NCBI GenBank assembly: GCA_017461505.1 | Contig: JAFTXV010000007.1 | Span: forward strand, 595,185 to 659,184 | Direction: 5' to 3' | DNA from: Paludibacteraceae bacterium | GTDB lineage: Bacteria; Bacteroidota; Bacteroidia; Bacteroidales; Paludibacteraceae | DNA length: 64,000 nt | Shown: positions 1-64,000 of the stretch, in pieces | How positions within the stretch are numbered: position 1 is the first letter of the stretch | Layout of the letters: the number at the start of each line of letters is the position of its first letter | Translations under genes and position numbers: made by a program | The notes under the pieces: model-generated | Database searches by the model: none | What the model was told of the DNA's origin: nothing | The model's input: only the letters and a program-made list of their open reading frames with translations

Positions 1-1
1 A

Positions 2-3000
2 TTGACCACTCCTACAGCTACTTTTGTTGGATTGGATCCAAATACAGAATACTACGTGTATGTACAAGTTGCTGGTCAAAACGATATTGCGGCTTCTTCA
101 CCACGTCGTATCTTCAAGACTCCTATGGATGTGAAGATATCCACCGATTCTATAATCACCTTCGAGGGCGTGCATAACACAACTACAGATGTGGACATGT
201 ATGCTCTGTTCCCATACTCAACTACAAAAGGTGATACACTCTATGCCATGTCAATGGGCTGGTACACAGGCAACATGTCAAGTGTCACACGCTCTCATCG
301 ACCATGGGCACGCCTAAATGGATACTCAGTTACAAGTTCTAGTGCTGGCACCTCTTACGATGGCATTAAGGTGGCTTATCAAGGTGAACGCGCGTTGCAA
401 CTCTATTCGGCGGCAACAAACAATCAACTAGGTGCGTATGCCGTAATGCCAGAGGTGGATGGCGACTATGACACGTTGCAGGTGAACTTCTATGCACGTC
501 CATTCTACGAGGGTGATGCAGGTAAGGTGGGTATTGCTGGTTCCACATACAAGAACAAGCCATTGGTTGTAGGTACGATGACCGATCCTAACAACCCTGC
601 TACCTTTGTGGCTATTGACTCGTTGTACTATGAGGATATTTCCTTGACAACTTCATCGGAAGTAGCTCCTCTATACCGCGCTGGTTTCCAATACTACTCC
701 TTCCGCCTAGCCAATGCAGTAGGTAAATATATTGCCTTCTCTGCTCCGGTGTTAGGACAATGGTATATTGATAATATCTCCTTCTCAGAGAAGACTTGCT
801 TACCTCCTAATGGCCTCAAAGTAAATGATATTACTAAGAACTCGGCGGTGTTTACATGGGATACACAAGATGACAATGATTGTGTAGTTCAACTATCAAA
901 GGCAGAAGGCTTTGCTGATGCGGCAATATTGTTTGTTGACACAGTACCTGCTGGCACCAAGGTGCAGCTCTCTAATCTCGAAAGTGTAACTACTTACTAT
1001 GTGCGTGTTCGCGAATTGTGCTCTGCAGATAATGAGTCCACTTGGGCAATGACATCATTTACTACTGAGTGCTACGAGACGAGCGGTAATTTCACCTGTG
1101 GCTTTGAGATTTCAGAGGGCCATGTACATCAAGGTTCTTCTACCTCTTCCACATACGATATAGCGCAATGTTGGACCACGGGAACTACTGCTAATACAAC
1201 TTCTTGGTACATGTATGTGCCTCGTGTTCAGGCGTCTAGTAGTACTTTCTACTCTCGCAATACAGTGGAATCTAACTTGCAATCTACTAGTTCCTTGCGC
1301 ATGTATGCGTATGCATCTAGTTCTTCCACATCATCATCGACATCTTACTACGATCAATGGGCTGTAATGCCTCGATTTGATATGGAAGCGATGGATACAG
1401 ATACCATACAATTAGAGTTCTATGCTTTGGCTGGTGCGTATAATCCTACGAAGGGTACTATAAGCAGCTCATACACGGGTGATACCTATCTGCCAAGTAT
1501 CGTAGTGGGCGTAATGAGCGACCCTAATGATATCTCTACCTTCGTGGCACTAGATACATGTACCTACGATTTGGCTAAATTGACCACTTCTACAGTGGCT
1601 ATACCAGAGAACGAGTTTATGTTCCAACGCTTCGTGGTGCCTCTCAAGGGTATCAAGGGTAAAGGTGATTATCTGGCATTCAAGACCTATCTGATTGATT
1701 GGATTGAATCGCAACCAACCAGACCTGCAAGTTCCATGTACACTCAAATCTATCTGGATGATGTATCGATGCAAAAGTTCAACGAATGCTATATCCCTGA
1801 TAATCTGGAAGCATCCGATATCATGGTTAGCACTGCAACACTCAGTTGGACTGGTGACGAAGGTGCTTCTTGGATAGTAAACCTCTCTACAGATCCACTA
1901 TTCCAAGATCCTAAACAAGCTATCTTGGACAAGGATACAGTAACTGAGATGACTATCCATGTAGAGGGATTGGATACAATGACCACTTATTACTGGAACG
2001 TTCAACAAATTTGTGGACCAAAATCCATGTCTATGGTTAGTCAGACTGCAGTTTTCAAGACAGCATACGTGCCATTGTTCCATGAAGAGTTCTTGAATAC
2101 TACTACAATTCCTGTGGATTGGGCACGCGATACTACTCGTGCATGCTACCTATTTAATGGCGCACCATTAAAGGGTGTTGGTACATCTTACGCTTGGTCT
2201 CGTACTACAGCTGCTGAGGGTCTCTCTGGTGCACACATGTATGCGCCTATGAACTCTGGTTCACCCACCTCCACCACTACTTACCTAAAGAAGTCTTGGC
2301 TGGTTACTCCTACTATCTATTTGGATACGGAGAAAGAGGCTTGGCTCACTTTCTATGCTGCGTTAGCGCACTATAATTATACTTCCAATACTGTAGCAGA
2401 CCAGAATGGTTGGGATGACCAATTTATGGTGGTTATTTCAGAAGATGGTGGTGTGACATGGAAACGTGAGAATGCTACTATCTGGAACAATGAGACCAGC
2501 AACGATCCTACCGATAGTCTCTATGTATATGGTAAGGGTGATTATGTATTGAATGATTTGCCATACCTCAATGATAGGTCGATGCCATATAGCATCAGTT
2601 TAGCTAAATACAAAGGCAAAGGCATCAAGGTGGGCTTCTATTGTGAATCTAGCGTGCTGAATGCTTATAATGAATTGCACATTGGTGATGCACACATCAA
2701 TTACGTAGATTATGTTGTTAGCGAAGCTACATCTTGCCAATTTGAGGATCTCGTTTCTCCTGATGGCGAATTCTATATCGATGGTGATCAGATAGAAGCA
2801 GGAACACACGAATTCAAGAAAATTGAATTGGCAACGTTGAACGATTTACGTGAGAATCCAAACGACAGATTGGTTGACACCATGTTTGTCTTTACCGCAC
2901 ATTTTGAGGAGTCTCCTGATGTTGTAATTGAAAAGACTATCTGCGAAGGTGAAGTTGCTGGTGCAGAATGGGGCTTCCAAGACCATTCACAATCAGGTAT

Positions 3001-3985
3001 CTACCGTCGTAAGGGTGTTTCTGCTGTTACAGGTTGTGATAGTATCACTACATTCCAATTGACCGTTATCCCACGTCAACGAACAGAAGAAGTGGTACAG
3101 ATATGCAAGGGTACCTCCTATGAGTTTAATGGTAAATTCTACAACGAGACGGGTGTATATGTAGATACCCTCACATCTGTAGTGACAGGTTGTGATAGTA
3201 TTACGACATTGCTGCTCACCGTAAATCCTCCATTGACCCATGAGTATAGTGCATATACCTGCACTGGTTCTACCTACTACTTTACCGAGAAATATCCTGC
3301 ATTGACAGCATCAGGTAAGTATGTAGATACGCTCCAAACGGCAGAAGGCTGCGATAGTATCGTTACATTAAACCTCACCGTATCAGAGATGATTGATATC
3401 CAAATCTATGATACTGTTTGCGAGGGTACTTCCTATCTCTTTGAAGGAAAAGCGTATGATAAACCTGGCAAGTACGAATTTGAATACACATCTGTAGTGG
3501 GCTGCGATAGCATTGTTACTCTCAACTTGGCATGGCGAGACATCGATACTATTGTAGTGGATACAATGATTTATGATTCTGAATTGCCATACATCTATCC
3601 AAATGCCGATTTGACTTATCCTAAGGGTACTCAACCTGGTGTGTATGTGGATACGCTTAGTCTTTCATCTGATGACAATGAGTGCGGTTATGTACTCGTA
3701 CATAAGTTGACCATTACGATGAGTACTGCAGTAGGTAATATTTCTGCAAGTGATATCGTGCTCCAGCCATCTATTATTGAATTAGGTGAGAGCGTAACAA
3801 TCCGTGGACTCGGTAGCGAGCCTGTGATGGTATACGTATATGATATGGTGGGTCATTGTGTGGCTCAACAATCGATGTCAGGCAACAGCATTGAAGTGAA
3901 TGCATTCAATAATGCTGGTGTGTATATGGTACGCGTATCGAACACAAGCGGTGAGCAATTCGTGGGTCGCGTGATTGTGAAATAA
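2..3985 (+). CDS. Giant secreted multi-domain protein with FN3 modules and type IX-like C-terminal tail (5' partial)
   Basis: The reading frame is open to the left edge, so the N-terminus is outside the window; 1,327 residues are visible. Fibronectin type III-like modules (about residues 270-355 and 612-695, each starting with a CLPP/CYIP segment) alternate with larger beta-sandwich modules. Four short Cys-containing repeats ending in CDSI(V/T)T(L/F).L follow at about 985-1180. The last ~85 residues have the look of a T9SS sorting domain: a VYVYDMVGHCV segment, an AGVYMVRV segment and a final GRVIVK. The protein is probably exported by type IX secretion and attached to the surface as an adhesin or binding protein; no catalytic motif was seen. 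A strong terminator follows the stop. Function is inferred from architecture only. Confidence 0.8.
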   Translation: MTTPTATFVGLDPNTEYYVYVQVAGQNDIAASSPRRIFKTPMDVKISTDSIITFEGVHNTTTDVDMYALFPYSTTKGDTLYAMSMGWYTGNMSSVTRSHRPWARLNGYSVTSSSAGTSYDGIKVAYQGERALQLYSAATNNQLGAYAVMPEVDGDYDTLQVNFYARPFYEGDAGKVGIAGSTYKNKPLVVGTMTDPNNPATFVAIDSLYYEDISLTTSSEVAPLYRAGFQYYSFRLANAVGKYIAFSAPVLGQWYIDNISFSEKTCLPPNGLKVNDITKNSAVFTWDTQDDNDCVVQLSKAEGFADAAILFVDTVPAGTKVQLSNLESVTTYYVRVRELCSADNESTWAMTSFTTECYETSGNFTCGFEISEGHVHQGSSTSSTYDIAQCWTTGTTANTTSWYMYVPRVQASSSTFYSRNTVESNLQSTSSLRMYAYASSSSTSSSTSYYDQWAVMPRFDMEAMDTDTIQLEFYALAGAYNPTKGTISSSYTGDTYLPSIVVGVMSDPNDISTFVALDTCTYDLAKLTTSTVAIPENEFMFQRFVVPLKGIKGKGDYLAFKTYLIDWIESQPTRPASSMYTQIYLDDVSMQKFNECYIPDNLEASDIMVSTATLSWTGDEGASWIVNLSTDPLFQDPKQAILDKDTVTEMTIHVEGLDTMTTYYWNVQQICGPKSMSMVSQTAVFKTAYVPLFHEEFLNTTTIPVDWARDTTRACYLFNGAPLKGVGTSYAWSRTTAAEGLSGAHMYAPMNSGSPTSTTTYLKKSWLVTPTIYLDTEKEAWLTFYAALAHYNYTSNTVADQNGWDDQFMVVISEDGGVTWKRENATIWNNETSNDPTDSLYVYGKGDYVLNDLPYLNDRSMPYSISLAKYKGKGIKVGFYCESSVLNAYNELHIGDAHINYVDYVVSEATSCQFEDLVSPDGEFYIDGDQIEAGTHEFKKIELATLNDLRENPNDRLVDTMFVFTAHFEESPDVVIEKTICEGEVAGAEWGFQDHSQSGIYRRKGVSAVTGCDSITTFQLTVIPRQRTEEVVQICKGTSYEFNGKFYNETGVYVDTLTSVVTGCDSITTLLLTVNPPLTHEYSAYTCTGSTYYFTEKYPALTASGKYVDTLQTAEGCDSIVTLNLTVSEMIDIQIYDTVCEGTSYLFEGKAYDKPGKYEFEYTSVVGCDSIVTLNLAWRDIDTIVVDTMIYDSELPYIYPNADLTYPKGTQPGVYVDTLSLSSDDNECGYVLVHKLTITMSTAVGNISASDIVLQPSIIELGESVTIRGLGSEPVMVYVYDMVGHCVAQQSMSGNSIEVNAFNNAGVYMVRVSNTSGEQFVGRVIVK

Positions 3986-4014
3986 GTAGAGTAAACTTAT
4001 AGCAATATCCCAAG

Positions 4015-4055
4015 AGAGGGTGTGCCGAAATGGCACACCCTCTTTGTCACTTTTA
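4015..4055 (+). terminator. Rho-independent terminator after the giant secreted protein
   Basis: A perfect 12-bp stem, AGAGGGTGTGCC (4015-4026) with GGCACACCCTCT (4032-4043), has a 5-nt loop and a T-rich tail. It closes the upstream unit before the next promoter. Confidence 0.9.
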
Positions 4056-4103
4056 GATGAGATGATGTAGTAGAGAAAAAATATGTGAGATTTGATAGAA
4101 ATA

Positions 4104-4135
4104 TTTGTGTATGTCAATATTTTTTCGTAATTTTG
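4104..4135 (+). promoter_or_regulatory. Bacteroidota-type promoter for the barrel operon
   Basis: TTTG (4104-4107) and TAATTTTG (4128-4135) are separated by 20 nt, matching the -33/-7 pattern of Bacteroidota sigma-A. It predicts a start near 4142, so ATG-like codons upstream of that cannot be the start of the next gene. Confidence 0.8.
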
Positions 4136-4162
4136 CAGCGAGTTTGTTTACGTTTAAAGATT

Positions 4163-5074
4163 GTGAAAAGAATAATCATATTATTGTTGGTAATACTCTC
4201 GTTGTATTGCGTTGATACAGTGGCATATACGCGTCTTAATCCAGACGTCCATCACTTTGTTTCTTTTGATGCTGGCTTAGGGTACTCGTCTTTGCTTAAT
4301 GACTCGAATGTTGTAGAACAAGGCAATGGTGCCTCGGCCTATTTAGGAGTGGGTTATCGTTTGCTATACAATAATTTTTTGTTTTCGATGGGTCTAGAGG
4401 CGCAATATCTCTATAATGCCTACTCAATGGATTCTGCCAAAATGGTTCTGCAGATGTTGGATACTGAGGCAGATGCTTTCAAGCTCAATGTAGATGCTAC
4501 TCAGGGAGATGATTGGGTGCATGCTGTCAATCTTAGTGTGCCGGTATTGTTGGGAATGGAGTATCGTCGGTTTTATTTCCTCGTTGGTCCAAAGTTCTCG
4601 TTGAATATGTGGAATCAGATGCAAGCGCAAGCGCAGATGGTTACCACAGCAACTTACGACAAGTATATAGATGATTTTGCTAATATGCCCAATCACGAAT
4701 TAGGTAACTATGTGTTGGAGAGCGAGAAGGCGCACGCTAATTGGACTGTGGATATCATTGCTCATGCCGAGATAGGATATCGGTTTGGAGATGTGTCTTT
4801 TGAAACGGGGGCAGATATCCCAAAACCTAAACAACGATTTTATGTAGCGTTGTTTGTGGATTATGGTTTGTTGAATCTCAATAGAGATAGCGCAAGCGGA
4901 TATCGGTTGGGATATAGGCAGTTGCCTGATCAGCCATTGGAGATTTACCTCACCCCAGCGCTTATGAGTCGAGAAATGAGTGGCGTGAGAGTCAATCAAT
5001 TGAGTGCGGGTGTTAAGGTGGCGGTGCTGCTAGAGTTGCCAAAGCATAGCTCGTGTGTGATATGTAACTTATAA
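4163..5074 (+). CDS. Outer-membrane beta-barrel protein (porin-like)
   Basis: 303 residues from a GTG at 4163. This start is chosen because the promoter at 4104-4135 puts transcription start near 4142 and because a clean signal peptide (VKRIIILLLVILSLYCVDTVA) begins there. The mature part is rich in alternating aromatic/Gly strands and ends in a strand-like segment, as in outer-membrane barrels. It is clearly related to the barrel half of the next gene: both carry a VP(V/I)LLGMEY-like stretch followed by a DD(F/L).NM.NH.L segment. It is first in a probable operon running to 13853. Ligand and transport role cannot be told. Confidence 0.75.
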   Translation: MKRIIILLLVILSLYCVDTVAYTRLNPDVHHFVSFDAGLGYSSLLNDSNVVEQGNGASAYLGVGYRLLYNNFLFSMGLEAQYLYNAYSMDSAKMVLQMLDTEADAFKLNVDATQGDDWVHAVNLSVPVLLGMEYRRFYFLVGPKFSLNMWNQMQAQAQMVTTATYDKYIDDFANMPNHELGNYVLESEKAHANWTVDIIAHAEIGYRFGDVSFETGADIPKPKQRFYVALFVDYGLLNLNRDSASGYRLGYRQLPDQPLEIYLTPALMSREMSGVRVNQLSAGVKVAVLLELPKHSSCVICNL

Positions 5075-5110
5075 GTAAAAAATCATATAAACTAGGTACG
5101 AAAAAATAAT

Positions 5111-7342
5111 ATGTATATGAAACGTGGAATATTGATACTATTATCGGTGCTTTTATCTTTTGCTTTTGCACCTTTGGAGAGTTGGATAGTAGAGGGTGCT
5201 TCCTCTGCTGTATCGGCAGCCCCAGTTCAGAAGAAAGCAGCTCAGAAGAAAGCAGCTCAGAAGAAAGCAGCTCAGAAGAAAGCAGCTCAGAAGAAGGCTG
5301 CTCAGAAGAAGGCTGCTCAGAAGAAAGCTGCACAAAAGAAAGCTGCACAAAAGAAAGCTGCACAAAAGAAAACTGCACAGAAGAATGTAGCGTCAAAGAA
5401 GACTACCATTGCTCAGAAGTCGTCCGCATCCAAGCGCGCTGCCACTCCGCAAAAACCCGTTTTGACTCCAGCTCAAGAAGCGGCTGCATATCAAGCACGT
5501 GTGGCTGAAGTGGAGGCACACAACAAGCGTGTAGCCGCCTATCAAACGCGCGATATTGCTCATCGTCTTGGCTTGTGGGGAGGAGTAGGCTATTCGGCTA
5601 TCTTTCCGTCGAATTTTGTGAGTGATGCATTGGCTCCAAATGCCGTTGGTGGAGTAGGAGGCGGCGTAGGTTTGGGGTATCAATTACGCTACAAGAAGTT
5701 CTTGTTGACAACAGGTGTAGAGTTTCAATCGTATAACTCGCTAACTCGCTTGACTGCTCCGATACAGTCATTTGGCGTACAAGAATATGCGACGATGCAA
5801 TACCACTATTTGTTTACCGATATGCAAGACCAGTGGAACACGGGTTATGTGCAGATTCCTCTGCTTGTGGGTATGGAATTGCCCCAGTGGTATTGGCAGG
5901 TGGGTGCAAAAGTGGGTATGAATGTATATACCACATCGGCTATACAAACCTCATTGACCACTTCAATCACTGACCAAGAGTTGATTGATGATTTGGTGAA
6001 CATGCAGAATCACCAATTGGCAACCTCCACTTACGAGATGCAAGATCCTATTGCTCTGCAGCTTAACCCTAATGTGGCACTTGCCGCGGAGGTGGGTATG
6101 TCGCTGGATAAATGGTTGAGGCCTACCGTGAAGAGAGGTCGCCGTATGTCGCCAATGCAGAAGTTTGCGACGAGTTTACACTATCAATTGGCTTTGTTTG
6201 CCGAGTATGGACTGATGAATATATATAATTCTGCTTTAGCAGAAGGGCACACGAATGCTATTCCTGCAGATTTTAGCAGTGTGCTTGGGAAGTCTGTCGA
6301 TACTCCGTTGGCATATACGTCTTCATTGCAGACATCATCGGCTGCAAAAGCGTCGTTGAATCCATTCTTAGTAGGGGTGAAATTGGCTGTTATGTATGAG
6401 TTGCCTCGTCAAGATAAAAAGATGTTGCCCATCCCATTGGAGCCAAAACCTCGTTTAGTGACTAAGGTGACGAATGCGGAGACGGGTCTCGCTTTGGGTA
6501 GTGCACAAGTGACGATTGAAAATATCCAAACGGGTGCTGTGGTGAATAGCACATCCAATAGCAAGGGTGTGGTCATGGCGCGTTTTTCTAAAGCAGATTA
6601 TCGTATATCGGCATCTAAGTTGGGTTATCTGCCATGCGATACTATCACATGGTCGCATATGGCAGACTTGAGTGATACCGTTCGTTTTGCACTGGTTCCA
6701 GAGCCTAAACCAATAGTTTATACCTTGTGTGGCTATGTGCTGGATAAAGCAAATGCTCAGCCGCTTGAGGCTGAACTACGTGTAGTAGGTGCGCAAGATC
6801 AAACTCCACTCTACAATGGTGCAACCAATGAAGAGGGATTATTTGTGTCGAATCTATTGGCAGGAACTTATACGATATATGCTAATAGCATAGGTTATTT
6901 GCCATTGGATACTATGGTGCAATTTGACAAAGATACCCTGTATTTACCACTCGAACCAATCAAAGAGGGTATAAAGGTGAAGATTAATCACTTGTATTTT
7001 GCTACCAATAAGACCGTTATTTTGCCAGAGTCGGAGGAGGCTCTCAACGATTTAGCCAAGTTCTTGCGTGAGAATCCTACCGTGTCTATCCGCATCATAG
7101 GTCATACGGATAATGTGGGCTCTGATGCCGACAATATGCGTTTGTCAATGGGACGTTCTAAAGCGGTGCGCACTGACTTAGTAATGCGTGGAATAGATGC
7201 TAGTCGCATTGAGGCGATTGGTATGGGCGAGACGGCTCCAATCGCTACTAATGATACAGAAGAAGGACGTGCTCAGAACCGCCGTGTAGAATTTGAAATT
7301 ACTGATACACAAGGTAGTGATATTCAACAGATATACGAATAA
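5111..7342 (+). CDS. OmpA-family protein with Lys/Ala repeat, beta-barrel and two carboxypeptidase-regulatory-like domains
   Basis: 743 residues. Signal peptide at 1-~30, then a strongly basic repeat (QKKAA x9 plus QKKTA, residues 40-89) running into a basic Ala/Lys/Ser stretch to about 125. A barrel related to the upstream gene follows (~150-435), then two CarboxypepD_reg-like beta-sandwiches (~448-525 and ~537-620) and a C-terminal OmpA/MotB domain (~625-735) with LYFATNKTVILPES and GHTDNVGSDADN segments. The OmpA domain normally binds peptidoglycan in the periplasm, so the protein should tether outer membrane to cell wall. A basic repeat between signal peptide and barrel is unusual. Gap to the upstream gene 36 bp and to the next 16 bp, so an operon is likely. 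MKRG at 5117 is an alternative start. Confidence 0.85.
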   Translation: MYMKRGILILLSVLLSFAFAPLESWIVEGASSAVSAAPVQKKAAQKKAAQKKAAQKKAAQKKAAQKKAAQKKAAQKKAAQKKAAQKKTAQKNVASKKTTIAQKSSASKRAATPQKPVLTPAQEAAAYQARVAEVEAHNKRVAAYQTRDIAHRLGLWGGVGYSAIFPSNFVSDALAPNAVGGVGGGVGLGYQLRYKKFLLTTGVEFQSYNSLTRLTAPIQSFGVQEYATMQYHYLFTDMQDQWNTGYVQIPLLVGMELPQWYWQVGAKVGMNVYTTSAIQTSLTTSITDQELIDDLVNMQNHQLATSTYEMQDPIALQLNPNVALAAEVGMSLDKWLRPTVKRGRRMSPMQKFATSLHYQLALFAEYGLMNIYNSALAEGHTNAIPADFSSVLGKSVDTPLAYTSSLQTSSAAKASLNPFLVGVKLAVMYELPRQDKKMLPIPLEPKPRLVTKVTNAETGLALGSAQVTIENIQTGAVVNSTSNSKGVVMARFSKADYRISASKLGYLPCDTITWSHMADLSDTVRFALVPEPKPIVYTLCGYVLDKANAQPLEAELRVVGAQDQTPLYNGATNEEGLFVSNLLAGTYTIYANSIGYLPLDTMVQFDKDTLYLPLEPIKEGIKVKINHLYFATNKTVILPESEEALNDLAKFLRENPTVSIRIIGHTDNVGSDADNMRLSMGRSKAVRTDLVMRGIDASRIEAIGMGETAPIATNDTEEGRAQNRRVEFEITDTQGSDIQQIYE
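5228..5377 (+). repeat. 15-bp tandem repeat, 10 units, coding for QKKAA
   Basis: Ten in-frame 15-bp units (consensus CAGAAGAAAGCAGCT) encode nine QKKAA and one QKKTA. Synonymous drift runs left to right: first four units identical, then AAG GCT GCT forms, then CAA-starting forms. This suggests repeated local duplication. Confidence 0.95.
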
Positions 7343-7358
7343 GTCCAATCGGTAAGAA

Positions 7359-10300
7359 ATGAAGTATAATAAATACATATTGGTATTGATAGGTTGGCTA
7401 TGTGCATCTTGGGCAGTGGCGCAGGATATCTCTATCCCATTCTTCTGCGGATTTGAAGATTCTGTTGAACTTAGCCAGTGGACTCTTAATCCAAAAACTT
7501 CTGATGCTAAAGATCAATGGTGTGTAGGTACGGCAACTCATTCAGGGGGTCGCCAGTCTCTGTATATCTCCAACGACTCTGCCCAGTCGGCTAAACATGG
7601 TGTAGCGAATAATGTAATATTGGCATATCGTACACTGAAATTCCCCGAGAAAGCAGCCAAATATAATATCTCTTTCGATTGGAAAAACATGGGTGGAACG
7701 GACGATCGTGCGAGACTCTATGTCTGGATAGGTCCGAAGGTGATGCTACAGTCTGGTTTTTATATTGACAAAAAGGGTAATTCGTATGGTTTGTTAGATG
7801 TCGTGAGCCCTAACTCCAGCATTATCTCTAATAGAACACTGGTGGAAGAGAAATTTAATAAGCTCTCAGATGGTACCAATACCTACTCATACCTCTCGAA
7901 TAGTAAGAAATGGCAAAATGCTTTTATTAAGGGTGATGGCTCGAAACCTGATGTGAGTCTCAACTTGAGCAAATCTACTTCGAAAAATGAGTTTATCATT
8001 GCTTTTATTTGGATCAATGCTTCTCATAGTACCGACCCAGAATTGCTGGGTGCTTGTGTGGATAACATACAGATTGCTTTGGCAGAGTTGAAACGCCCTA
8101 CCAACATGAGTGCTACTATGCAATGTGAAGACTCCATGGTGGTGCTGAATTGGGAGACCTCTTTGGCTTTTCACGATGTGGAATACCGCAAGACAGGTAG
8201 CAATGATTGGCGTTGTATGTCGGATATCCCAGCCAATGCGGGATTGCAACAGAATTTCTCTTTCCGCTTGAAGCAAGAGGGTAGCTACGACTTCCGCGTG
8301 AGAGGCTATAATGTGTCTCGCATGGACACAAGTGCGTATGCTACAATCAATAATTTTATCTTCTGGTGTCCAGAAAACCACTGTATCAATTACATTGATT
8401 TGACAGGTCCTAATACCGAATGTCGTCATGGTGAACAAAGTGCGACTAGTGAGTGGCCTGATATTCCAAATGATTCGTTGGCTGTGTTGGATTTTGGTGA
8501 AGAGGCAATGGAGAGTCGTCATACCGTCAACTGGATAGAGGATCGATACGATCCATTTACCATCGGTAGTAAGGACTTTAATGGTGTGCCAATAGCTCCG
8601 CTACGTACTATACCAGAAGGATATTTAGCCTCGGTTCGTCTGGGTAACTGGGATAATGGTTCTGAACGTGAAAGCATAACCTACTCCTTTGTGGTAGATT
8701 CGATGGATCAAGCCATCTTGATTATGAAGTATGCTATCTTGTTTGAAGATCCTGGTCATGATGACAAGCAGAACCTATTCAACTTAGAGGTATTGGATCC
8801 AAACGACAGGGTGATTGATCCTACATGTGGTGTGGTGAATTTTGAGTTTAAGGATGCCAGCGAGTGGAACTTGGCGGAAGAGGTATCATTTAATGGAAGT
8901 CGTAAGATTGATAAGTTATATTGGAAGGATTGGACCTCTATTGGTCTCAACCTCAAGCACTATCATGGTAAGACTCTGAAAGTACGTGTTACTGTCGCGG
9001 ACTGTGGACAATCAGGTCACGCATCTTGGGCGTATTTTGTGATGGATTGCGTGTCTGCAAAATTGGAAACCGATAACTGCGGTAACGCATCTACGATCTC
9101 TGTGAATGCTCCAGAAGGTTTTGACTATACGTGGACCAACTCTAAGGATAGCATTCTTGGACACGATCGTACATTAGATGCAGAAGCAGGGCGAGAGGTA
9201 TATACTTGTGAGGCCTGTCTCAAGGAACTCAATGGGTGCTGCTTCACCTTGTCCACCACTCTTGACCCTCGTTATCCTGTACCTGCATATACCTATGAGT
9301 GGATGCCTGCTGATTGTAAGAATAAGGTTCAATTCCGCAATAAGAGCCACGTGATGAATAAGCGTGATACATCCGAGGTGCATACTTTGGAGAGTTGCGA
9401 ACAAATAGCGTGGGAGTTCACGCGCAATGGTTATACACAGACTACTCCAGAGGACAATCCGTTGATCACTTGCGCCCCTGAGGGAGATACGATTATTGTC
9501 ACTTTGCGTGCAATGATAGGTGGTGGCATGTGCGATAGTGTGATGCAAGATACACTATATATCCCATCCATCCTATCGCAGGATAGTATTATCAATGCAC
9601 AAATATGCGAGGGTGAAACCTTTATTTTTGCGAAGCAAGGCTATAAGCAATCGGGTACTTATTATGATACTCACCCTAATGTTGCTGGCTGTGATAGTAC
9701 GTGTATACTCAACTTAACTGTCCATCCGAATAGTGAACCTACTTTTGTGGCAGATACAGTGTGCTCTTTAGATTTGCCTTATTGGTTCAATGGATATAGT
9801 TTTGTCTATCCAGGTGTTTACACCCAAAATCTGAAAAACCAGTGGACTTGTGATAGCGTAGTGACATTGTCCCTACAAGTGGTTGAGAAATTGGAGTTGA
9901 CAGTGGATCAATTGCCTACCTTGTGCGCCGATGATGAGCAACTGATCATAGACTATTCGGTGCTCCATAGCACATACGATAGTTTAGCTGTGCGTTTCTT
10001 CAGTTCAGAGCCCCAGACGGCTTTTTATGACCAGATGATCTATGATACGGCGCAAAATACCATTATATATCCTTATGATGAAACCATTTTGCCTAATCAC
10101 TATCGCGTGCAGCTTGAGTTTTACCAGCATGCAGCTTGTGGTAACATGGTCTTTGATTTGGAATTTGACGTGCAGTATCGTTCGTCCATTATTGAGCAGA
10201 AGTGGAACGATGTATTGGCTTTGTTGAATAGTAAATACAATGGTGGCTATACGTTTACTGCTTATCAATGGTATAAGGATGGTGCACCTATCGCAGGAGC

Positions 10301-10658
10301 TACCCAATCCTATCTCTATGAAGAATTGGATACCGATGCACTATATACGGTGGAACTCACCCGATCTGATGGTGTGAAGATGCATACGTGTCCTTTCAGA
10401 CCTACTACGCATACTGATACCTATACATTCCCTACTTTGGCACAACCTATGCAAAATATACATATTCGTAGGGCAGCAGAGCAAGACTCGGTAGTAAGAG
10501 TGAATATCTATACAATGCTGGGTCAATTGTATAGTACTACACCTATTTCGCAAGGCGCAGGAGATATCATAGCTCCCGCTATTTGTGGTAATTATGTGGT
10601 GGAATTGGTATATGAAAACAATGAAAATAAATCGCAACTCTTAATAGTTGCACAATAA
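7359..10658 (+). CDS. Large secreted adhesin-like protein with type IX-like tail, paralogue A
   Basis: 1,099 residues with a signal peptide (LIGWLCASWAVAQ, cleaved after ~21). An N-terminal jelly-roll-like domain contains WCVGTATHSGG. An FN3-like segment (~245-330) is followed by a conserved block containing ASVRLGNWDNGSE and a KDWTSIGLNL segment. A Cys-rich repeat with CDSTCILNLTV and CDSVVTLSLQV follows (~730-850). The C-terminal ~80 residues (YTMLGQLYSTTP...GNYVVELVY) resemble a sorting tail. The block structure is the same as in the next gene, so the two are tandem paralogues. Likely cell-surface binding or adhesion; no enzyme motif recognised. Confidence 0.75.
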   Translation: MKYNKYILVLIGWLCASWAVAQDISIPFFCGFEDSVELSQWTLNPKTSDAKDQWCVGTATHSGGRQSLYISNDSAQSAKHGVANNVILAYRTLKFPEKAAKYNISFDWKNMGGTDDRARLYVWIGPKVMLQSGFYIDKKGNSYGLLDVVSPNSSIISNRTLVEEKFNKLSDGTNTYSYLSNSKKWQNAFIKGDGSKPDVSLNLSKSTSKNEFIIAFIWINASHSTDPELLGACVDNIQIALAELKRPTNMSATMQCEDSMVVLNWETSLAFHDVEYRKTGSNDWRCMSDIPANAGLQQNFSFRLKQEGSYDFRVRGYNVSRMDTSAYATINNFIFWCPENHCINYIDLTGPNTECRHGEQSATSEWPDIPNDSLAVLDFGEEAMESRHTVNWIEDRYDPFTIGSKDFNGVPIAPLRTIPEGYLASVRLGNWDNGSERESITYSFVVDSMDQAILIMKYAILFEDPGHDDKQNLFNLEVLDPNDRVIDPTCGVVNFEFKDASEWNLAEEVSFNGSRKIDKLYWKDWTSIGLNLKHYHGKTLKVRVTVADCGQSGHASWAYFVMDCVSAKLETDNCGNASTISVNAPEGFDYTWTNSKDSILGHDRTLDAEAGREVYTCEACLKELNGCCFTLSTTLDPRYPVPAYTYEWMPADCKNKVQFRNKSHVMNKRDTSEVHTLESCEQIAWEFTRNGYTQTTPEDNPLITCAPEGDTIIVTLRAMIGGGMCDSVMQDTLYIPSILSQDSIINAQICEGETFIFAKQGYKQSGTYYDTHPNVAGCDSTCILNLTVHPNSEPTFVADTVCSLDLPYWFNGYSFVYPGVYTQNLKNQWTCDSVVTLSLQVVEKLELTVDQLPTLCADDEQLIIDYSVLHSTYDSLAVRFFSSEPQTAFYDQMIYDTAQNTIIYPYDETILPNHYRVQLEFYQHAACGNMVFDLEFDVQYRSSIIEQKWNDVLALLNSKYNGGYTFTAYQWYKDGAPIAGATQSYLYEELDTDALYTVELTRSDGVKMHTCPFRPTTHTDTYTFPTLAQPMQNIHIRRAAEQDSVVRVNIYTMLGQLYSTTPISQGAGDIIAPAICGNYVVELVYENNENKSQLLIVAQ

Positions 10659-10682
10659 TAATTGACAAATCATTTGAAGAAG

Positions 10683-13600
10683 ATGAAAAAATATCTATTA
10701 TGCATGCTTTGCATGTGCTTTGTAGCACTGCAAATGACCGCGCAAGATTCGTATTTTATGTGTGACTTTGAGGACGAGGCACAGAATGCGAAATGGTCTT
10801 TGGTCAATGGTAGTTATGGTGTGACGACTGCGAATAAATGGAATATAGGTTCTGCAGTGTCAAATGGAGGTGAGAAATCAATGTATATGTCCGTGGATAG
10901 TGGTCGAACAGTATCGTACTACAATCTGACTTCGTATATTATTACATATACTGATGTCCACTTGCATGCAGGTACCTATGACTTGTCCTTTGATTGGCGT
11001 GCAATGGGTAATATTACTGAGAATTCGTTGGACGGATTGTATGTGTATTGGGGACCTGTGGTGAATGCGTTTGGAGATACTATCAAACTCAATAGCAATA
11101 ACTCCAATGAATTGTCCAAAGAATTGCAGCAATACCTCGTAGAGGTGTCTCCTGGTGATACACTATTGAGAGGTAGTGCCACTTGGAAGAACTGTGTAAC
11201 TACGGTTAAAACTTATGGCGTACCCTATCGATTGGCATTTATATGGATGATATATGGATTGGACGTGGTAGATCCCGGTCCATCTATTGATAATATTATG
11301 ATTTTGGATACCAAGAGTTGTCCTTCTCCTACTGCGCTTGATGTACGAACAGAGGGAGCGCGTATTGAATTGGATTGGGTGGGTAATGCCGATGCATACG
11401 AGGTGAAGTGCTACTCCTATACGAGTGACTCATGGATAATACAAACCGTATATGATACTACTAGTATTGCTTTCACCAATGTGCCAGAAGGGTTGTGTGA
11501 TTTCTATGTGAGCGCTATATGTGACGAAAAGGTAAAGAGTGTCCCAACAGTGAGGTCAGAGTATTTTGTATATTACCCAGTCAACCACTGTATTGATTAC
11601 CTTACGTTAGATAGTACAAACTGCTATATCGCCAATGAAAAGGTCGGCGATCGTGGCGTAGATAAACTGACTTGGACAAATTTTTTGGTTAATGATGGCT
11701 ATGCTTCGAAAGCAAGTCGCCATACTATCCATTATGCTGCCAATGAGTATGATCCGCGTACTTGCAATGAGCTACGTACAGTACCAGAAGGAGAGTTAGC
11801 ATCGGTTCGTCTGGGTAACTGGGATACTGGTTCTGAAGCAGAACGTGTGGAGTTTAAGTTCCATGTGGATGCTAAAGTAAACCCAGTACTCGTGCTCAAA
11901 TATGCGGTAGTACTAGAGAAACCTAATCCCACTTGTTTGCCTAACCCCGGATTCTTGCTTCGCGTATTGGATGAACGTGGGCGATTGGTATCTGATTGTG
12001 CATCTGCTGATTTTGATTTCCAAAAAGCTGCAGAGGCCGATTGGGAATTATGCGACCGCAACCCCGATACGGGTAACATCACCGAGATTCGCTGGAAGGA
12101 TTGGACTACGGTAGGTGTTAACCTAGCAGATTTTGACGGACAAACCTTGACTATACAACTCACTACCTACGATTGTGGTGGTGGTGGACACTACGGATAT
12201 GCGTATTTCACATTAGGATGCTCCGACGGTAAACTATCGGGTATGACTTGCGGCGTTGAGAATACACAGTTTGTGGCACCTGCGGGCTTCGTGTATCAAT
12301 GGTATTTGCAGAATGACCCAGATTCCATCGTGGGACACGAGCAAGTGTTGGAAGTCTTGCCTACTGACACCAATCACTACGTGGTGGATATGATGTTTGC
12401 TCAAGACTCATCCTGCTATTTCTCACTGGTGGCTTCGGCTCAGCCTTACCAACCATTTGCAGCTGCGAAAATGGATTATATGAGTGTGGATTGTCAGAAT
12501 GTGGTGCAATTCACCAATCTTAGTCATGTTATTGAAACGAACCAAATTACTGATTCTGTTACCCATACAACGAAAACAGTGGACTGGGTAGAGTGGGATT
12601 TTGGCGATGGCAAGCCCGTCTATGAAGAGAATCCAAGGCGTGTGTTTGATAGCCAAGGTGGACCTATCCAAGTCAAATTGATTGCCCACTTAGCTACTTG
12701 TGTAGATACCTTAGTGATTACCGACACATTGCCAGCTATTGGTACCACAAGAGATACGTTGTCCATTCAGCAGTGTGTAGATGTACCTTATGTATATTCC
12801 TATACGGCTAGCGATAATTCGCAAGTAGATACCACACTTACCGAAACGGGTATGTATGATTTCACACTGAAATCTAAGCTGACGGGCTGTGATAGCATCG
12901 TGACTATCAATTTGCTTGTATTGGATACCCTGTGGACCTATATAGACACGCTCATTATTAAAGGTGATACCCTGCAAGTGGGTAACCAACTATTCACGAA
13001 GACGGGAGAATATAAAATTCCATTACAATCTGAGGCAGGTTGTGATAGCGTGGTAGTCCTGAATTTGACAGTACACGACTATTTAGTGATAGAAGCATTG
13101 CAAGAATATACTATCTGTCATGGTGAGTCTTCCTTCCTCTTTGGGTATGCAATCACTCAAGGTTATACCAAAGACTACTCGCTCACTTTTGCAAATGACC
13201 TATTTGCATCCGTTGAGGCAGGTACCTTGGAGTATAGTAATGCGATAGATATTGCTATCCCCGCGGATGCTATTCCAAATACCTACGATGGAGAAGTGTC
13301 GTTTATTGATACGATAGGTGGCAATGTAGTAGTGCCTTTCCAACTACATATTTTGTATAATCAAGATGTGGTGACACAACGTTGGAACGATGTGCTTGCA
13401 GTCAGAAATAGCGACTATAATGGAGGTTTTGAATTTGACAAATACCAATGGTATAAGAAGGCAACTGGTGAAAGCGATTTTGCCCCACTTCAAGGCGATA
13501 CTCTGTCGTATCTGTACGAGCCATTGGATCCTACTTCTGCTTATGCGGTAGGACTGGTGCGTAAGGGTGAAACCGTAGAGATTCTCACATGTGAGATTTA

Positions 13601-13853
13601 CCCAGAGGATTACTCAGAGGTATCTATTGTGCCTACCTTGGTTGAGAAGTCGCAACCGATGCAGATTGTGTCGCCTAATCATCAGTCAATGAATGGTGAG
13701 GCTCGTTGGATGATGTTTAGTGGTGCTACTATTGCTACTCAATCTCTGGTTGATGGTACGGGGTTGGTGGCACCTGCTACAAGTGGATTGTTCCTACTCA
13801 TCCTTCAAGATCAATCAGGAGAACAAACGGTATTGACTATCCAAGTGCGTTAA
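10683..13853 (+). CDS. Large secreted adhesin-like protein with PKD-like domain, paralogue B
   Basis: 1,056 residues from ATG 10683, chosen over an in-frame TTG at 10662 because it gives a normal signal peptide (MKKYLLCMLCMCFVALQMTAQ). It shares the upstream gene's order: N-terminal WNIGSAVSNGG jelly-roll, FN3-like segment, the ASVRLGNWDTGSE block, RWKDWTTVGVNL and a C-terminal Cys repeat (CDSIVTINL, CDSVVVLNL). A PKD-like domain with WDFGDGKPVYEENP (about residues 635-690) is specific to this copy. The end (ATSGLFLLILQDQSGEQ) is a sorting-tail-like strand. Last gene of the run before a strong hairpin. Probably a surface adhesin; function inferred. Confidence 0.75.
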   Translation: MKKYLLCMLCMCFVALQMTAQDSYFMCDFEDEAQNAKWSLVNGSYGVTTANKWNIGSAVSNGGEKSMYMSVDSGRTVSYYNLTSYIITYTDVHLHAGTYDLSFDWRAMGNITENSLDGLYVYWGPVVNAFGDTIKLNSNNSNELSKELQQYLVEVSPGDTLLRGSATWKNCVTTVKTYGVPYRLAFIWMIYGLDVVDPGPSIDNIMILDTKSCPSPTALDVRTEGARIELDWVGNADAYEVKCYSYTSDSWIIQTVYDTTSIAFTNVPEGLCDFYVSAICDEKVKSVPTVRSEYFVYYPVNHCIDYLTLDSTNCYIANEKVGDRGVDKLTWTNFLVNDGYASKASRHTIHYAANEYDPRTCNELRTVPEGELASVRLGNWDTGSEAERVEFKFHVDAKVNPVLVLKYAVVLEKPNPTCLPNPGFLLRVLDERGRLVSDCASADFDFQKAAEADWELCDRNPDTGNITEIRWKDWTTVGVNLADFDGQTLTIQLTTYDCGGGGHYGYAYFTLGCSDGKLSGMTCGVENTQFVAPAGFVYQWYLQNDPDSIVGHEQVLEVLPTDTNHYVVDMMFAQDSSCYFSLVASAQPYQPFAAAKMDYMSVDCQNVVQFTNLSHVIETNQITDSVTHTTKTVDWVEWDFGDGKPVYEENPRRVFDSQGGPIQVKLIAHLATCVDTLVITDTLPAIGTTRDTLSIQQCVDVPYVYSYTASDNSQVDTTLTETGMYDFTLKSKLTGCDSIVTINLLVLDTLWTYIDTLIIKGDTLQVGNQLFTKTGEYKIPLQSEAGCDSVVVLNLTVHDYLVIEALQEYTICHGESSFLFGYAITQGYTKDYSLTFANDLFASVEAGTLEYSNAIDIAIPADAIPNTYDGEVSFIDTIGGNVVVPFQLHILYNQDVVTQRWNDVLAVRNSDYNGGFEFDKYQWYKKATGESDFAPLQGDTLSYLYEPLDPTSAYAVGLVRKGETVEILTCEIYPEDYSEVSIVPTLVEKSQPMQIVSPNHQSMNGEARWMMFSGATIATQSLVDGTGLVAPATSGLFLLILQDQSGEQTVLTIQVR

Positions 13854-13882
13854 TCGTTGGCGCGCCTATCTCAGATTTATCG

Positions 13883-13920
13883 GCAGGCTGCTTAATGGCA
13901 GCCTGCTTTGTGTTATTTTA
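13883..13920 (+). terminator. Terminator of the surface-protein operon
   Basis: GCAGGCTGC (13883-13891), a 6-nt loop and GCAGCCTGC (13898-13906), then TTTGTGTTATTTTA. It shares stem core and tail with the hairpins at 15387 and 20847. Confidence 0.85.
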
Positions 13921-14014
13921 TGGAAAAAATGACAAAAACATATATGAAATTTATGGAAAAAATGACAAAAACATATGTGAATTTTATGGAAAAAGTGACA
14001 AAAGTTTGCATATG
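13920..14014. repeat. Three 33-bp direct repeats upstream of the DUF4143 ATPase gene
   Basis: Units begin at 13920, 13953 and 13986, each starting ATGGAAAAARTGACAAAA followed by an A/T tail with CATATRTG. The third is diverged and runs into the promoter. Their position just upstream of the -33 box is compatible with a regulator-binding array. Confidence 0.85.
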
Positions 14015-14036
14015 TCAAAGATTTTCAGTACTTTTG
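14005..14036 (+). promoter_or_regulatory. Promoter of the DUF4143 ATPase gene
   Basis: TTTG (14005-14008), a 20-nt spacer and TACTTTTG (14029-14036). Start codon lies 17 nt downstream of the -7 box, giving a very short leader. Confidence 0.8.
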
Positions 14037-14052
14037 TGCCCAATTAAATATA

Positions 14053-15381
14053 ATGGATATGCTAGAACGTAAGTTTGCAAACTTCTTAGAGTCGTTTCTA
14101 AGTGAAAATCAGAATAAGATTTTGCTGGTTAATGGTGCAAGACAAATTGGTAAGTCATTTATTATTCGACACATCGGAAGCAAATTATTTCCTAATTTTA
14201 TAGAGATTGATTTGCGTGCAGATAGTGAAAATGAGCAATTATTTTCTGATGTAAGTAGTGTGGATAGTTTTTATCTACAGTTGAGTGCATTTGCAGGTAA
14301 TCGTTTGGGGAACAAACAAGATACGCTAATCTTCTTAGATGAGATACAAGTTTATCCTCGTTTGCTTACCTTACTCAAGTTTCTTAATCAGGACGGCAGG
14401 TTTACCTATATCGCGAGTGGTTCGCAGCTTGGCGTGGCATTGTCGCAAACGCCATCTGTACCATTGGGTAGTGTATTGATTAAGCAAATGTATCCATTGG
14501 ACTTGGAGGAGTTCTTCTGGGCTATGGGGGTTGGTAAGGAGGCGATTGATACGGCTCGATCTTACTTTCACAACCAGCAATCACTGCCAGAAAAGTTACA
14601 TGATAGATACCTAAACTTATTCAAAAGTTATTTATTGACAGGAGGTTTACCAGATGCCGTAAATCAATATGTCAAGGATAAAAATATTCAGCGAATGCGT
14701 GATATCCAATACGATATACATACTCTCTATGGTATTGATGCTTCGCAATACGATCAGCAAAACAGACTGAAGATTCGTCGTGTATATGATCTAATACCAT
14801 CTAATCTTGAAAATAAAAAGAAACGGGTCGTAGTGAAGAAAATTGAGAATAAAATGGGTAAGCAATTTTCAGACTACGAATATGAATTTGATTATTTGGT
14901 AGAATCTGGTATTGCATTGCAGATAGATGCCATCAGTAATCCTCGTTTTCCACTATTGCAATCGGTCAAGAAAACTCTGCTAAAACTCTATTTGAATGAT
15001 GTAGGCATATTGACCGCCTTGTTGTATCAAAACAACATCAATGCGGTTCTGAATGATGAACGAAGTATAAATCTTGGTACTGTATATGAAGCAGTAGTGG
15101 CACAAGAGTTGCATGCGCATGGTTTTGATTTGTATTACTATGATAATAAGCAACATGGTGAGGTTGATTTCTTGATAGATGATTATTCCACCTTATCTAT
15201 AGTACCTTTAGAAATAAAATCAGGCAAAGATTACTACGTTCATAGTGCACTTAATCATTTTGTTTCTAACGAAGAATATGGTATTAATCATGGTATTGTC
15301 TTCTCAAACAGCCGTGAAGTTGAAAAAAAAGGCAAAATCACATATATGCCAATTTATTATATCATGTTTATAGAGCGTTAA
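14053..15381 (+). CDS. AAA-family ATPase with DUF4143 nuclease-like C-terminus
   Basis: 442 residues. Walker A is GARQIGKS (about 28-35), Walker B is LIFLDEIQ (~93-100). The C-terminal third has the PD-(D/E)XK-like signature of DUF4143 proteins: GEVDFLIDD and PLEIKSGKDY. These ATPases are common in Bacteroidota, often in many copies in accessory regions. Their role is unknown, with defence and toxin-like functions discussed. It is a single-gene unit bounded by its own promoter with 33-bp repeats and by a terminator at 15387. A second member lies at 26898-28088 on the other strand. Family assignment is firm, biological role is not. Confidence 0.85.
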   Translation: MDMLERKFANFLESFLSENQNKILLVNGARQIGKSFIIRHIGSKLFPNFIEIDLRADSENEQLFSDVSSVDSFYLQLSAFAGNRLGNKQDTLIFLDEIQVYPRLLTLLKFLNQDGRFTYIASGSQLGVALSQTPSVPLGSVLIKQMYPLDLEEFFWAMGVGKEAIDTARSYFHNQQSLPEKLHDRYLNLFKSYLLTGGLPDAVNQYVKDKNIQRMRDIQYDIHTLYGIDASQYDQQNRLKIRRVYDLIPSNLENKKKRVVVKKIENKMGKQFSDYEYEFDYLVESGIALQIDAISNPRFPLLQSVKKTLLKLYLNDVGILTALLYQNNINAVLNDERSINLGTVYEAVVAQELHAHGFDLYYYDNKQHGEVDFLIDDYSTLSIVPLEIKSGKDYYVHSALNHFVSNEEYGINHGIVFSNSREVEKKGKITYMPIYYIMFIER

Positions 15382-15386
15382 TACCC

Positions 15387-15420
15387 GAAGGCTGCCCAAC
15401 GGCAGCCTTCGTTGTGTTAT
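15387..15420 (+). terminator. Terminator of the DUF4143 ATPase gene
   Basis: GAAGGCTGCC (15387-15396), CAAC loop, GGCAGCCTTC (15401-15410), then GTTGTGTTAT. Almost the same hairpin as at 20847-20871. Confidence 0.85.
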
Positions 15421-15490
15421 AGAGTCTATCGAACGGGGGGGATAGATATGTTGTACAACATATATCGTGCTTTTTTTAGAAAAATGTGCT

Positions 15491-15520
15491 TGTTATGTAA
15501 AAAAAAATAAGTAACTTTGT
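15491..15520 (+). promoter_or_regulatory. Fixed promoter upstream of the invertible susC segment
   Basis: TTG (15491-15493) and TAACTTTG (15513-15520), spacing 19 nt, read rightwards into the invertible segment. They lie outside the inverted repeats (first arm begins at 15556), so transcription direction does not change when the segment flips; only the sequence behind the promoter does. No comparable promoter was found within the segment on either strand. Confidence 0.7.
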
Positions 15521-15549
15521 GCGCTTTTAGGAAGAGAGTGGGGCACGTA

Positions 15550-15744
15550 CTATAGAATTGTACCGTTTGATGTGCCAGCTTCTGCAACGCTAGCGCCAAC
15601 GAGAGGTTCACCATTAGCATCCACCACTTTACCTACAATAGCAATAGGTTCTGCCATAGCAGCGATGCTAACCAACGACATTGCAAATACTGCAAATGTC
15701 ATGAGTAGGCTACGAAAGCCATTCTCTTTGTGTTTGTTCATCAT
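15550..15744 (-). pseudogene. Detached, inverted N-terminal part of susC (signal peptide and start of the regulatory domain)
   Basis: Reading leftward from ATG 15744, this encodes a basic n-region, a hydrophobic core (LLMTFAVFAMSLVSIAAMA), then EPIAIVGKVVDANGEPLVGASV. That is the signal peptide and first strands of the CarboxypepD_reg-like domain that opens SusC proteins. It runs into a stop 3 codons after the sequence TSNGTI. The missing continuation (SNGTITDLDG...) is on the plus strand at 15830. It is therefore the 5' end of the same gene in the opposite orientation, not an independent gene. An in-frame GTG at 15783 also exists, but ATGATG at 15739-15744 gives the normal signal peptide. 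No promoter of the usual type faces this fragment in the present orientation. Confidence 0.85.
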
Positions 15745-15847
15745 AACGTTTGTGTTTTGGTTAATAATGTGTGGGAATTTCACCCACGTTGTTTATATTG
15801 TTGTTGATTGTTTTGGGTCAATTTTGGTAGCATCAAACGGTACGATT
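15556..15847. other. Invertible DNA segment splitting susC
   Basis: The arms are AATTGTACCGTTTGATG (15556-15572) and CATCAAACGGTACGATT (15831-15847), inverted repeats identical at 16 of 17 positions with a perfect 13-bp core. The 258 bp between them hold the susC leader, start codon and first ~58 codons on the minus strand. Recombination within the core would place those codons in frame with the gene body: both arms are read as xCA TCA AAC GGT ACx. The fixed promoter would then lie upstream of a ~130-nt leader. The predicted product of the flipped form is about 1,120 residues, normal for SusC. No recombinase gene is in the window, so the enzyme would act in trans. Confidence 0.9.
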
Positions 15848-18800
15848 ACTGATTTGGATGGTGCATTCGTGCTGACCGTAGAGAAGAACGTAACTCTCCT
15901 CGTATCCTACGTAGGTTACAAGGATCAAGAGGTTCGCGCTCACAAAGACATGGTTGTTATGCTCCGCGAGGACACTCAAGTGCTCGACGAGGTAGTAGCC
16001 ATCGGTTATGGTACGCAAAAGAAGGCGAACCTGACAGGTGCGGTGACAACCGTAGATGTTTCTAAAACTTTGGAATCAAAAACCGAGTCTGATGTGGCAA
16101 AAGCATTGCAAGGTGCTGTGCCTGGTTTGACCATCACCAATGCAACGGGTGATTTGGATGCTGATCCTACCGTCGTTATCCGTGGTATCGGTACTTTGTC
16201 AAACAGCGGTACTTCTACTCCTCTCTACGTAGTGGATGGTGTACCTATGGAGAACCTCAGTTATCTTAACCCTAATGACATTGAGTCTATTAGCGTATTG
16301 AAAGATGCTTCTTCTACCGCTATCTATGGTACTCGTGCTGCTTTTGGTGTGGTATTGGTAACCACCAAGACTGCTAAGACGGCAGAGAAAGTGAGCGTTA
16401 CTTATAACAACAACTTCGCTTGGAGTCGTGCTACTGCAACTCCTGATTACCCAACCGTATATGCTCAAGCTGTGGCTGCAACAGAAGCTAAGGGATATCT
16501 TGGTGAGCGTGCTGAACTCTTTGGTATGTATTTGGATGATATGCCAGTTCCTGTTACAAATGATAAAGGTGAGGTAATTGGTTATGAGGACAGTTTCCAA
16601 GACAAAGCGGCAGCTTGGTTAGAAAGACATGGTGGCAAAGCTGGTTATCGCGAAATGGTGTATGGTGATGACTTTGATGAGTATGGATTCTATGCTGATT
16701 GGGATGTGGCAGGTATCTTCTTCAACGATGCAACTCCTTCACAAAACCACAACCTCTCTGTATCGGGTAACTCAGGTAAGACCAACTACTATATGTCACT
16801 CGGCTATAACCACCAACAAGGTATATTGAACTTCAATCCTGACAAGATGGATAAGTTCAACGCAACTGTTAACCTCTCTACCAAAGTTAACAACTGGTTG
16901 GAAGTAGGTGCTCGCTTCAACATGCAACACCGCAACTATCAATATCCAGAGAACCGTGTAGGTGGCTATTCTAACCTTTGGCGTTGGGGCTCATTCTTTG
17001 GTCCTTGGGGCTATTTTAAAGATCCTGAAGGTCAAGTGTATGATGGTTATACTTTCCTAGGTGGTTTGAAAGAAGCTGGCGACGCTTACAAAAAACGTAT
17101 GAACTTGCGTGCTGGTGGTTTTATCAAGTTGAACCTTGCTAAAGGCTTAACCTTTAATGGTGATTATACCTTTACCTACCGAGCAGGTAAAGAGAAGGCT
17201 ATCGGTATGCCTGCTAAATATCAAGTGGACACATGGTCTCTTAGCTTATTTACGGAAGATTGGTGGAATGGTGCGATAGCTCCATATCCAACAGATAGTT
17301 ATATTACTCAAAAGAACTCTCATTACTACAACCACGTAGCCAATATGTATTTCAACTACAATGGTTCTTGGAGTGGTCACAACCTCAATGTAATGGTAGG
17401 TGCGAATATCGACAAAGACGAGTACGAGTATCTGACTCTCACCCGCAACAACATGCAGAATGTGAATATGCCTGAGATGATTCTTACCTCTGCATATAAG
17501 AGCTATGATCAAGCGCATTATCACAATGGTTCTGTGGGTATCTTCGGTCGTATCAATTACGATTATAAAGGCATCTATTTGTTAGAGTTCAGTGCTCGCG
17601 GTGATGCATCTAGCAAGTTCCCAAGCAACCAACAATGGGGCTTCTTCCCTTCAGGATCTGTAGGTTATCGTATCAGCGAGGAGCCATACTTCCAAGAAGC
17701 TAAGAACTATGTAAGCAACTTAAAGGTACGTGCTTCTTATGGTACTATTGGTAACCAAGAGATTGGTAGCAATATGTTCTTGGAGACAATGGATAAATAT
17801 ACCACTTCAGTAAACTGGATTGGTAGTGGCAATGTGTTGTATGACTATTTTGAACAACCTAAGATGGTATCTCCATACCTTACTTGGGAGACAATTGCTA
17901 CGGCTAACGTGGGTATTGACCTCGGTTTCTTCAACAACGACTTGAATATCAACTTCGACTGGTATCAACGCGATACAAAGGATATGTTGGCTCCAGGTAA
18001 AGAGTTGCCTACTGTACTTGGTACTTCTGCTGCATTTGAGAATGCAGGTTCTCTCCGTACACGTGGTTGGGAGTTGAATATCGACTGGCGTCACGTATTC
18101 CACGAGGCAGGTGACTTGGCTGTACATGCTAATTTCAACTTGGCAGACTACAAAGCTACGATTACCAACTGGGATTCTAACAACCTTATCAATACCAACT
18201 ACACTGGTAAAGAGTATGGTGAAATCTGGGGCTTTGAGTATGACCGTTATTTCACTCCAGAGGATTTCAATGCAGATGGTACATATGCTGAAGGTATTGC
18301 AGATCAAACTCTACTTGCAGTTGATCCTAAATTTGCTTTTGGTCCTGGTGATATCAAGTTCGTTGACCAAGATGGTGACGGCGAGATCAATTGGGGTGAG
18401 GGTACAGTAGAGGATCACGGTGACCTCATAAAGATTGGTAACACCACTCCTCGTTGGCAATACTCATTCCGTCTTGGCGCTGATTGGAAGGGCTTTGACT
18501 TCGACATCTTCTTCCAAGGCGTAGGTAAACGCGATATGTGGAGCACATCTGCCTTCGTGATGCCAATGATGCGTGCTGCCGATATTACTATTTATGCTAA
18601 TCAAACGGATTATATTACTAAGGAAGAAATCGAGGCGGGTAACATCCGTCAAGATGCTGACTATCCACGTATCTTCCCAGGTAATGAGGGTGCTACAGCT
18701 TCTTCTGCTATCATGGACGCAGGTCGCAACAACTATGTGCCACAAGATAGATACCTCATCAATATGGCTTATCTCCGTCTGAAGAACTTGACCGTAGGTT

Positions 18801-19021
18801 ACACCTTGCCACAAAAGTGGACTCGCAAGGCAACCATCGAGAAAGTGCGTATCTACGCTTCATTCAACAACTTGGCTGACCTCGTAAATCATACCGCTCA
18901 ATACGGCTTCGATCCTGAGGTTTCAAGAGGTAAAGAGGCTGCTAACTATGGCTATGGAGCATACGCTCGCACCACGCCTCTCATGCGTTCGTATTCATTC
19001 GGTTTGCAAGTAACACTATAA
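15830..19021 (+). CDS. SusC-like TonB-dependent transporter body, lacking its N-terminus in this orientation
   Basis: About 1,063 codons. It starts inside the CarboxypepD_reg domain (SNGTITDLDGAFVL), continues through VSYVGYKDQEVRAHK and VVAIGYGTQKKANLTGAV, the plug (VVDGVPMENLSYLNPNDIESISVLKD) and the barrel, and ends in a strand-rich C-terminus (SFGLQVTL). SusC proteins import oligosaccharides across the outer membrane with a SusD lid; the next gene is that SusD. As written the gene has no signal peptide. The plus frame stays open leftward to 15572, but that stretch is the antisense of the true N-terminus. An ATG at 15701 in this frame would give a hydrophobic leader, discussed as a finding. 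After inversion the gene is intact. Confidence 0.9.
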   Translation, partial: ASNGTITDLDGAFVLTVEKNVTLLVSYVGYKDQEVRAHKDMVVMLREDTQVLDEVVAIGYGTQKKANLTGAVTTVDVSKTLESKTESDVAKALQGAVPGLTITNATGDLDADPTVVIRGIGTLSNSGTSTPLYVVDGVPMENLSYLNPNDIESISVLKDASSTAIYGTRAAFGVVLVTTKTAKTAEKVSVTYNNNFAWSRATATPDYPTVYAQAVAATEAKGYLGERAELFGMYLDDMPVPVTNDKGEVIGYEDSFQDKAAAWLERHGGKAGYREMVYGDDFDEYGFYADWDVAGIFFNDATPSQNHNLSVSGNSGKTNYYMSLGYNHQQGILNFNPDKMDKFNATVNLSTKVNNWLEVGARFNMQHRNYQYPENRVGGYSNLWRWGSFFGPWGYFKDPEGQVYDGYTFLGGLKEAGDAYKKRMNLRAGGFIKLNLAKGLTFNGDYTFTYRAGKEKAIGMPAKYQVDTWSLSLFTEDWWNGAIAPYPTDSYITQKNSHYYNHVANMYFNYNGSWSGHNLNVMVGANIDKDEYEYLTLTRNNMQNVNMPEMILTSAYKSYDQAHYHNGSVGIFGRINYDYKGIYLLEFSARGDASSKFPSNQQWGFFPSGSVGYRISEEPYFQEAKNYVSNLKVRASYGTIGNQEIGSNMFLETMDKYTTSVNWIGSGNVLYDYFEQPKMVSPYLTWETIATANVGIDLGFFNNDLNINFDWYQRDTKDMLAPGKELPTVLGTSAAFENAGSLRTRGWELNIDWRHVFHEAGDLAVHANFNLADYKATITNWDSNNLINTNYTGKEYGEIWGFEYDRYFTPEDFNADGTYAEGIADQTLLAVDPKFAFGPGDIKFVDQDGDGEINWGEGTVEDHGDLIKIGNTTPRWQYSFRLGADWKGFDFDIFFQGVGKRDMWSTSAFVMPMMRAADITIYANQTDYITKEEIEAGNIRQDADYPRIFPGNEGATASSAIMDAGRNNYVPQDRYLINMAYLRLKNLTVGYTLPQKWTRKATIEKVRIYASFNNLADLVNHTAQYGFDPEVSRGKEAANYGYGAYARTTPLMRSYSFGLQVTL

Positions 19022-19093
19022 TTAATGTTTAACACTATCGATGAATAAATATTAATTATTAATTATTAACTATTAACTAAATTGAATACAATT
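19022..19093 (+). other. A/T-rich spacer between susC and susD
   Basis: The 72 bp are mostly ATTAATTATTAACTATTAACT-type low-complexity sequence, also seen at 21548-21583. No promoter or hairpin was seen, so the pair is likely cotranscribed. Confidence 0.6.
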
Positions 19094-20788
19094 ATGAAAA
19101 AGATATTTTTAAGTTTGATGGCTGGTATGGCGCTCTTCACAAGTTGCGACTTGTTGAACAATGACCCATACGACACATTTACCAAAGAAAACTTCTTTGC
19201 CAATGAGACCAATGTAGAAATGTATTGCAACTATTTCTATAGCGAATGGAAAGGTTATGGTAATAATGGTACTTACGGCGTATTCTATTTCCCTACTTTG
19301 AACGATAACCAAGCTGTAACGGGTATTACTCCATGGGATTTCAAGAATGTATCTGCTACGGATGCTACATGGGACGCATCTTATGAAGAGGTACGCCGTG
19401 CTAACATCTTGCTAGAGCATATTAATGAAGCTGACTTGACGGATGAAAGCCGTGCATATTACACATCGCTTGGATGCCTCTATCGTGGTTGGCAACACTT
19501 CTGCGTGGTTCGCAAGTTTGGTGATTGCTACTGGGTAAACAAAGAGTTGACCGTGGACGATGCTACAATCCTCTATGGCAAACGTCATGACCGCAATCTC
19601 GTGATGGATAATGTTCTCGCAGATATCAATTATGCTGTAGCTAATATGGGTGATATGTATGCTGATTCTCGTACAGCTTACAACGTACACGTAGCCAACG
19701 CTATTAAGGCACAAGTATGCTTGTTCGAGGGTACTTATGCTAAATATCACAAGAATGATGCAGCACGTGCTGAGAAGTACTTGAAAGAGGCTAAAAAAGC
19801 TGCTGAAGCTATCATGGGTAACGAGATGTTTGCGCTCACCCCAGGTGCTGAGGGTTATCGTGCTAACTACAACTCCCTTGACCTTGCTGGCAACACCGAG
19901 ATGATCATGTACAAGAAGTATCTGGAAGAAGCTAAACTTCGCCATGCTACTCAAGACTACTGCTGCGGTTCTACTCCTACCAACGGTATGAGCAAATCTG
20001 CGTTCAATGCATATTTGATGAAGGATGGAACTCTTCCAACTCCAGGTTCTGACAAGGGTGTACTTGGTACCGATGGTTATGATAAAGGTAAACCAGTTAT
20101 CTACGCTCTTCTTGAAGCTCGTGACCCACGTTTGGCTGAGCAAATCGACGGCTATCTCTGCTACGTAGGTAACAACCGCGCTCGTTATGAGGGTGTTCCT
20201 GGACAAGAAGGAGCTGCTGAGAATACGGTTACTACTGGTTACGGTATCTTGAAGTTCGATGAGCCAGAAACTCCTGCTTCATTGCGTCAATCTACTAATG
20301 GTAACGTAACCGACTGCCCAATCTTCTGGTTGGCTGAAGTAATCCTTAACCACGCAGAGGCATGTGCTGAATTAGGTTTGGATGCAGAGGCAACCGCTTC
20401 TATCAATAAGCTTCGCGCTCGTGCTGGTATGCCTAACCTTGTGTTGCAAGGCGACCCAGCTAATAATATGGGCGTTAGTGACTTGATTTGGGAGGTTCGT
20501 CGTGAGCGTCGCGTAGAGTTGATGTTTGACAACAACGACCGCTACTGGTCACTTATCCGTTGGCACCAGTTGGATAAACTAGATACCAAGCAGTATCCAG
20601 ATCAAACTAAGGGTGCTTGGATTGATGCTTCATGGCCAGGTGCTAACCAAGTGAAGCTCGATGCTGAGGGATATATTGATCTTAATGATACGTATGTTCG
20701 TGAGTTCGATGATAAGCATTACCTCGCTCCTATCCCATCTGGTCAAATCTCATTGAATGCAGAGATTGGTCAAAACCCAGGTTGGTAA
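19094..20788 (+). CDS. SusD-like surface glycan-binding lipoprotein, partner of the invertible SusC
   Basis: 564 residues from ATG 19094 (an in-frame TTG at 19082 is less likely). The signal ends in a lipobox (LFTSC, Cys about residue 19), followed by the usual DLLNNDPYDTFTKENFF start of SusD proteins. The C-terminal part has the typical FWLAEVILNHAEACAELG segment, a DLIWEVRRERRVELMFDNNDRYW block and a final ISLNAEIGQNPGW. SusD forms the lid on SusC and binds the glycan at the surface. It follows susC by 72 bp. No hydrolase is adjacent, so the substrate of this pair is unknown. If susC is off, this lipoprotein may be made without its transporter. Confidence 0.95.
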   Translation: MKKIFLSLMAGMALFTSCDLLNNDPYDTFTKENFFANETNVEMYCNYFYSEWKGYGNNGTYGVFYFPTLNDNQAVTGITPWDFKNVSATDATWDASYEEVRRANILLEHINEADLTDESRAYYTSLGCLYRGWQHFCVVRKFGDCYWVNKELTVDDATILYGKRHDRNLVMDNVLADINYAVANMGDMYADSRTAYNVHVANAIKAQVCLFEGTYAKYHKNDAARAEKYLKEAKKAAEAIMGNEMFALTPGAEGYRANYNSLDLAGNTEMIMYKKYLEEAKLRHATQDYCCGSTPTNGMSKSAFNAYLMKDGTLPTPGSDKGVLGTDGYDKGKPVIYALLEARDPRLAEQIDGYLCYVGNNRARYEGVPGQEGAAENTVTTGYGILKFDEPETPASLRQSTNGNVTDCPIFWLAEVILNHAEACAELGLDAEATASINKLRARAGMPNLVLQGDPANNMGVSDLIWEVRRERRVELMFDNNDRYWSLIRWHQLDKLDTKQYPDQTKGAWIDASWPGANQVKLDAEGYIDLNDTYVREFDDKHYLAPIPSGQISLNAEIGQNPGW

Positions 20789-20846
20789 TCAGAGGAATTA
20801 GTTCGACATGTCTGACACCTCAGACTAGTCCGACAATCATACATAA

Positions 20847-20884
20847 GAAGGCTGCCCAACGGGCAGCCTTCGTTGTGTTATTTT
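20847..20884 (+). terminator. Terminator of the susC/susD unit
   Basis: GAAGGCTGCCC (20847-20857), AAC loop, GGGCAGCCTTC (20861-20871), a perfect 11-bp stem, then GTTGTGTTATTTTA. Confidence 0.9.
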
Positions 20885-20934
20885 ATCACCTTTTCCCGCC
20901 ACTCCGTGACGACGACGGTGTCGGTTCTCTCCGC

Positions 20935-20989
20935 CTTTCGCTTCTCGCCTATAGCCCTTTAGGGCATCCTATAGGCGCTTTGCGCCGTC
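20935..20989. repeat. Palindromic low-complexity repeat next to the small-protein genes
   Basis: TCTCGCCTATAG is followed by two small hairpins (GCCC TTTA GGGC and GGCGC TTT GCGCC). The layout resembles the palindromic element at 52828-52886 and the CGCCTCTCGCC-type repeats at 22011 and 24787. Confidence 0.5.
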
Positions 20990-21205
20990 CTAATTCTTCT
21001 TCGCATTATACGATTCGATGGTTTTGGACTGGATGATAACTGCCGTGTCGCCTCGGGTGAGGGAGCGGCTTTCGGTGGTGATGGTACGGGTGACGTTGCA
21101 CGAGGTCAAGCCCACTGCCATCGCGATGGCAGTGGCTATCGCCACCGCCAGGTACTTGAGTGCCTTCACAAGGCGTTCTTTTTGAATGTCAGTTAGCTGC
21201 CTCAT
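20990..21205 (-). CDS. Small membrane or lipoprotein-like protein of unknown function
   Basis: 71 residues. A basic amphipathic start (MRQLTDIQKERLVKALKYL) leads into a hydrophobic stretch AVAIATAIAMAVGLTSC with a possible lipobox (GLTSC), then a polar tail rich in Thr/Ser. It resembles the small, single-membrane-segment proteins often found in Bacteroidales accessory clusters, but no function is known to me. It is the last of three closely spaced minus-strand small genes; the next upstream gene ends 2 bp away, so they are probably cotranscribed. Confidence 0.6.
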   Translation of the reverse strand: MRQLTDIQKERLVKALKYLAVAIATAIAMAVGLTSCNVTRTITTESRSLTRGDTAVIIQSKTIESYNAKKN

Positions 21206-21207
21206 GA

Positions 21208-21543
21208 TTACTCTTCGTTTTTGAGTTTATTGAAGACAAACGCCCAGAGGGTTTTGTACTTGGTTTGTTGAGCAAACTCGGCACGGTCGGTGTTGATATA
21301 GGTTGGGTCTTCCATACGGACACGAGTAGCGGCACACAACTCTCCGAAACGTTGGTTCCATTGGCGTTGGTTGGCCGTGAGTTTGATTTTCTTGCTTGGG
21401 TCGCGGTAGGCGGTGTAGTTAGGGTTGCGGATCATGTCCTCGTTGTTGGTTACGGCTTGGCGCACGTTGTACACCACACAGTGTTTCTTAGTCAGCTTGC
21501 CGCTGACGGATTTGATAGGGTCAATGTAAGTGATTTTAGCCAT
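21208..21543 (-). CDS. Small conserved-looking protein, unknown function
   Basis: 111 residues, basic, no signal peptide: MAKITYIDPIKSVSGKLTK start. It contains a GKLTKKHCVVYNVRQ segment and ends in TKYKTLWAFVFNKLKNEE. The C-terminal K.L.(A/G)(F/Y)(V/I)F pattern recurs in the proteins at 21587-21886 and 24181-24381, suggesting a small-protein family. Gap to the downstream small gene is 2 bp. Possibly DNA- or RNA-associated given its charge, but that is speculation. Confidence 0.6.
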   Translation of the reverse strand: MAKITYIDPIKSVSGKLTKKHCVVYNVRQAVTNNEDMIRNPNYTAYRDPSKKIKLTANQRQWNQRFGELCAATRVRMEDPTYINTDRAEFAQQTKYKTLWAFVFNKLKNEE

Positions 21544-21547
21544 AGTT

Positions 21548-21583
21548 AAGGTAGTTAATAGTTAATAATTAATAATTAATATC
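21548..21583 (-). other. A/T-rich spacer with TTAATAGTTAATAATTAATA-type sequence
   Basis: A low-complexity run similar to the susC-susD spacer at 19040-19080 separates two small genes. Confidence 0.5.
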
Positions 21584-21586
21584 TTT

Positions 21587-21886
21587 TTAGAGTTTTGCGT
21601 ACTCTTGTGCGAAGATGTAGCCGTTGAGCGACTTGTACTTTCCAGGGGACTTGCGGAAGTCCTCACGGTAAGTAGCTATCTGCTCTTCGCTGAGCGCTGC
21701 TACATTGGCGCGTGCAGTGGCGAACTTCTCGCGGTTAGCGACTTGTTTCTCGGTGGGCGGAACGGTGATTTCACCGATTAGGCCCGTGTACTGGGTGCCG
21801 TACTTCTCTGCGGCGTAAAACTTGGATTTGCTGTGGAACTTACCCGACATCTTGTCGATAAGCTCCATGGGTTTAAATTTACTCAT
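21587..21886 (-). CDS. Small conserved-looking protein, unknown function
   Basis: 99 residues, charged, no signal peptide. It starts MSKFKPMELIDKMSGKFH, has a central segment TGLIGEITVPPTEKQVANRE, and ends GKYKSLNGYIFAQEYAKL. Its C-terminal K.L.GYIF pattern and a similar relation of a Lys/Arg-rich body to a terminal aromatic strand link it to the 21208 and 24181 proteins. It is first in the minus-strand trio. No Bacteroidota-type promoter was found upstream; the sequence there is a dense GGTTAGAGGTTAAAGG repeat. Confidence 0.6.
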   Translation of the reverse strand: MSKFKPMELIDKMSGKFHSKSKFYAAEKYGTQYTGLIGEITVPPTEKQVANREKFATARANVAALSEEQIATYREDFRKSPGKYKSLNGYIFAQEYAKL

Positions 21887-21900
21887 AGTTTTGTGAAGGG

Positions 21901-21984
21901 TTTAAGGGTTAAGGTTAAAGGTTAGAGGTTAAAGGTTAGAGGTTAGAGGTTAAAGGCGAAAGGTTAGAGGTTAAAGGTTAAAGG
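21901..21984. repeat. GGTTAGAGGTTAAAGG low-complexity repeat
   Basis: About eleven imperfect 7-bp units (GGTTAAA, GGTTAGA, GGCGAAA) in tandem. The same family occurs at 61988-62053. Confidence 0.9.
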
Positions 21985-22010
21985 CACGGGAGTGCGGCTA
22001 AGCCGCTATT

Positions 22011-22040
22011 TCTCGCCTCTCGCCTTATCGCCTCATAGCC
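22011..22040. repeat. CGCCTCTCGCC repeat, intergenic copy
   Basis: It contains GCCTCTCGCCTTATCGCCTC, which recurs at 24788-24809 inside the RepA-like ATPase coding sequence. Confidence 0.85.
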
Positions 22041-22207
22041 TATAGCTTTGCGTCCTACACCCCTATTATACCGAAAAAGGGAAAAATCGTGCGCTTGTTT
22101 TTCATTTTTTTTTCATTTTTTTTGAAGCGATTTACAAGCAAATCCGATTCAAGACTCTCTATTCAATCAAAAAATGACGTGAATAATGCGTTTTTTCGCA
22201 TCAAAAC

Positions 22208-22238
22208 TTGCATGTATTCACAAAAAATACTACCTTTG
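22208..22238 (+). promoter_or_regulatory. Promoter of the Fic gene
   Basis: TTG (22208-22210), 20-nt spacer, TACCTTTG (22231-22238). The ATG at 22281 lies 43 nt downstream. Confidence 0.8.
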
Positions 22239-22280
22239 CAGCGAAAATTGGAGTTATTCACATCATAAAATGATTGGATT

Positions 22281-23390
22281 ATGACACACCCTGTATGGAT
22301 ATGGCAATACGAACAGTGGCCACATTTCTGTTGGAATGATAGCAATATCATCTCCCTTTTAGCGCGTGTACGACAACAGCAAGGGCAGTTGCTCGGATTG
22401 ATGAGCTCGATGGGTTTTGACACACAAAGCCATAACGCATTGGAGGTCATGACCGAAGATATCCTGCGCAATGCCGAAATAGAGGGTATGCTGCTCAATC
22501 CCGATCATGTACGCTCTTCTGTAGCCCGCCATTTGGGTTTGGACTGTGCCGGCATGCCCGAGGCGGATCATTACACAGAAGGTGTGGTACAAGTGCTAAT
22601 GGATGCGGTGCAACATGCCAACGCGCCTCTCACCGAAGAGCGCCTCTTCAATTGGCATGCAGCCCTGTTCCCCACAGGTCGTAGTGGCATCACCGCCATC
22701 ACCGTAGCCGCATGGCGACAAGGGGCAGAGCCCATGCAAGTGGTGTCGGGCGCAATAGGCAAAGAGCAGGTGCATTACCAGGCCCCACCATCCGAGTGCC
22801 TACCACAAGAGATGGAGCAGTTCCTGCGGTGGATTAACAGCGAGGAGAGTATCGATCCTGTGCTGAAAGCTGCCATCGCGCACCTATGGTTTGTCAATAT
22901 CCACCCCTTTGACGATGGCAATGGTCGCTTGACACGCACCATCACAGATATGCTGTTGGCTCGTGCAGATGGCTCATCGCAACGCTTCTACAGCATGTCT
23001 GCCGCTATACTGCGCAACAAGAAAGGATATTACGAGATACTGGAGTATATCGGCAAGCATGGTATGGACATCACTCCTTGGCTAATATGGTTCCTTGAGA
23101 CGATGGAAGATGCGATCACCACGGCACAAACGCGTGTGCAGCGTGTTCTACAAAAGACACTCTTTTGGCAAAAGCATGTAGCTACCCCGCTTAACGAACG
23201 ACAGGTGAAAATCATCAACCGCTTATGGGATGGATTGGAAGGCAAACTCAACACCAGCAAGTGGGCAAAGATGACGCATACATCGTCTGCCACTGCCTTG
23301 CGTGATATTCAAGACTTAGTGCAAAAAGGCATACTCCGCGACGCTGGCGAAAACGGACGAAACACCAATTATGTATTGCAAGAACACTAA
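22281..23390 (+). CDS. Fic-domain protein (probable AMP-transferase) with C-terminal winged helix
   Basis: 369 residues. The Fic core motif HPFDDGNGRLTR is complete at about residues 211-222, with the catalytic His and the phosphate-binding GNGR loop. The N-terminal ~90 residues match the DUF4172-type region of Bacteroidota Fic proteins (WIWQYEQWPHFCW) and carry an NAEIEG sequence where the inhibitory helix normally has a Ser/Thr four residues before the Glu. The C-terminal ~80 residues look like a winged helix (TSSATALRDIQDLVQKGIL). Fic enzymes move AMP or another nucleotide part onto target proteins, often as toxins or regulators. Own promoter; ends 7 bp from the convergent sigma gene. Confidence 0.9.
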   Translation: MTHPVWIWQYEQWPHFCWNDSNIISLLARVRQQQGQLLGLMSSMGFDTQSHNALEVMTEDILRNAEIEGMLLNPDHVRSSVARHLGLDCAGMPEADHYTEGVVQVLMDAVQHANAPLTEERLFNWHAALFPTGRSGITAITVAAWRQGAEPMQVVSGAIGKEQVHYQAPPSECLPQEMEQFLRWINSEESIDPVLKAAIAHLWFVNIHPFDDGNGRLTRTITDMLLARADGSSQRFYSMSAAILRNKKGYYEILEYIGKHGMDITPWLIWFLETMEDAITTAQTRVQRVLQKTLFWQKHVATPLNERQVKIINRLWDGLEGKLNTSKWAKMTHTSSATALRDIQDLVQKGILRDAGENGRNTNYVLQEH

Positions 23391-23397
23391 TATCTCC

Positions 23398-24048
23398 TCA
23401 CTTGCCTTGCAAAGCATCTAACGCCCTCGTCTTGATTCGGCTAACCTGCTCCTCACGCACGCCGATGACTTGGGCTATTTCGCGGCGGCTCAATACGGGA
23501 TAGTTGTCGAGACCGTATAGTAACCTGAGCACCTCTTGTTCACGTTCAGGCAGACGGCTCAGCATCTCACGAACCTTACTTTGCATCTCCTCGTACTCCA
23601 TCACCGCATCGATATGCGGGATGGTTGGACCGCCCAATATCGTGCCTTTGTCCTCAATGGTGTCGCTCAGCAGCAATGTTTCTGAGCCGTCGTAGATCTC
23701 CATATCCAGACTGACGAGGTCATCTGGCTCATGGTCGAGAAAGCGCTGTATTTGCTTGTTGATCCAGTAGAAGGCTAGTGTGGTTAGTCGATGGCCTTGT
23801 GTTGGGTCAAACTTATCCACGGCTTTGATCAGCCCGATATTGCCTTCTTGGATGAGGTCTAGCATCTCCACGTCTGGACGCAGGTACTGTCGTGCTATGT
23901 TGACGACCATTCGGAGGTGAGTCTGGATGAGTTGGTTGCGTGCTTCGGTGTCGCCTTGGCGAGCACGCTGGGCTAGGGTGAGTTCTTGTTCTTGTGTGAT
24001 GGGGTGGTAGCGACTAATGTCGCGGAGGTAGGATTCTTGTAGGTTCAT
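23398..24048 (-). CDS. Short sigma-70 family RNA polymerase sigma factor
   Basis: 216 residues. Region 2 is clear (LRMVVNIARQYL, DLIQEGNIGLIKAVDKFD, TLAFYWINKQIQRFL at about 45-115). Region 4 ends the protein (LPEREQEVLRLLYGL, then the helix-turn-helix RREIAQVIGVREEQVSRIKTRAL at ~165-212). Region 1.1 and most of region 3 are missing, so it is shorter than the housekeeping sigma-A (~290 aa in this phylum) yet closer to it than to ECF factors. In this accessory setting it may direct expression of the element's own genes. No anti-sigma factor was recognised nearby. Confidence 0.85.
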   Translation of the reverse strand: MNLQESYLRDISRYHPITQEQELTLAQRARQGDTEARNQLIQTHLRMVVNIARQYLRPDVEMLDLIQEGNIGLIKAVDKFDPTQGHRLTTLAFYWINKQIQRFLDHEPDDLVSLDMEIYDGSETLLLSDTIEDKGTILGGPTIPHIDAVMEYEEMQSKVREMLSRLPEREQEVLRLLYGLDNYPVLSRREIAQVIGVREEQVSRIKTRALDALQGK

Positions 24049-24103
24049 AGTACTCTTGTTTATTAGTTTAGGAGTTTATCAGTTTATTAATTTCCTTTCT
24101 TTC

Positions 24104-24134
24104 CGCTACCCTTGCGCTACCTTTGCGCAAGGGT
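24104..24134. repeat. Hairpin-forming repeat between sigma gene and a small gene
   Basis: ACCCTTGCGC (24108-24117), loop TACCTTT, GCGCAAGGGT (24125-24134): a perfect 10-bp stem. The first 18 bases, CCGCTACCCTTGCGCTAC (24104-24121), recur in reverse complement at 40340-40357 inside a coding gene. It may also act as a terminator for the small gene at 24181. Confidence 0.75.
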
Positions 24135-24180
24135 CATGGGGTCCCCGAAAACTTCCTCATCTCCTCGCCCGCAGGGCGTC

Positions 24181-24381
24181 TCACACCTCCTGATACATGA
24201 TGTTGAACACAAAGCCATAGAGTGTGAGCTCTTTGCCGTCGGCGGAGAGAGGTCGTGGATAGAGACTCGCCCACTCGTCGTGGTAGATCTTGGTGAGTAC
24301 GGGTTGGCGCAATACAGTCCATGTGGCGTCAACGGCTAGGATAAAACGAATTTCGTTTGGAGTTAATTGGGTAGTTTTCAT
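24181..24381 (-). CDS. Small conserved-looking protein, unknown function
   Basis: 66 residues: MKTTQLTPNEIRFILAVDAT start, central YHDEWASLYPRPL, and the ending GKELTLYGFVFNIMYQEV. The K.L.GFVFN end matches the small proteins at 21208 and 21587, so it is probably the third member of that family. It lies between the RepA-like ATPase and the sigma gene on the same strand. The antisense ORFs over this region have no coding character. Confidence 0.55.
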   Translation of the reverse strand: MKTTQLTPNEIRFILAVDATWTVLRQPVLTKIYHDEWASLYPRPLSADGKELTLYGFVFNIMYQEV

Positions 24382-24439
24382 AATGGTATATATTTTTAGT
24401 GTTGTTAGGATTAAATAGAATCATTTTTCGGGTTGAGCT

Positions 24440-24513
24440 GAGCCGCGTTGGAGCCCTCTTAGTATAGTACTATTTCCCCGTTAGGGGGAAATTATACTAA
24501 GGGCTTGCGGCTC
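24440..24513. repeat. Long nested palindrome downstream of the RepA-like ATPase
   Basis: Three nested inverted pairs share one centre: GAGCCGC (24440-24446) with GCGGCTC (24507-24513); CTTAGTATA (24458-24466) with TATACTAAG (24493-24501); ATTTCCCC (24472-24479) with GGGGAAAT (24485-24492). It starts 5 bp after the ATPase stop. It can form a long hairpin or cruciform; no T-tract follows on the minus strand. Confidence 0.85.
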
Positions 24514-24517
24514 CTAC

Positions 24518-25564
24518 TCAAAATAGGGATGGCACGCCCCTTTCTTGAGAGTTGGAAATAGGTTGGCATAGTTCATAAAAATTTTCCTTGTTTTCGGTTG
24601 TGTGTTTTTGGATCAGATGTAAGTTATATGCCTCCCTTAAGAATTGCAAATAACTACTTTCTGCTGCTAATTTAGGGATTAGTCTTCGTACTTTTTGCTT
24701 AAACTCGATACTTGAGATAACCCGCTCATTGCCAAAGATCTTTGGGATCATTTCTGCGGCATTGATGCGCTCTGCGTAGTTGCTCCCCGCCTCTCGCCTT
24801 ATCGCCTCATCGCCTCTCGCCTCTATAACAGGTAACCCATCCTGATCAACGGAGAACTCCAGCCGCTGTGTGATGTCGTACTTGCGGGTAGCTGTTTGTC
24901 GGAGGGTGAAGAGGTGTGTATCGGGATCTTTCTGACACTCGTAGGTCTCGTAGCTTTTGTTTTGTAGTTCGGTGCCGAGTGCACCTCGCAGGGTCTTGTC
25001 CTCGATGGACTTGTTTTGGTGCAGCACGCATACGATACAAGCTCCAGACCAGGAAGCCAGTGAGAGGAGTTTCTCAAGTACGTTTTGCGCTTCGGTATAG
25101 TTGTTGATATCTCCTACTACGTCGCGTATGCCGTCGAAGATGACCAGATCGGGTTTGGCATGTACGATGCATAGGTTGGCTAGGTTGAAACGCTCCTGCC
25201 AGTTGTCGCGACGTAGGTTATAGACAAAAAACTGGTCATCGGGTATCGGCTGATTGATGAGTTTGCCGATGCGGTGAGAGAGGATCTCTTGGGTGGAGTC
25301 TTCGCTCTGCTCGGTGTCGATCCAGACGACGCGCAGTGGCTCGTCGTGCAGGCGTGAGATGCCCATGATTTGTGGGCGGATAGCCAGTGCCATGAGTAGT
25401 GAGCAGACAAAGGTCTTGCCAGACTTGGCCTTGCCAGTGAGTGCAACGAGTTCGCCTCGCGCAAAGCATGGACGGTCGTCCCAGCGGAAGAGGAAATCGT
25501 GTGAGGGGATGTGGGTGTCGGGGGTGATCCGACGGGAGAGAATTTCTTCGTAAGAGGTAAGCAT
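24518..25564 (-). CDS. RepA/DnaB-like AAA ATPase (RecA fold), probable replication helicase of a mobile element
   Basis: 348 residues. The RecA-type core has Walker A GKAKSGKT (about 43-50), Walker B DLVIFDGIRD (~138-147), and the VLHQNKSIEDKTLRGALGTEL segment seen in RepA-like hexameric helicases and AAA_25 proteins. The C-terminal part looks like a helical or winged domain. Such ATPases drive replication or partition of plasmids and integrative elements, which suggests that 20.9-25.9 kb is, or was, mobile. Residues ~245-258 (EARGDEAIRREAG) are encoded by a low-complexity repeat also found between genes, apparently an in-frame insertion. The XRE gene starts 284 bp upstream on the same strand. 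Confidence 0.75.
   Translation of the reverse strand: MLTSYEEILSRRITPDTHIPSHDFLFRWDDRPCFARGELVALTGKAKSGKTFVCSLLMALAIRPQIMGISRLHDEPLRVVWIDTEQSEDSTQEILSHRIGKLINQPIPDDQFFVYNLRRDNWQERFNLANLCIVHAKPDLVIFDGIRDVVGDINNYTEAQNVLEKLLSLASWSGACIVCVLHQNKSIEDKTLRGALGTELQNKSYETYECQKDPDTHLFTLRQTATRKYDITQRLEFSVDQDGLPVIEARGDEAIRREAGSNYAERINAAEMIPKIFGNERVISSIEFKQKVRRLIPKLAAESSYLQFLREAYNLHLIQKHTTENKENFYELCQPISNSQERGVPSLF
24787..24825. repeat. CGCCTCTCGCC repeat, in-frame copy within the RepA-like gene
   Basis: Units of the type CGCCTC, TCGCCT, TATCGCCTCA. A 22-bp stretch is identical to the intergenic copy at 22015-22036. The reading frame is kept. Confidence 0.85.
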
Positions 25565-25608
25565 GTTGAATTAGGAATTCTGAATGAAGAATTTAGAATG
25601 ATGAATAG

Positions 25609-25848
25609 TCATAGCATCTTCTTAATGATGGCTACTTGCTCAGGATAGCAATGTAGTGCGGGCGTTGATATGCCCAATGCAGTTGCTATCTTGCAGACTT
25701 CGAAGTAGTAGATCTCGCGTTTCCCAGATAGGATACGACTGATGGTGGACTCGTGTATGCCTGTGAGGATAGATAATTGGATTTGCGACATGTGCCTGTC
25801 ATTCATGCAGTTGAGGATTTTCTCTCGAATGTTTTTTTCCGTGTTCAT
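25609..25848 (-). CDS. Cro/C1-type helix-turn-helix regulator
   Basis: 79 residues from ATG 25848. A start at 25881 is excluded because it would lie at the promoter -7 box. The HTH is typical XRE: MSQIQLSILTGIHESTISRILSGKREI (split here as MSQIQLSILTG and IHESTISRILSGKREI). It likely represses its own promoter or the downstream RepA-like gene. A perfect palindrome AGTAC-AAAA-GTACT covers the -7 box and is a good operator candidate. Confidence 0.85.
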   Translation of the reverse strand: MNTEKNIREKILNCMNDRHMSQIQLSILTGIHESTISRILSGKREIYYFEVCKIATALGISTPALHCYPEQVAIIKKML

Positions 25849-25874
25849 ACTATAAAATTTTGTTGAAATCTTAT

Positions 25875-25888
25875 AGTACAAAAGTACT
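25875..25888 (-). promoter_or_regulatory. Probable -7 box with overlapping operator for the XRE gene
   Basis: The minus-strand TACTTTTG (25879-25886) lies within the palindrome AGTAC AAAA GTACT (25875-25888). No good -33 box is seen 20 nt upstream. Confidence 0.55.
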
Positions 25889-26152
25889 GCTTTTGGGGCA
25901 TACAGCCATTGCTAATTTCGCAAGAAAAACCGATGCAATGGCGAGGGTAGGGACATAAAAAAATCGCCTCAATGGAGGGGGTGCCTCAATGAGGTGATTT
26001 TTTAGTGGTGTGGTGCCTTGCTCTGCAAAAAGTGTTCGCCTTCGGAGGGGTACTGCTGCGGGTTACACCTCTGCTATCAACGGACAAAGTGCAAAGAGTT
26101 CTAAGGCAGAAACTGCTTCAGGAATAAGCGATGTTTGTTGGTATCCATAGTG
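25889..26152. other. Gene-free stretch between the XRE and AbiEi-like genes
   Basis: It contains a bidirectional terminator (25957-26003) and nothing with coding character. A toxin gene downstream of the AbiEi-like antitoxin would be expected here and is absent. Confidence 0.6.
25957..26003. terminator. Bidirectional terminator
   Basis: AAAAAATCGCCTC (25958-25970) pairs with GAGGTGATTTTTT (25991-26003) with one G-T pair. The A and T runs on both sides let it work on either strand. Confidence 0.8.
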
Positions 26153-26713
26153 TTATACTTTGAGTAGCGCTTCCACGCGTTTGGTGAGTATCTTTGAGTT
26201 ATATGTTGGTAATATCTGTCGAATCAACTCCTTGTTCAGCGGATGTAGATTGTCAAAATAGCATTGTCCTGCGCTGAGATAAACCATATCCAAGAATGCA
26301 CGCTCTGGCGTGGCAATAGCGATATTGTCGCGTTGCTCAATGCCTAACATGTTTGCCCATATCATAGGATTAATCTTGCGGAACACATACGCACGACCAT
26401 CTACCTCAATGGTGCGATTTTGGTAACTGATACAAGTAATCTCCGAACTATATTGAAAGGTAATACCCGCGCGAGCAAGCACATATTCCAACGATATATA
26501 TGATGGACTTAGCAAAGTACATGCCATCTCCTGCTCATTGTATTTGGGCTTGGTATAGATACCTTTGCGAGGATTGAGAAGCACTCCTTTTTTGGCATAA
26601 TATATCAAGGAGCGCGAAAGAGAATCTCTATCGCGTGTATCATCTTTTAGCGCCAGCCATTGTGATGTAAAGACTGTTCTTGAGTTGGATAATATTGTAC
26701 TTAAAACATCCAT
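26153..26713 (-). CDS. AbiEi-like antitoxin / transcriptional regulator, without a toxin partner
   Basis: 186 residues from ATG 26713, set by the promoter at 26753-26783; the longer frame to 26818 would start upstream of the -33 box. The N-terminal winged-helix part (SLSRSLIYYAKKGVLLNPRKGIYT) and the middle LSPSYISLEYVLARAGI and ATPERAFLDMVYLS segments match the AbiEi family of type IV toxin-antitoxin systems. AbiEi normally represses its operon and counters the AbiEii nucleotidyltransferase encoded just downstream. Here 270 bp without a gene and a terminator follow, so the partner is lost, elsewhere, or this is a stand-alone regulator. Confidence 0.8.
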   Translation of the reverse strand: MDVLSTILSNSRTVFTSQWLALKDDTRDRDSLSRSLIYYAKKGVLLNPRKGIYTKPKYNEQEMACTLLSPSYISLEYVLARAGITFQYSSEITCISYQNRTIEVDGRAYVFRKINPMIWANMLGIEQRDNIAIATPERAFLDMVYLSAGQCYFDNLHPLNKELIRQILPTYNSKILTKRVEALLKV

Positions 26714-26752
26714 TGTGAGCTGTAACTGCAAATAATTTGTATTTTCAGCGCA

Positions 26753-26783
26753 CAAAATTACTTCTTTTATTTCAAATACGCAA
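26753..26783 (-). promoter_or_regulatory. Promoter of the AbiEi-like gene
   Basis: Minus strand: TTG (26783-26781), 20-nt spacer, TAATTTTG (26760-26753), 40 nt before the ATG. Confidence 0.8.
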
Positions 26784-26897
26784 GTATTTTTGAAAAAAAC
26801 TGCAATTTTCAGGCTCAATACTTGATTTTTTGGTGTAAATTTTCATCTAACGATTGTGCAAGGACATATAGCCTTGCTTCGGAGATAGGAGCAAAGA

Positions 26898-28088
26898 TTA
26901 TTTCAGTAATTCTGGCAATGAGCGATACGAACAATAAGCATCAAAGTCTTGCACATGCTCTTGATCGCCATCGTACAATACGCAGGTAGAAACCAAACGC
27001 TCCTTCAACGTCTTTTGCAAGTATTGCAAACCGTCAAAATAATCGGTACGATACGTCTTACCTGATTTTATCTCAAAAGCGTGCAGGTTTCCCTCTGGCG
27101 TTACTTGCAACACATCTACTTCATGCTTACCTTGATCGCGGTAGAAATACAAATCTGCTCGCTCTCCACGATTGTAGAAATGCTTGTAGAAATCATTGAC
27201 TACCATATTTTCAAACAAGTTTCCTCGTAGCGGATGCAAAGCCAATTGTTCCTCTGAACGAATACCCATCAGCCAAGCAGCTAATCCCGTGTCGTAGAAA
27301 TAGAGTTTCGGTGTTTTGGTCAAGCGCTTGCCGATATTGGCATAATAAGGTTGCAAACGATAAATGACATACGATGCCTCCAATATACTAATCCACGATT
27401 GAATAGTTGGTACACTCACTCCCACTTCTGTAGCTAAGTTAGAGGCGATGCACTCCGAACCAATGCGCCCTGCGCAGAGACGGATAAAAGTGTGGAACTG
27501 GCTGAGTTCCTTGATGTTAATCATGCTGCGCAAGTCGCGCTCAACATAGGTGGTATAATAGTTGCTCAACAGCAGATGGCGCCCTTCGTCATCCGTTTGC
27601 CAGATAGCGGGATAACCGCCACGCAGGATACGCATATCCGTGCTTGTATGGGGATAGACGCTGTCAATCTCCTCAGAAGCAAGTGGCAAGAGTGTCAAGA
27701 CCGCGGTACGGCCTGCCATAGATTGTGACACTTGTTGCATTAGTGCAAAATTAGCACTACCAGTCACGATGTACTTGCTGCGTTGACCGCCAGCGAAATT
27801 TTGCTCATCCACCAGTACTTGCAAGTAGGAGAATATTTCAGGAAAACGCTGTGCCTCGTCAATAATCATGCCCTCGCTATGTTTGGTGAGAAACGCCTTT
27901 GGATCGTGTTGTACCATAGCTAAGGTGGCAGAGTCCTCCAGGTTGTAATAAGGCAACTCAGCAAAGAGTTTTCTGCATAGTGTAGTCTTACCCGATTGGC
28001 GTGGTCCAGTGAGCGTTAAGACAGAAAAATAGCGAAATATATTCGTTATCGACGATAGCAACTGTCTGTTTATGAGTTTATTATCCAT
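26898..28088 (-). CDS. AAA-family ATPase with DUF4143 C-terminus
   Basis: 396 residues. Walker A GPRQSGKT (about 28-35), Walker B GMIIDEAQRFPE (~73-84). A YIVTGSANFALMQQVSQSMAGR segment (quoted as YIVTGSANFALMQQ) is typical of these ATPases. The C-terminal DUF4143 region has HEVDVLQVTP and AFEIKSGKTYRTDYF, the PD-(D/E)XK-like core. Same family as the 14053 gene but well diverged. Role unknown; often found in accessory regions beside toxin-antitoxin genes, as here beside an AbiEi-like gene. Its promoter and a 7-bp palindrome in the leader suggest a regulated single gene. Confidence 0.85.
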   Translation of the reverse strand: MDNKLINRQLLSSITNIFRYFSVLTLTGPRQSGKTTLCRKLFAELPYYNLEDSATLAMVQHDPKAFLTKHSEGMIIDEAQRFPEIFSYLQVLVDEQNFAGGQRSKYIVTGSANFALMQQVSQSMAGRTAVLTLLPLASEEIDSVYPHTSTDMRILRGGYPAIWQTDDEGRHLLLSNYYTTYVERDLRSMINIKELSQFHTFIRLCAGRIGSECIASNLATEVGVSVPTIQSWISILEASYVIYRLQPYYANIGKRLTKTPKLYFYDTGLAAWLMGIRSEEQLALHPLRGNLFENMVVNDFYKHFYNRGERADLYFYRDQGKHEVDVLQVTPEGNLHAFEIKSGKTYRTDYFDGLQYLQKTLKERLVSTCVLYDGDQEHVQDFDAYCSYRSLPELLK

Positions 28089-28101
28089 TGGTTTGACAGA
28101 T

Positions 28102-28163
28102 TTAAAGTTGGACTTTAATTTTTACACGGCACAAAGGTAGTACATTTTTTCGAACTATACAAA
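28102..28163 (-). promoter_or_regulatory. Promoter and leader palindrome of the DUF4143 ATPase
   Basis: Minus strand: TTTG (28163-28160), 20-nt spacer, TACCTTTG (28139-28132). The leader carries a perfect palindrome TTAAAGT TGG ACTTTAA (28102-28118), a possible operator. Confidence 0.8.
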
Positions 28164-28181
28164 TTTTTTCACAGGAAAAAC

Positions 28182-28209
28182 AAAAAATCGCCCCGAAAGG
28201 CGATTTTTT
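28182..28209. terminator. Bidirectional terminator
   Basis: AAAAAATCGCC (28182-28192), loop CCGAAA, GGCGATTTTTT (28199-28209). Confidence 0.85.
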
Positions 28210-28255
28210 AGTATCTGATTATATACTCACTTGCAAAAATTGTGTCAAAAGAAAA

Positions 28256-28286
28256 CCCCACCCAGCCTTGTGAGAGCTGGGTGGGG
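28256..28286 (-). terminator. Terminator of the susCD-GH97 operon
   Basis: CCCCACCCAGC (28256-28266) with GCTGGGTGGGG (28276-28286), 11-bp stem; on the minus strand it is followed by TTTTCTTTT. Confidence 0.9.
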
Positions 28287-28311
28287 GTGGATATAGTGTT
28301 TTTCAGGATTA

Positions 28312-30306
28312 CTAATTCTGTTTCTCTACTCGGATGGCGAATCCTCCACCTGGAGCCATGTTGATGGTCAGCGGGTCGGAATGGCGATGGACGGATAGCG
28401 TGTCAATCGCAGTAGCGTATGGATTGGTTTGCCAATCTGCCTGGGCTGCATCTTGGTAGATGATAGTTTGGTAGTCGCCCTTGCCGAGGAAGTCTGCCCA
28501 TGTGATGGTGGTAGAACGTGCTTGTTCGTCGGTGACGGCACCGATATACCAGTTGTCGGTATTACGTGCTTGGCGAGCCATGACGATATAGTCGCCTATC
28601 TGACCGTCGAGCATGATAGAACGCTCCCAATCGCAAGGTACGCAGCGGATAAATTCAAACTCCTCGGGGTGCAACATATAGTTCTCTGGCAAGTCGCACG
28701 CCATTTGCAGCGGCGAATAGAGGACAACAAACAGACCCAATTGGTTGGCGAGCGTAGCATGCACGCGGGTGTTAGGATATACCGGATTATCAAAATTGAA
28801 CACGCCAGGTGTATAGTCGGCCGGTCCTGCCAACATGCGTGTGAAGGGCAATACCGTGACATGCTCGCACGGACTACCTCCATCCTGACTCCATGCGTTC
28901 CACTCCTGTCCGCGAATACCCTCTTGCGTCATGAGGTTGGGGTAGGTGCGTTGCAATCCCGTAGGCATCACAGGCTCGTGGTTATCAATGCTGACCTGAT
29001 AGGTAGCAGCGGTCTCAATCACCTTGCGATAGTGGCGTACACCAGACTGCGAGCGGTTGTACTGTATGCCATCGATAGTCTGTATGGTAGGTGCTACATA
29101 GCCCGTCTTCACGGCATGCATACCGTGCTGCTGCATATAGGCAAAAGCGGTATCTAGCTGATGCTGGTAAGAGGCTGCGTTGCCCTGTGTCTCGTGGTGG
29201 AAGATGATCTGCACCCCGCGTTGATGGGCATAGTTGGTGAGGTACTCTAGATCATAATCTGAGTAAGGGGTGGTGAAAGAGAACTGCGCCACTACGTCTG
29301 GCTTTCCCCAGTCTTCCCAACCCGTGTTCCAACCTTCTGCTAAGACGCCACCAAAGCCATTATCGGCTGCAAAATCGATATAGCGTTTCATATTCTCGGT
29401 GGTAGCGCCGTGAATAGGACCTTGGTGCCAGGTCATCGTTTCCAGGTGCATTCCCCACCATATACCGATAAACTTCATAGGTTTGATCCACGATGTATCC
29501 TCAATCTTACATGGCTCGTTGAGGTTGAGTAGCATGCGCGACTCCACCAGTCCGCTCAGCTCGTTGCTGAGTACCATCATGCGCCATGGTGTAGCGAAAG
29601 GCGTGGTGAGATATGCAGCATCGCCCGTGCTCCAAGGAGTGAGATAGGTGCGTAGTTGACCATCGGCATAGTAATAGTTTTGCGCAGGATAGTCGTAGAG
29701 CGCAGCCTCGTGCATCCATGCATATAGGTTATCTCCCCATTGCAGGGTGATTGGCGAACAAACGGTGTCGATCTCGCTCATAGGGGCTGGTTGCCACAAT
29801 GCCTCGTAGTATTCTGTTCTCCAAGGGATAGACCATACGGTAGGCTCATTAGCAAATTGATAGCTGGTGCACTCGTTGATGAGCACAGTGTCTGCCATCT
29901 CAGGCAGCATATAGCGCATGGCCCATCCGTCGTTGAAGACGCGGAAGCATACCTGCATCTCGATACCAGAGCGATGGCGCAAGAAGAGCAAGAGTTGATT
30001 GTAGTGATTGACGATATAGTGATCTTCGCCCCAGGTGGTTTCCCAAGTCTCGTTGTGCTGGTCACGTTGTGTGCGGAGCAGCGTGAAACCTTCTGAAAGG
30101 TCGGTTTGCGCCAATTGCAAACCTAGTTGGGAAGGGCAGATGATGTCTTGTCCATTCATCGACACTTGATACATAGGTCGGCCCATACTATCCACACTGC
30201 ATGCTACGGATAGCTTGCCATCGGGGGAGGATACAGAGGTCTGTGGCTCGCATGCGCAAAATAGCATGCAGCATACTATACCCAATATAATTTGACTTTT
30301 TTTCAT
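28312..30306 (-). CDS. susB: Glycoside hydrolase family 97 alpha-glucosidase-like lipoprotein (SusB-like)
   Basis: 664 residues. Signal peptide with a Cys-rich end (MLFCACEPQ, lipobox). The GH97 N-terminal start SSPDGKLSVACSVDSMGRPMY is clear (quoted SSPDGKLSVACSVD). The catalytic barrel has GGVLAEGWNTGWEDW, IIFHHETQGNAASY, AVKTGYV, SIDNHEPVMPTGLQRTYPN and MTQEGIRGQEWN. The Glu residues in the NHEP and QEGIRGQEW segments match those used for catalysis and calcium binding in inverting SusB-type enzymes. It should cut alpha-linked glucose from oligosaccharides in the periplasm or at the membrane. Third gene after susC and susD, 25 bp behind susD, so it belongs to that operon. Confidence 0.92.
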   Translation of the reverse strand: MKKSQIILGIVCCMLFCACEPQTSVSSPDGKLSVACSVDSMGRPMYQVSMNGQDIICPSQLGLQLAQTDLSEGFTLLRTQRDQHNETWETTWGEDHYIVNHYNQLLLFLRHRSGIEMQVCFRVFNDGWAMRYMLPEMADTVLINECTSYQFANEPTVWSIPWRTEYYEALWQPAPMSEIDTVCSPITLQWGDNLYAWMHEAALYDYPAQNYYYADGQLRTYLTPWSTGDAAYLTTPFATPWRMMVLSNELSGLVESRMLLNLNEPCKIEDTSWIKPMKFIGIWWGMHLETMTWHQGPIHGATTENMKRYIDFAADNGFGGVLAEGWNTGWEDWGKPDVVAQFSFTTPYSDYDLEYLTNYAHQRGVQIIFHHETQGNAASYQHQLDTAFAYMQQHGMHAVKTGYVAPTIQTIDGIQYNRSQSGVRHYRKVIETAATYQVSIDNHEPVMPTGLQRTYPNLMTQEGIRGQEWNAWSQDGGSPCEHVTVLPFTRMLAGPADYTPGVFNFDNPVYPNTRVHATLANQLGLFVVLYSPLQMACDLPENYMLHPEEFEFIRCVPCDWERSIMLDGQIGDYIVMARQARNTDNWYIGAVTDEQARSTTITWADFLGKGDYQTIIYQDAAQADWQTNPYATAIDTLSVHRHSDPLTINMAPGGGFAIRVEKQN

Positions 30307-30331
30307 ACTTCTCTAAACTCTAAACACTAAA

Positions 30332-32197
30332 CTAAATCCCCGGATATCCCTTCGACTGGGTGATATTGCCATTGCGCTCCAATTCCAATTGTGGGATAGG
30401 TTGCACGTAGCTAGGTTCGCCTTTCCATGTGATAGGTCCGTGGGATGTTTTCTCGTAATAAGCGGCCTCCGAGTCGCCGTTTCTGAATCGACGAATATCC
30501 ATCCACCATTGTCCCTCGGCGAAGAGTTCGGCCCATCGTTCGTATTTGAGTGGATCGTTGGCAAGAGGATCGTTGTCATAATAGGCACGTGTGCGGTCGC
30601 TGAGGGACTTATAGTCGTACTCAGAAGCGCTATTGGGATTCAGTCCATATGCACGGCGGTGTACCTTATTGATATACTCCAATGCAGTAGTAGGGTCGGA
30701 ATCGGCTAGCAATTCGGCATAGAGCAGGTAGATATCTGCTAGTCGCACGATATAGAGGTTGCAGTTGCTCGATTCGTTGAGTCCGTAAGGGGGCGCTCCC
30801 ATCTCCGTACCGCGGGTGTTGGTGTATTTGCGGTGTTGCCAGCCAAGTACCTCTGGGCGGTTGTTGCACTCCGACGAGCGGTCATAGACAGTCACACGAC
30901 CTTTGCCGTCGATGTATTCGTCCACATATGGTTGCCCTGCACAGAGCATGAGGCGTGGATCTACCTTCGACTTATCGCGCTTGAGTGCTAATGCTTCGGC
31001 GCGGTAGTTAGGAGTGGCAATCATGTATGGATAATTGTCGAGTGAGCGGGTGCCACTATAGTTGTAGGATGGGTTGAAGGTGAGGCGTGGCACGGTATCG
31101 CCATAGAAATTGGCAAAACCAAAGCGCGCGATATTTTTGTCATGCACATAGTTGTTGCCCCATTGCGACGACTTCTTGGAGATGATGATATCATTCTCCT
31201 GCGTGAGTGGATCCACCTTATCTTCTTTTCCCTTGCGGAACCGAATATCTAGATCCACATACCATGGTGCGTACACCATTGGCATACCCGATCCTGTGGT
31301 ATAGCCTTCCCAAGGTCCGTCTTGGTTGGGGTTGGATGTCATGGTAAGTTCGTAGAGGGATTCGGCGTTGTGTTCGTTGGCTTCGTTGCCATAGAACATG
31401 TCGGCGTAGATATCGTAAGCAACCAGTTGCTTGCCACTGTGGAGGATGATGTCCTCCATGAGTGTCTTGGCCAGTGACTTATTCTCTGGGAAGAGATACA
31501 GGGACTGCATATACACCTTTGCCAGCAATCCCTTGGCCGCCCATTCGGTAGCGCGGAAGGTGTCATCGTTGTATCCTTCGAGTAGATCAATGGCTTTTTT
31601 GAGGTCATTGATAACAAACTGCCATGTATCTTTGACAGTAGCGCGCTCTAACTTGAGCGCTTCCACATCGGATATGATGCGGTCGATGATAGGGAAGCCC
31701 AACGCATCGGCATCGAGTTCGAAGAAGATTTGCGCGTGCCAGTATGCCAAAGCACGATTGAAGTAGCATTGGCCGAGGGCGTAATCCAGCTCTTCTTGCT
31801 CATTCTCCTTGCCGTAGTTTTGGCGGTAATAGGCGATACCATCAATACCTGTAGAAGCCAGTTTCATCCACTTACAGAGGTCGGTATAGGTGGTGGTGAT
31901 ATAGCGCGAATCGATACTCGTATAGTTGTCTTGTGAGGTGGCACGCTCGTCGTAGGAACCATAGAGGTCGGTGGTATGGTCGTAGAGCCATACACCCATA
32001 GGGAACCAATAGAAGGCGTACATACCGATGCTATGGCTCTGCGCATATGCGGAGGTTACCAGCTGATCCACCTGCGACATGGTGGCAGGGAAATTATCGG
32101 TGGATAGCGTCTGAGGATTGGATATGTCAAAAAAGTCGGAGCAACTGGTCAGGGCTACGAGTGCTGCGAATGATAGACTAACAATATTCTTTTTCAT
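30332..32197 (-). CDS. susD: SusD-like surface glycan-binding lipoprotein
   Basis: 621 residues, with lipobox LVALTSC (Cys about 19) followed by SDFFDISNPQTLSTDNFPA, a standard SusD opening. The middle part has the helical TPR-like scaffold. The C-terminus has the LADIYLLYAELLADSDP segment, a PLKYERWAELFAEGQWWMDIRRF block and ends in NITQSKGYPGI. It forms the lid of the SusC transporter encoded 24 bp upstream. Together with GH97 downstream it points to an alpha-glucan or malto-oligosaccharide target. The name follows the locus layout; binding specificity cannot be read from sequence. Confidence 0.95.
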   Translation of the reverse strand: MKKNIVSLSFAALVALTSCSDFFDISNPQTLSTDNFPATMSQVDQLVTSAYAQSHSIGMYAFYWFPMGVWLYDHTTDLYGSYDERATSQDNYTSIDSRYITTTYTDLCKWMKLASTGIDGIAYYRQNYGKENEQEELDYALGQCYFNRALAYWHAQIFFELDADALGFPIIDRIISDVEALKLERATVKDTWQFVINDLKKAIDLLEGYNDDTFRATEWAAKGLLAKVYMQSLYLFPENKSLAKTLMEDIILHSGKQLVAYDIYADMFYGNEANEHNAESLYELTMTSNPNQDGPWEGYTTGSGMPMVYAPWYVDLDIRFRKGKEDKVDPLTQENDIIISKKSSQWGNNYVHDKNIARFGFANFYGDTVPRLTFNPSYNYSGTRSLDNYPYMIATPNYRAEALALKRDKSKVDPRLMLCAGQPYVDEYIDGKGRVTVYDRSSECNNRPEVLGWQHRKYTNTRGTEMGAPPYGLNESSNCNLYIVRLADIYLLYAELLADSDPTTALEYINKVHRRAYGLNPNSASEYDYKSLSDRTRAYYDNDPLANDPLKYERWAELFAEGQWWMDIRRFRNGDSEAAYYEKTSHGPITWKGEPSYVQPIPQLELERNGNITQSKGYPGI

Positions 32198-32221
32198 GAT
32201 TGTATGTATATTAGAAGTTTG

Positions 32222-35200
32222 TTAGAAAGATAAGTCAAGTCCGAAAGAGAACAATCGAGATGGCAGATAGCGGTTTTGATGATCGATATTGTACATCAAA
32301 CTATTGCCACCAATCTCAGGATCTACGCCCGAATACTTGGTAATAGTAAAGAGGTTCTGTGCCGAGAAATAGATACGCAGGCGCTCCATCTTGGCTTTGC
32401 GGCTGTACTTCTGTGGCAGGGTGTAACCGATGGATAGGTTCTTGAGTTTGAGATAGTCACCTCTCTCCACCATATAGCCTGACACGGTAGAATAGTTGCG
32501 GTTGGCAGCACCATCACCGATCACATTTTCCTCTTCATTAAGGTAACCCACACGTGGATTTTCCGTTACCGTGGTGTTGTCCTTACCAAAACAAGAGGTA
32601 GTGAAGATAGCAGCGGTGGTATTGTCGCTCATGAACATATGGGTATATGGTTTCACGAGGTTCATGATGTCGAATCCAAAAGCACCAGAGAATACCATGG
32701 ATACATCAAATCCCTTGTAAGCGACTGAAGCGTTGATACCCAGTGTCATCAATGGCCATGGATTGCCAATATACTTGCGGCTAGCCGCATTGACCATGCC
32801 CTGTCCATTATCATCATAAATAAGGTCTCCTATGCCCGTATTGGCTTTTTGATAGTAGATACCAATCTCCTTGCCGTCGGCATTGAGTGGCTGTCCGTTC
32901 TCAGCATATCCGTAGGGGTGGTTAGGATTGTTTTTGCGCCATTGCTCCAGAGCGTATTGGTTGTATTCATCCACTTGCGCTTGGTTTTGGAAGATGCCAA
33001 GCACCTCATAGCCATAGAACATGGACATAGGATGGTTGTCCTCGGTACGCGCCAATAATGGCCATGCTGCATCTAGACCCTTGTCAATGATGCTCGCACC
33101 TGGTTTGTCGCCTACTTGCTTCACCATATTTTGGTTGAAGGACATATTGACGCCCACGCTATATTGCACTTCACGGCGTTTGTCTTGCCATTGCAGCGTG
33201 ATCTCATGACCTTGGTTCTGTACCAAACCTGCATTGAAATATACAGGCACGGTGTTGGCAGGGTCATCGCTGCTGAAATAGTAACTCATACCGCTGGTCA
33301 AACATAGTGAACCTCGGTAGAGCATATCGCGAGTTTGACGGTTGTAGTAGTCATAGGTAAAGGTAAGTCGATTCTTGAAGAAACCCAAGTCCACACCAAT
33401 ATCAGTTTGGTTAACTTCTTCCCACTTGAGATCTTCGTTGCCCAAGATGGCAATCCATGCACCCGTCTGACCAATAGCACTATTGTCGAAGGCATGGCTC
33501 ACACCGCTGAGCGAATAGGTGGAGGAATACATATATTGTGGGATATTGTCGTTGCCCAATATACCCCATGAGGCACGAATCTTAGCGTTGGATAGCCAAT
33601 TAGAAGCATTGTCCTTGATCCAACTCTCTTCGCTCAAACGCCATCCTACGTTGACCGAAGGGAAGAATCCCCAGCGATGTTTATTGACAAAGCGGTCAGA
33701 AGCATCTGCGCGGAAGTTAGCAGTGAGCAGGTATTTACCTTGATAATCGTAATTGATACGCGCAAAGGCAGAACCGCGTCGCTCTTGAGGGATAGCATCC
33801 GAAGCATCCTTGGTAGCTCCAGCAGCAGCGAGTGCGATGGATTGCGCGATAGGGATAGAGAATCCGTAGCTATTGACGGTGAGGTCATAGCCGTCAAATT
33901 TCCACCACTCGGTACCCACCATGGCTTTGAAACTATGGTCGCCCCATTGTGCATCGTAGGTCAACACGCTATTGAACATGAGGCGCAAATTAGTACCCGC
34001 ATATGAGTCGAGTTGTCCGCCATCGATGCCCACTTGCACAGGACCAAAATCTTTGTACTCTGTGAAGAAACGCTTGGAATACGCACCTAAGGTAACCGAA
34101 CCAGTCGTATGCCATGTCAGGCCAGGGATAAACTCCACATTCAGGTAAGCCTGTGCGTTGAGATGATAATTATTGTCTTGAATGTCGTGGTAGGCTGCTT
34201 CTAGACCTGCGAAGTTAGGACCTGAACCCACAGACATAGGAGTTTGTGCATAGTCGCCATTCTCATCAAATACTTCCGCTACGGGGACGGTGCGGAAAGG
34301 TACGGTGTGGTTGTAGATAGATGAGTTGGTGGATGGGTTAGAGGATGTCATAGCACCATACACGGATTCACCGATGGTGACATGTTTGCCAATCTTATGG
34401 TCGAGGTTGGTACGGAAAGAATAGCGCTTAGCGCGGGTGTCCATATACGTTCCCTTTTCATCCAAATAGCTGATGGATAGGAACATCTTGGTCTTTTCGC
34501 CGCCGCCACTGACCGATACGTTGTATTCTTGCTCAATACCCGTGCCGAACATCACGTCCATCCAGTTGGTGTTAGGTAGTTCGTCAATAGAGGAAACACC
34601 TAGTTTATCCAGTTGGCTAGTGGTTCCCCACACTTCGTGTGCGCGCACCCAATCTTCCGTACCAAGAAGCTGGATATTGGATGTGATATTGCGCCATCCT
34701 ACGCGCGCATTCAAATCCACTTGTGTGCGTTCGCTTTTTCCCTTTTTGGTGGTGATGAGAATCACACCGCCTGCGGCTTTCGATCCGTAGATGGCAGCCG
34801 AACCTGCATCCTTGAGCACCTCAATGCTCTCCACATCACGCATGTTGAAGTTGAACCCAGTGGATTGCGCCACACCATCTACGACGTACAATGGCGCCAT
34901 ACCGTTGAGCGAACCTGCACCACGGATGAGGATGTCGGCAGACTCGCCAGGCGAACCACTACCTTTCGTTACGGTCACACCCGCTGCCATACCCTGCAAC
35001 GACTCTGCCAACGACTTAGAAGAGAAATCGGCAATATCCTGAGCAGAGACCGAGGAGATAGAGCCAGTGACATCGCTGCGGCGTTGGGTACCATAGCCAA
35101 TGACTACCACATCGTCTAAGAGTTCGGTATCCTCGCTCAGTACTACGGGATAGATTGTTTTATCAGATTGGATGGTGATGGTCTCCATGCGATAACCTAC

Positions 35201-35422
35201 ATACGATATCTGGATCTTCTTGCCGTCTTCCACATCCAGGAAGAATTGACCATCTATGTCGGTCACAGTACCATTGGAGGTGGACACTTCTACGATGGTG
35301 GCTCCGATAATAGGATTACCCGCAGCGTCGGATACTGTACCTTCGATGGGTTTAGCATAGACCTGCCAACCCAAAATGAGCAGCAATAGGGTGCAGAGTG
35401 CTCTGTGCAGTGTGTGATTCAT
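32222..35422 (-). CDS. susC: SusC-like TonB-dependent outer-membrane transporter
   Basis: 1,066 residues from ATG 35422, which opens a proper signal peptide (MNHTLHRALCTLLLLILGW). The CarboxypepD_reg domain (IEGTVSDAAGNPIIGATIVE, SNGTVTDIDGQFFL) is followed by the VVVIGYGTQRRSDVTGSI TonB-box-linked signature. The plug (VVDGVAQSTGFNFNMRDVES) and the barrel end in FSFGLDLSF. It imports oligosaccharides using TonB energy. The segment that is inverted in the other SusC gene is in normal orientation here, and its DNA at the SNGTVTD codons lacks the invertible repeat. Preceded by a hairpin and a small secreted-protein gene; no own promoter seen, so it is likely read from 36366-36397. Confidence 0.95.
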   Translation of the reverse strand: MNHTLHRALCTLLLLILGWQVYAKPIEGTVSDAAGNPIIGATIVEVSTSNGTVTDIDGQFFLDVEDGKKIQISYVGYRMETITIQSDKTIYPVVLSEDTELLDDVVVIGYGTQRRSDVTGSISSVSAQDIADFSSKSLAESLQGMAAGVTVTKGSGSPGESADILIRGAGSLNGMAPLYVVDGVAQSTGFNFNMRDVESIEVLKDAGSAAIYGSKAAGGVILITTKKGKSERTQVDLNARVGWRNITSNIQLLGTEDWVRAHEVWGTTSQLDKLGVSSIDELPNTNWMDVMFGTGIEQEYNVSVSGGGEKTKMFLSISYLDEKGTYMDTRAKRYSFRTNLDHKIGKHVTIGESVYGAMTSSNPSTNSSIYNHTVPFRTVPVAEVFDENGDYAQTPMSVGSGPNFAGLEAAYHDIQDNNYHLNAQAYLNVEFIPGLTWHTTGSVTLGAYSKRFFTEYKDFGPVQVGIDGGQLDSYAGTNLRLMFNSVLTYDAQWGDHSFKAMVGTEWWKFDGYDLTVNSYGFSIPIAQSIALAAAGATKDASDAIPQERRGSAFARINYDYQGKYLLTANFRADASDRFVNKHRWGFFPSVNVGWRLSEESWIKDNASNWLSNAKIRASWGILGNDNIPQYMYSSTYSLSGVSHAFDNSAIGQTGAWIAILGNEDLKWEEVNQTDIGVDLGFFKNRLTFTYDYYNRQTRDMLYRGSLCLTSGMSYYFSSDDPANTVPVYFNAGLVQNQGHEITLQWQDKRREVQYSVGVNMSFNQNMVKQVGDKPGASIIDKGLDAAWPLLARTEDNHPMSMFYGYEVLGIFQNQAQVDEYNQYALEQWRKNNPNHPYGYAENGQPLNADGKEIGIYYQKANTGIGDLIYDDNGQGMVNAASRKYIGNPWPLMTLGINASVAYKGFDVSMVFSGAFGFDIMNLVKPYTHMFMSDNTTAAIFTTSCFGKDNTTVTENPRVGYLNEEENVIGDGAANRNYSTVSGYMVERGDYLKLKNLSIGYTLPQKYSRKAKMERLRIYFSAQNLFTITKYSGVDPEIGGNSLMYNIDHQNRYLPSRLFSFGLDLSF

Positions 35423-35485
35423 GCGATAAGGGATATATGAGTTTGACAATACGCGCGGGTTGCCCGCACATAGAATAAATAGGAT

Positions 35486-35512
35486 AATCGGAGCGGTGGT
35501 ACCGCCCCGATT
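35486..35512 (-). terminator. Intra-operon hairpin (attenuator-like)
   Basis: AATCGG-A-GCGGT (35486-35497), loop GGT, ACCGC-C-CCGATT (35501-35512). There is no T-run after it, so partial read-through into susC, or mRNA processing, is likely. Confidence 0.6.
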
Positions 35513-35531
35513 GATAGAATAGAATGTCAGA

Positions 35532-36299
35532 TTACTTAACTTGTGCGCCCAAAGCGTTGTACTTCACGCCATTGTGCATGATGTACATTTGGCCGTTCTC
35601 GATGAACTTAGCACCTTGTTGCTTAACTTCAACGTTCTCTACGGCAGTTGTAGAAGCATCTACGCAAGGAGCAGCAAAGCCCATCTCGCCACTACCATAG
35701 ATACCCTCCTCGAAATCATCTGCATAGAATTCTGGAGAGGTCTTAGCGCCTGTATAAGGAGCGAATGCGAACAAGCAGTCAGAACCTGGAGCTTGGGTTA
35801 CATCAATATTTTGATCTTCCCACATCCACCATCCTGCACCTGGGTTTTCCTCGGTATATTCGAAACCAAAGATTTGACCATAGATGTAGAGTATAGAATC
35901 AGCTTGCAATATCTCAGCAGCCAATACCTCTTTATTGGTGAAAATCTGTGCGTAGTTTACGGTCATACCCCAGATATTGCCTTTGATTTGTTTCATGCGG
36001 TTGGTTTCACCACTAACATCACCTTTGCTAGTCCATTTGTTGATTGCAAGACCACGGCTTGCTCCTTCAGCAACTGGAGTACCTTTGAGGAAGTCCTCTA
36101 GCCATGTACCAGTCACGTCCACAGCGAAAGTGAAGGTCTCATCTGCCTCCATGTCGTTAGCAGCAGCGAATTGATCAGCTGCGCAGTCATACTTCACGAT
36201 GTAGCGACCATCGGCACCCACTGGGTTGTTCAAAGTGTGTTGCGCCATTGCGCCCATGCTCATAAGAGCGGCAGCAAGAATAAGAGTAAATTTTTTCAT
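35532..36299 (-). CDS. Secreted protein with short C-terminal sorting-like motif, first gene of the susCD-GH97 operon
   Basis: 255 residues. Signal peptide (MKKFTLILAAALMSMGAMAQ), then a beta-rich body with many aromatics (GWWMWEDQNID, FGFEYTEENPG), as in carbohydrate-binding modules. The end GAKFIENGQMYIMHNGVKYNALGAQVK (quoted ENGQMYIMHNG and YNALGAQVK) is the short motif shared with five proteins at 53.8-64 kb. Its promoter is strong and its place just before susC suggests a surface glycan-binding role like SusE/SusF, but no family is recognised. Confidence 0.75.
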   Translation of the reverse strand: MKKFTLILAAALMSMGAMAQHTLNNPVGADGRYIVKYDCAADQFAAANDMEADETFTFAVDVTGTWLEDFLKGTPVAEGASRGLAINKWTSKGDVSGETNRMKQIKGNIWGMTVNYAQIFTNKEVLAAEILQADSILYIYGQIFGFEYTEENPGAGWWMWEDQNIDVTQAPGSDCLFAFAPYTGAKTSPEFYADDFEEGIYGSGEMGFAAPCVDASTTAVENVEVKQQGAKFIENGQMYIMHNGVKYNALGAQVK

Positions 36300-36365
36300 T
36301 GTGTTGATAATTTAAAAGGTTAATAATTGTGTTTTAGACAAGCTAAATTTTGTCTTTTGACGATG

Positions 36366-36397
36366 CAAAGTTATAAGTATTTTGTTGGTTTGTCAAA
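36366..36397 (-). promoter_or_regulatory. Promoter of the secreted protein-susC-susD-GH97 operon
   Basis: Minus strand: TTTG (36397-36394), 20-nt spacer, TAACTTTG (36373-36366), about 66 nt before the ATG. Confidence 0.85.
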
Positions 36398-36577
36398 TAA
36401 TATAATAAAAATATGGATAAAAATACGATGATATATATACTCTATTATTCTTTAAGAATAATAATCTATTTTAAGGTAAGAAAAAAATATAGACATATTA
36501 TAAAGAAAGAATAGGTATATTTTATCTAAATAGCTTGCGCTTTTACCCTCCGATTTTTCTATTTGAAAAAAAATGAT

Positions 36578-36585
36578 TACCTTTG
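36578..36585 (+). promoter_or_regulatory. Possible -7 box of the GH87-like gene
   Basis: TACCTTTG 33 bp before the ATG. The nearest TTTG (36562-36565) is only 12 nt upstream, so the -33 box is poor, as expected for an activator-dependent promoter. Confidence 0.5.
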
Positions 36586-36618
36586 CCCTCGCAATCAAAA
36601 ATCTATCATTTTACCAGT

Positions 36619-38535
36619 ATGAAAACCCTACGAATTATGCTATTTGGCTTGCTATCTTTGGTAGCTAGCTGTAATGTGGCTCAATCTCAAGGAGACACAG
36701 ATGTTTATGTATTTGCTACGGACAGTTTGCAACGCGGATACTATAATCGCCCTTACGAGCGCTATGAGGCAGAACCCGATTACTGCTCCACCACTGGCTC
36801 TTTTCTTGAGGCCACAGATGACCAGCGTGAGCTGCAATCGGAGGCTACTCATCAGCAGGCCGTGCAGCTGGTTGAGCCCAATGACTACGTAGCTTGGCGC
36901 GTGAACAACCCTGGCGATGGTGTCACCATACGCTTCTCTCTGCCTGATAGCCATGATGGATTAGGCACCAAAGGGACGGTGCATTTCTATGCGGGCGAAG
37001 AGAAAGTAGGTGAACTAACCCTGGATAGCTACTGGGCATGGCAGTATTGTACGGGCACTTATCCGGTGAATACGCCCATTGCCAACTGCGTGATTCGCAT
37101 GCGCTTTGATGAGATGCATGTGCGCCTTTCACGACCTGTAGCACAAGGTGAAGAATTACGCGTAGTCAAGGCAGATGACAATACTACGCCATACACGATT
37201 GATTTTGTGGAACTGGAGATGGTGCCAGAGCCCGTTACTTTCGAGAGTATAGAAGGCGATAAAGTACAATATAATGGTGGCAGTTTGCAGGACTTTGTGA
37301 GCAATAACCGTGGTAAGATCATCTATATCCCTGCAGGCAAATGGGAGGTGGCTAAGCGTATTCATATCAACTACGACAATACCCACCTCGTAGGAGCAGG
37401 TATGTGGTACACCGAGATTTTCTTCTCTGCACCGTCTGACAATAATGCTACCTACTCGCAACGTGGTTTTGAGACCAATCGTAGCAATATCCGCATTGAG
37501 GGAATGTATATCAATACCATCAACAACCAGCGCTATTACAACAACGATGCTTCTAAGCAAGTAGGCAAGACCTTTATGGGCTCATGGGGCAAGAACTCCG
37601 TGATTCGCAATTGCTGGACCGAGCATTTTGAGTGCGGCGCATGGATAGCTGATTATTCGGCTACGGGTAGCGAGAACTTGCTGGTGGAGCACTGCCGCTT
37701 CCGTAACCATTATGCCGATGGATTTAACGCATCGCATGCTTCGATTGGACATACGATTCAATACTGCTCCTTCCGCAATAACGGCGATGATGATATGGCA
37801 TCGTGGACTACAGCACGCATGTGCAAGAATGTCACCTATGCTTACTGCACCGCAGAGAACAACTGGCGCGCTTCGTCGCTCGGCTTCTTTGGCGGAACGA
37901 ATCACTATGCGCACCATATCGCTATCTTCGACCCTCTGGAATGTGGTGTGCGCCTCAATGCGGACTTCGAAGGCAAGGGCTTTGGCGATGAGGGTATGAT
38001 ACGATTGCATGACATCACTATCGTACATGCAGGTTGCAAACGCGGCACCAAAGGTACGTCGGGCGACTTCTGGGGAAATATGCAAGGTGCGTTTAATATT
38101 GGACCAACTGGCAGATATGTAGTCAAGAATATCCAAGTAGAGAATGTGGATGTTCTAGACTCTCGCCAACATGCTTTCTATATTGCCGCAGGAGCCAATC
38201 CGATAGAGAACCTTGTGCTGAAGTCTATTCATGTGCAAAAAGCCGCTACTGCCTTCTATTTTGCTAATGCGAAGGGAAATGCTACCTATTGTGATCTCCA
38301 CTGCCAAGATGTAGAGAAGGAAATAGGTAGCTACCAAGCAAACTTCTGGAACTGGGTACCGGCAGCCGACTGTGGGGGAACAGACGTGGTGGAAGAGACC
38401 ATAGTGCCTTCGCTGAGCAATGAGCAAACAGCCTACGACATCATTGGGCGACCTGTAGCCAATATGCAAACGGCTGCGCCGGGCATATACATTGTGGGAA
38501 GTGAGCAACACGCCATCAAAATAATGAAACCATGA
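36619..38535 (+). CDS. Right-handed beta-helix lipoprotein, GH87-like (alpha-1,3-glucanase/mycodextranase type)
   Basis: 638 residues from ATG 36619. Lipobox SLVASC (Cys about 17). Residues ~30-215 form a CBM6/35-like beta-sandwich (VAWRVNNPGDGVTIRFSLPD). Residues ~225-600 are a beta-helix with an NTHLVGAGMWYTEIFFSAP start and the pair DGFNASHAS ... NNGDDDMASWTT. The triple Asp (about 390-392) in this setting matches the acidic active site of GH87 enzymes that cut alpha-1,3-glucosidic bonds. The end (YDIIGRPVANMQ...PGIYIVGS) is a type IX-like tail, odd beside a lipobox. It overlaps the regulator gene downstream by 4 bp (ATGA). Family call moderate; other beta-helix glycosidases are possible. 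Confidence 0.7.
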   Translation: MKTLRIMLFGLLSLVASCNVAQSQGDTDVYVFATDSLQRGYYNRPYERYEAEPDYCSTTGSFLEATDDQRELQSEATHQQAVQLVEPNDYVAWRVNNPGDGVTIRFSLPDSHDGLGTKGTVHFYAGEEKVGELTLDSYWAWQYCTGTYPVNTPIANCVIRMRFDEMHVRLSRPVAQGEELRVVKADDNTTPYTIDFVELEMVPEPVTFESIEGDKVQYNGGSLQDFVSNNRGKIIYIPAGKWEVAKRIHINYDNTHLVGAGMWYTEIFFSAPSDNNATYSQRGFETNRSNIRIEGMYINTINNQRYYNNDASKQVGKTFMGSWGKNSVIRNCWTEHFECGAWIADYSATGSENLLVEHCRFRNHYADGFNASHASIGHTIQYCSFRNNGDDDMASWTTARMCKNVTYAYCTAENNWRASSLGFFGGTNHYAHHIAIFDPLECGVRLNADFEGKGFGDEGMIRLHDITIVHAGCKRGTKGTSGDFWGNMQGAFNIGPTGRYVVKNIQVENVDVLDSRQHAFYIAAGANPIENLVLKSIHVQKAATAFYFANAKGNATYCDLHCQDVEKEIGSYQANFWNWVPAADCGGTDVVEETIVPSLSNEQTAYDIIGRPVANMQTAAPGIYIVGSEQHAIKIMKP

Positions 38536-40079
38536 GATACATTTACATAATATGTGCGCTGCTCTTAGCGCATGTAGGGCTGATAGCTAGTAGCGATAGC
38601 GATTTGGCTGCATTGAATGAGGTGCTGGCTGAGAGAGAAGTATATCAGCAGCAAAAACAGCAGCGTATTCAATTGTTGCAACAGGCACCGATGAACCACT
38701 ATGATCGGTTGTTGGCGCTGACCGAAGAATATCAGTCTTACTCCTATGATACGGCTACGATATACGTGGAGAAACTCCTAGACGAGGCACTCCTCTCCAA
38801 GGAGAGCAATAAGATCGCGCAAGCGCAAATCAAACAGGCGTTTCTCTACCTTAGTTCGGGACTATTCAAAGAGAGTTCGGATATCTTCCAGGCAATAGAC
38901 ATCGCCTCATGCGAACAGGATATTCAAGCGGAATATTACATCCACTATGCGCGTCTGCTGTACGATATGGCGGACTATGCCCATGGTAAGATTAGTTATG
39001 AATATATCAACTATGGCAATCGACTCAGCCAAGAAGCACTGAAGCGCATTTCACCCGAAGATACCATTCGCTATTGGTCCACCGCGGCTCTCTATGCTAT
39101 GAAAATGGGAGAGAGTAATTTGGCCATCCAGCGATTTAATCGCGTATTAGAAACCTCACAAATCACCGAACATCAGAAGGCCATTGCCTATTCTTCATTG
39201 GCATTCATCTATCAGAATATGGGCGACACCTTGCTTGCCAATCGCAATATCATCTTGGCAGCGATTGCCGATATCAAGAGTTGTACCAAAGAGACTGTGG
39301 CTATGAGTATTGTGGCACAAAATGTGTTTGCACGCGGGCAAGTGACGGAAGCGGCGGTGTATATCCAAGCAGCATTGGACGATGCTACCTTCTACAATGC
39401 TCGACACCGACAAGTGAATATCAGCCGTGTGATGCCTATCATTGAGCAGCAGCAACTGATGATCGAACAGGAGCAAAATAGGCGTGTGACATGGCTCAAT
39501 ATATGCCTATATATCCTGATTGCGGGCGTATTAGTGGCATTCGTGATGCTCTATAATCGTCACCGTGCACTCGTGAGAGCGGAGCAGAACATCCAAACCA
39601 CCAACTTACAGCTCACCGAAGCCAATCATATCAAAGAGGAGTGTATTGCCACTTTCCTCTGCAACGAGAACTCCGTCTATAGTACCTTCGAAAAATACCA
39701 ACGCTATGTCAAGCGTAAAGCGCAAGACAAACGTTGGGAGGAGCTATTCGCTATTCCAGCTTATGCAGACGTGCGCGTACTGAAGAATAATTTCTACAAG
39801 CGTTTTGATACGATGTTTCTGCATATCTATCCCACTTTCGTTGAGCAGTTTAATCAATTGCTCAAGCCCGATCAGCAGATTGTTCTCAAGCCCAACGAAC
39901 TGCTGAACGCCGAGTTGCGTATCTTTGCGCTCATTCGATTGGGCATCAACGACAACGCGCAGATAGCCAAACTGCTCGACTATTCTATCAACACCATCTA
40001 TACCTACAAGACGCGCATCAACAATGCCACCAATCTCACTGCTGAGCAGCTGATCCAAGCCGTGATGCAAATCAAATAG
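38532..40079 (+). CDS. Membrane-anchored TPR-type transcriptional regulator (DUF6377-like)
   Basis: 515 residues. An N-terminal signal/membrane segment (IYIICALLLAHVGLIASS) precedes a periplasmic helical-repeat region (~30-310). One transmembrane helix (WLNICLYILIAGVLVAFVML, ~315-335) and a short coiled stretch follow. The cytoplasmic C-terminus ends with a LuxR-like helix-turn-helix (LRIFALIRLGIND, QIAKLLDYSINTIYTYKTRI). This is the layout of Bacteroidota inner-membrane regulators that sense a glycan signal and act directly on DNA. It starts within the stop of the GH87-like gene (ATGA overlap), so enzyme and regulator are made together. It is a good candidate to control this locus. Confidence 0.8.
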   Translation: MRYIYIICALLLAHVGLIASSDSDLAALNEVLAEREVYQQQKQQRIQLLQQAPMNHYDRLLALTEEYQSYSYDTATIYVEKLLDEALLSKESNKIAQAQIKQAFLYLSSGLFKESSDIFQAIDIASCEQDIQAEYYIHYARLLYDMADYAHGKISYEYINYGNRLSQEALKRISPEDTIRYWSTAALYAMKMGESNLAIQRFNRVLETSQITEHQKAIAYSSLAFIYQNMGDTLLANRNIILAAIADIKSCTKETVAMSIVAQNVFARGQVTEAAVYIQAALDDATFYNARHRQVNISRVMPIIEQQQLMIEQEQNRRVTWLNICLYILIAGVLVAFVMLYNRHRALVRAEQNIQTTNLQLTEANHIKEECIATFLCNENSVYSTFEKYQRYVKRKAQDKRWEELFAIPAYADVRVLKNNFYKRFDTMFLHIYPTFVEQFNQLLKPDQQIVLKPNELLNAELRIFALIRLGINDNAQIAKLLDYSINTIYTYKTRINNATNLTAEQLIQAVMQIK

Positions 40080-40082
40080 TGG

Positions 40083-40886
40083 TTATTTTCTGATCGCTCG
40101 GTGTGCGGCGCGTTGGGTGAGGCGCTTTTGCTGTGGGGTCATGTCGGCGTTCTTGTAAGGATTGCGTCGGCAATCTTTGCCTGTGAGCAGTTCGTACCAT
40201 ACGCATGCTGCGGTATAGCGCCCATAGACGTAGTTGAGGTGGTATCCATCTCGGCATAAGGTATCGCCGAGTTTGGTTTGACGCGCGAGCGTGATGGCTT
40301 TGCCACAAGGGATGAGTTTCAGCTCGGGGTAGCGTAAGAGTAGCGCAAGGGTAGCGGATTGGATACTATCATCCATGATTTGCTGGCTCTTCTGATAGCG
40401 TGGAAAGGCGGGATGCTTGGCGTCCTCAGAATAGGACCATGTTTGCATCCAGCAGAGTTGAGCGTTGGGTTGGTAGGCACGTACAGAGTCGATGAGTGTG
40501 CCGAGAAAGGGCTCATAGGTGGACTGTATACCGCTGTCATGGCTAGCCTGTTGGAAGGATATATAGTCCCACTGGTCAAGCAAGAGCACTTGGCGCAATG
40601 AATAGCCCTCGTGAGGAGTACGGATGCCCTCTTGGATATAACGGAAGCTGTAGGCAGCAGTATCCTTTATGAGGAAGGTGTGGTGCTGCTCCAAAGAGCA
40701 GCCTCCGTAGTATAGGTTGCCGATAATGATGGGCTGCTTGCCTGCATCGCAAAGTGGCGCAAGTTCTTGTTCGACTGCATCCCAAGAGAAACTGTTGCCG
40801 ATGCAAAGCACTCGGATAGTGTCGGATGCTGATGAAAGTATAAAGGAGCAAAAAGAAAAAAGAAAAGCAAAAAGAAGGCGTTTCAT
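40083..40886 (-). CDS. DUF4886 (SGNH-hydrolase-like) secreted protein
   Basis: 267 residues. Signal peptide (LLFAFLFSFCSFILSSAS), then VLCIGNSFSWDAVEQEL, the GNS block I that places the nucleophile Ser of SGNH-type hydrolases. DYISFQQASHDSG and a C-terminal DGYHLNYVYGRYTAACVW with the DxxH pair complete the fold. DUF4886 proteins are Bacteroidota secreted esterase-like proteins, often near polysaccharide loci, where they may remove acetyl or other ester groups. Stop lies 3 bp from the convergent regulator gene. Codons of SATLALLLRYPEL contain an 18-bp repeat also found between genes at 24104. Own promoter at 40933-40964. Confidence 0.8.
   Translation of the reverse strand: MKRLLFAFLFSFCSFILSSASDTIRVLCIGNSFSWDAVEQELAPLCDAGKQPIIIGNLYYGGCSLEQHHTFLIKDTAAYSFRYIQEGIRTPHEGYSLRQVLLLDQWDYISFQQASHDSGIQSTYEPFLGTLIDSVRAYQPNAQLCWMQTWSYSEDAKHPAFPRYQKSQQIMDDSIQSATLALLLRYPELKLIPCGKAITLARQTKLGDTLCRDGYHLNYVYGRYTAACVWYELLTGKDCRRNPYKNADMTPQQKRLTQRAAHRAIRK
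40340..40357. repeat. In-frame copy of an 18-bp repeat
   Basis: GTAGCGCAAGGGTAGCGG is the exact reverse complement of 24104-24121, which forms part of an intergenic hairpin. Confidence 0.8.
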
Positions 40887-40932
40887 GGTACTGAAATGTT
40901 TGTAAAAAGCATATTTTTAGAATATAACGCTG

Positions 40933-40964
40933 CAAAAGTACAAAAAAAATTGTATATATGCAAA
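40933..40964 (-). promoter_or_regulatory. Promoter of the DUF4886 gene
   Basis: Minus strand: TTTG (40964-40961), 20-nt spacer, TACTTTTG (40940-40933). It overlaps the rightward promoter at 40950-40980. Confidence 0.8.
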
Positions 40965-40980
40965 AAAAATAGTATTTTTG
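40950..40980 (+). promoter_or_regulatory. Promoter of the beta-lactamase-like gene
   Basis: TTG (40950-40952), 20-nt spacer, TATTTTTG (40973-40980), 17 nt before the ATG. It shares DNA with the leftward promoter, so the two should compete. Confidence 0.75.
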
Positions 40981-40997
40981 CGGCAGATAAATAAGGT

Positions 40998-42080
40998 ATG
41001 GTTATTAAAAAGACATTATTAGTTGCCTTGATAGGCTTGTTTTTGTCATCGTGCGGGAAACAGGGTTGTGATAGTATCTCGTATGATGTAGATAGTGCGC
41101 GCGTGGTGATAGAAGCAGCAATAGCTGATACGATTATCCCTGGAGCGGTGTTGTGCGTGGTGGAAGATGGTGAGATAGTCTATACCGAGGCATATGGCAA
41201 TCGTGCGGTGTATCCAGAGGTGGAAGTGATGACGGAAAATACCATTTTTGACATGGCTTCTGTGAGCAAACCTACGGGCGCAGGTACGGCAGCGTTGCTA
41301 TTGATAAGAGAAGGCAAGTTGTCGGCAGATGATTATGTGTGTGAGTATTTACCTGGTTATCACGCAGATGTGCAAGTGCGTCATTTGATGACGCATTATT
41401 CGGGATTGCCTGCGTATATGAATGTGAGGCGATTAACTTCTAATTTGGAAGAGTTGCAGTTGACCGATGATGAGGCTGTGAGGCAGTTTATGATTGATAC
41501 GATAGGAAGGTGCCAACGTCCGAGTGGTGTGGGTGAGCGGTATCGATACTCCTGTCTGAACTTCATTAGTTTGCAGCGTGTGGTAGAGGCAATTGCTGAC
41601 ATGGATATCAACACGTATATGCGTGCTGGGTTGTATAAGCACTTGGGATTAGAGACAATGGGGTGGTTGCCCGCTGATTCGTTGGTATATCGTATAGCTC
41701 CTACCGAGTGTATAGATGGTGAATGCTTGCGAGGCGAAGTACACGACCCACTGGCACGCGTGATGATGCGCGGCGTGTCGGGCAATGCGGGCGTGTTTGC
41801 TACAGCGGAAGATGTGGCAACGTGGGCGATATGGTATATGAACCTACCAGAGAAGGTACGTGCACAAGGGTGTAACGCGGGACTATGGACGGATAGTGTG
41901 GAGACTTCGACGGGCGAACTGATTCAGAGTTGTCGCCATACTGGTTATACGGGCACGAGTGTGGCGATATTGCCCACAGAGAAACGTGCGGTGGTGTTGC
42001 TGACCAATCGTGTGCATCCCAAGGATGAAAATAATGTAGGAGCACTGCGTAGGGTGATCAATGCGTTGCTAGTGCCTTAA
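40998..42080 (+). CDS. Serine beta-lactamase-like (class C / penicillin-binding-protein fold) lipoprotein
   Basis: 360 residues. Lipobox LFLSSC (Cys 19). The SxxK motif is SVSK (Ser88-Lys91), followed by the second motif as YSCLNF (Tyr-Ser-Cys instead of the common Tyr-x-Asn) and a late HTGYTGT that fits the HTG/KTG position. Proteins of this family act as D-Ala peptidases, esterases or beta-lactamases; most in Bacteroidota are thought to be hydrolases of cell-wall or glycan ester substrates, not resistance enzymes. Divergent from a DUF4886 gene, so the two may work on the same material. Confidence 0.85.
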   Translation: MVIKKTLLVALIGLFLSSCGKQGCDSISYDVDSARVVIEAAIADTIIPGAVLCVVEDGEIVYTEAYGNRAVYPEVEVMTENTIFDMASVSKPTGAGTAALLLIREGKLSADDYVCEYLPGYHADVQVRHLMTHYSGLPAYMNVRRLTSNLEELQLTDDEAVRQFMIDTIGRCQRPSGVGERYRYSCLNFISLQRVVEAIADMDINTYMRAGLYKHLGLETMGWLPADSLVYRIAPTECIDGECLRGEVHDPLARVMMRGVSGNAGVFATAEDVATWAIWYMNLPEKVRAQGCNAGLWTDSVETSTGELIQSCRHTGYTGTSVAILPTEKRAVVLLTNRVHPKDENNVGALRRVINALLVP

Positions 42081-42109
42081 AAAAAAGCGGGACTTCCTAC
42101 GGGAGTCCC
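42078..42109 (-). terminator. Terminator of the tRNA-Leu(UAA) transcript
   Basis: On the minus strand GGGACT ... AGTCCC (42109-42104 with 42094-42089) is followed by GC and a run of T (42086-42078). Confidence 0.85.
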
Positions 42110-42132
42110 TTAGCGCTACTTGCAAAAGCCAA

Positions 42133-42170
42133 CCTGCCAGCACCTGTAAGTAAACTTACGTGCTAGCAGG
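42133..42170. repeat. Long hairpin in the tRNA-Leu(UAA) trailer
   Basis: CCTGCCAGCAC (42133-42143) pairs with GTGCTAGCAGG (42160-42170), one mismatch. An inner GTAAGT (42146-42151) pairs with ACTTAC (42154-42159). It lies between tRNA 3' end and terminator and may be a 3' processing signal. Confidence 0.8.
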
Positions 42171-42232
42171 TCGTCTTTCAGTACCGCGAGCGGGACTTGA
42201 ACCCGCACAGCCATCACTGGCCAAAGGATTTT

Positions 42233-42917
42233 CTTACTACACTTACTTTTACATAAGCAATCTCAGTGAGATTTTGTAGTCTGGACTATTTCATGACCAT
42301 ATTGCTTGCTGCAACTTAGGTCCCTCCCGTATAGTCTCTACGCCATTTATGAATTTCTCTATTGAGTAATTCAATTTAGAGAGCCATCGCCAAAGAATAG
42401 GTCGCCCTACTCGAGGTTTCTGTTTGTTAGAGAGGTTCTACTCACAAAGTTTCCTTTGTGGCACTCTTGTTGTTTAGACCTCGGTAATTCTTCGTCAATG
42501 CGTGACAATTTGGGCATAGAATTTGTAGATTTTCAATTCGATTATCACGAGTATTCCCATTTTTGTGGTGCAACTCCAAAGGAATTGGTGCTCCTTGCCA
42601 TTCTATCAATCCGCACACTTCGCATCGTTTGTCTTTTAAACCACTTGTGAACAAGCGCTTTTTTAACTTGAAAGATTGAAAGGTAGAGTTTTCTACCAAT
42701 ATCTCACTCAAATCTTTGGATTGCTTAGGTTTGAATTTTAACCCTACATTCCATCCTTGTCCTCTAAAGTGACTAATGTCCAAATGGTACTCAACAATAG
42801 CGTTGTGCAAAATTTTATAGTTGCCGCCACTAGGACGAGCTCCTAATTTTCTGCACATCTCAGCAATGCTGAAGCTATCTCGTGCTGCATTTTCAAAGTC
42901 TTCTTTAGTCTTTTTCA
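42233..42917 (-). other. Group I intron in the tRNA-Leu(UAA) anticodon loop
   Basis: 685 nt inserted between U34 and A35. The exon before it ends in U and the intron ends in G (42233), as group I splicing requires. The 3' part has the catalytic core: P7 as GACTA (42336-42332) with TAGTC (42288-42284), an AGAGACTATACGGG block like the conserved R/P7 region, a P8-like hairpin TTGC AGCAA GCAA, and a P9-like hairpin AATCTC ACT GAGATT (about 42257-42271). The 5' part is taken up by an HNH endonuclease ORF. P1 and the internal guide sequence were not resolved by eye. The insertion site is the same as in the well-known cyanobacterial and plastid tRNA-Leu(UAA) intron. Confidence 0.9.
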
Positions 42918-42918
42918 A
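42442..42918 (-). CDS. HNH homing endonuclease inside the tRNA-Leu intron
   Basis: 158 residues. The N-terminal ~55 residues (DSFSIAEMCRKLGARPSGGNY, quoted to SGGNY) are the helix-turn-helix-like domain common before HNH nucleases. The HNH core is CEVCGLIEWQGAPIP, LELHHKNGNTRDNRIENLQ, LCPNCHALTKNYRG (about 98-148), with two CxxC zinc pairs and the HH/N/H metal-binding residues. Such enzymes cut intron-less target genes to spread the intron. The first possible start is a TTG at 42918, made of exon base U34 plus the first two intron bases; the only nearby ATG is 20 codons inside the conserved domain. The start is therefore available only in unspliced RNA. Confidence 0.85.
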   Translation of the reverse strand: MKKTKEDFENAARDSFSIAEMCRKLGARPSGGNYKILHNAIVEYHLDISHFRGQGWNVGLKFKPKQSKDLSEILVENSTFQSFKLKKRLFTSGLKDKRCEVCGLIEWQGAPIPLELHHKNGNTRDNRIENLQILCPNCHALTKNYRGLNNKSATKETL

Positions 42919-42965
42919 AGTCCTTCGTGTCTACCGATTCCACCATCGCGGCTTGAAATCGACTG

Positions 42966-42996
42966 CAAAAGTACTGCTTTTTTCGCATATACGCAA
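42966..42996 (-). promoter_or_regulatory. Promoter of the tRNA-Leu(UAA) gene
   Basis: Minus strand: TTG (42996-42994), 20-nt spacer, TACTTTTG (42973-42966), 13 bp before the tRNA 5' end. Confidence 0.8.
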
Positions 42997-43037
42997 GAAA
43001 TATGCTATAAAAAGTAATCTTTTTGCGAAAAAACATG

Positions 43038-43078
43038 AAAATATTTGGTCATATCAAAAAAAAGTAGTACTTTTGCAC
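43038..43078 (+). promoter_or_regulatory. Promoter of tRNA-Cys, nearly identical to the tRNA-Gly promoter
   Basis: TTTG (43044-43047), 20-nt spacer, TACTTTTG (43068-43075). The ~27 bp from 43038 are identical to 53298-53324. Confidence 0.85.
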
Positions 43079-43094
43079 CGCAATTCGCAAGTTT

Positions 43095-43165
43095 GGTACC
43101 TTGCCCGAGCGGTTAGGGATCGGTCTGCAAAACCGGGGACGGCGGTTCGAATCCGCCAGGTACCT
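43095..43165 (+). tRNA. tRNA-Cys(GCA)
   Basis: 71 nt. Acceptor GGTACCT/AGGTACC, anticodon loop CTGCAAA (GCA), T arm GGCGG TTCGAAT CCGCC, discriminator U. Promoter 20 bp upstream and a hairpin just after it. Confidence 0.95.
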
Positions 43166-43168
43166 CAA

Positions 43169-43200
43169 AAGAAGAGCCGCTCAGTAGAGTGGCTCTTCTT
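43169..43200 (+). terminator. Hairpin after tRNA-Cys
   Basis: AAGAAGAGCC (43169-43178) pairs with GGCTCTTCTT (43191-43200). A short T-rich stretch follows, so it may end the tRNA transcript or let some read-through reach sufB. Confidence 0.7.
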
Positions 43201-43204
43201 AGTT

Positions 43205-43251
43205 TAAAGAACGCTCGCTATGCGAGCTACAGTTTAGAGTTTAAAGGTAAG
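43205..43251. repeat. Palindromic repeat element, copy upstream of sufB
   Basis: TTAAAGAACGC, then hairpin GCTCGC TAT GCGAGC (43213-43227), then GCTACAGTTTAGAG and AAAGGTAAG. It matches the minus-strand copy inside the ttcA-like gene (52866-52828) at GAACGC, GCTAC-GTTTAGAG and AAAGGTAAG, and in the same reading frame. Confidence 0.75.
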
Positions 43252-43254
43252 CCA

Positions 43255-44685
43255 GTGAAAGAGATAGAAGAAATAACGAGTCAGGAGTATAAATACGGTT
43301 TCACGACGGATGTGGAGATCGATATTATCCCTGTGGGTCTAAATGAGGATGTGGTTCGACTGATTTCAGCGAAGAAGGGCGAGCCCGAATGGCTATTGGA
43401 GTTTCGACTGAAGGCCTACCGCAAATGGCTGACGATGCCTCATCCTAATTGGGCACATCTCACGATACCAGAGATAGATTTTCAGGCGCTCTCATACTAC
43501 GCAGCGCCTAAGACACATACGGGCGATGAGAAGAAGGAGATTGATCCTGAACTGATGAAGACTTTTGATAAATTGGGCATTCCTCTGGAGGAGCGCGCTG
43601 CCTTGGCAGGAAATATGGCGGTGGATGCAGTGATGGACTCTGTCTCGGTGAAGACCACCTTCCGCGAGACCTTGGCGGAGAAAGGTATCATCTTCTGCTC
43701 AATCTCAGAGGCGGTAAAAGAGCATCCCGAATTGGTGCAGCAATACTTAGGTTCGGTGGTGCCAGCCAGTGATAATTTCTATGCGGCATTAAACTCGGCC
43801 GTGTTCTCTGACGGCTCGTTTGTATACATCCCCAAAGGCGTTCGTTGCCCCATGGAGTTGAGTACATATTTCCGCATCAATGCGGGCAATACAGGTCAGT
43901 TTGAACGTACCTTGTTGGTAGCCGACGAAGGTGCATATCTAAGTTACTTAGAGGGTTGTACCGCTCCGATGCGCGACGAGAATCAGTTGCACGCTGCCAT
44001 CGTGGAGATCGTGGTGCACAAGGATGCAGAAGTGAAATACTCTACCGTACAGAACTGGTATCCAGGCGACAAAGAGGGCAAGGGAGGTATCTATAACTTT
44101 GTGACTAAACGCGGTATCACCCACGAGAATGCGCGACTGAGTTGGACACAAGTGGAGACGGGTTCAGCGATCACATGGAAGTATCCTAGCTGCATATTGA
44201 AGGGTGATAACTCGAGTGCCGAGTTCTATTCGGTGGCGGTGACCAATAACTATCAGCAAGCGGATACGGGTACGAAGATGATCCATATAGGTAAGAACAC
44301 GCGTTCGCGTATTATCAGCAAGGGTATCTCTGCGGGCAAGAGCCAGAATGCCTATCGCGGTTTGGTGCGCGTGATGCCGAATGCAGAGAATGTGCGCAAC
44401 TATAGCCAATGTGATAGTCTGTTGCTAGGCGATAAGTGCGGTGCACACACCTTCCCAACCATGCGCATACAGAATCCTACCGCCATCATTGAGCATGAGG
44501 CCACAACGAGCAAGATCAGCGAGGATCAGTTGTTCTATTGCCAACAACGTGGTATTGGCGTGGAAGATGCAGTGGGATTGATAGTGAACGGCTATGCCAA
44601 AGAGGTGATGGACAAGTTGCCGATGGAGTTTGCCGTGGAAGCACAAAAGTTGCTGCAAGTGAGTCTGGAAGGCAGCGTAGGTTAG
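43255..44685 (+). CDS. sufB: Iron-sulfur cluster assembly scaffold SufB
   Basis: 476 residues from GTG 43255, chosen because the next residues ([15 protein letters not shown]) align with the usual SufB start and because an AAAGG lies 8 bp upstream. The frame is open to 43189 through a repeat element. Recognised by [30 protein letters not shown] (quoted [14 protein letters not shown]), [53 protein letters not shown] and the C-terminal [20 protein letters not shown]. SufB with SufC and SufD builds Fe-S clusters in the cytoplasm. Neither sufC nor sufD follows; the next gene is convergent. Possibly read from the tRNA-Cys promoter. Confidence 0.95.
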
Positions 44686-44885
44686 TCGAAGAGGGTAGGT
44701 GAGTCGCTATCGAAGCGCTTGAGGATGTTGCGCATCAGCGTTTCGCGGATGAGGCGCGAACGATTGGTGACAGTATATTGGTCACAATAGCGCTCCAAGG
44801 CACGCAACTCGCTATCATTGAGCAGGATAGATATGCGATTTTTACGCGGTTGCGGTTTGCTGTGGAATTTCTTGACTGCTTTCAT
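44682..44885 (-). CDS. Small ribbon-helix-helix-like protein
   Basis: 67 residues from ATG 44885 (a TTG at 44906 is in frame but sits against the upstream stop). A very basic start ([17 protein letters not shown]) leads into [21 protein letters not shown] and [14 protein letters not shown], a strand-helix-helix pattern as in CopG/Arc-type DNA-binding or mobilisation proteins. Its stop overlaps the sufB stop on the other strand by 4 bp. It follows an outer-membrane gene by 21 bp, so it may be in that operon. Target unknown. Confidence 0.65.
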
Positions 44886-44906
44886 CTGTAGATATTGTTT
44901 TCTCAA

Positions 44907-45626
44907 TTAGAATAATACCGCGAATTTTACTCCTATTGCAAGGAAGTTGCATCCCATGTGATTGGTATATGGGATATTGTCGATGTATTGTACGACATCG
45001 GTTTGTGCTTGTTGCCACTCGGCATAGATACCATATTGCAGGCTTGCCTGCTGGTTGATGAGGTAGCTTCCGCCGAAGTTAGCACCGATACAGATCCCCC
45101 CTTGATTGTCTTTGTTGGCTGCAAAACCATATCCGATGCTCATACCGAGTAGGGGCGCGTGTTTCTGCTCGGTGAGCGGGAATTGGATATGTGCCAATAA
45201 TGGAATAAAGGAGTAGGTGGTACTGCCAATGACCTTGGCGCGATAGCCAACGCTACCTCCGAGGAACATACGCTTGCCTTGGATGGCATGGGAGCCGATC
45301 ATCAAGTCGGTACCAAACTGTCCGCCCACGCCCAATTCGGGTACGAAGAGCACACCGCCATGTACTTGCAGCGCGATATTGACAGGACGTACGGCTGGTG
45401 CAACGGCTGTAGGTTGATCAACTATCACCTCATTGCTGCGTATGGATACCACTTCGCTGGTAGGATATTGGTGGCGCATACCATTGTTGGTGCGTATGAT
45501 GACTACCTCATCGTTTTGCAAGACAATCTCTCCGCGCACAGTCTGTCCGGAGCGCAAGGTAACTACCTCTGCAAAGATGGGGCAGGATAGTATGAGGAGC
45601 AATAGTATGTGTAGTATTCGGTGCAT
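44907..45626 (-). CDS. Outer-membrane beta-barrel protein with small N-terminal SH3-like domain
   Basis: 239 residues. Signal peptide (MHRILHILLLLILSCPIFA). The N-terminal ~50 mature residues (VVTLRSGQTVRGEIVLQNDE, VIIRTNNGMRHQYP) look like a small beta-barrel of the kind that precedes barrel domains in Bacteroidales. Residues ~80-239 are an eight-stranded-type barrel (GGQFGTDLMIG, GMSIGYGFAANKDNQGG, NFLAIGVKFAVLF) with a terminal Phe. The start codon follows the stop of the RNase R-like gene directly (TAAATG), so the two are cotranscribed. Function unknown. Confidence 0.75.
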   Translation of the reverse strand: MHRILHILLLLILSCPIFAEVVTLRSGQTVRGEIVLQNDEVVIIRTNNGMRHQYPTSEVVSIRSNEVIVDQPTAVAPAVRPVNIALQVHGGVLFVPELGVGGQFGTDLMIGSHAIQGKRMFLGGSVGYRAKVIGSTTYSFIPLLAHIQFPLTEQKHAPLLGMSIGYGFAANKDNQGGICIGANFGGSYLINQQASLQYGIYAEWQQAQTDVVQYIDNIPYTNHMGCNFLAIGVKFAVLF

Positions 45627-47249
45627 TTATTCTTCCACTAAAACAAAGTCAATCAGTTTGCGATCGATATCCACCTTGGTGCATCGCACACGTACGGGGT
45701 CGGATAATGTGTATGTTTGCCCGCTACCTGCAGCGATGAGGCAATAGTTCTCCTCGTCGAACTGCATATAGTCGTGCGGCTTAATGGTTCGGATAGGCAC
45801 AAGTCCCTCGGTGAGGGTATCGGTGAGTTGAACAAAGAGTCCAAACTCAGTAACACCACTGATAACCGCATCAAACTCTTCGCCCAAGTGGTTGCTGATC
45901 CATTTGGCGTGCATCTCCTTGATGGAGTCGCGCTCTGCCATTTGGGCTGCCATCTCGCAGTCGGAGCAGTGCTGGCATGCCTGCTCTAGCTCCTCCTTGT
46001 CGCTACGGCAGAGGGCTTTGCTCTGCAATAGGTATTTGGCTACTAAGCGATGTACCATCATATCGGGGTAGCGACGGATAGGCGAGGTGAAGTGGGTGTA
46101 GTAGGGGAATGCCAGTCCGTAGTGGCCGATATTGTCGGAGGAATATACGGCTTTAGCCATTGAGCGTATGGTGAGTGTCTCAACTAGGGTCTGGCAAGGA
46201 CGTCCTTGGCAGTCGTCAAGCAGAGCATTGATATGCTTATGGGTGGTTTTACTATTAGACGAAATCTTGAGGTTCAACCCAAAACGCTTGATAAACTGGC
46301 TGAGTTTGCCAATCTTCTCTGGGTCGGGATTATCGTGCACGCGATAGACAAAAGGTCGGGCTGGTTTGTCGGAGTCGGGAGTCGGGAGTCCTGATTTGCG
46401 TTTCCCGATCTCTGCGGCTACGATGCGGTTGGCGAGGAGCATAAACTCCTCGATGAGATGGTTGGTATCGAGCGACTTATGGAAGAAGATCTCGGTAGGT
46501 TCGTTGTTTTCATCCAATCGGAAATGTACTTCAGGTGTCTCAAAGTTGATGGCGCCTCGGCGGAAACGCTCTGCACGCAACACTTGAGCCAAACGATGGA
46601 GTACCTGCAAGGCTTCCAATAGCGGTTGGTCAGCGATTAACTCTCCATCCAGCATATCTTGTGCTTGGCGGTAGGTGAGGCGACGATCAGAGCAGATGAC
46701 AGTGCGGCAAATCTTATGGCGCAGCACCTTGGCATTGGGATCCATCTCCACAATGACCGACATACAGAGTTTATCCTCGTTAGGTCGCAGGCTACAAAGC
46801 TCGTTGCTCAGTCGTTCAGGGAGCATAGGAATGACCTTGTCCACCAGATAGATGCTCGTACCACGGCGGTATGCCTCTTCGTCGAGGGCAGTCTGCTCGT
46901 GGACGTAGTGGGTGACATCGGCGATATGGATGCCTATCTGGTAGTTGCCCGTATCGAGGATTTGGAAGGAGAGCGCGTCGTCAAAATCCTTGGCCTCATC
47001 AGGGTCGATAGTGAAGGTCAGGACGTCGCGCATATCCCGACGGCGGAGCAGTTCCTGCGTAGGGATAGAAGCAATGGGTAAGCGTTGAGCTTCGGCTTGT
47101 ACATCTTCGGGAAAACCAGAAGGAATGGTGTATTCCAACTCCCGAACTTCGGAAGTTGGAACACGCTTCGATTCCTGTTGGTTGCGATTCTTACGCTGCG
47201 AAGCTTTCTCGCGGCGAAGACGTTTGGCTATTAAATCTTTCGTTCTCAT
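45627..47249 (-). CDS. rnr: RNase R/II-family exoribonuclease lacking N-terminal cold-shock domains
   Basis: 540 residues. The RNB catalytic domain is complete (~70-395): TFTIDPDEAKDFDDALSF carries the metal-binding Asp cluster, then IGIHIADVTHYV, GTSIYLVDKVIPMLPERLSN and ARPFVYRVHDNPDPEK. TSPIRRYPDMMVHR precedes the C-terminal S1 domain (~455-540, FDAVISGVTEFGLFVQLTDTLTEGLV, quoted in part). Usual RNase R has ~700-800 residues with two cold-shock domains before RNB. Here only a basic ~30-residue start precedes the RNB region, and no further ORF lies in the 77 bp upstream. It degrades RNA 3' to 5'. Loss of the N-terminal RNA-binding part should change substrate choice. Confidence 0.9.
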   Translation of the reverse strand: MRTKDLIAKRLRREKASQRKNRNQQESKRVPTSEVRELEYTIPSGFPEDVQAEAQRLPIASIPTQELLRRRDMRDVLTFTIDPDEAKDFDDALSFQILDTGNYQIGIHIADVTHYVHEQTALDEEAYRRGTSIYLVDKVIPMLPERLSNELCSLRPNEDKLCMSVIVEMDPNAKVLRHKICRTVICSDRRLTYRQAQDMLDGELIADQPLLEALQVLHRLAQVLRAERFRRGAINFETPEVHFRLDENNEPTEIFFHKSLDTNHLIEEFMLLANRIVAAEIGKRKSGLPTPDSDKPARPFVYRVHDNPDPEKIGKLSQFIKRFGLNLKISSNSKTTHKHINALLDDCQGRPCQTLVETLTIRSMAKAVYSSDNIGHYGLAFPYYTHFTSPIRRYPDMMVHRLVAKYLLQSKALCRSDKEELEQACQHCSDCEMAAQMAERDSIKEMHAKWISNHLGEEFDAVISGVTEFGLFVQLTDTLTEGLVPIRTIKPHDYMQFDEENYCLIAAGSGQTYTLSDPVRVRCTKVDIDRKLIDFVLVEE

Positions 47250-47256
47250 AGTGTAG

Positions 47257-47287
47257 GGTTTTGTGTTGCAGTATCTGCTACAAAACC
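47257..47287 (-). other. Hairpin between the pullulanase and RNase R genes
   Basis: GGTTTTGT (47257-47264) pairs with ACAAAACC (47280-47287), with an inner GCAG/CTGC pair. No T-run. It could be an RNA stability or processing element in the leader of the RNase R gene. Confidence 0.5.
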
Positions 47288-47326
47288 TATGCCGAAGCTA
47301 TGATGGGTTACCCAAGGGTTAACGAT

Positions 47327-49315
47327 TTATAGATAGAGGATAGCCGCCGACTGAGGTTCTACGCGCACGGTCTTTTCTGCAATGCGCTCGCCGTAGTATG
47401 GGCACTTGCCATCTACGCAAGCGAAGCGATATTCGCCCTCTGGTAATGCCACTTGTGCGCTACGTGTTTGACCATTGAGTATGACTACGATGGTTTTCCA
47501 GCTGTCGCCTACTGCTTCTCCGTTCAAAGTGTATGCTACCACACCTTCTTTTGTTGGCAAGAAGTGGAGGTTCTTGCGCACAAGTTCCGCGTCGCCCATG
47601 TGGAAGGCAGGGTGCGCTTTGCGCAAAGCAATCAGACCTTGGTAGTATGTAAACAAGTCGAGGTTCTCTGCCTTGAGTGACCAGTCGATAGCGTTGATAT
47701 CATCAGGGCTGCAATAAGAGTTGTGCACACCCTTTTTATCGCGTGCGATCTCCTCGCCGCACCAGAGGAATGGCATACCTTGTGAGGTGAGTACGGCTGT
47801 TTGTGCTAGTTTGCTGAGTTTTTGCAATTCACCTGGGCGCAAGCGTTTGTTGGCTTTGAGACGGTCGGTGAGCATCATATCATCGTGGCAAGACACGTAG
47901 CTGATACATTGTGTAGGTTGTGCAGTCCAAGCTCGCTTGGAGTAGTTCACCTTCTCCATATCCACTTCTGGGTGAGCAATACATCCCACGAGACCGAACT
48001 TGATACTCTCCTCATGACCTTTCTCACCGATGAGGAAGGCGCCGCGGTTGTTGTCGGAGAATGGACCACGGAGGGCGTCGCGCATATCGTCGCAGAAAGC
48101 ACCGATACCAGGCAACTTTTGCATATTGGCTTTCATGGCCAATGAGTCGCCATTGTAGAGAGGACCACCAGCTGCCCATCCCTCTCCATAGAGGAGGAGC
48201 GATGAGTCGATGCTATCCATCATTTGGCGCACGAGGTTCATGGTCTCTATATCATGGATACCCATAAGGTCAAAGCGGAAGCCGTCCATATGGTACTCCT
48301 CAATCCAGTAGCGGCATGACTCAATGATATATTTGCGCATCATAGCGCGCTCGCTGGCAGTCTCGTTGCCACAACCTGAAGCGTTGCCGAGCTCGCCATT
48401 CTCGTGAAGACGGTAGAAATAGTCAGGACAAGTTTGTGTGAAGTTGCTATTCTCCACGTTGAAGGTATGGTTGTACACCACATCTAGAATCACGCGGATA
48501 CCAGCCTTGTGTAGCGCTTGAATCATCTGCTTCATCTCGCGGATACGGGTAGCAGGATCGTATGGGTTGGTGCTATAGCCACCGTCAGGCACATTGTAGT
48601 TGACAGGATCGTAACCCCAGTTATACACATTGTCGCTCAAGCGAGACTCGTCCACGGATCCATAGTCATAGGATGGGAGGATCTGCACGTGGGTAACGCC
48701 TAGTTCTATGAGGTGATCGATACCCGTGGAAAGACCCTCTGCGGTCTTGGTGCCGTGTTCGGTCCATTGGACAAACTTACCTTTGTTCTTGACGCCAGAA
48801 GTAGCGTGGATAGACATGTCGCGGTGGTGCATCTCGTAGATGATAGCATCTTTTGCACCTGCAAAAGCAGGACGCACATCCTCGTTCCACCCCTCTGGGT
48901 TGGTCGTAGCAAGGTCGATGATCGCTGCACGACGACCATTCACACCTACTGCTTTGGCGAAGATACCTGGAGTCTCGTGGAGACGCCAACGGGAACTAGG
49001 CTCTACGATCTGGAAGGTATAGAACTGACCGTTGAGGTCACCTTTGACGGTCTTCAACCAACTGCCATCTTTCTGACGGCACATGGCGAACTTTTGCAAT
49101 GGTGCTATGGTGGTAGCGTCAGCGTAGATATTGAGATATACGCTGTCGGCATTCGGACTCCACACCGAGAAAGTGGTTTTCTCTGGAGTGTAGATCATTT
49201 CATCGAGTGAACCTTGTTTCACTGGATAATCATTCACGCTCTCGTAATGAGGCTTCTTGGCACAGCAGCCGATAAGTGTGGCTGCGAGGGTCATCATAAT
49301 TAGTACTTTTTTCAT
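47327..49315 (-). CDS. pulA: Type I pullulanase (GH13) lipoprotein
   Basis: 662 residues from ATG 49315; longer starts overlap clpX. Lipobox LIGC near residue 17. An N-terminal CBM48-like domain (FSVWSPNADSVYLNIY) precedes the GH13 barrel. The type I pullulanase signature YNWGYDP is present, with conserved regions DVVYNH, GFRFDLMG (nucleophile Asp), LLYGEGWAAGG (acid Glu) and YVSCHDDMM (transition-state Asp). It cuts alpha-1,6 branch points of pullulan, glycogen or starch. It is lipid-anchored, so it may work at the outer membrane or periplasm with the Sus systems in this window. It starts 43 bp after clpX; no own promoter was seen. Confidence 0.93.
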   Translation of the reverse strand: MKKVLIMMTLAATLIGCCAKKPHYESVNDYPVKQGSLDEMIYTPEKTTFSVWSPNADSVYLNIYADATTIAPLQKFAMCRQKDGSWLKTVKGDLNGQFYTFQIVEPSSRWRLHETPGIFAKAVGVNGRRAAIIDLATTNPEGWNEDVRPAFAGAKDAIIYEMHHRDMSIHATSGVKNKGKFVQWTEHGTKTAEGLSTGIDHLIELGVTHVQILPSYDYGSVDESRLSDNVYNWGYDPVNYNVPDGGYSTNPYDPATRIREMKQMIQALHKAGIRVILDVVYNHTFNVENSNFTQTCPDYFYRLHENGELGNASGCGNETASERAMMRKYIIESCRYWIEEYHMDGFRFDLMGIHDIETMNLVRQMMDSIDSSLLLYGEGWAAGGPLYNGDSLAMKANMQKLPGIGAFCDDMRDALRGPFSDNNRGAFLIGEKGHEESIKFGLVGCIAHPEVDMEKVNYSKRAWTAQPTQCISYVSCHDDMMLTDRLKANKRLRPGELQKLSKLAQTAVLTSQGMPFLWCGEEIARDKKGVHNSYCSPDDINAIDWSLKAENLDLFTYYQGLIALRKAHPAFHMGDAELVRKNLHFLPTKEGVVAYTLNGEAVGDSWKTIVVILNGQTRSAQVALPEGEYRFACVDGKCPYYGERIAEKTVRVEPQSAAILYL

Positions 49316-49358
49316 GTTATAAAATGGTTCATGCGCCGCTGGCGCTTGTTTTACTGTT

Positions 49359-50615
49359 TCAACGTTCTTGTTGTTGCGCTGCGAGAGCATATAGGTCGGC
49401 TTTCTCGATGCGTTGTGCTGCATAGTCTTTGGTGACCTCAAAGGTCTTTTTGCGCGTCTTGGAGGATGGCAAGTCAAACATCACGTCCATCATCACGGTC
49501 TCCATCAATCCGCGCAATCCGCGTGCTCCGAGCTTGTATTCCAACGCCTTATCCACCACATAATCCAACATATCGGGTGCGAATGTGAGTTGGAAACCAT
49601 CCATCTCCAGCAACTTCTGATACTGCTTGGTGATGGCGTTATTGGGCTCGGTGAGGATATTACGAAGTGCCTGCTTGTCGAGCGGGCGGAGATAAGTGAG
49701 GATAGGCAGACGACCAATGATCTCAGGAATTAGTCCGAAGGACTTGAGGTCTTGTGGCGCCACATACTGCAGCAGGTTGTTCTTGTCGATGGTTTGGGCT
49801 TTCTTCTGCGCATCAAAGCCCACCACTTGGGTGTTCATACGTTGTGCAATCTTACGCTCGATACCGTCGAACGCGCCGCCACAGATGAAGAGGATATTGC
49901 GCGTATCCACGTGAATAAACTCTTGCTCAGGGTGCTTGCGACCACCTTGAGGGGGAACATTCACCACCGATCCTTCGAGCAACTTCAATAATCCCTGTTG
50001 CACACCCTCACCCGATACGTCACGGGTGATGCTAGGGTTCTCGCTCTTGCGGGCGATCTTGTCCATCTCGTCGATAAAGACGATACCTCGTTGTGCTTTT
50101 TGCAGATCGTAGTCGGCATCTTGCAAGAGGCGCACGAGGAGCGACTCTACGTCTTCACCTACGTAACCTGCTTCTGTCAAGGCAGTTGCATCCACAATAG
50201 CAAATGGCACCTTGAGCAGCTTGGCGATGGTGCGGGCAAGGAGAGTCTTACCCGTACCCGTAGAACCTACGAGCAGGATATTGCTCTTCTCTATCTCTAC
50301 GCCGTTGTCGTCCTTGGGTTGGAGGACACGCTTGTAGTGGTTATATACCGCAACAGACAGGTAGCGCTTGGCTTCGTCTTGTCCGATCACGTATTGGTCG
50401 AGGAAGGCCTTGATATCGGCTGGCTTGGGCAGCGTAGCCAACTCGAGTCCTTCTATATTGCATTCTTTTTGCTGCTTGATCTGATTCTCCTTGATGATTC
50501 TGTGACCTGCCTCCACACACTCGTGGCAGATATACACACCAGGAATCTCCGAGGAGAACAGCTCCTTCATCTCACGTCCACAGAACGCACATTTCTCTTG
50601 TTTCTTATTTCCCAT
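49359..50615 (-). CDS. clpX: ATP-dependent Clp protease ATP-binding subunit ClpX
   Basis: 418 residues from ATG 50615. The N-terminal zinc-binding domain has CAFCGRE and YICHECVE. Walker A is GSTGTGKT, Walker B is [11 protein letters not shown], and the [20 protein letters not shown] segment is typical. The C-terminal region has GFDAQKKAQ and the sensor-2 part [16 protein letters not shown]. ClpX unfolds tagged proteins and feeds them to ClpP, encoded 46 bp upstream on the same strand. The ORF can be read further upstream to 50687, but it would overlap clpP and lose the normal start. Confidence 0.97.
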
Positions 50616-50661
50616 TTTGTTTGGTGTTACATTTTGTGTCCCGTGTCGGGAGTCCGGTAAT

Positions 50662-51321
50662 CTATTTCTTCGAATACACCTTATCAATCATTCCGTACTC
50701 CAATGCCTCTTTGGCGGTCATCCAATAGTCGCGGTCGGCATCTTGGCGGATCTTATCCATCGTTTGTCCCGAATGGTCGGAGATGATTTGATAGAGTTCG
50801 TCTTTGAGTTTGAGTATCTCGCGTGCGGTGATCTCGATGTCGGATGCTTGACCTTGGATTCCGCCCAATGGTTGATGGATCATCACGCGGCTATGAGGCA
50901 ATGCGGCACGCATACCTTTCTCGCCAGCTACGAGGAGCACAGCGCCCATGCTGGCTGCCATACCCGTACAGATGGTAGCCACCTTAGAGCCGATAAACTG
51001 CATGGTGTCGTAGATGCCCAAACCTGCATATACGCTACCACCAGGGGTGTTGAGATAGATATTGATATCACGCTCAGAATCTACAGAGTCCAAGTATAGC
51101 AATTGTGCCTGAATCACATTGGCAGTATAATCATTCACCTCTGTACCGAGGAAGATGATGCGGTCCATCATCAGACGTGAGAACACGTCCATTTGGGTAA
51201 CGTTGAGTTGACGTTCCTCCAAGATGGATGGACTGATATAGCTCGCAGAGGCATTCATAGTCTTCTCTACGTGCATGGAGTTCATGCCTTTGTCAACGGC
51301 AAATTTCAAAAAGTCATTCAT
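50662..51321 (-). CDS. clpP: ATP-dependent Clp protease proteolytic subunit ClpP
   Basis: 219 residues. The catalytic Ser is in [13 protein letters not shown], the His in [15 protein letters not shown] and the Asp in [34 protein letters not shown] is the usual substrate-binding strand region. ClpP forms the tetradecameric protease chamber for ClpX. First gene of the clpP-clpX-pulA run; a good promoter lies at 51369-51400. Trigger factor, often upstream of clpP, is not here. Confidence 0.97.
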
Positions 51322-51368
51322 ATTAATGATATTTTAGGTTTATTTTAATACGTAAAGCTAAAAACGCG

Positions 51369-51400
51369 CAAAGTTACAACTTTTTTTTGACATATGCAAA
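51369..51400 (-). promoter_or_regulatory. Promoter of clpP
   Basis: Minus strand: TTTG (51400-51397), 20-nt spacer, TAACTTTG (51376-51369), 47 nt before the ATG. Confidence 0.85.
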
Positions 51401-51404
51401 TTTC

Positions 51405-51445
51405 CTCGCCTCATCCCCTCATCCCCTCATCGCCTCATCACCTAA
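51405..51445. repeat. CTCGCCTCATCCCCTCATC low-complexity repeat at the 3' end of the phosphatase gene
   Basis: Units of CCCCTCAT and CGCCTCAT run from the clpP promoter into the last codons of the LMW phosphatase gene (GDEAMRG). Same family as 24787 and 56590. Confidence 0.8.
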
Positions 51446-51886
51446 CAACCTCTCCACTCCCTCCACAATATCGCGGTAGGTCACCTCAAAATCACCTGTG
51501 TACCAAGGGTCGGCTACATCGCGGTTGAGGAATCGGCGAATCTTGGGTTCTGGCAAAGCCGCATCTTGTTCCAGGAGGTCATTGCCCAACACGCGTGCCA
51601 GATTGCGGATATTGTAGTTCTCCATACAGAGGATGAGATCAAAATGCGCGTAATCTGCCAAGGTGATTTGTCGGGCAGCATGGTGCGTGATAGGTACGCA
51701 GTGGGCTGATAGACAGCGCTTTGCAGGGGGATAAATATCGTTGCCTATCTCCTCGCGAGAGGTAGCACAGGAGTCAATCTCCCATAGATGTTCTTGTCCG
51801 CTCTGCTCCACCATATGGCGCATCACCATCTCTGCCATCACGCTGCGGCAGATATTTCCATGACATACAAACAATACTTTTTTCAT
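51419..51886 (-). CDS. Low-molecular-weight protein tyrosine phosphatase
   Basis: 155 residues. The P-loop CHGNICRS (Cys9 to Ser16) matches the CX5R(S/T) active site, and VADPWYTGDF carries the general-acid Asp near the C-terminus. These phosphatases remove phosphate from tyrosine residues; in bacteria they often control capsule or stress proteins. The last residues (LLGDEAMRG) are encoded by a low-complexity repeat that also occurs between genes, so the native C-terminus may have been extended by it. Confidence 0.92.
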   Translation of the reverse strand: MKKVLFVCHGNICRSVMAEMVMRHMVEQSGQEHLWEIDSCATSREEIGNDIYPPAKRCLSAHCVPITHHAARQITLADYAHFDLILCMENYNIRNLARVLGNDLLEQDAALPEPKIRRFLNRDVADPWYTGDFEVTYRDIVEGVERLLGDEAMRG

Positions 51887-51892
51887 ATATTC

Positions 51893-51926
51893 CTCGCCTC
51901 TAACCTGCGCTTCAGCGCATCATTTA
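51893..51926. repeat. Palindromic repeat related to the in-gene element
   Basis: CTCGCCTCTAACCT is followed by the hairpin GCGC TTCA GCGC (51908-51919). The layout resembles the reverse complement of the copy at 52828-52866 (TCGCCTCTAAAC then a GCCGC TT GCGGC hairpin). It runs a few bases into the end of the DUF486 gene. Confidence 0.55.
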
Positions 51927-52288
51927 AATCCGAAGACAAAATACACGGCACCTACTAGACAGAGCGCTGCCACGATGTGATTCCACTTGAGTTGCATATG
52001 GAAGGCGATAGCAGAGAACACCACGAACACCACCAAAGTGATGACCTCTTGCAGGATCTTGAGTTGCATAAGCGAGAAGGGGCCGCCATTGCCCTCAAAA
52101 CCGATGCGGTTGGCAGGCACTTGCAAACAATATTCAAAGAACGCAATACCCCACGAAAAGGTTATCACACCTATCAGAGGGAGCGCTTTGAACCACGAAA
52201 ACTCCGCCATCTTGAGATGGCCATACCATGCGAGCGTCATAAATACGTTGGACGCTACCAAAAGTAATATTGTATAAAAACTATTCAT
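51920..52288 (-). CDS. DUF486 / DMT-superfamily small membrane protein
   Basis: 122 residues with four hydrophobic helices (YTILLLVASNVFMTLAWYG, ALPLIGVITFSWGIAFFEY, ILQEVITLVVFVVFSAIAFH, HIVAALCLVGAVYFVFGF). The GHLK and NRIGFEGNGGPFSLMQLK loops are conserved in the DUF486 family, a group of EmrE-like proteins of unknown substrate. Flanked by the phosphatase and ttcA-like genes on the same strand. Confidence 0.9.
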   Translation of the reverse strand: MNSFYTILLLVASNVFMTLAWYGHLKMAEFSWFKALPLIGVITFSWGIAFFEYCLQVPANRIGFEGNGGPFSLMQLKILQEVITLVVFVVFSAIAFHMQLKWNHIVAALCLVGAVYFVFGFK

Positions 52289-52336
52289 AATTCTCCTTTT
52301 AACCCCTTACTTGCCCCTTTCTTGCCCCTTATCTCC

Positions 52337-52380
52337 ATTGGAACCTCATTGGAACCTGATTGGAACCTCATCGGAACATC
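52337..52380. repeat. 11-bp tandem repeat, four units
   Basis: ATTGGAACCTC, ATTGGAACCTG, ATTGGAACCTC, ATCGGAACATC, head to tail between the DUF486 and ttcA-like genes. Confidence 0.9.
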
Positions 52381-52397
52381 CCGCTAACTTCCCGCCA

Positions 52398-53207
52398 TCA
52401 TCTTTGGGCTTTCCTTGGCAAATAGTCGGACTTGATATTCTCCATGGCGCTCCAAATCGAATCCCGCACATTGGGATTGAGTGCCTCGACTTGGGAGAGG
52501 AGTTGCTTGACCTCTGCACGACTGCTCACTTTCTCTAGGGGACAAAGCTTGGTTTGTTTTTGATAACCAGATAGTTCTGCGTATTGAGTGATATCTTTTT
52601 CCTCAATCAGACACAAGGGACGAATCATCTGGATAGGCATCTTCTCCATCTGTAGCAGGGGTGGGATGGTGCTCATGCTGCCTTGGAAAATGAGGTTCAT
52701 GAGTAGGGTCTCCACGAGGTCGTCTTTGTGATGTCCAAGGGCTATCTTGTTGCAGCCTAATTCTTGTGCTACATCAAATAGCGCCTTTCTCCTATACCAC
52801 GAACACAGGAAACACGGATGTTTATCCTTACCTTTCGCCTCTAAACAGTAGCCGCTTGCGGCGTTCTCTAGGCTGCTCGCTCCGCGAGCCTCTTCTATCT
52901 CCGTATCGCGTACTATGAAAGGTACGCGTACGCGCGCGCAAAAGTCTTCCAAATAACTGAGGTCAGAGTGGTAGTCGCGCTCTTTGACGCGCACATGCAC
53001 AGCTGTCACACGGAAATGAGGCACATGTATCTGTGCGCGTTTGCCTAATAGTTCGACCAATGCCAATGAATCTTTGCCCCCACTTAGTCCGATGAGAATA
53101 TGATCACCATCGGCTATGAGCCCGTAATCGGCACATGCCTTGTGGAAACGCTTGGTTAAACGCGATTGGAGTTTGAGATATGCTATTTGTTCTGGAGTTC
53201 GTTGCAT
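52398..53207 (-). CDS. ttcA: TtcA-like PP-loop ATPase (tRNA 2-thiolation family) with an in-frame repeat insertion
   Basis: 269 residues from ATG 53207. The PP-loop GLSGGKDSLALVELL binds ATP. HPCFLCSWYRRKALF carries the first CxxC of the Fe-S site, and IALGHHKDDLVETLLMNL is the conserved TtcA/TilS-type segment. The usual second CxxC is not present: the late region reads TKLCPLEK, with a single Cys. Between DTEIEEARG and KDKHPCFLC lies a stretch SSLENAASGYCLEAKGK, encoded by a palindromic repeat also seen just upstream of sufB, where relatives usually have a short loop. TtcA adds sulfur to C32 of tRNAs; with the insertion and the altered Cys pattern, activity is uncertain. Confidence 0.85.
   Translation of the reverse strand: MQRTPEQIAYLKLQSRLTKRFHKACADYGLIADGDHILIGLSGGKDSLALVELLGKRAQIHVPHFRVTAVHVRVKERDYHSDLSYLEDFCARVRVPFIVRDTEIEEARGASSLENAASGYCLEAKGKDKHPCFLCSWYRRKALFDVAQELGCNKIALGHHKDDLVETLLMNLIFQGSMSTIPPLLQMEKMPIQMIRPLCLIEEKDITQYAELSGYQKQTKLCPLEKVSSRAEVKQLLSQVEALNPNVRDSIWSAMENIKSDYLPRKAQR
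52828..52886. repeat. Palindromic repeat element, in-frame copy within the ttcA-like gene
   Basis: On the coding (minus) strand: GGCTCGCGGAGCGAGC hairpin, AGAGAACGC, hairpin GCCGC AA GCGGC, then TACTGTTTAGAGGCGAAAGG. The part from GAACGC to AAAGGTAAG aligns with 43209-43251. Both copies read in the same frame (NA..SGYCLEAKGK against [14 protein letters not shown]). Confidence 0.8.
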
Positions 53208-53225
53208 ACAACGCGAAAAATCGTA

Positions 53226-53233
53226 CAAAGGTA
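53226..53233 (-). promoter_or_regulatory. Possible -7 box of the ttcA-like gene
   Basis: Minus strand TACCTTTG, 18 nt before the ATG. No clear -33 box at the 20-nt distance. Confidence 0.5.
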
Positions 53234-53297
53234 GTAAAAAAACAGCATATTTAGCATAAAAAAGCAATAATTTTCACTTTTTTGTCATTTTTTCGTC

Positions 53298-53338
53298 AAA
53301 ATATTTGGTCATATCAAAAAAAAGCAGTACCTTTGCAC
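53298..53338 (+). promoter_or_regulatory. Promoter of the tRNA-Gly/Leu/Leu cluster
   Basis: TTTG (53304-53307), 20-nt spacer, TACCTTTG (53328-53335). Nearly identical to the tRNA-Cys promoter. Confidence 0.85.
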
Positions 53339-53374
53339 CCGCTTTCGGTTGAGAGCGATGTTCTTTAACATTTT

Positions 53375-53447
53375 GCGGCAATAGCTCAGTTGGTAGAGCA
53401 CAACCTTGCCAAGGTTGGGGTCGCGAGTTCGAGTCTCGTTTGCCGCT
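53375..53447 (+). tRNA. tRNA-Gly(GCC)
   Basis: 73 nt. Acceptor GCGGCAA/TTGCCGC, anticodon loop TTGCCAA (GCC), T arm GCGAG TTCGAGT CTCGT, discriminator U. Confidence 0.95.
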
Positions 53448-53459
53448 CTATAGAAACGA

Positions 53460-53487
53460 GCAGGACACAGTTCCTGCTTTTATTTTC
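53460..53487 (+). terminator. Terminator-like hairpin after tRNA-Gly
   Basis: GCAGGA (53460-53465) with TCCTGC (53472-53477), then TTTTATTTT. Some read-through must reach the two tRNA-Leu genes, or they have a promoter not seen here. Confidence 0.7.
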
Positions 53488-53547
53488 TAGAAAGGTCTTT
53501 GAATACAGAGTAAGAATCGGCAGTCGATACATAGTCGCTGACGCGAC

Positions 53548-53629
53548 GCCCAAATGGCGGAATTGGTAGACGCGCTCGTTTCAGGTGCGAGTGTTGAGAG
53601 ACGTGCAGGTTCGAGTCCTGTTTTGGGCA
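53548..53629 (+). tRNA. tRNA-Leu(CAG)
   Basis: 82 nt. Acceptor GCCCAAA/TTTGGGC, anticodon loop TTCAGGT (CAG), long variable arm, T arm GCAGG TTCGAGT CCTGT, discriminator A. Uninterrupted. Confidence 0.95.
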
Positions 53630-53633
53630 CATC

Positions 53634-53717
53634 GCGCAGGTGGTGAAATTGGTATACACGCTACTTTGAGGGGGTAGTGGTCGCAAGACCGTGTGAGTTC
53701 GAGTCTCATCCTGCGCA
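53634..53717 (+). tRNA. tRNA-Leu(GAG)
   Basis: 84 nt. Acceptor GCGCAGG/CCTGCGC, anticodon loop TTGAGGG (GAG), long variable arm, T arm TGTGA GTTCGAG TCTCA, discriminator A. 4 bp after tRNA-Leu(CAG). Confidence 0.95.
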
Positions 53718-53722
53718 CAAAG

Positions 53723-53753
53723 AGACATCTTCGTAAGAGGATGTCTTTTTTTG
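53723..53753 (+). terminator. Terminator of the tRNA cluster
   Basis: AGACATC (53723-53729) with GATGTCT (53740-53746), then a run of T. Confidence 0.9.
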
Positions 53754-53778
53754 TTTTATATGATAAAACAATCAAAAA

Positions 53779-53810
53779 TTTGCAGATTTCAAAAAAATGC
53801 ATTATCTTTG
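53779..53810 (+). promoter_or_regulatory. Promoter of the Omp28-like gene pair
   Basis: TTTG (53779-53782), 20-nt spacer, TATCTTTG (53803-53810), 26 nt before the ATG. Confidence 0.85.
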
Positions 53811-53836
53811 CAAGCAAATTTTATAATTGATTGAAT

Positions 53837-55213
53837 ATGAAAAAGATTTTTACTATTGTACTGCTCTTCAGTGCAGTTATCATGTCGGCGCAAGAGGTTC
53901 CAACCTCTTTCCCTCGTAAATACCTTATTGAGCACTTTACAGGTGAAGACTGTGGTTACTGTCCAGCAGGTATGTTTAATATTGTGGAGTATTGTACTAA
54001 GCGTACCAATACACCATGTATTTGGGTGAGTCATCACTATGGCTATAAACCTGACGAATATACCATACCAGAGAGTACAAAGATTGGTGCAACTAATGCT
54101 GTAGAAGGCGCACCTAATATGGCAATAAACCGCACCAAGATTACAGGACCATCGATTGCTTTCTCCCCAGCAGACATCTTGCCAAAAGAGGGTATGGAAG
54201 AGTTGATTGCTGATAAATGTGACACGATGGCTGAAGCATCCGTGGTGATAGATCATACCTACAAAGCCGAGACACGCGAACTCAATGTGACGGTAAGTGG
54301 TCAGGTGGCTGATGCTTCTGTGACGAAGTATCTGCTGACCGTGCTCATCAAGGAGAATGGTTTGATTGGAAAGCAAGCCGATTACGCTGGATATTCATGG
54401 AGATCTGCTGGTTTCAAAGAATTTTTACACCCATGTGTAATACGTGACGTACTGTGCTCCGATGCCTTGGGAGATACAGTAGCCGTTGAGAATCAAGCAT
54501 ATAGCAAGAGTTATACCTTTACTCTGCCAGAGGAGTGGGTGGCAGAGAACTGCTGTGTAGTCGCTTATATCACTCCAACGACTAAGAAGCCTATTATCAA
54601 TGCAGAGGAGGCTCCGCTGGTGGCGGGCACTACAGGTGGTAGGGAATATTTACCATTTGGCATCACCGAACTGCAGGCACCTAATGCTGCTACTAACCTC
54701 GAATTTGATACTTTGGAACTAAGCAAACCAACCGAAGACAAAATGGAAATCAAACTTGTGGCTTCTCAAGCAACTCGTGATGAAACATATGGTCCAGTGA
54801 AAATGGTGGTAACCTTGGAATTTAATACACTAGATACGATTCTTCCTACACAAACATTGGAGTTTGTGGATGGTGATGTTTTGAATACTTTCAGCACAGG
54901 TACTGTTGATCTGGGAGCACAGACCTTTGGTGGGTCGCGTATGCAATACTACTTATCTGCTGATATGGAAACACTCTATCATACATGGAGAATTAAGAGT
55001 GGTACGATGACAGTAGCATCCAATGGTGGTTTTTTGGTAGAAGGCATATTGGATAATGGCAAGCCGTTTAAGATAACCTGCAATATGTTGACTGCATTGG
55101 AGAATGTGATATTTGATAAGACTCATGTAGAGAAACTCATGCGCGACGGTCAGATCGTGATTCGCATGGATGATGTAGAATATGATATGCAGGGTCGTGT
55201 AATTACTCAATAA
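53837..55213 (+). CDS. Omp28-like secreted protein with CxxC motif and short C-terminal sorting-like motif
   Basis: 458 residues from ATG 53837. Signal peptide (MKKIFTIVLLFSAVIMSAQ). The first domain is thioredoxin-like as in the Omp28 family: KYLIEHFTGEDCGYCPAG holds the CxxC pair (about residues 37-40), followed by ISHH-like WVSHHYGYKPDEYTIP. A beta-rich C-terminal half follows. The end (EKLMRDGQIVIRMDDVEYDMQGRVITQ, quoted RDGQIVIRMDD) is the short motif shared with the next four genes. Omp28 proteins of oral Bacteroidales are surface proteins of unclear role; the CxxC suggests a thiol function. Next gene overlaps by one base. Confidence 0.85.
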   Translation: MKKIFTIVLLFSAVIMSAQEVPTSFPRKYLIEHFTGEDCGYCPAGMFNIVEYCTKRTNTPCIWVSHHYGYKPDEYTIPESTKIGATNAVEGAPNMAINRTKITGPSIAFSPADILPKEGMEELIADKCDTMAEASVVIDHTYKAETRELNVTVSGQVADASVTKYLLTVLIKENGLIGKQADYAGYSWRSAGFKEFLHPCVIRDVLCSDALGDTVAVENQAYSKSYTFTLPEEWVAENCCVVAYITPTTKKPIINAEEAPLVAGTTGGREYLPFGITELQAPNAATNLEFDTLELSKPTEDKMEIKLVASQATRDETYGPVKMVVTLEFNTLDTILPTQTLEFVDGDVLNTFSTGTVDLGAQTFGGSRMQYYLSADMETLYHTWRIKSGTMTVASNGGFLVEGILDNGKPFKITCNMLTALENVIFDKTHVEKLMRDGQIVIRMDDVEYDMQGRVITQ

Positions 55214-56589
55214 TGAAGAGAAGCATAATTATACTACTGCTTTTAGCAGGTTTGAAAATGTCGGCAGAAACGCCGACATTTTTTCCACGGAAGTTCTTGT
55301 TGGAGCATTTCACGAGTGCTAACTGCAATATGTGTCCTTTGGGAATGAAGTATATTGCAGAGTATCTGGACAAACAGACCACTCCCTATATATGGGTAAG
55401 CCATCATGCGGTGTATGGTACGGATGAATATACCATCCCAGCGAGTAATGCGATAGCAATGAACTATTTGGGTATGAATCAAGTACCCCGTGTGGTGTTC
55501 AATCGTACGGAACAAGATGGAATGATGGTGATAGATGCTTGGAGTATTGAGAATTTACTGGTGAAAGACGATACGGTGGCTGAAGCGTCAGTGGTGATAG
55601 AGCATCAGTTTGATGCAGCTACTCGCCGCCTTGACGTGACGGTAAGTGGTCAGGTAGCGAACCCAGGTAGGAAGGAATATCTGCTGAGCATCTTGATTAA
55701 GGAGAATGGTTTGGTAGGTAGGCAAGAAGATGCATATAGCTCTTGGAAGGGAGCCAAGTGGCAAGAATATATGCATCCTCGTGTAGTTCGCGATATGGTG
55801 ACTGCTACGTTCGGCGATACGGTTAAGGTGAAGAATCAGGCGTATAGCTATACGACGAGTTATGTGATAGATAATGAGTGGGTAGCGGAGAACTGCTGTG
55901 TGGTGGCATATTTGACTCCGCTGGAGAAGAGCCCTGTTATCAATGCGGAACAAGCGCCATTGGTGGAAGGTACTGATGGAGGCGAGCAGTATGGTCCGTA
56001 TGGTATTACCGAGGGCAAGGGCCCTAATACAACTATCAGTTTTGATAGCGTGAGAGTGACTAGGTTGAGTAATGGTCAATTGGAGATGATGATGACTTCT
56101 CCGAAGACAATTAAGACTAACTATTTTGGCATCTGCAAGCAAGTAGGTTATGTGTGTGTGAACACGGAGGATAGTGTGTTGCAAGCGGGTGTATATCCTA
56201 TAGAGGAGGGAGATGCAGAAGGAACCATCACGGCGGGGTATCGTGTGGATGAGAAAGAGACATTGGGTGGCTCAAGATTATTGTATGCTGTGTCTGCGGA
56301 CTTGAAGAATGGAATAGTAACCCCTATACATATGTGGCGTATGAGCAAGGGAGAGATGGTGTTGGACGAAGCAGGTAATATCTCGTTGAATTTCACAACC
56401 TATAATGGTACTAACGTGACTGCGACCGCAGTGTATGACTTCTCACCCGCAGCGACAGGAGTGGAGGATGTAAAGAGTGTAGGAGTTCAGGAGTTGAGCA
56501 GTTTAGGAGTTAGGAAGGTGTTGCGAGAGGGGCAGTTGCTCATCGAGAAGAACGGACAATGGTACACTGTTTGGGGCTATAGGTTATAG
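55213..56589 (+). CDS. Omp28-like secreted protein, tandem paralogue
   Basis: 458 residues. Signal peptide (SIIILLLLAGLKMSAE). FLLEHFTSANCNMCPLGMKY has the CxxC pair, and WVSHHAVYGTDEYTIP follows, matching the upstream protein closely along its length. The start ATG shares its A with the upstream TAA (TAATG), so translation is coupled. Before the C-terminal motif (REGQLLIEKNGQWYTVWGYRL, quoted REGQLLIEKNG) lies a low-complexity stretch VEDVKSVGVQELSSLGVRKV encoded by AGGAGTT/AGTTTAGGAGTT repeats that also occur between genes. Confidence 0.85.
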   Translation: MKRSIIILLLLAGLKMSAETPTFFPRKFLLEHFTSANCNMCPLGMKYIAEYLDKQTTPYIWVSHHAVYGTDEYTIPASNAIAMNYLGMNQVPRVVFNRTEQDGMMVIDAWSIENLLVKDDTVAEASVVIEHQFDAATRRLDVTVSGQVANPGRKEYLLSILIKENGLVGRQEDAYSSWKGAKWQEYMHPRVVRDMVTATFGDTVKVKNQAYSYTTSYVIDNEWVAENCCVVAYLTPLEKSPVINAEQAPLVEGTDGGEQYGPYGITEGKGPNTTISFDSVRVTRLSNGQLEMMMTSPKTIKTNYFGICKQVGYVCVNTEDSVLQAGVYPIEEGDAEGTITAGYRVDEKETLGGSRLLYAVSADLKNGIVTPIHMWRMSKGEMVLDEAGNISLNFTTYNGTNVTATAVYDFSPAATGVEDVKSVGVQELSSLGVRKVLREGQLLIEKNGQWYTVWGYRL

Positions 56590-56634
56590 GCGATGAGGTG
56601 ATGAGGCGATAAGGCTATTAGGCAATGAGGATAT
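56590..56634. repeat. GAGGCGATGAGG low-complexity repeat
   Basis: GGCGATGAGGTGATGAGGCG, ATAAGGCTATTAGGCAATGAGG, directly after the stop codon. Reverse-complement family of 22011, 24787 and 51405. Confidence 0.8.
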
Positions 56635-56637
56635 GAA

Positions 56638-56673
56638 AACAGCGTGGTTGGAATGACCACGCTGTTTTTTTAT
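56638..56673. terminator. Bidirectional terminator between convergent genes
   Basis: AACAGCGTGGT (56638-56648) with ACCACGCTGTT (56656-56666), followed by T-run on plus and by a short A/T stretch on minus. Confidence 0.9.
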
Positions 56674-56680
56674 TAGGGAA

Positions 56681-56720
56681 CTAGTAACACTAGTGAGGCT
56701 AGTAGCACTAGTTGTACTAG
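56681..56720. repeat. Five CTAG tetramers at exact 9-bp spacing
   Basis: CTAG at 56681, 56690, 56699, 56708 and 56717, with units CTAGTAACA, CTAGTGAGG, CTAGTAGCA, CTAGTTGTA. It lies just after the stop of the 872-aa protein gene (minus strand). Confidence 0.9.
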
Positions 56721-56723
56721 AAA

Positions 56724-59342
56724 TTATTTTACAAGTGCGCCAGTAGCGTTGTAGGCTTTTCCGTTGCGGATGATGAGGAGTTGACCGTTGACAAGGCGTT
56801 TTGCAACATCATTGGTTGGGTCGGTAGTGATGTTGTCTACAGCTGTTCCATCAGCGTTGTATTGCAACTTCACAGACACATCGTAAGAGTTGACAGCATC
56901 TACAACTACTTTGAGTTTGCCATCTACTTTTTCGATAATGACAGTTCCATCTATGAGGCAATACAAACCTTCTGGATCCAAGTTGCCATTTTCGTCCACA
57001 AAGCAAACATAAGATGGTGCTGGACCATCAGGTAAGATACCAGAACAAGCCAATGTGGTGCCTGATTGCCATGAAGCATTGATAGGATAAATACCTTCTG
57101 GAATAACAATATCTGGATCAGCTGCTACATTAGCATCTACAATGAAGTAGAAATCTGCTGCGATAGTCTCGTCGGCATCTACCATAAACAACTCAATGAT
57201 ACGATAGCCATCTGGTCTCCAGTCTTTTACATTGACGTTTGAATTTTTCTCAAAGGTATAGTCAAGTTCCTCTTCTTCCTCGTCAAAAGGAATCTGCTCG
57301 CGGGTATATTTGGTCTTGAAGGTGAGGTCATATTGTACCGCATTGTTGCAGATAAAGGAAGCTACAGCAGTCACAATACCATTTTCTACCTTAACGGTCA
57401 TTGTACCCTTTTCTACGGAAAACTCCTCGTACTTCTTGGTTGCTGTATTCCATACCTTCACCCATGTATCTATTGGGTAGAAGTCGTTGTGGTCAAACTT
57501 ACCATCGTTGTAGAAAGTGCCCTCAATACTCTTGTTGGTAATACGTTCTACGTTGACTTTAGCCATTAATAGACCGTCGTCGCTCATTCCATCAAGAATA
57601 AAGATACCAGCGGAAGTTACGGCATTGGTCAACTTTGCAGCTTCTTCGTCGGCGAGTCCATCGAAAGTACAAGTAACGGTCTTAGTAGGAACAGGTACAG
57701 CGTAGAACATGGAGATATTGTATCGGCATGAGTCGAAACCGAGTACGGAAGCGGTGAGGAAGGTGGTGTCGTTGCGTTGGAAAACATTACCTGATACTTC
57801 TGCAAAATCTACAGCGATATCCTCAGGCAAACCATTCGCATCTTTCGTATGGTGGGTGATGAATGTTTGCTCCATAGCCAGATTGATACGCTCGAAGTCG
57901 CCACCCATCTCCAATATTTGGTCAATTTGGAAGATAGTAAATGATACCGAATACTCACCATTGTAATTGGCTAGTTGTACCTCCTTTGAGCCGAGTGGAT
58001 CAATATAGAAATAGGACTTAGCCGAATTGGTGAAATGGAGGTCAAGTGATCTTGCTTCTTCTACGCCATAAACGAGGTGCATGATATAGTATTTGTGATC
58101 GGTACCGAGCATTTCAATCTCTACTTGATAGCCTTTGAGTGCGTTGCTACTAACCTCAATGGTACATATCATAGAGGTAAGTTCTTTGCCCGTTTTGCGA
58201 TCTGTGAGATATGCATATGCTGTTTCGCCTGAATAAGTAGCAGGTGTGGTGATTTGTTTGGCATTGTATCCCGCCATGATTTCATAGTAGGCATTGCTAG
58301 CTGTGATGAGGATAGTGGCATCGGACATGCCATAACTATCGTCAATGAGCATGTTGTTGCAAGTAAATTCTACCGTATCTGTAGGCACAATAGGTGCCTC
58401 CATAGCGACATTGAAGAAGACCGTATCGGTTTTAGAGGAAGCAAGTGCTTCATACATAAATACATAGGAAACGCCCCCCGCAGTATTAGGCGCGCTATAG
58501 ATAACACCCTCAAGATTTATAATCTCGTAAGGCACTTCACGATGCACCAATTTGGCATTTTCGGTGTCCATGAGTTTGTGGCTATAATAGCCTTCAACGC
58601 CCGTCTCGGTGAAGAGGGTCAAGTCCACATCCATGGTGTCGTTCTTACCAGCAATACGGACGCGGTCTTCTTCTGGCGTGACTACACAGTTGAGGATAGC
58701 TACATCGTATTTAGAATCGGTAGTGATCATAGTATGTTCTGCATGAACCTTAAAATAGCCGTATTCTGGCTTAGACTCTCCATTTTCTCCGTCAAGACCT
58801 CTAGTAACCAATGTCACTACATCTAGGATGTATTTAGTAAGGTATCTACCGATTTTCTCCTCTCGAATGGTCATCTTCAAGGTCTTGTAATAGTGCGTTT
58901 TTTCGTCTGCTTCTGGGAATATACACCAAGAAGTCAGTGGATCACTATAGAGGTCATCTTCGGTATATTCACCAGCCATGGTCTCTGGATTTCCATAGAA
59001 ATCAAAGCAGAATTGGTAGCGATCGTTTTTTAACACGAAGTACCAGTCACCACCAACGATAGCAGTATCGCCATTGCGTCCAACCACTGTGTCCCATGGG
59101 GTATAGTATGGGTCTATGTGGAATGATCTAAAGAAGACTTCAGTCGTGTCATGTTGGGTCAATGTAGATTCATCTGCAAGTGTAGCCTGCTGAGACTCTG
59201 GTTGTTGGAGCGCCTTGATAGTGTTACGCAAGTGCTCTTTTCCCATCAGGGCTTTCATGGCTTGTGGCTTGGTCAGGGTGGTTTGTGCAACCGCTACCCA
59301 TGACAAAGCGCAGAGCATAATGAGAGAAAGAATTTTTTTCAT
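56724..59342 (-). CDS. Large secreted beta-domain protein with short C-terminal sorting-like motif, paralogue 1
   Basis: 872 residues. Signal peptide (MKKILSLIMLCALSWVAVAQ). The body is made of repeated ~100-130-residue beta-modules, each opening with a DTVEFTCNNM/TKTVTCTFDGL-like strand and containing a Y..MA/Y.ISMFYA pattern. The end VNGQLLIIRNGKAYNATGALVK (quoted NGQLLIIRNGKAYNATG) is the shared motif. It is a close relative in layout of the next gene upstream, 25 bp away, and both are probably cotranscribed from 61885-61915. No known family; probably surface-exposed, function unknown. Confidence 0.75.
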   Translation of the reverse strand: MKKILSLIMLCALSWVAVAQTTLTKPQAMKALMGKEHLRNTIKALQQPESQQATLADESTLTQHDTTEVFFRSFHIDPYYTPWDTVVGRNGDTAIVGGDWYFVLKNDRYQFCFDFYGNPETMAGEYTEDDLYSDPLTSWCIFPEADEKTHYYKTLKMTIREEKIGRYLTKYILDVVTLVTRGLDGENGESKPEYGYFKVHAEHTMITTDSKYDVAILNCVVTPEEDRVRIAGKNDTMDVDLTLFTETGVEGYYSHKLMDTENAKLVHREVPYEIINLEGVIYSAPNTAGGVSYVFMYEALASSKTDTVFFNVAMEAPIVPTDTVEFTCNNMLIDDSYGMSDATILITASNAYYEIMAGYNAKQITTPATYSGETAYAYLTDRKTGKELTSMICTIEVSSNALKGYQVEIEMLGTDHKYYIMHLVYGVEEARSLDLHFTNSAKSYFYIDPLGSKEVQLANYNGEYSVSFTIFQIDQILEMGGDFERINLAMEQTFITHHTKDANGLPEDIAVDFAEVSGNVFQRNDTTFLTASVLGFDSCRYNISMFYAVPVPTKTVTCTFDGLADEEAAKLTNAVTSAGIFILDGMSDDGLLMAKVNVERITNKSIEGTFYNDGKFDHNDFYPIDTWVKVWNTATKKYEEFSVEKGTMTVKVENGIVTAVASFICNNAVQYDLTFKTKYTREQIPFDEEEEELDYTFEKNSNVNVKDWRPDGYRIIELFMVDADETIAADFYFIVDANVAADPDIVIPEGIYPINASWQSGTTLACSGILPDGPAPSYVCFVDENGNLDPEGLYCLIDGTVIIEKVDGKLKVVVDAVNSYDVSVKLQYNADGTAVDNITTDPTNDVAKRLVNGQLLIIRNGKAYNATGALVK

Positions 59343-59367
59343 ACTGGTTGTTATTAATAGTTGTTGG

Positions 59368-61857
59368 TTATTTAATCATTGCACCTTGTGCATTGTAGTT
59401 GATATTATTTCTCTTGATGATGAGTTGCCCGTTGTGTATATACTTGGTCGTGTGTGTTTGTGGCGATGGTATGTTGGTGATACCTGTACCAGTACCGTCA
59501 TAGACAATATGCACAGGTACGTTGTATGAGTTGCGTGCATTCACTTCCATGTATATTTCTCCATGTTCGTTTTTGGAAATTTTAACTTCTCCGCTTGTTA
59601 GGAGCCATAATGGTGTGATGATACCGCCCTCGATAGTCAACTGAGCGTAGAATGAAGGCCATACACCGCCTAGTACGCCTGGGTTAGCACTTACTGTGCC
59701 ATAATCTTCAGAATCATTGATAGGATAGGTGCCTTCTGGGATGATGATATCAGGGTCTTCTTCATTTGTATAGAAAAAGAATGCTGCTTGATCAGAGTTG
59801 TCAGCTGCAGTAATACATAGGTAGAGGAATCCCTCTGTCTGAATCTTATTGTCAATGACCACTTGATCTGTAGTAGTATATGTACGATCTACTTCTGCGT
59901 ATGGTTCGTCAAACTCCAAATGATTGTTGTATTTTGATGTCATCTTGACGTGGTAATAGATGGCATTGGAGCAAATCATCTTAGCTTCTGCTGTAATATT
60001 GCCTTCTGCATCTATTTTTACCTCTAATGTAGCCTTCTCCACGGTATGTAGCAACTCACCATCTTTTTCGCGAACAAAACAATTGCCTCCGTAGAAGTCG
60101 TATGCTCCATCTTTCGCGCCGAACTTGCCAAACAAACCGTCATTCACAAAGGTACCTGCTACCTCTTGGGTGATAGGAGATAGGGAAATATACCACGCAG
60201 AGTCTGGAGTAAAGGCTGCTAACGTGTAGTAGCCATCTGCCATGGAGTTGATAAATTCAACAGGCATTTCTATTTCCACTGTATCTTTTGGTGTAGGTGC
60301 TGCGTACCACCATGTTACATCGTACTGGATGGAATCAAAGCCAATGATGCTGGCAGTGATAACGGTGGTGTCGCCATATTGGTTGAGTGTACCATTGACG
60401 TCAGCGATAGCAACGCCATACTCATTGGTCTTATTCACACCTGAATAATCCAAATATACATCATCGATGCTGAAAGTCTCACCGAGCTGTACACCCGCGA
60501 TAGTGATAGATGCTTCGTATTCTTTGCCATAGTTGAGGAGTTGCAACATATGCTTGTTGTAAGGTTGATAGGTAGCAATGGCTGGCTCGTTGAAGGATAT
60601 TTCCACCGTGTCGGTTGGCTCAGGTACAACGAACTTCATATCCACGCAATAGTAGTTGTAGTCCTTGCAATATGCCTCTAATGTAGCTTCCCATCCAGAG
60701 ATCTTCTCTGTGAGGGTAAGCTGGGCGCGGATAGACTCTACCATTTCCCATGTCTCCATATCGGAGATGGTTACATAGATGTTGTCGTACACACCTGGCT
60801 CCACATCCGATGCTTCGTAGATTGCCGTCACGTCGTATTCTTTAGAAGAACCCCATACGAGAATCATACCTAGGCTTGCTAGCGACAAGTCATCAATATC
60901 CAGGTTGGTACAAGAGATACGAATGGTGTCTTTGGGAGCAGGTAAGTTCGCAGGCATTGTCACTGTGTGCAATATAGTGTCTTGGTTGTAGAAAGAGAGC
61001 TTGGCAAGATAGCCCATTGAGCCATTCGCTAAGCTGCCACTGGCTACTTGCAAGTTGGCTTGTAGTAACTTCTGCTCAACGCCTTGATACACTATTTTTG
61101 TGCCCTTTGCGTCAAAGTCTTTTTGGGTATAAACACCATCAATAGATGTCGCGTTGACGGTTAACTTCAGCTCCAAGTCCGCATTGCTTCCTTCTAACAC
61201 AAAGTTGCCAGTACCCAATTCTACATGTGCGTTGTTAATTGTGCTGTTAATGGTTGCTTTAGGCGTGTATATCGTATGTACTGCATGTAAAACATACACA
61301 TTATCTTCGGTGTCGGTGATAGTTGCATCCAAGATGATCTCTCTCATGTATTCGCTAGTCACTTTCTCTGAGATGGTCATTTCAATATCGCTGAGATGAA
61401 TCTCATAGAAGGTGGTTGCAGATAGATACCATCCCCATGTCCATTCGTAGCTAATATCCTCCATGGAGAAATTTCCACAATAGGAGTTGGCTGGACCATA
61501 CCAACAAAGGCGGAATGTGTAGCCTTGCGCCTCCAAAGCGATGTACCATTCGCCAGTCTCTGCCTCGTACTCTGGACCAATGAGGAATCCATCACCATTG
61601 AGCGTGATAGTCTCAGCTGCCGCTTTGCGAAGTGGCTTGAGGGATGGAATGTTTTGTTCTGTTGTCTCCTGTACTTGTATAGGGCGAAGTGTGTGTTTGG
61701 TGACATCGCGCTTTATCAGAGCTGTTGCTTGAACTGGCAAGCTTGTTACTTGCTTTTTCTCATCGGCTGATGGTTTCAAGAGGGGAAGGGAGTGTGGGGT
61801 CGCCGACATGCCCATTGCCATCACGAATAACATAATAAGAGTAATAATCTTTTTCAT
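59368..61857 (-). CDS. Large secreted beta-domain protein with short C-terminal sorting-like motif, paralogue 2
   Basis: 829 residues. Signal peptide (MKKIITLIMLFVMAMGMSA). The same beta-modules as paralogue 1: an N-terminal LNGDGFLIGPEYEAETGEWY unit, then modules starting PKDTIRISCTNLDIDD, PTDTVEISFNEP and PKDTVEIEMPVEF. The end HNGQLIIKRNNINYNAQGAMIK (quoted NGQLIIKRNNINYNAQG) is the shared motif. First gene of a two-gene operon with its own promoter. No catalytic residues or known family recognised. Confidence 0.75.
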   Translation of the reverse strand: MKKIITLIMLFVMAMGMSATPHSLPLLKPSADEKKQVTSLPVQATALIKRDVTKHTLRPIQVQETTEQNIPSLKPLRKAAAETITLNGDGFLIGPEYEAETGEWYIALEAQGYTFRLCWYGPANSYCGNFSMEDISYEWTWGWYLSATTFYEIHLSDIEMTISEKVTSEYMREIILDATITDTEDNVYVLHAVHTIYTPKATINSTINNAHVELGTGNFVLEGSNADLELKLTVNATSIDGVYTQKDFDAKGTKIVYQGVEQKLLQANLQVASGSLANGSMGYLAKLSFYNQDTILHTVTMPANLPAPKDTIRISCTNLDIDDLSLASLGMILVWGSSKEYDVTAIYEASDVEPGVYDNIYVTISDMETWEMVESIRAQLTLTEKISGWEATLEAYCKDYNYYCVDMKFVVPEPTDTVEISFNEPAIATYQPYNKHMLQLLNYGKEYEASITIAGVQLGETFSIDDVYLDYSGVNKTNEYGVAIADVNGTLNQYGDTTVITASIIGFDSIQYDVTWWYAAPTPKDTVEIEMPVEFINSMADGYYTLAAFTPDSAWYISLSPITQEVAGTFVNDGLFGKFGAKDGAYDFYGGNCFVREKDGELLHTVEKATLEVKIDAEGNITAEAKMICSNAIYYHVKMTSKYNNHLEFDEPYAEVDRTYTTTDQVVIDNKIQTEGFLYLCITAADNSDQAAFFFYTNEEDPDIIIPEGTYPINDSEDYGTVSANPGVLGGVWPSFYAQLTIEGGIITPLWLLTSGEVKISKNEHGEIYMEVNARNSYNVPVHIVYDGTGTGITNIPSPQTHTTKYIHNGQLIIKRNNINYNAQGAMIK

Positions 61858-61884
61858 ATCTAATATTTTTTTATATTAAGCCGA

Positions 61885-61915
61885 CAAAGGTAATAAAAAT
61901 TTGCTGAATATGCAA
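61885..61915 (-). promoter_or_regulatory. Promoter of the two large beta-domain protein genes
   Basis: Minus strand: TTG (61915-61913), 20-nt spacer, TACCTTTG (61892-61885), 27 nt before the ATG. Confidence 0.8.
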
Positions 61916-61987
61916 GAAAAAATCGCTTTTTTTTTAGTTTAGTGTTTAGTGTTGAGTGTTTAGGGAAGTTTATAGTTTATAGTTTAT

Positions 61988-62053
61988 GGGCGAAAGGCGA
62001 GAGGCATGAGGTTAGAGGTTAGAGGTTAAAGGTTAGAGGTTATAGGCTAGAAG
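61988..62053. repeat. GGTTAGAGGTTAAAGG low-complexity repeat, second copy
   Basis: Units GGCGAAA, GGCGAGA, GGTTAGA, GGTTAAA, GGTTATA, same family as 21901-21984. Confidence 0.9.
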
Positions 62054-62054
62054 A

Positions 62055-62095
62055 TAAAAATAGGCTCCCTCTTGTGGAGGAAGCCCATTTTTTGG
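62055..62095. terminator. Probable bidirectional terminator
   Basis: AATAGGCTCCCTC, short loop, GAGGAAGCCCATTTTTT: imperfect stem (AGGCT/AGCC and CCTC/GAGG) with A and T runs on both sides, downstream of the 62195 gene. Confidence 0.65.
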
Positions 62096-62194
62096 TGTAT
62101 GGTGTAGAGTGTAAAGTGTAGAGGCTGGTGTATCAGCTTTGCTGTATTTCTCGCCTTTAACCTATAACCTCTCACCTTTAAACTCTAAACTCAA

Positions 62195-64000
62195 TTAAAG
62201 TTGCGCACCTTGAGCGTTGTATTCAACACCGTTCTTGGTGATGATGAGTTGACCGTTTTGGATCATCTTAACAGGTTTAGCTGTTACGGTAACACCATCA
62301 AGATCGGTAGTAACAATAGTACCAGAGATTGTGATGTCAATAGCTACACCAGCCATTGGGTTTTGTACAACACCAGTAGCGGTAACTACGTCGCCAACGG
62401 TAGTAATAGTGAGGGTACCCTCGCCGAAGCCTAACCAAGGACCGTTGTCAAAATCACCAACGGTAACGGTTGACATGATCTCAGATGGCTCAGTAGCCTC
62501 TGGATAGTAAACAGGAACCTCAACCAATACTGGATAGGTGAGACCATCTTCTGGGTTGATCCACTCGCCAGTTATCTTGAGAGCGTAGTCGTACATATCA
62601 CCGAAGAGGAGAACTTTCTCCACCATAGCAGTAGCGTTCTCAACCACTACAACAGTTGCCTCTATAGGAGCAGAAGACATGTTGAGGTGAAGTTCTATAT
62701 TCATACCACTCCATACGCAACGTACAACTGCAGTTGCAGTTTGATCAAAGCCGTTCACAGAAGCATAGCCTTCTACGAATGTAGCCCCACTGCCGTTGAG
62801 TTCTACATAACTTTCAGGGATCAATTGATATGTATCATCATTTCTGTTGTATTCGCCAAGACCTAGGGTTACTGCAACTTGGAATGGATCATTTGCACTA
62901 CCGCTGAGGACTAAGTTGTCATAATCAATAACGAGGTCTTTGATTTCCACCTCGTAAACTTCGTAAGTAGGCTCACTAGCTACTGGATAAGTTACAGTCA
63001 AAGTGTTTGTAGCATATGTCCAAGTGAAGGTGTACTCACCAGCAACGTCAGCTGCAAGGGTAGAGTTGTCACCGTTGTTAACGAACGTAGCAGAGTTGTT
63101 TTCACGAGTGATAGTAGCAGCATCGCTAGTCCAACCACCTGCAATAATCATCTTGAAGCCATAGTCTTTTGCCTCAAGAGTAAGTGCGAGAGTAGCAGTG
63201 AGCTTATCTTCAGCCATAACGAACTCGTTAGCAGTTGTGTTCCATCCATTCATATCACCTGCGATAGCGATAGTAGGGATGATTTCTACTACTTCTTGGA
63301 GAGTAGCAACAGCATTAACCTCTTTAGTTTCGGCATTGAAAGTGATGGTAATCGTATATTTACCACTCTCAGTGATTGCTAAGTTGTAGTTGTCACCAGG
63401 ATAAGCCTCTGTCCAAGCGTGGTTTTTAGCGACCTTGAATTGGATGCTGCTAGTAGCAAGTTCCACGTCAGTTTTCTCCCACTTGTAGGTACCATCCTCT
63501 TGCTTGTTCATGTCGTTTGCAGTATTAGCAGGATCCCACTCTGTGCCGAACAAAGTTGCAGGAGCACCAGCTACAGTGTAAGTATGCTCTGGTTCTGCTT
63601 TCTTGTTGAAGTTAGCAACGAGCGCAACGTTAGCAGTTACAACGAAGGTATAAGGGTTCTCGGTAGATACTGTATCCTCACCAGAGGTCCAGCATGTGAA
63701 CTCGTAACCCTCAGCAGCAGTAGCGGTAAGAGTAGCCTCTGCGCCACGCACATATTTGCCACCATCTACAAGACCATCTACTGTACCATTCTCTGATGTT
63801 ACTTCTACAGTTAATACCAATTTGCTATGACTTACATAAATAGCGTTCTTAGCTTGTGACTTGCCATTATACTCGTTGTAAATAGCCTTTACAGTCAGTG
63901 TATCACCTGCTGCGATATCCATCGATGCAAATTGTTTGCTCTCGCCTGCTGCAGTTAACAAACCATATACATATACTGATCCGGTAGCGTCAACTAAATC
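62195..64000 (-). CDS. Secreted starch-binding-like multi-domain protein with short C-terminal motif (5' partial)
   Basis: The frame is open to the right edge (DLVDATGSVYVYGLL lies before the first internal start), so the N-terminus is outside; 601 residues are visible. An InlB-repeat-like domain (SENGTVDGLVDGGKYVRGAE, YEFTCWTSG, VALVANFNKK) is at about 50-120. Two SusE/SusF-type starch-binding-like modules follow (TVAGAPATLFGTEWDPANTA with GKYTITITFNAET; AIAGDMNGWNTTANEFVMAE with GEYTFTWTYATNTLTV). A beta-module like those of the two neighbours and the end QNGQLIITKNGVEYNAQGAQL (quoted NGQLIITKNGVEYNAQG) close it. It probably binds alpha-glucan at the cell surface. Confidence 0.8.
   Translation of the reverse strand, partial: DLVDATGSVYVYGLLTAAGESKQFASMDIAAGDTLTVKAIYNEYNGKSQAKNAIYVSHSKLVLTVEVTSENGTVDGLVDGGKYVRGAEATLTATAAEGYEFTCWTSGEDTVSTENPYTFVVTANVALVANFNKKAEPEHTYTVAGAPATLFGTEWDPANTANDMNKQEDGTYKWEKTDVELATSSIQFKVAKNHAWTEAYPGDNYNLAITESGKYTITITFNAETKEVNAVATLQEVVEIIPTIAIAGDMNGWNTTANEFVMAEDKLTATLALTLEAKDYGFKMIIAGGWTSDAATITRENNSATFVNNGDNSTLAADVAGEYTFTWTYATNTLTVTYPVASEPTYEVYEVEIKDLVIDYDNLVLSGSANDPFQVAVTLGLGEYNRNDDTYQLIPESYVELNGSGATFVEGYASVNGFDQTATAVVRCVWSGMNIELHLNMSSAPIEATVVVVENATAMVEKVLLFGDMYDYALKITGEWINPEDGLTYPVLVEVPVYYPEATEPSEIMSTVTVGDFDNGPWLGFGEGTLTITTVGDVVTATGVVQNPMAGVAIDITISGTIVTTDLDGVTVTAKPVKMIQNGQLIITKNGVEYNAQGAQL

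Follow-up and report, generated by a model that had tools for sequence, protein, structure and literature searches.

The window, i.e. the whole stretch of DNA analysed (64,000 nucleotides; contig C4:595185-659184 of G000, a MAG of 1.74 Mb that is 82% complete), contains a susC gene whose beginning has been turned around. The region 15556-15847 was confirmed, at the level of the sequence, as part of one susC gene in inverted orientation. The best reading of this arrangement, and a likely one, is that of a phase-variable SusC protein caught in the OFF orientation of a reversible switch. Its reversibility is deduced, because the opposite orientation of the locus was not seen; viral contigs searched for the ON junction pattern and for the leader pattern contained neither. 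SusC/SusD transporters are the main nutrient gates of gut Bacteroidales and belong to their exposed surface proteins. The arrangement probably represents a type of on/off switch familiar from related bacteria, but here with the start of the gene flipped instead of the promoter. The closest named relatives of the window genome (labelled G000) are Paludibacteraceae and Bacteroidales MAGs, including those from water-buffalo caecum and water-deer rectum; G-numbers denote the genus genomes compared, one genome per species.

Anatomy of the inverted susC segment

The inverted segment (15556-15847; 292 bp) holds, backwards, the 5'UTR, the start codon, the signal peptide, and the first codons of susC, 58 of which lie outside the arm. 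It is bounded by a left arm (AATTGTACCGTTTGATG; 15556-15572), located 36 bp past the promoter box and in the 5'UTR when ON, and a right arm (CATCAAACGGTACGATT; 15831-15847), located inside the coding region at the motif TSNGT(I). These arms, found exactly where the initial annotation had placed its inverted-repeat boundaries, are 17 bp each, are 16/17 identical, and have 258 nt between them. An arm match of 16/17 was reached in one out of 1500 dinucleotide shuffles of 15450-15950; as this test ignores that the breakpoints coincide with the repeat, the coincidence itself is the stronger argument.

The reversed susC codons 1-58 (minus strand, 15571-15744) start from the ATG at 15744 and encode MMNKHKENGFRSLLMTFAVFAMSLVSIAAMAEPIAIVGKVVDANGEPLVGASVAEAGTSNGTI, including a signal peptide that, like its cleavage site (..AMA|E), was recognised by eye, with a stop soon after. 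The headless body (plus strand, 15831-19021) comprises the end of a CarboxypepD_reg-like domain, the Plug domain, and the TonB-dependent barrel (Pfam), so that a SusC start on the minus strand and its remainder on the plus strand, as proposed earlier, were both recovered. SusC identity was given by the TIGR04056 profile (816.1 bits; cut-off 368.25), with the Plug and barrel domains present. When the segment was flipped in silico, a single open frame of 1120 amino acids was obtained, running from ATG to stop without an internal stop and carrying the signal peptide, which agrees with the expectation that one inversion rebuilds a SusC of about 1,120 codons. After the flip, leader and body meet at TSNGTITD, within the TSNGTITDLDG stretch of the CarboxypepD_reg-like domain. 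Either side of crossover keeps the protein, because the arms differ only at the third position of a Thr codon (ACA/ACG). Of the description of the locus as an intragenic on/off switch, the part by which an inversion at these arms detaches, and is able to rebuild, one SusC start is well supported, but the segment is not strictly intragenic: as the ON-state arms lie in the 5'UTR and in the coding region, respectively, it straddles UTR and gene.

An artefact of assembly, whereby the assembler placed the leader backwards, has to be considered for any MAG, but is regarded as very improbable. The breakpoints lie exactly on the 16/17 inverted repeat, and 48 kb separate the site from the contig end. 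Moreover, 17 bp is less than the k-mers that assemblers usually use, so that a wrong join would in itself point to a mixed population.

In its present orientation, the body is preceded by an open frame (plus strand, 15572-19021; GTG start; 1149 amino acids) with in-frame ATG codons at 15665, 15701, and 15767. The body is therefore not closed by stops but only lacks a start and signal peptide of its own, and the frame might possibly give a truncated or mis-targeted SusC. A switch between two products, the present orientation making an alternative SusC from the GTG at 15572 or the ATG at 15701, could be based on this frame, which is without stops from past 15512 on through the body and has in-frame ATG codons, and on the positively charged, hydrophobic N-terminus (MSRLRKPFSLCLFIITFVFWLIMCG) that results from the start at 15701. 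Yet, the unflipped loci L051 and L054 also have a long open frame antisense to the leader, which thus seems due to composition; no evident signal cleavage site was found by eye, and the frame contains a terminator-like hairpin. This explanation is hardly credible.

Promoter, hairpins, and the proposed OFF state

A Bacteroides-type promoter (TTG-N19-TAACTTTG; plus strand, 15490-15519) is located outside the segment and is aimed into it. Its TAnnTTTG box at 15512-15519 is the only one on either strand of 15380-16000. Because the promoter is outside, a flip moves the 5'UTR, the start codon, and the signal peptide, but not the promoter itself. Upstream of the latter, a gene with AAA_14/DUF4143 (14053-15381) is followed at its 3' side by an intrinsic-terminator-like hairpin (plus strand, 15386-15411; 11 pairs, 8 of them GC), which precedes the susC promoter. 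A second terminator-like hairpin (plus strand, 15769-15789; 7 pairs, T-rich tail) lies within the segment, faces the promoter now, and is a 5'UTR hairpin when ON. These were the two sites retrieved by a terminator consensus scan of 15300-16000, against a shuffle mean of 0.6. The hairpin at 15769-15789 (GTGGGTGARATTCCCAC) is conserved, in opposite sense, in the susC 5'UTRs of L050, L051, and L054. No Rfam-type RNA element was found in 13800-16500 at E values up to 1. Downstream, susD (SusD_RagB, SusD-like_3; plus strand, 19094-20788) has its own start codon outside the inverted segment, and both the susC body and susD are open.

The mechanism proposed consists of a site-specific inversion at the 17-bp repeats, by which the 292-bp leader segment of the susC/susD operon would be turned. 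In the ON orientation, the fixed promoter would drive full SusC plus SusD. In the OFF orientation, as present here, it would transcribe the leader antisense and run into the terminator-like hairpin. Any SusC made in the OFF state would lack a signal peptide, so that the transporter would be off, and SusD is predicted to be possibly lowered by termination. The inversion would be reversible and, with less certainty, may be carried out in trans by a serine invertase of the Mpi family.

The deletion of a divergent partner was considered as a source of the backwards leader, and was set aside, as a promoter and not a second susC body lies left of the left arm.

Gene order in relatives and paralogues

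Leader and body are in forward order in six susC genes of four genomes, namely those on contigs C6 and C7 of G014, those of G081 and G115, and two copies in G123. The same is true for the paralogue on contig C16 of the window's own genome. A nucleotide search of 61 genomes, 28 of which had some match, yielded the two forward loci of G014, and a protein search of 178 genus genomes, 176 of which had a match, added the remaining four, all forward. The same broken order in related genomes, which would have pointed to a gene fixed in a dead state, was thus encountered in none of these. Among the matches listed, none but that of the window starts past query residue 35 (residue 58 in the window). The loci L050, L051, and L054 were taken as G123:C1, G081:C12, and G115:C25, respectively, and L052 and L053 as G014:C7 and G014:C6.

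At no more than one mismatch and anywhere in the genome, the arm sequence was found 32 times in 27 of the 178 genus genomes (once in 24 of these), against one match for a reversed-pattern control. Both arm strands faced each other at one locus in G000 alone; G110 has both, on different contigs. This restriction to one out of 178 genomes fits a single, unrepeated inversion at a repeat present by chance or as a near match, which would have broken the gene and left a young dead gene instead of a switch. The lack of an adjoining invertase gene, a half-site spacer that is off by one from the Mpi-like form, and the occurrence of a degenerate relative (G011, with a split susC and a 108-amino-acid invertase fragment) point in the same direction. 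However, a repeat of 17 bp is short for RecA-dependent exchange, the body and susD are open, the leader is without clear decay (its 57 codons being compatible with a recent loss), and the left arm sits at the promoter distance where relatives carry an invertase-type element. On balance, such a one-off event is unlikely. Past the same promoter box, the AAACGNCC element is located at 37 bp in L051, 51 bp in both L054 and L050A, and 44 bp in the C16 paralogue, compared with 36 bp for the window arm; in a MAFFT alignment of the leaders, the left arm of the window falls outside the columns of AAACGNCC, so the likeness is one of promoter distance alone.

Windowed identity separated the genes into type one (L052, L051, and L050A) and type two (L053, L054, L050B, and the window gene). 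Over codons 1-57, the paired susC genes within G014 and those within G123 are 99-100% identical at the nucleotide level, whereas beyond codon 300 the same pairs are 71-81% identical in every window of comparison. Such near-identical leaders on dissimilar bodies are a sign of exchange at the leader. Furthermore, contigs C6 and C7 of G014 both stop in the 5'UTR directly before the leader, which might reflect shared or mixed sequence. Both findings would suit a shufflon, in which the leader is one of several swappable starts for more than one SusC body, comparable to Tsr0667 of B. fragilis, and partners may be missing from a MAG that is 82% complete. Against this, one other leader-like copy only (C16; intact, 80%) was found in the assembled genome, a single one of its six susC genes over the cut-off is headless (that of the window), and exact arms occur here only. 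Nothing in the assembled 82% of the genome pointed to shuffling among several susC bodies, and a shufflon is considered quite improbable. Upstream of the five other susC genes and of three partial matches in G000, no inverted arm copy was found. On the reverse complement of contig C7 of G014 (L031), positions 6539-6590 repeat the final ~50 bp of susD in inverted form (blastn), more than 1 kb past the susC/susD match.

Conservation of the leader

For the phase-variable reading, as well as for a dead gene, the state of the backwards leader is relevant, and dN/dS was calculated over its 57 codons for nine pairs. For the window leader, dN/dS values were 0.047/0.358 and 0.047/0.401 against C6 and C7 of G014, respectively, 0.051/0.464 against G081, 0.088/1.037 against G115, and 0.214/0.366, which is not low, against G123. 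The unflipped pairs gave 0.035/0.260 (G014 C6 and G081), 0.076/1.111 (G014 C6 and G115), 0.097/0.648 (G081 and G115), and 0.199/0.431 (G081 and G123). Compared with G081, codons 58-180 of the window gene showed a dN of 0.018 and a dS of 0.483, so that the leader (0.051/0.464) is less constrained than this part. The backwards leader thus shows no clear decay, its dN/dS being within the range of the unflipped pairs; as 57 codons only were compared, this argues against an old decay but not against a recent loss.

Invertases and their sites

The relatives display several arrangements of susC genes and invertases, whose switches are readings of anatomy. In G123 (L050:4380-6030), two divergent susC genes stand back to back around an invertase gene of the Mpi family that is flanked by AATCGGTCGTT and AACGACCGATT. 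Between the two susC starts, two TAnnTTTG boxes occur, both toward one susC and none toward the other, and one of them sits right where the invertase gene begins; this locus looks like a promoter flip-flop between the two SusC types. In G081 (L051:5415-5653), a promoter box is located before susC between the arms TAAAATCGGTCGTTTGTTTGAC and GTCAAACAAACGGCCGTTTTTA (22 bp, 2 mismatches), which is likely a promoter inverton. G115 possesses a single susC with an adjoining Mpi-family invertase gene. The split susC of G011, with its invertase fragment, is an example of decay. An invertase match at an E value of 1e-30 was present in 110 of the 178 genus genomes; G014, with its two such susC genes, had no match at this threshold.

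Concerning the origin of the window's arrangement, the source may have been an ancestral Mpi-type flip-flop, as kept in a relative, in which a promoter serves a divergent pair of SusC genes; the promoter-proximal site would now have as its partner a similar stretch within the coding region. A specific form of the switch is put forward tentatively and with considerable doubt: an Mpi-type site past a fixed promoter would be paired with a look-alike in the conserved TSNGT motif, so that one flip would remove the start codon and signal peptide and turn the 5'UTR hairpin into a terminator, the whole being derived from a divergent-SusC flip-flop.

A search of the whole genome for a tyrosine or serine recombinase had been suggested by the initial annotation, and G000 encodes one tyrosine recombinase (~447 kb from the segment) and three serine recombinases, but no invertase gene adjoins the inverted segment. 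Two of the serine recombinases pass the cut-off of 272 bits of NF009949, representing the Mpi family, namely those on contigs C13 (319.4 bits) and C9 (304.1 bits); the one on contig C19 is under it (218.1 bits). The C9 protein is 79% identical to the only match found in G081, and no susC was present in the 14 kb surrounding its gene. This orphan invertase is the first candidate for an enzyme that would act in trans.

The C13 invertase was set aside as a dedicated enzyme, as its contig ends on GAGCGATTTTGTTCAGTTGCA, a sequence that accompanies restriction-modification pieces in G120. In the latter genome, an invertase 100% identical to that of C13 was retrieved, GAGCGATTTTGTTCAGTTGCA is one arm of a repeat pair, and this pair brackets genes whose products have Eco57I methylase and TaqI_C specificity domains. 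Hence, judging from this neighbourhood, the C13 invertase probably belongs to a restriction-modification shufflon, and it could still act in trans on the susC segment. The arrangement of an Mpi-family invertase beside inverted repeats around such genes is represented by L036:1492-2135 (the end of G000:C13) and L145:14-2396 (G120), and in six of the eight best matches (G000, G120, G035, G106, G188, and G067) the invertase is at most ~300 bp from a contig end.

The half-sites of the window arms read AAACG-GTA-CGATT (10/10) and AAACG-GTA-CAATT (9/10), and those of the relatives AAACG-AC-CGATT and AAACG-GC-CGTTT. The spacer is thus 3 bp in the window arms versus 2 bp in the relatives (AAACG-N2-CGWTT); with a spacer of 2 bp, the arms score 7 and 8 out of 10. 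In a background of 200,000 17-mers, 10/10 occurred in 0.003% and at least 9 in 0.055%, values to be read with the arms not being independent and the test having been chosen post hoc. The resemblance to the sites of the relatives may serve as a lead.

Further copies of the repeat, a search for which had been suggested too, did not turn up: the 13-base core CATCAAACGGTAC has two exact copies in the assembled genome, i.e. both arms, and no third one. At no more than two mismatches, it occurred at 47 places versus 59 for a reversed-pattern control, indicating no repeat family. The 120 bases surrounding a one-mismatch core match at C9:180236 were, by eye, unlike a SusC start. The canonical site AAACGRCCGWTT had no exact match in G000 and 15 matches with one mismatch, versus 73 in the control. 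No promoter inverton of the AAACGRCCGWTT type was recognised in G000 among the places listed, part of whose surroundings was inspected.

Comparison with known inversion systems

In B. fragilis, Mpi is described as inverting 13 regions (PMC4747536). The window shares with the Mpi-type promoter invertons of Bacteroides polysaccharide loci the short inverted repeats, the surface-protein operon, and the Bacteroides-type promoter; in addition, Mpi-family invertases occur in the window genome and, in relatives, next to the same susC. It differs in that the promoter is outside and the coding start inside the segment, and in that the site spacer is unlike that of the relatives. Tsr0667 of B. fragilis is reported to cause an inversion affecting SusC/SusD, of the shufflon type with multiple inversions (PMC4747536, PMC11852207). 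Inversion touches SusC/SusD in both cases, but here there is one body and one leader, with no second partner in the assembled genome, and the only tyrosine recombinase found in the window genome is ~447 kb off. For cwpV of Clostridioides difficile, the promoter is stated to be upstream of and outside the inverted segment, and a terminator has been proposed in the OFF transcript (PMC2784873). The promoter found here likewise precedes the segment without being part of it, and the counterpart of the OFF terminator would be 15769-15789, a terminator-like pattern by consensus scan only. In contrast, the cwpV segment is without promoter or coding region, whereas that of the window holds the start codon and signal peptide.

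Partly intergenic invertons have reportedly been recognised as a class by Chanin and colleagues. With the intragenic and partly intergenic invertons (Chanin et al. 2024; Milman et al. 2023), the window has in common a putatively invertible segment that overlaps a coding region. Published accounts further include within-gene inversions in Bacteroidales (PMC12632263), intragenic and SusC/SusD-linked invertible regions in Bacteroidales (PMC10939037), inverton groups in a defined community (PMC11892184), shufflons (PMC11852207), and a review on phase variation (PMC11868660). A limited literature search found neither a susC start-codon inversion nor inversions in Paludibacteraceae, and absence from print is not claimed.

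Flipping the start of the protein instead of the promoter would leave the promoter engaged, and a gene switched in this way is likely to be annotated as truncated. The genus would also offer a natural series, consisting of a flip-flop pair, a promoter inverton, and a leader inverton, in which the entry of invertase sites into coding regions may be followed.

Other features of the window

An AT-rich inverted repeat of 45 nt (87%) flanks susD at 19044-19088 and 21543-21587. Finally, a second SusC/SusD pair is located on the minus strand beside a GH97 gene (28312-35449); it looks like an ordinary glycan-use cluster.
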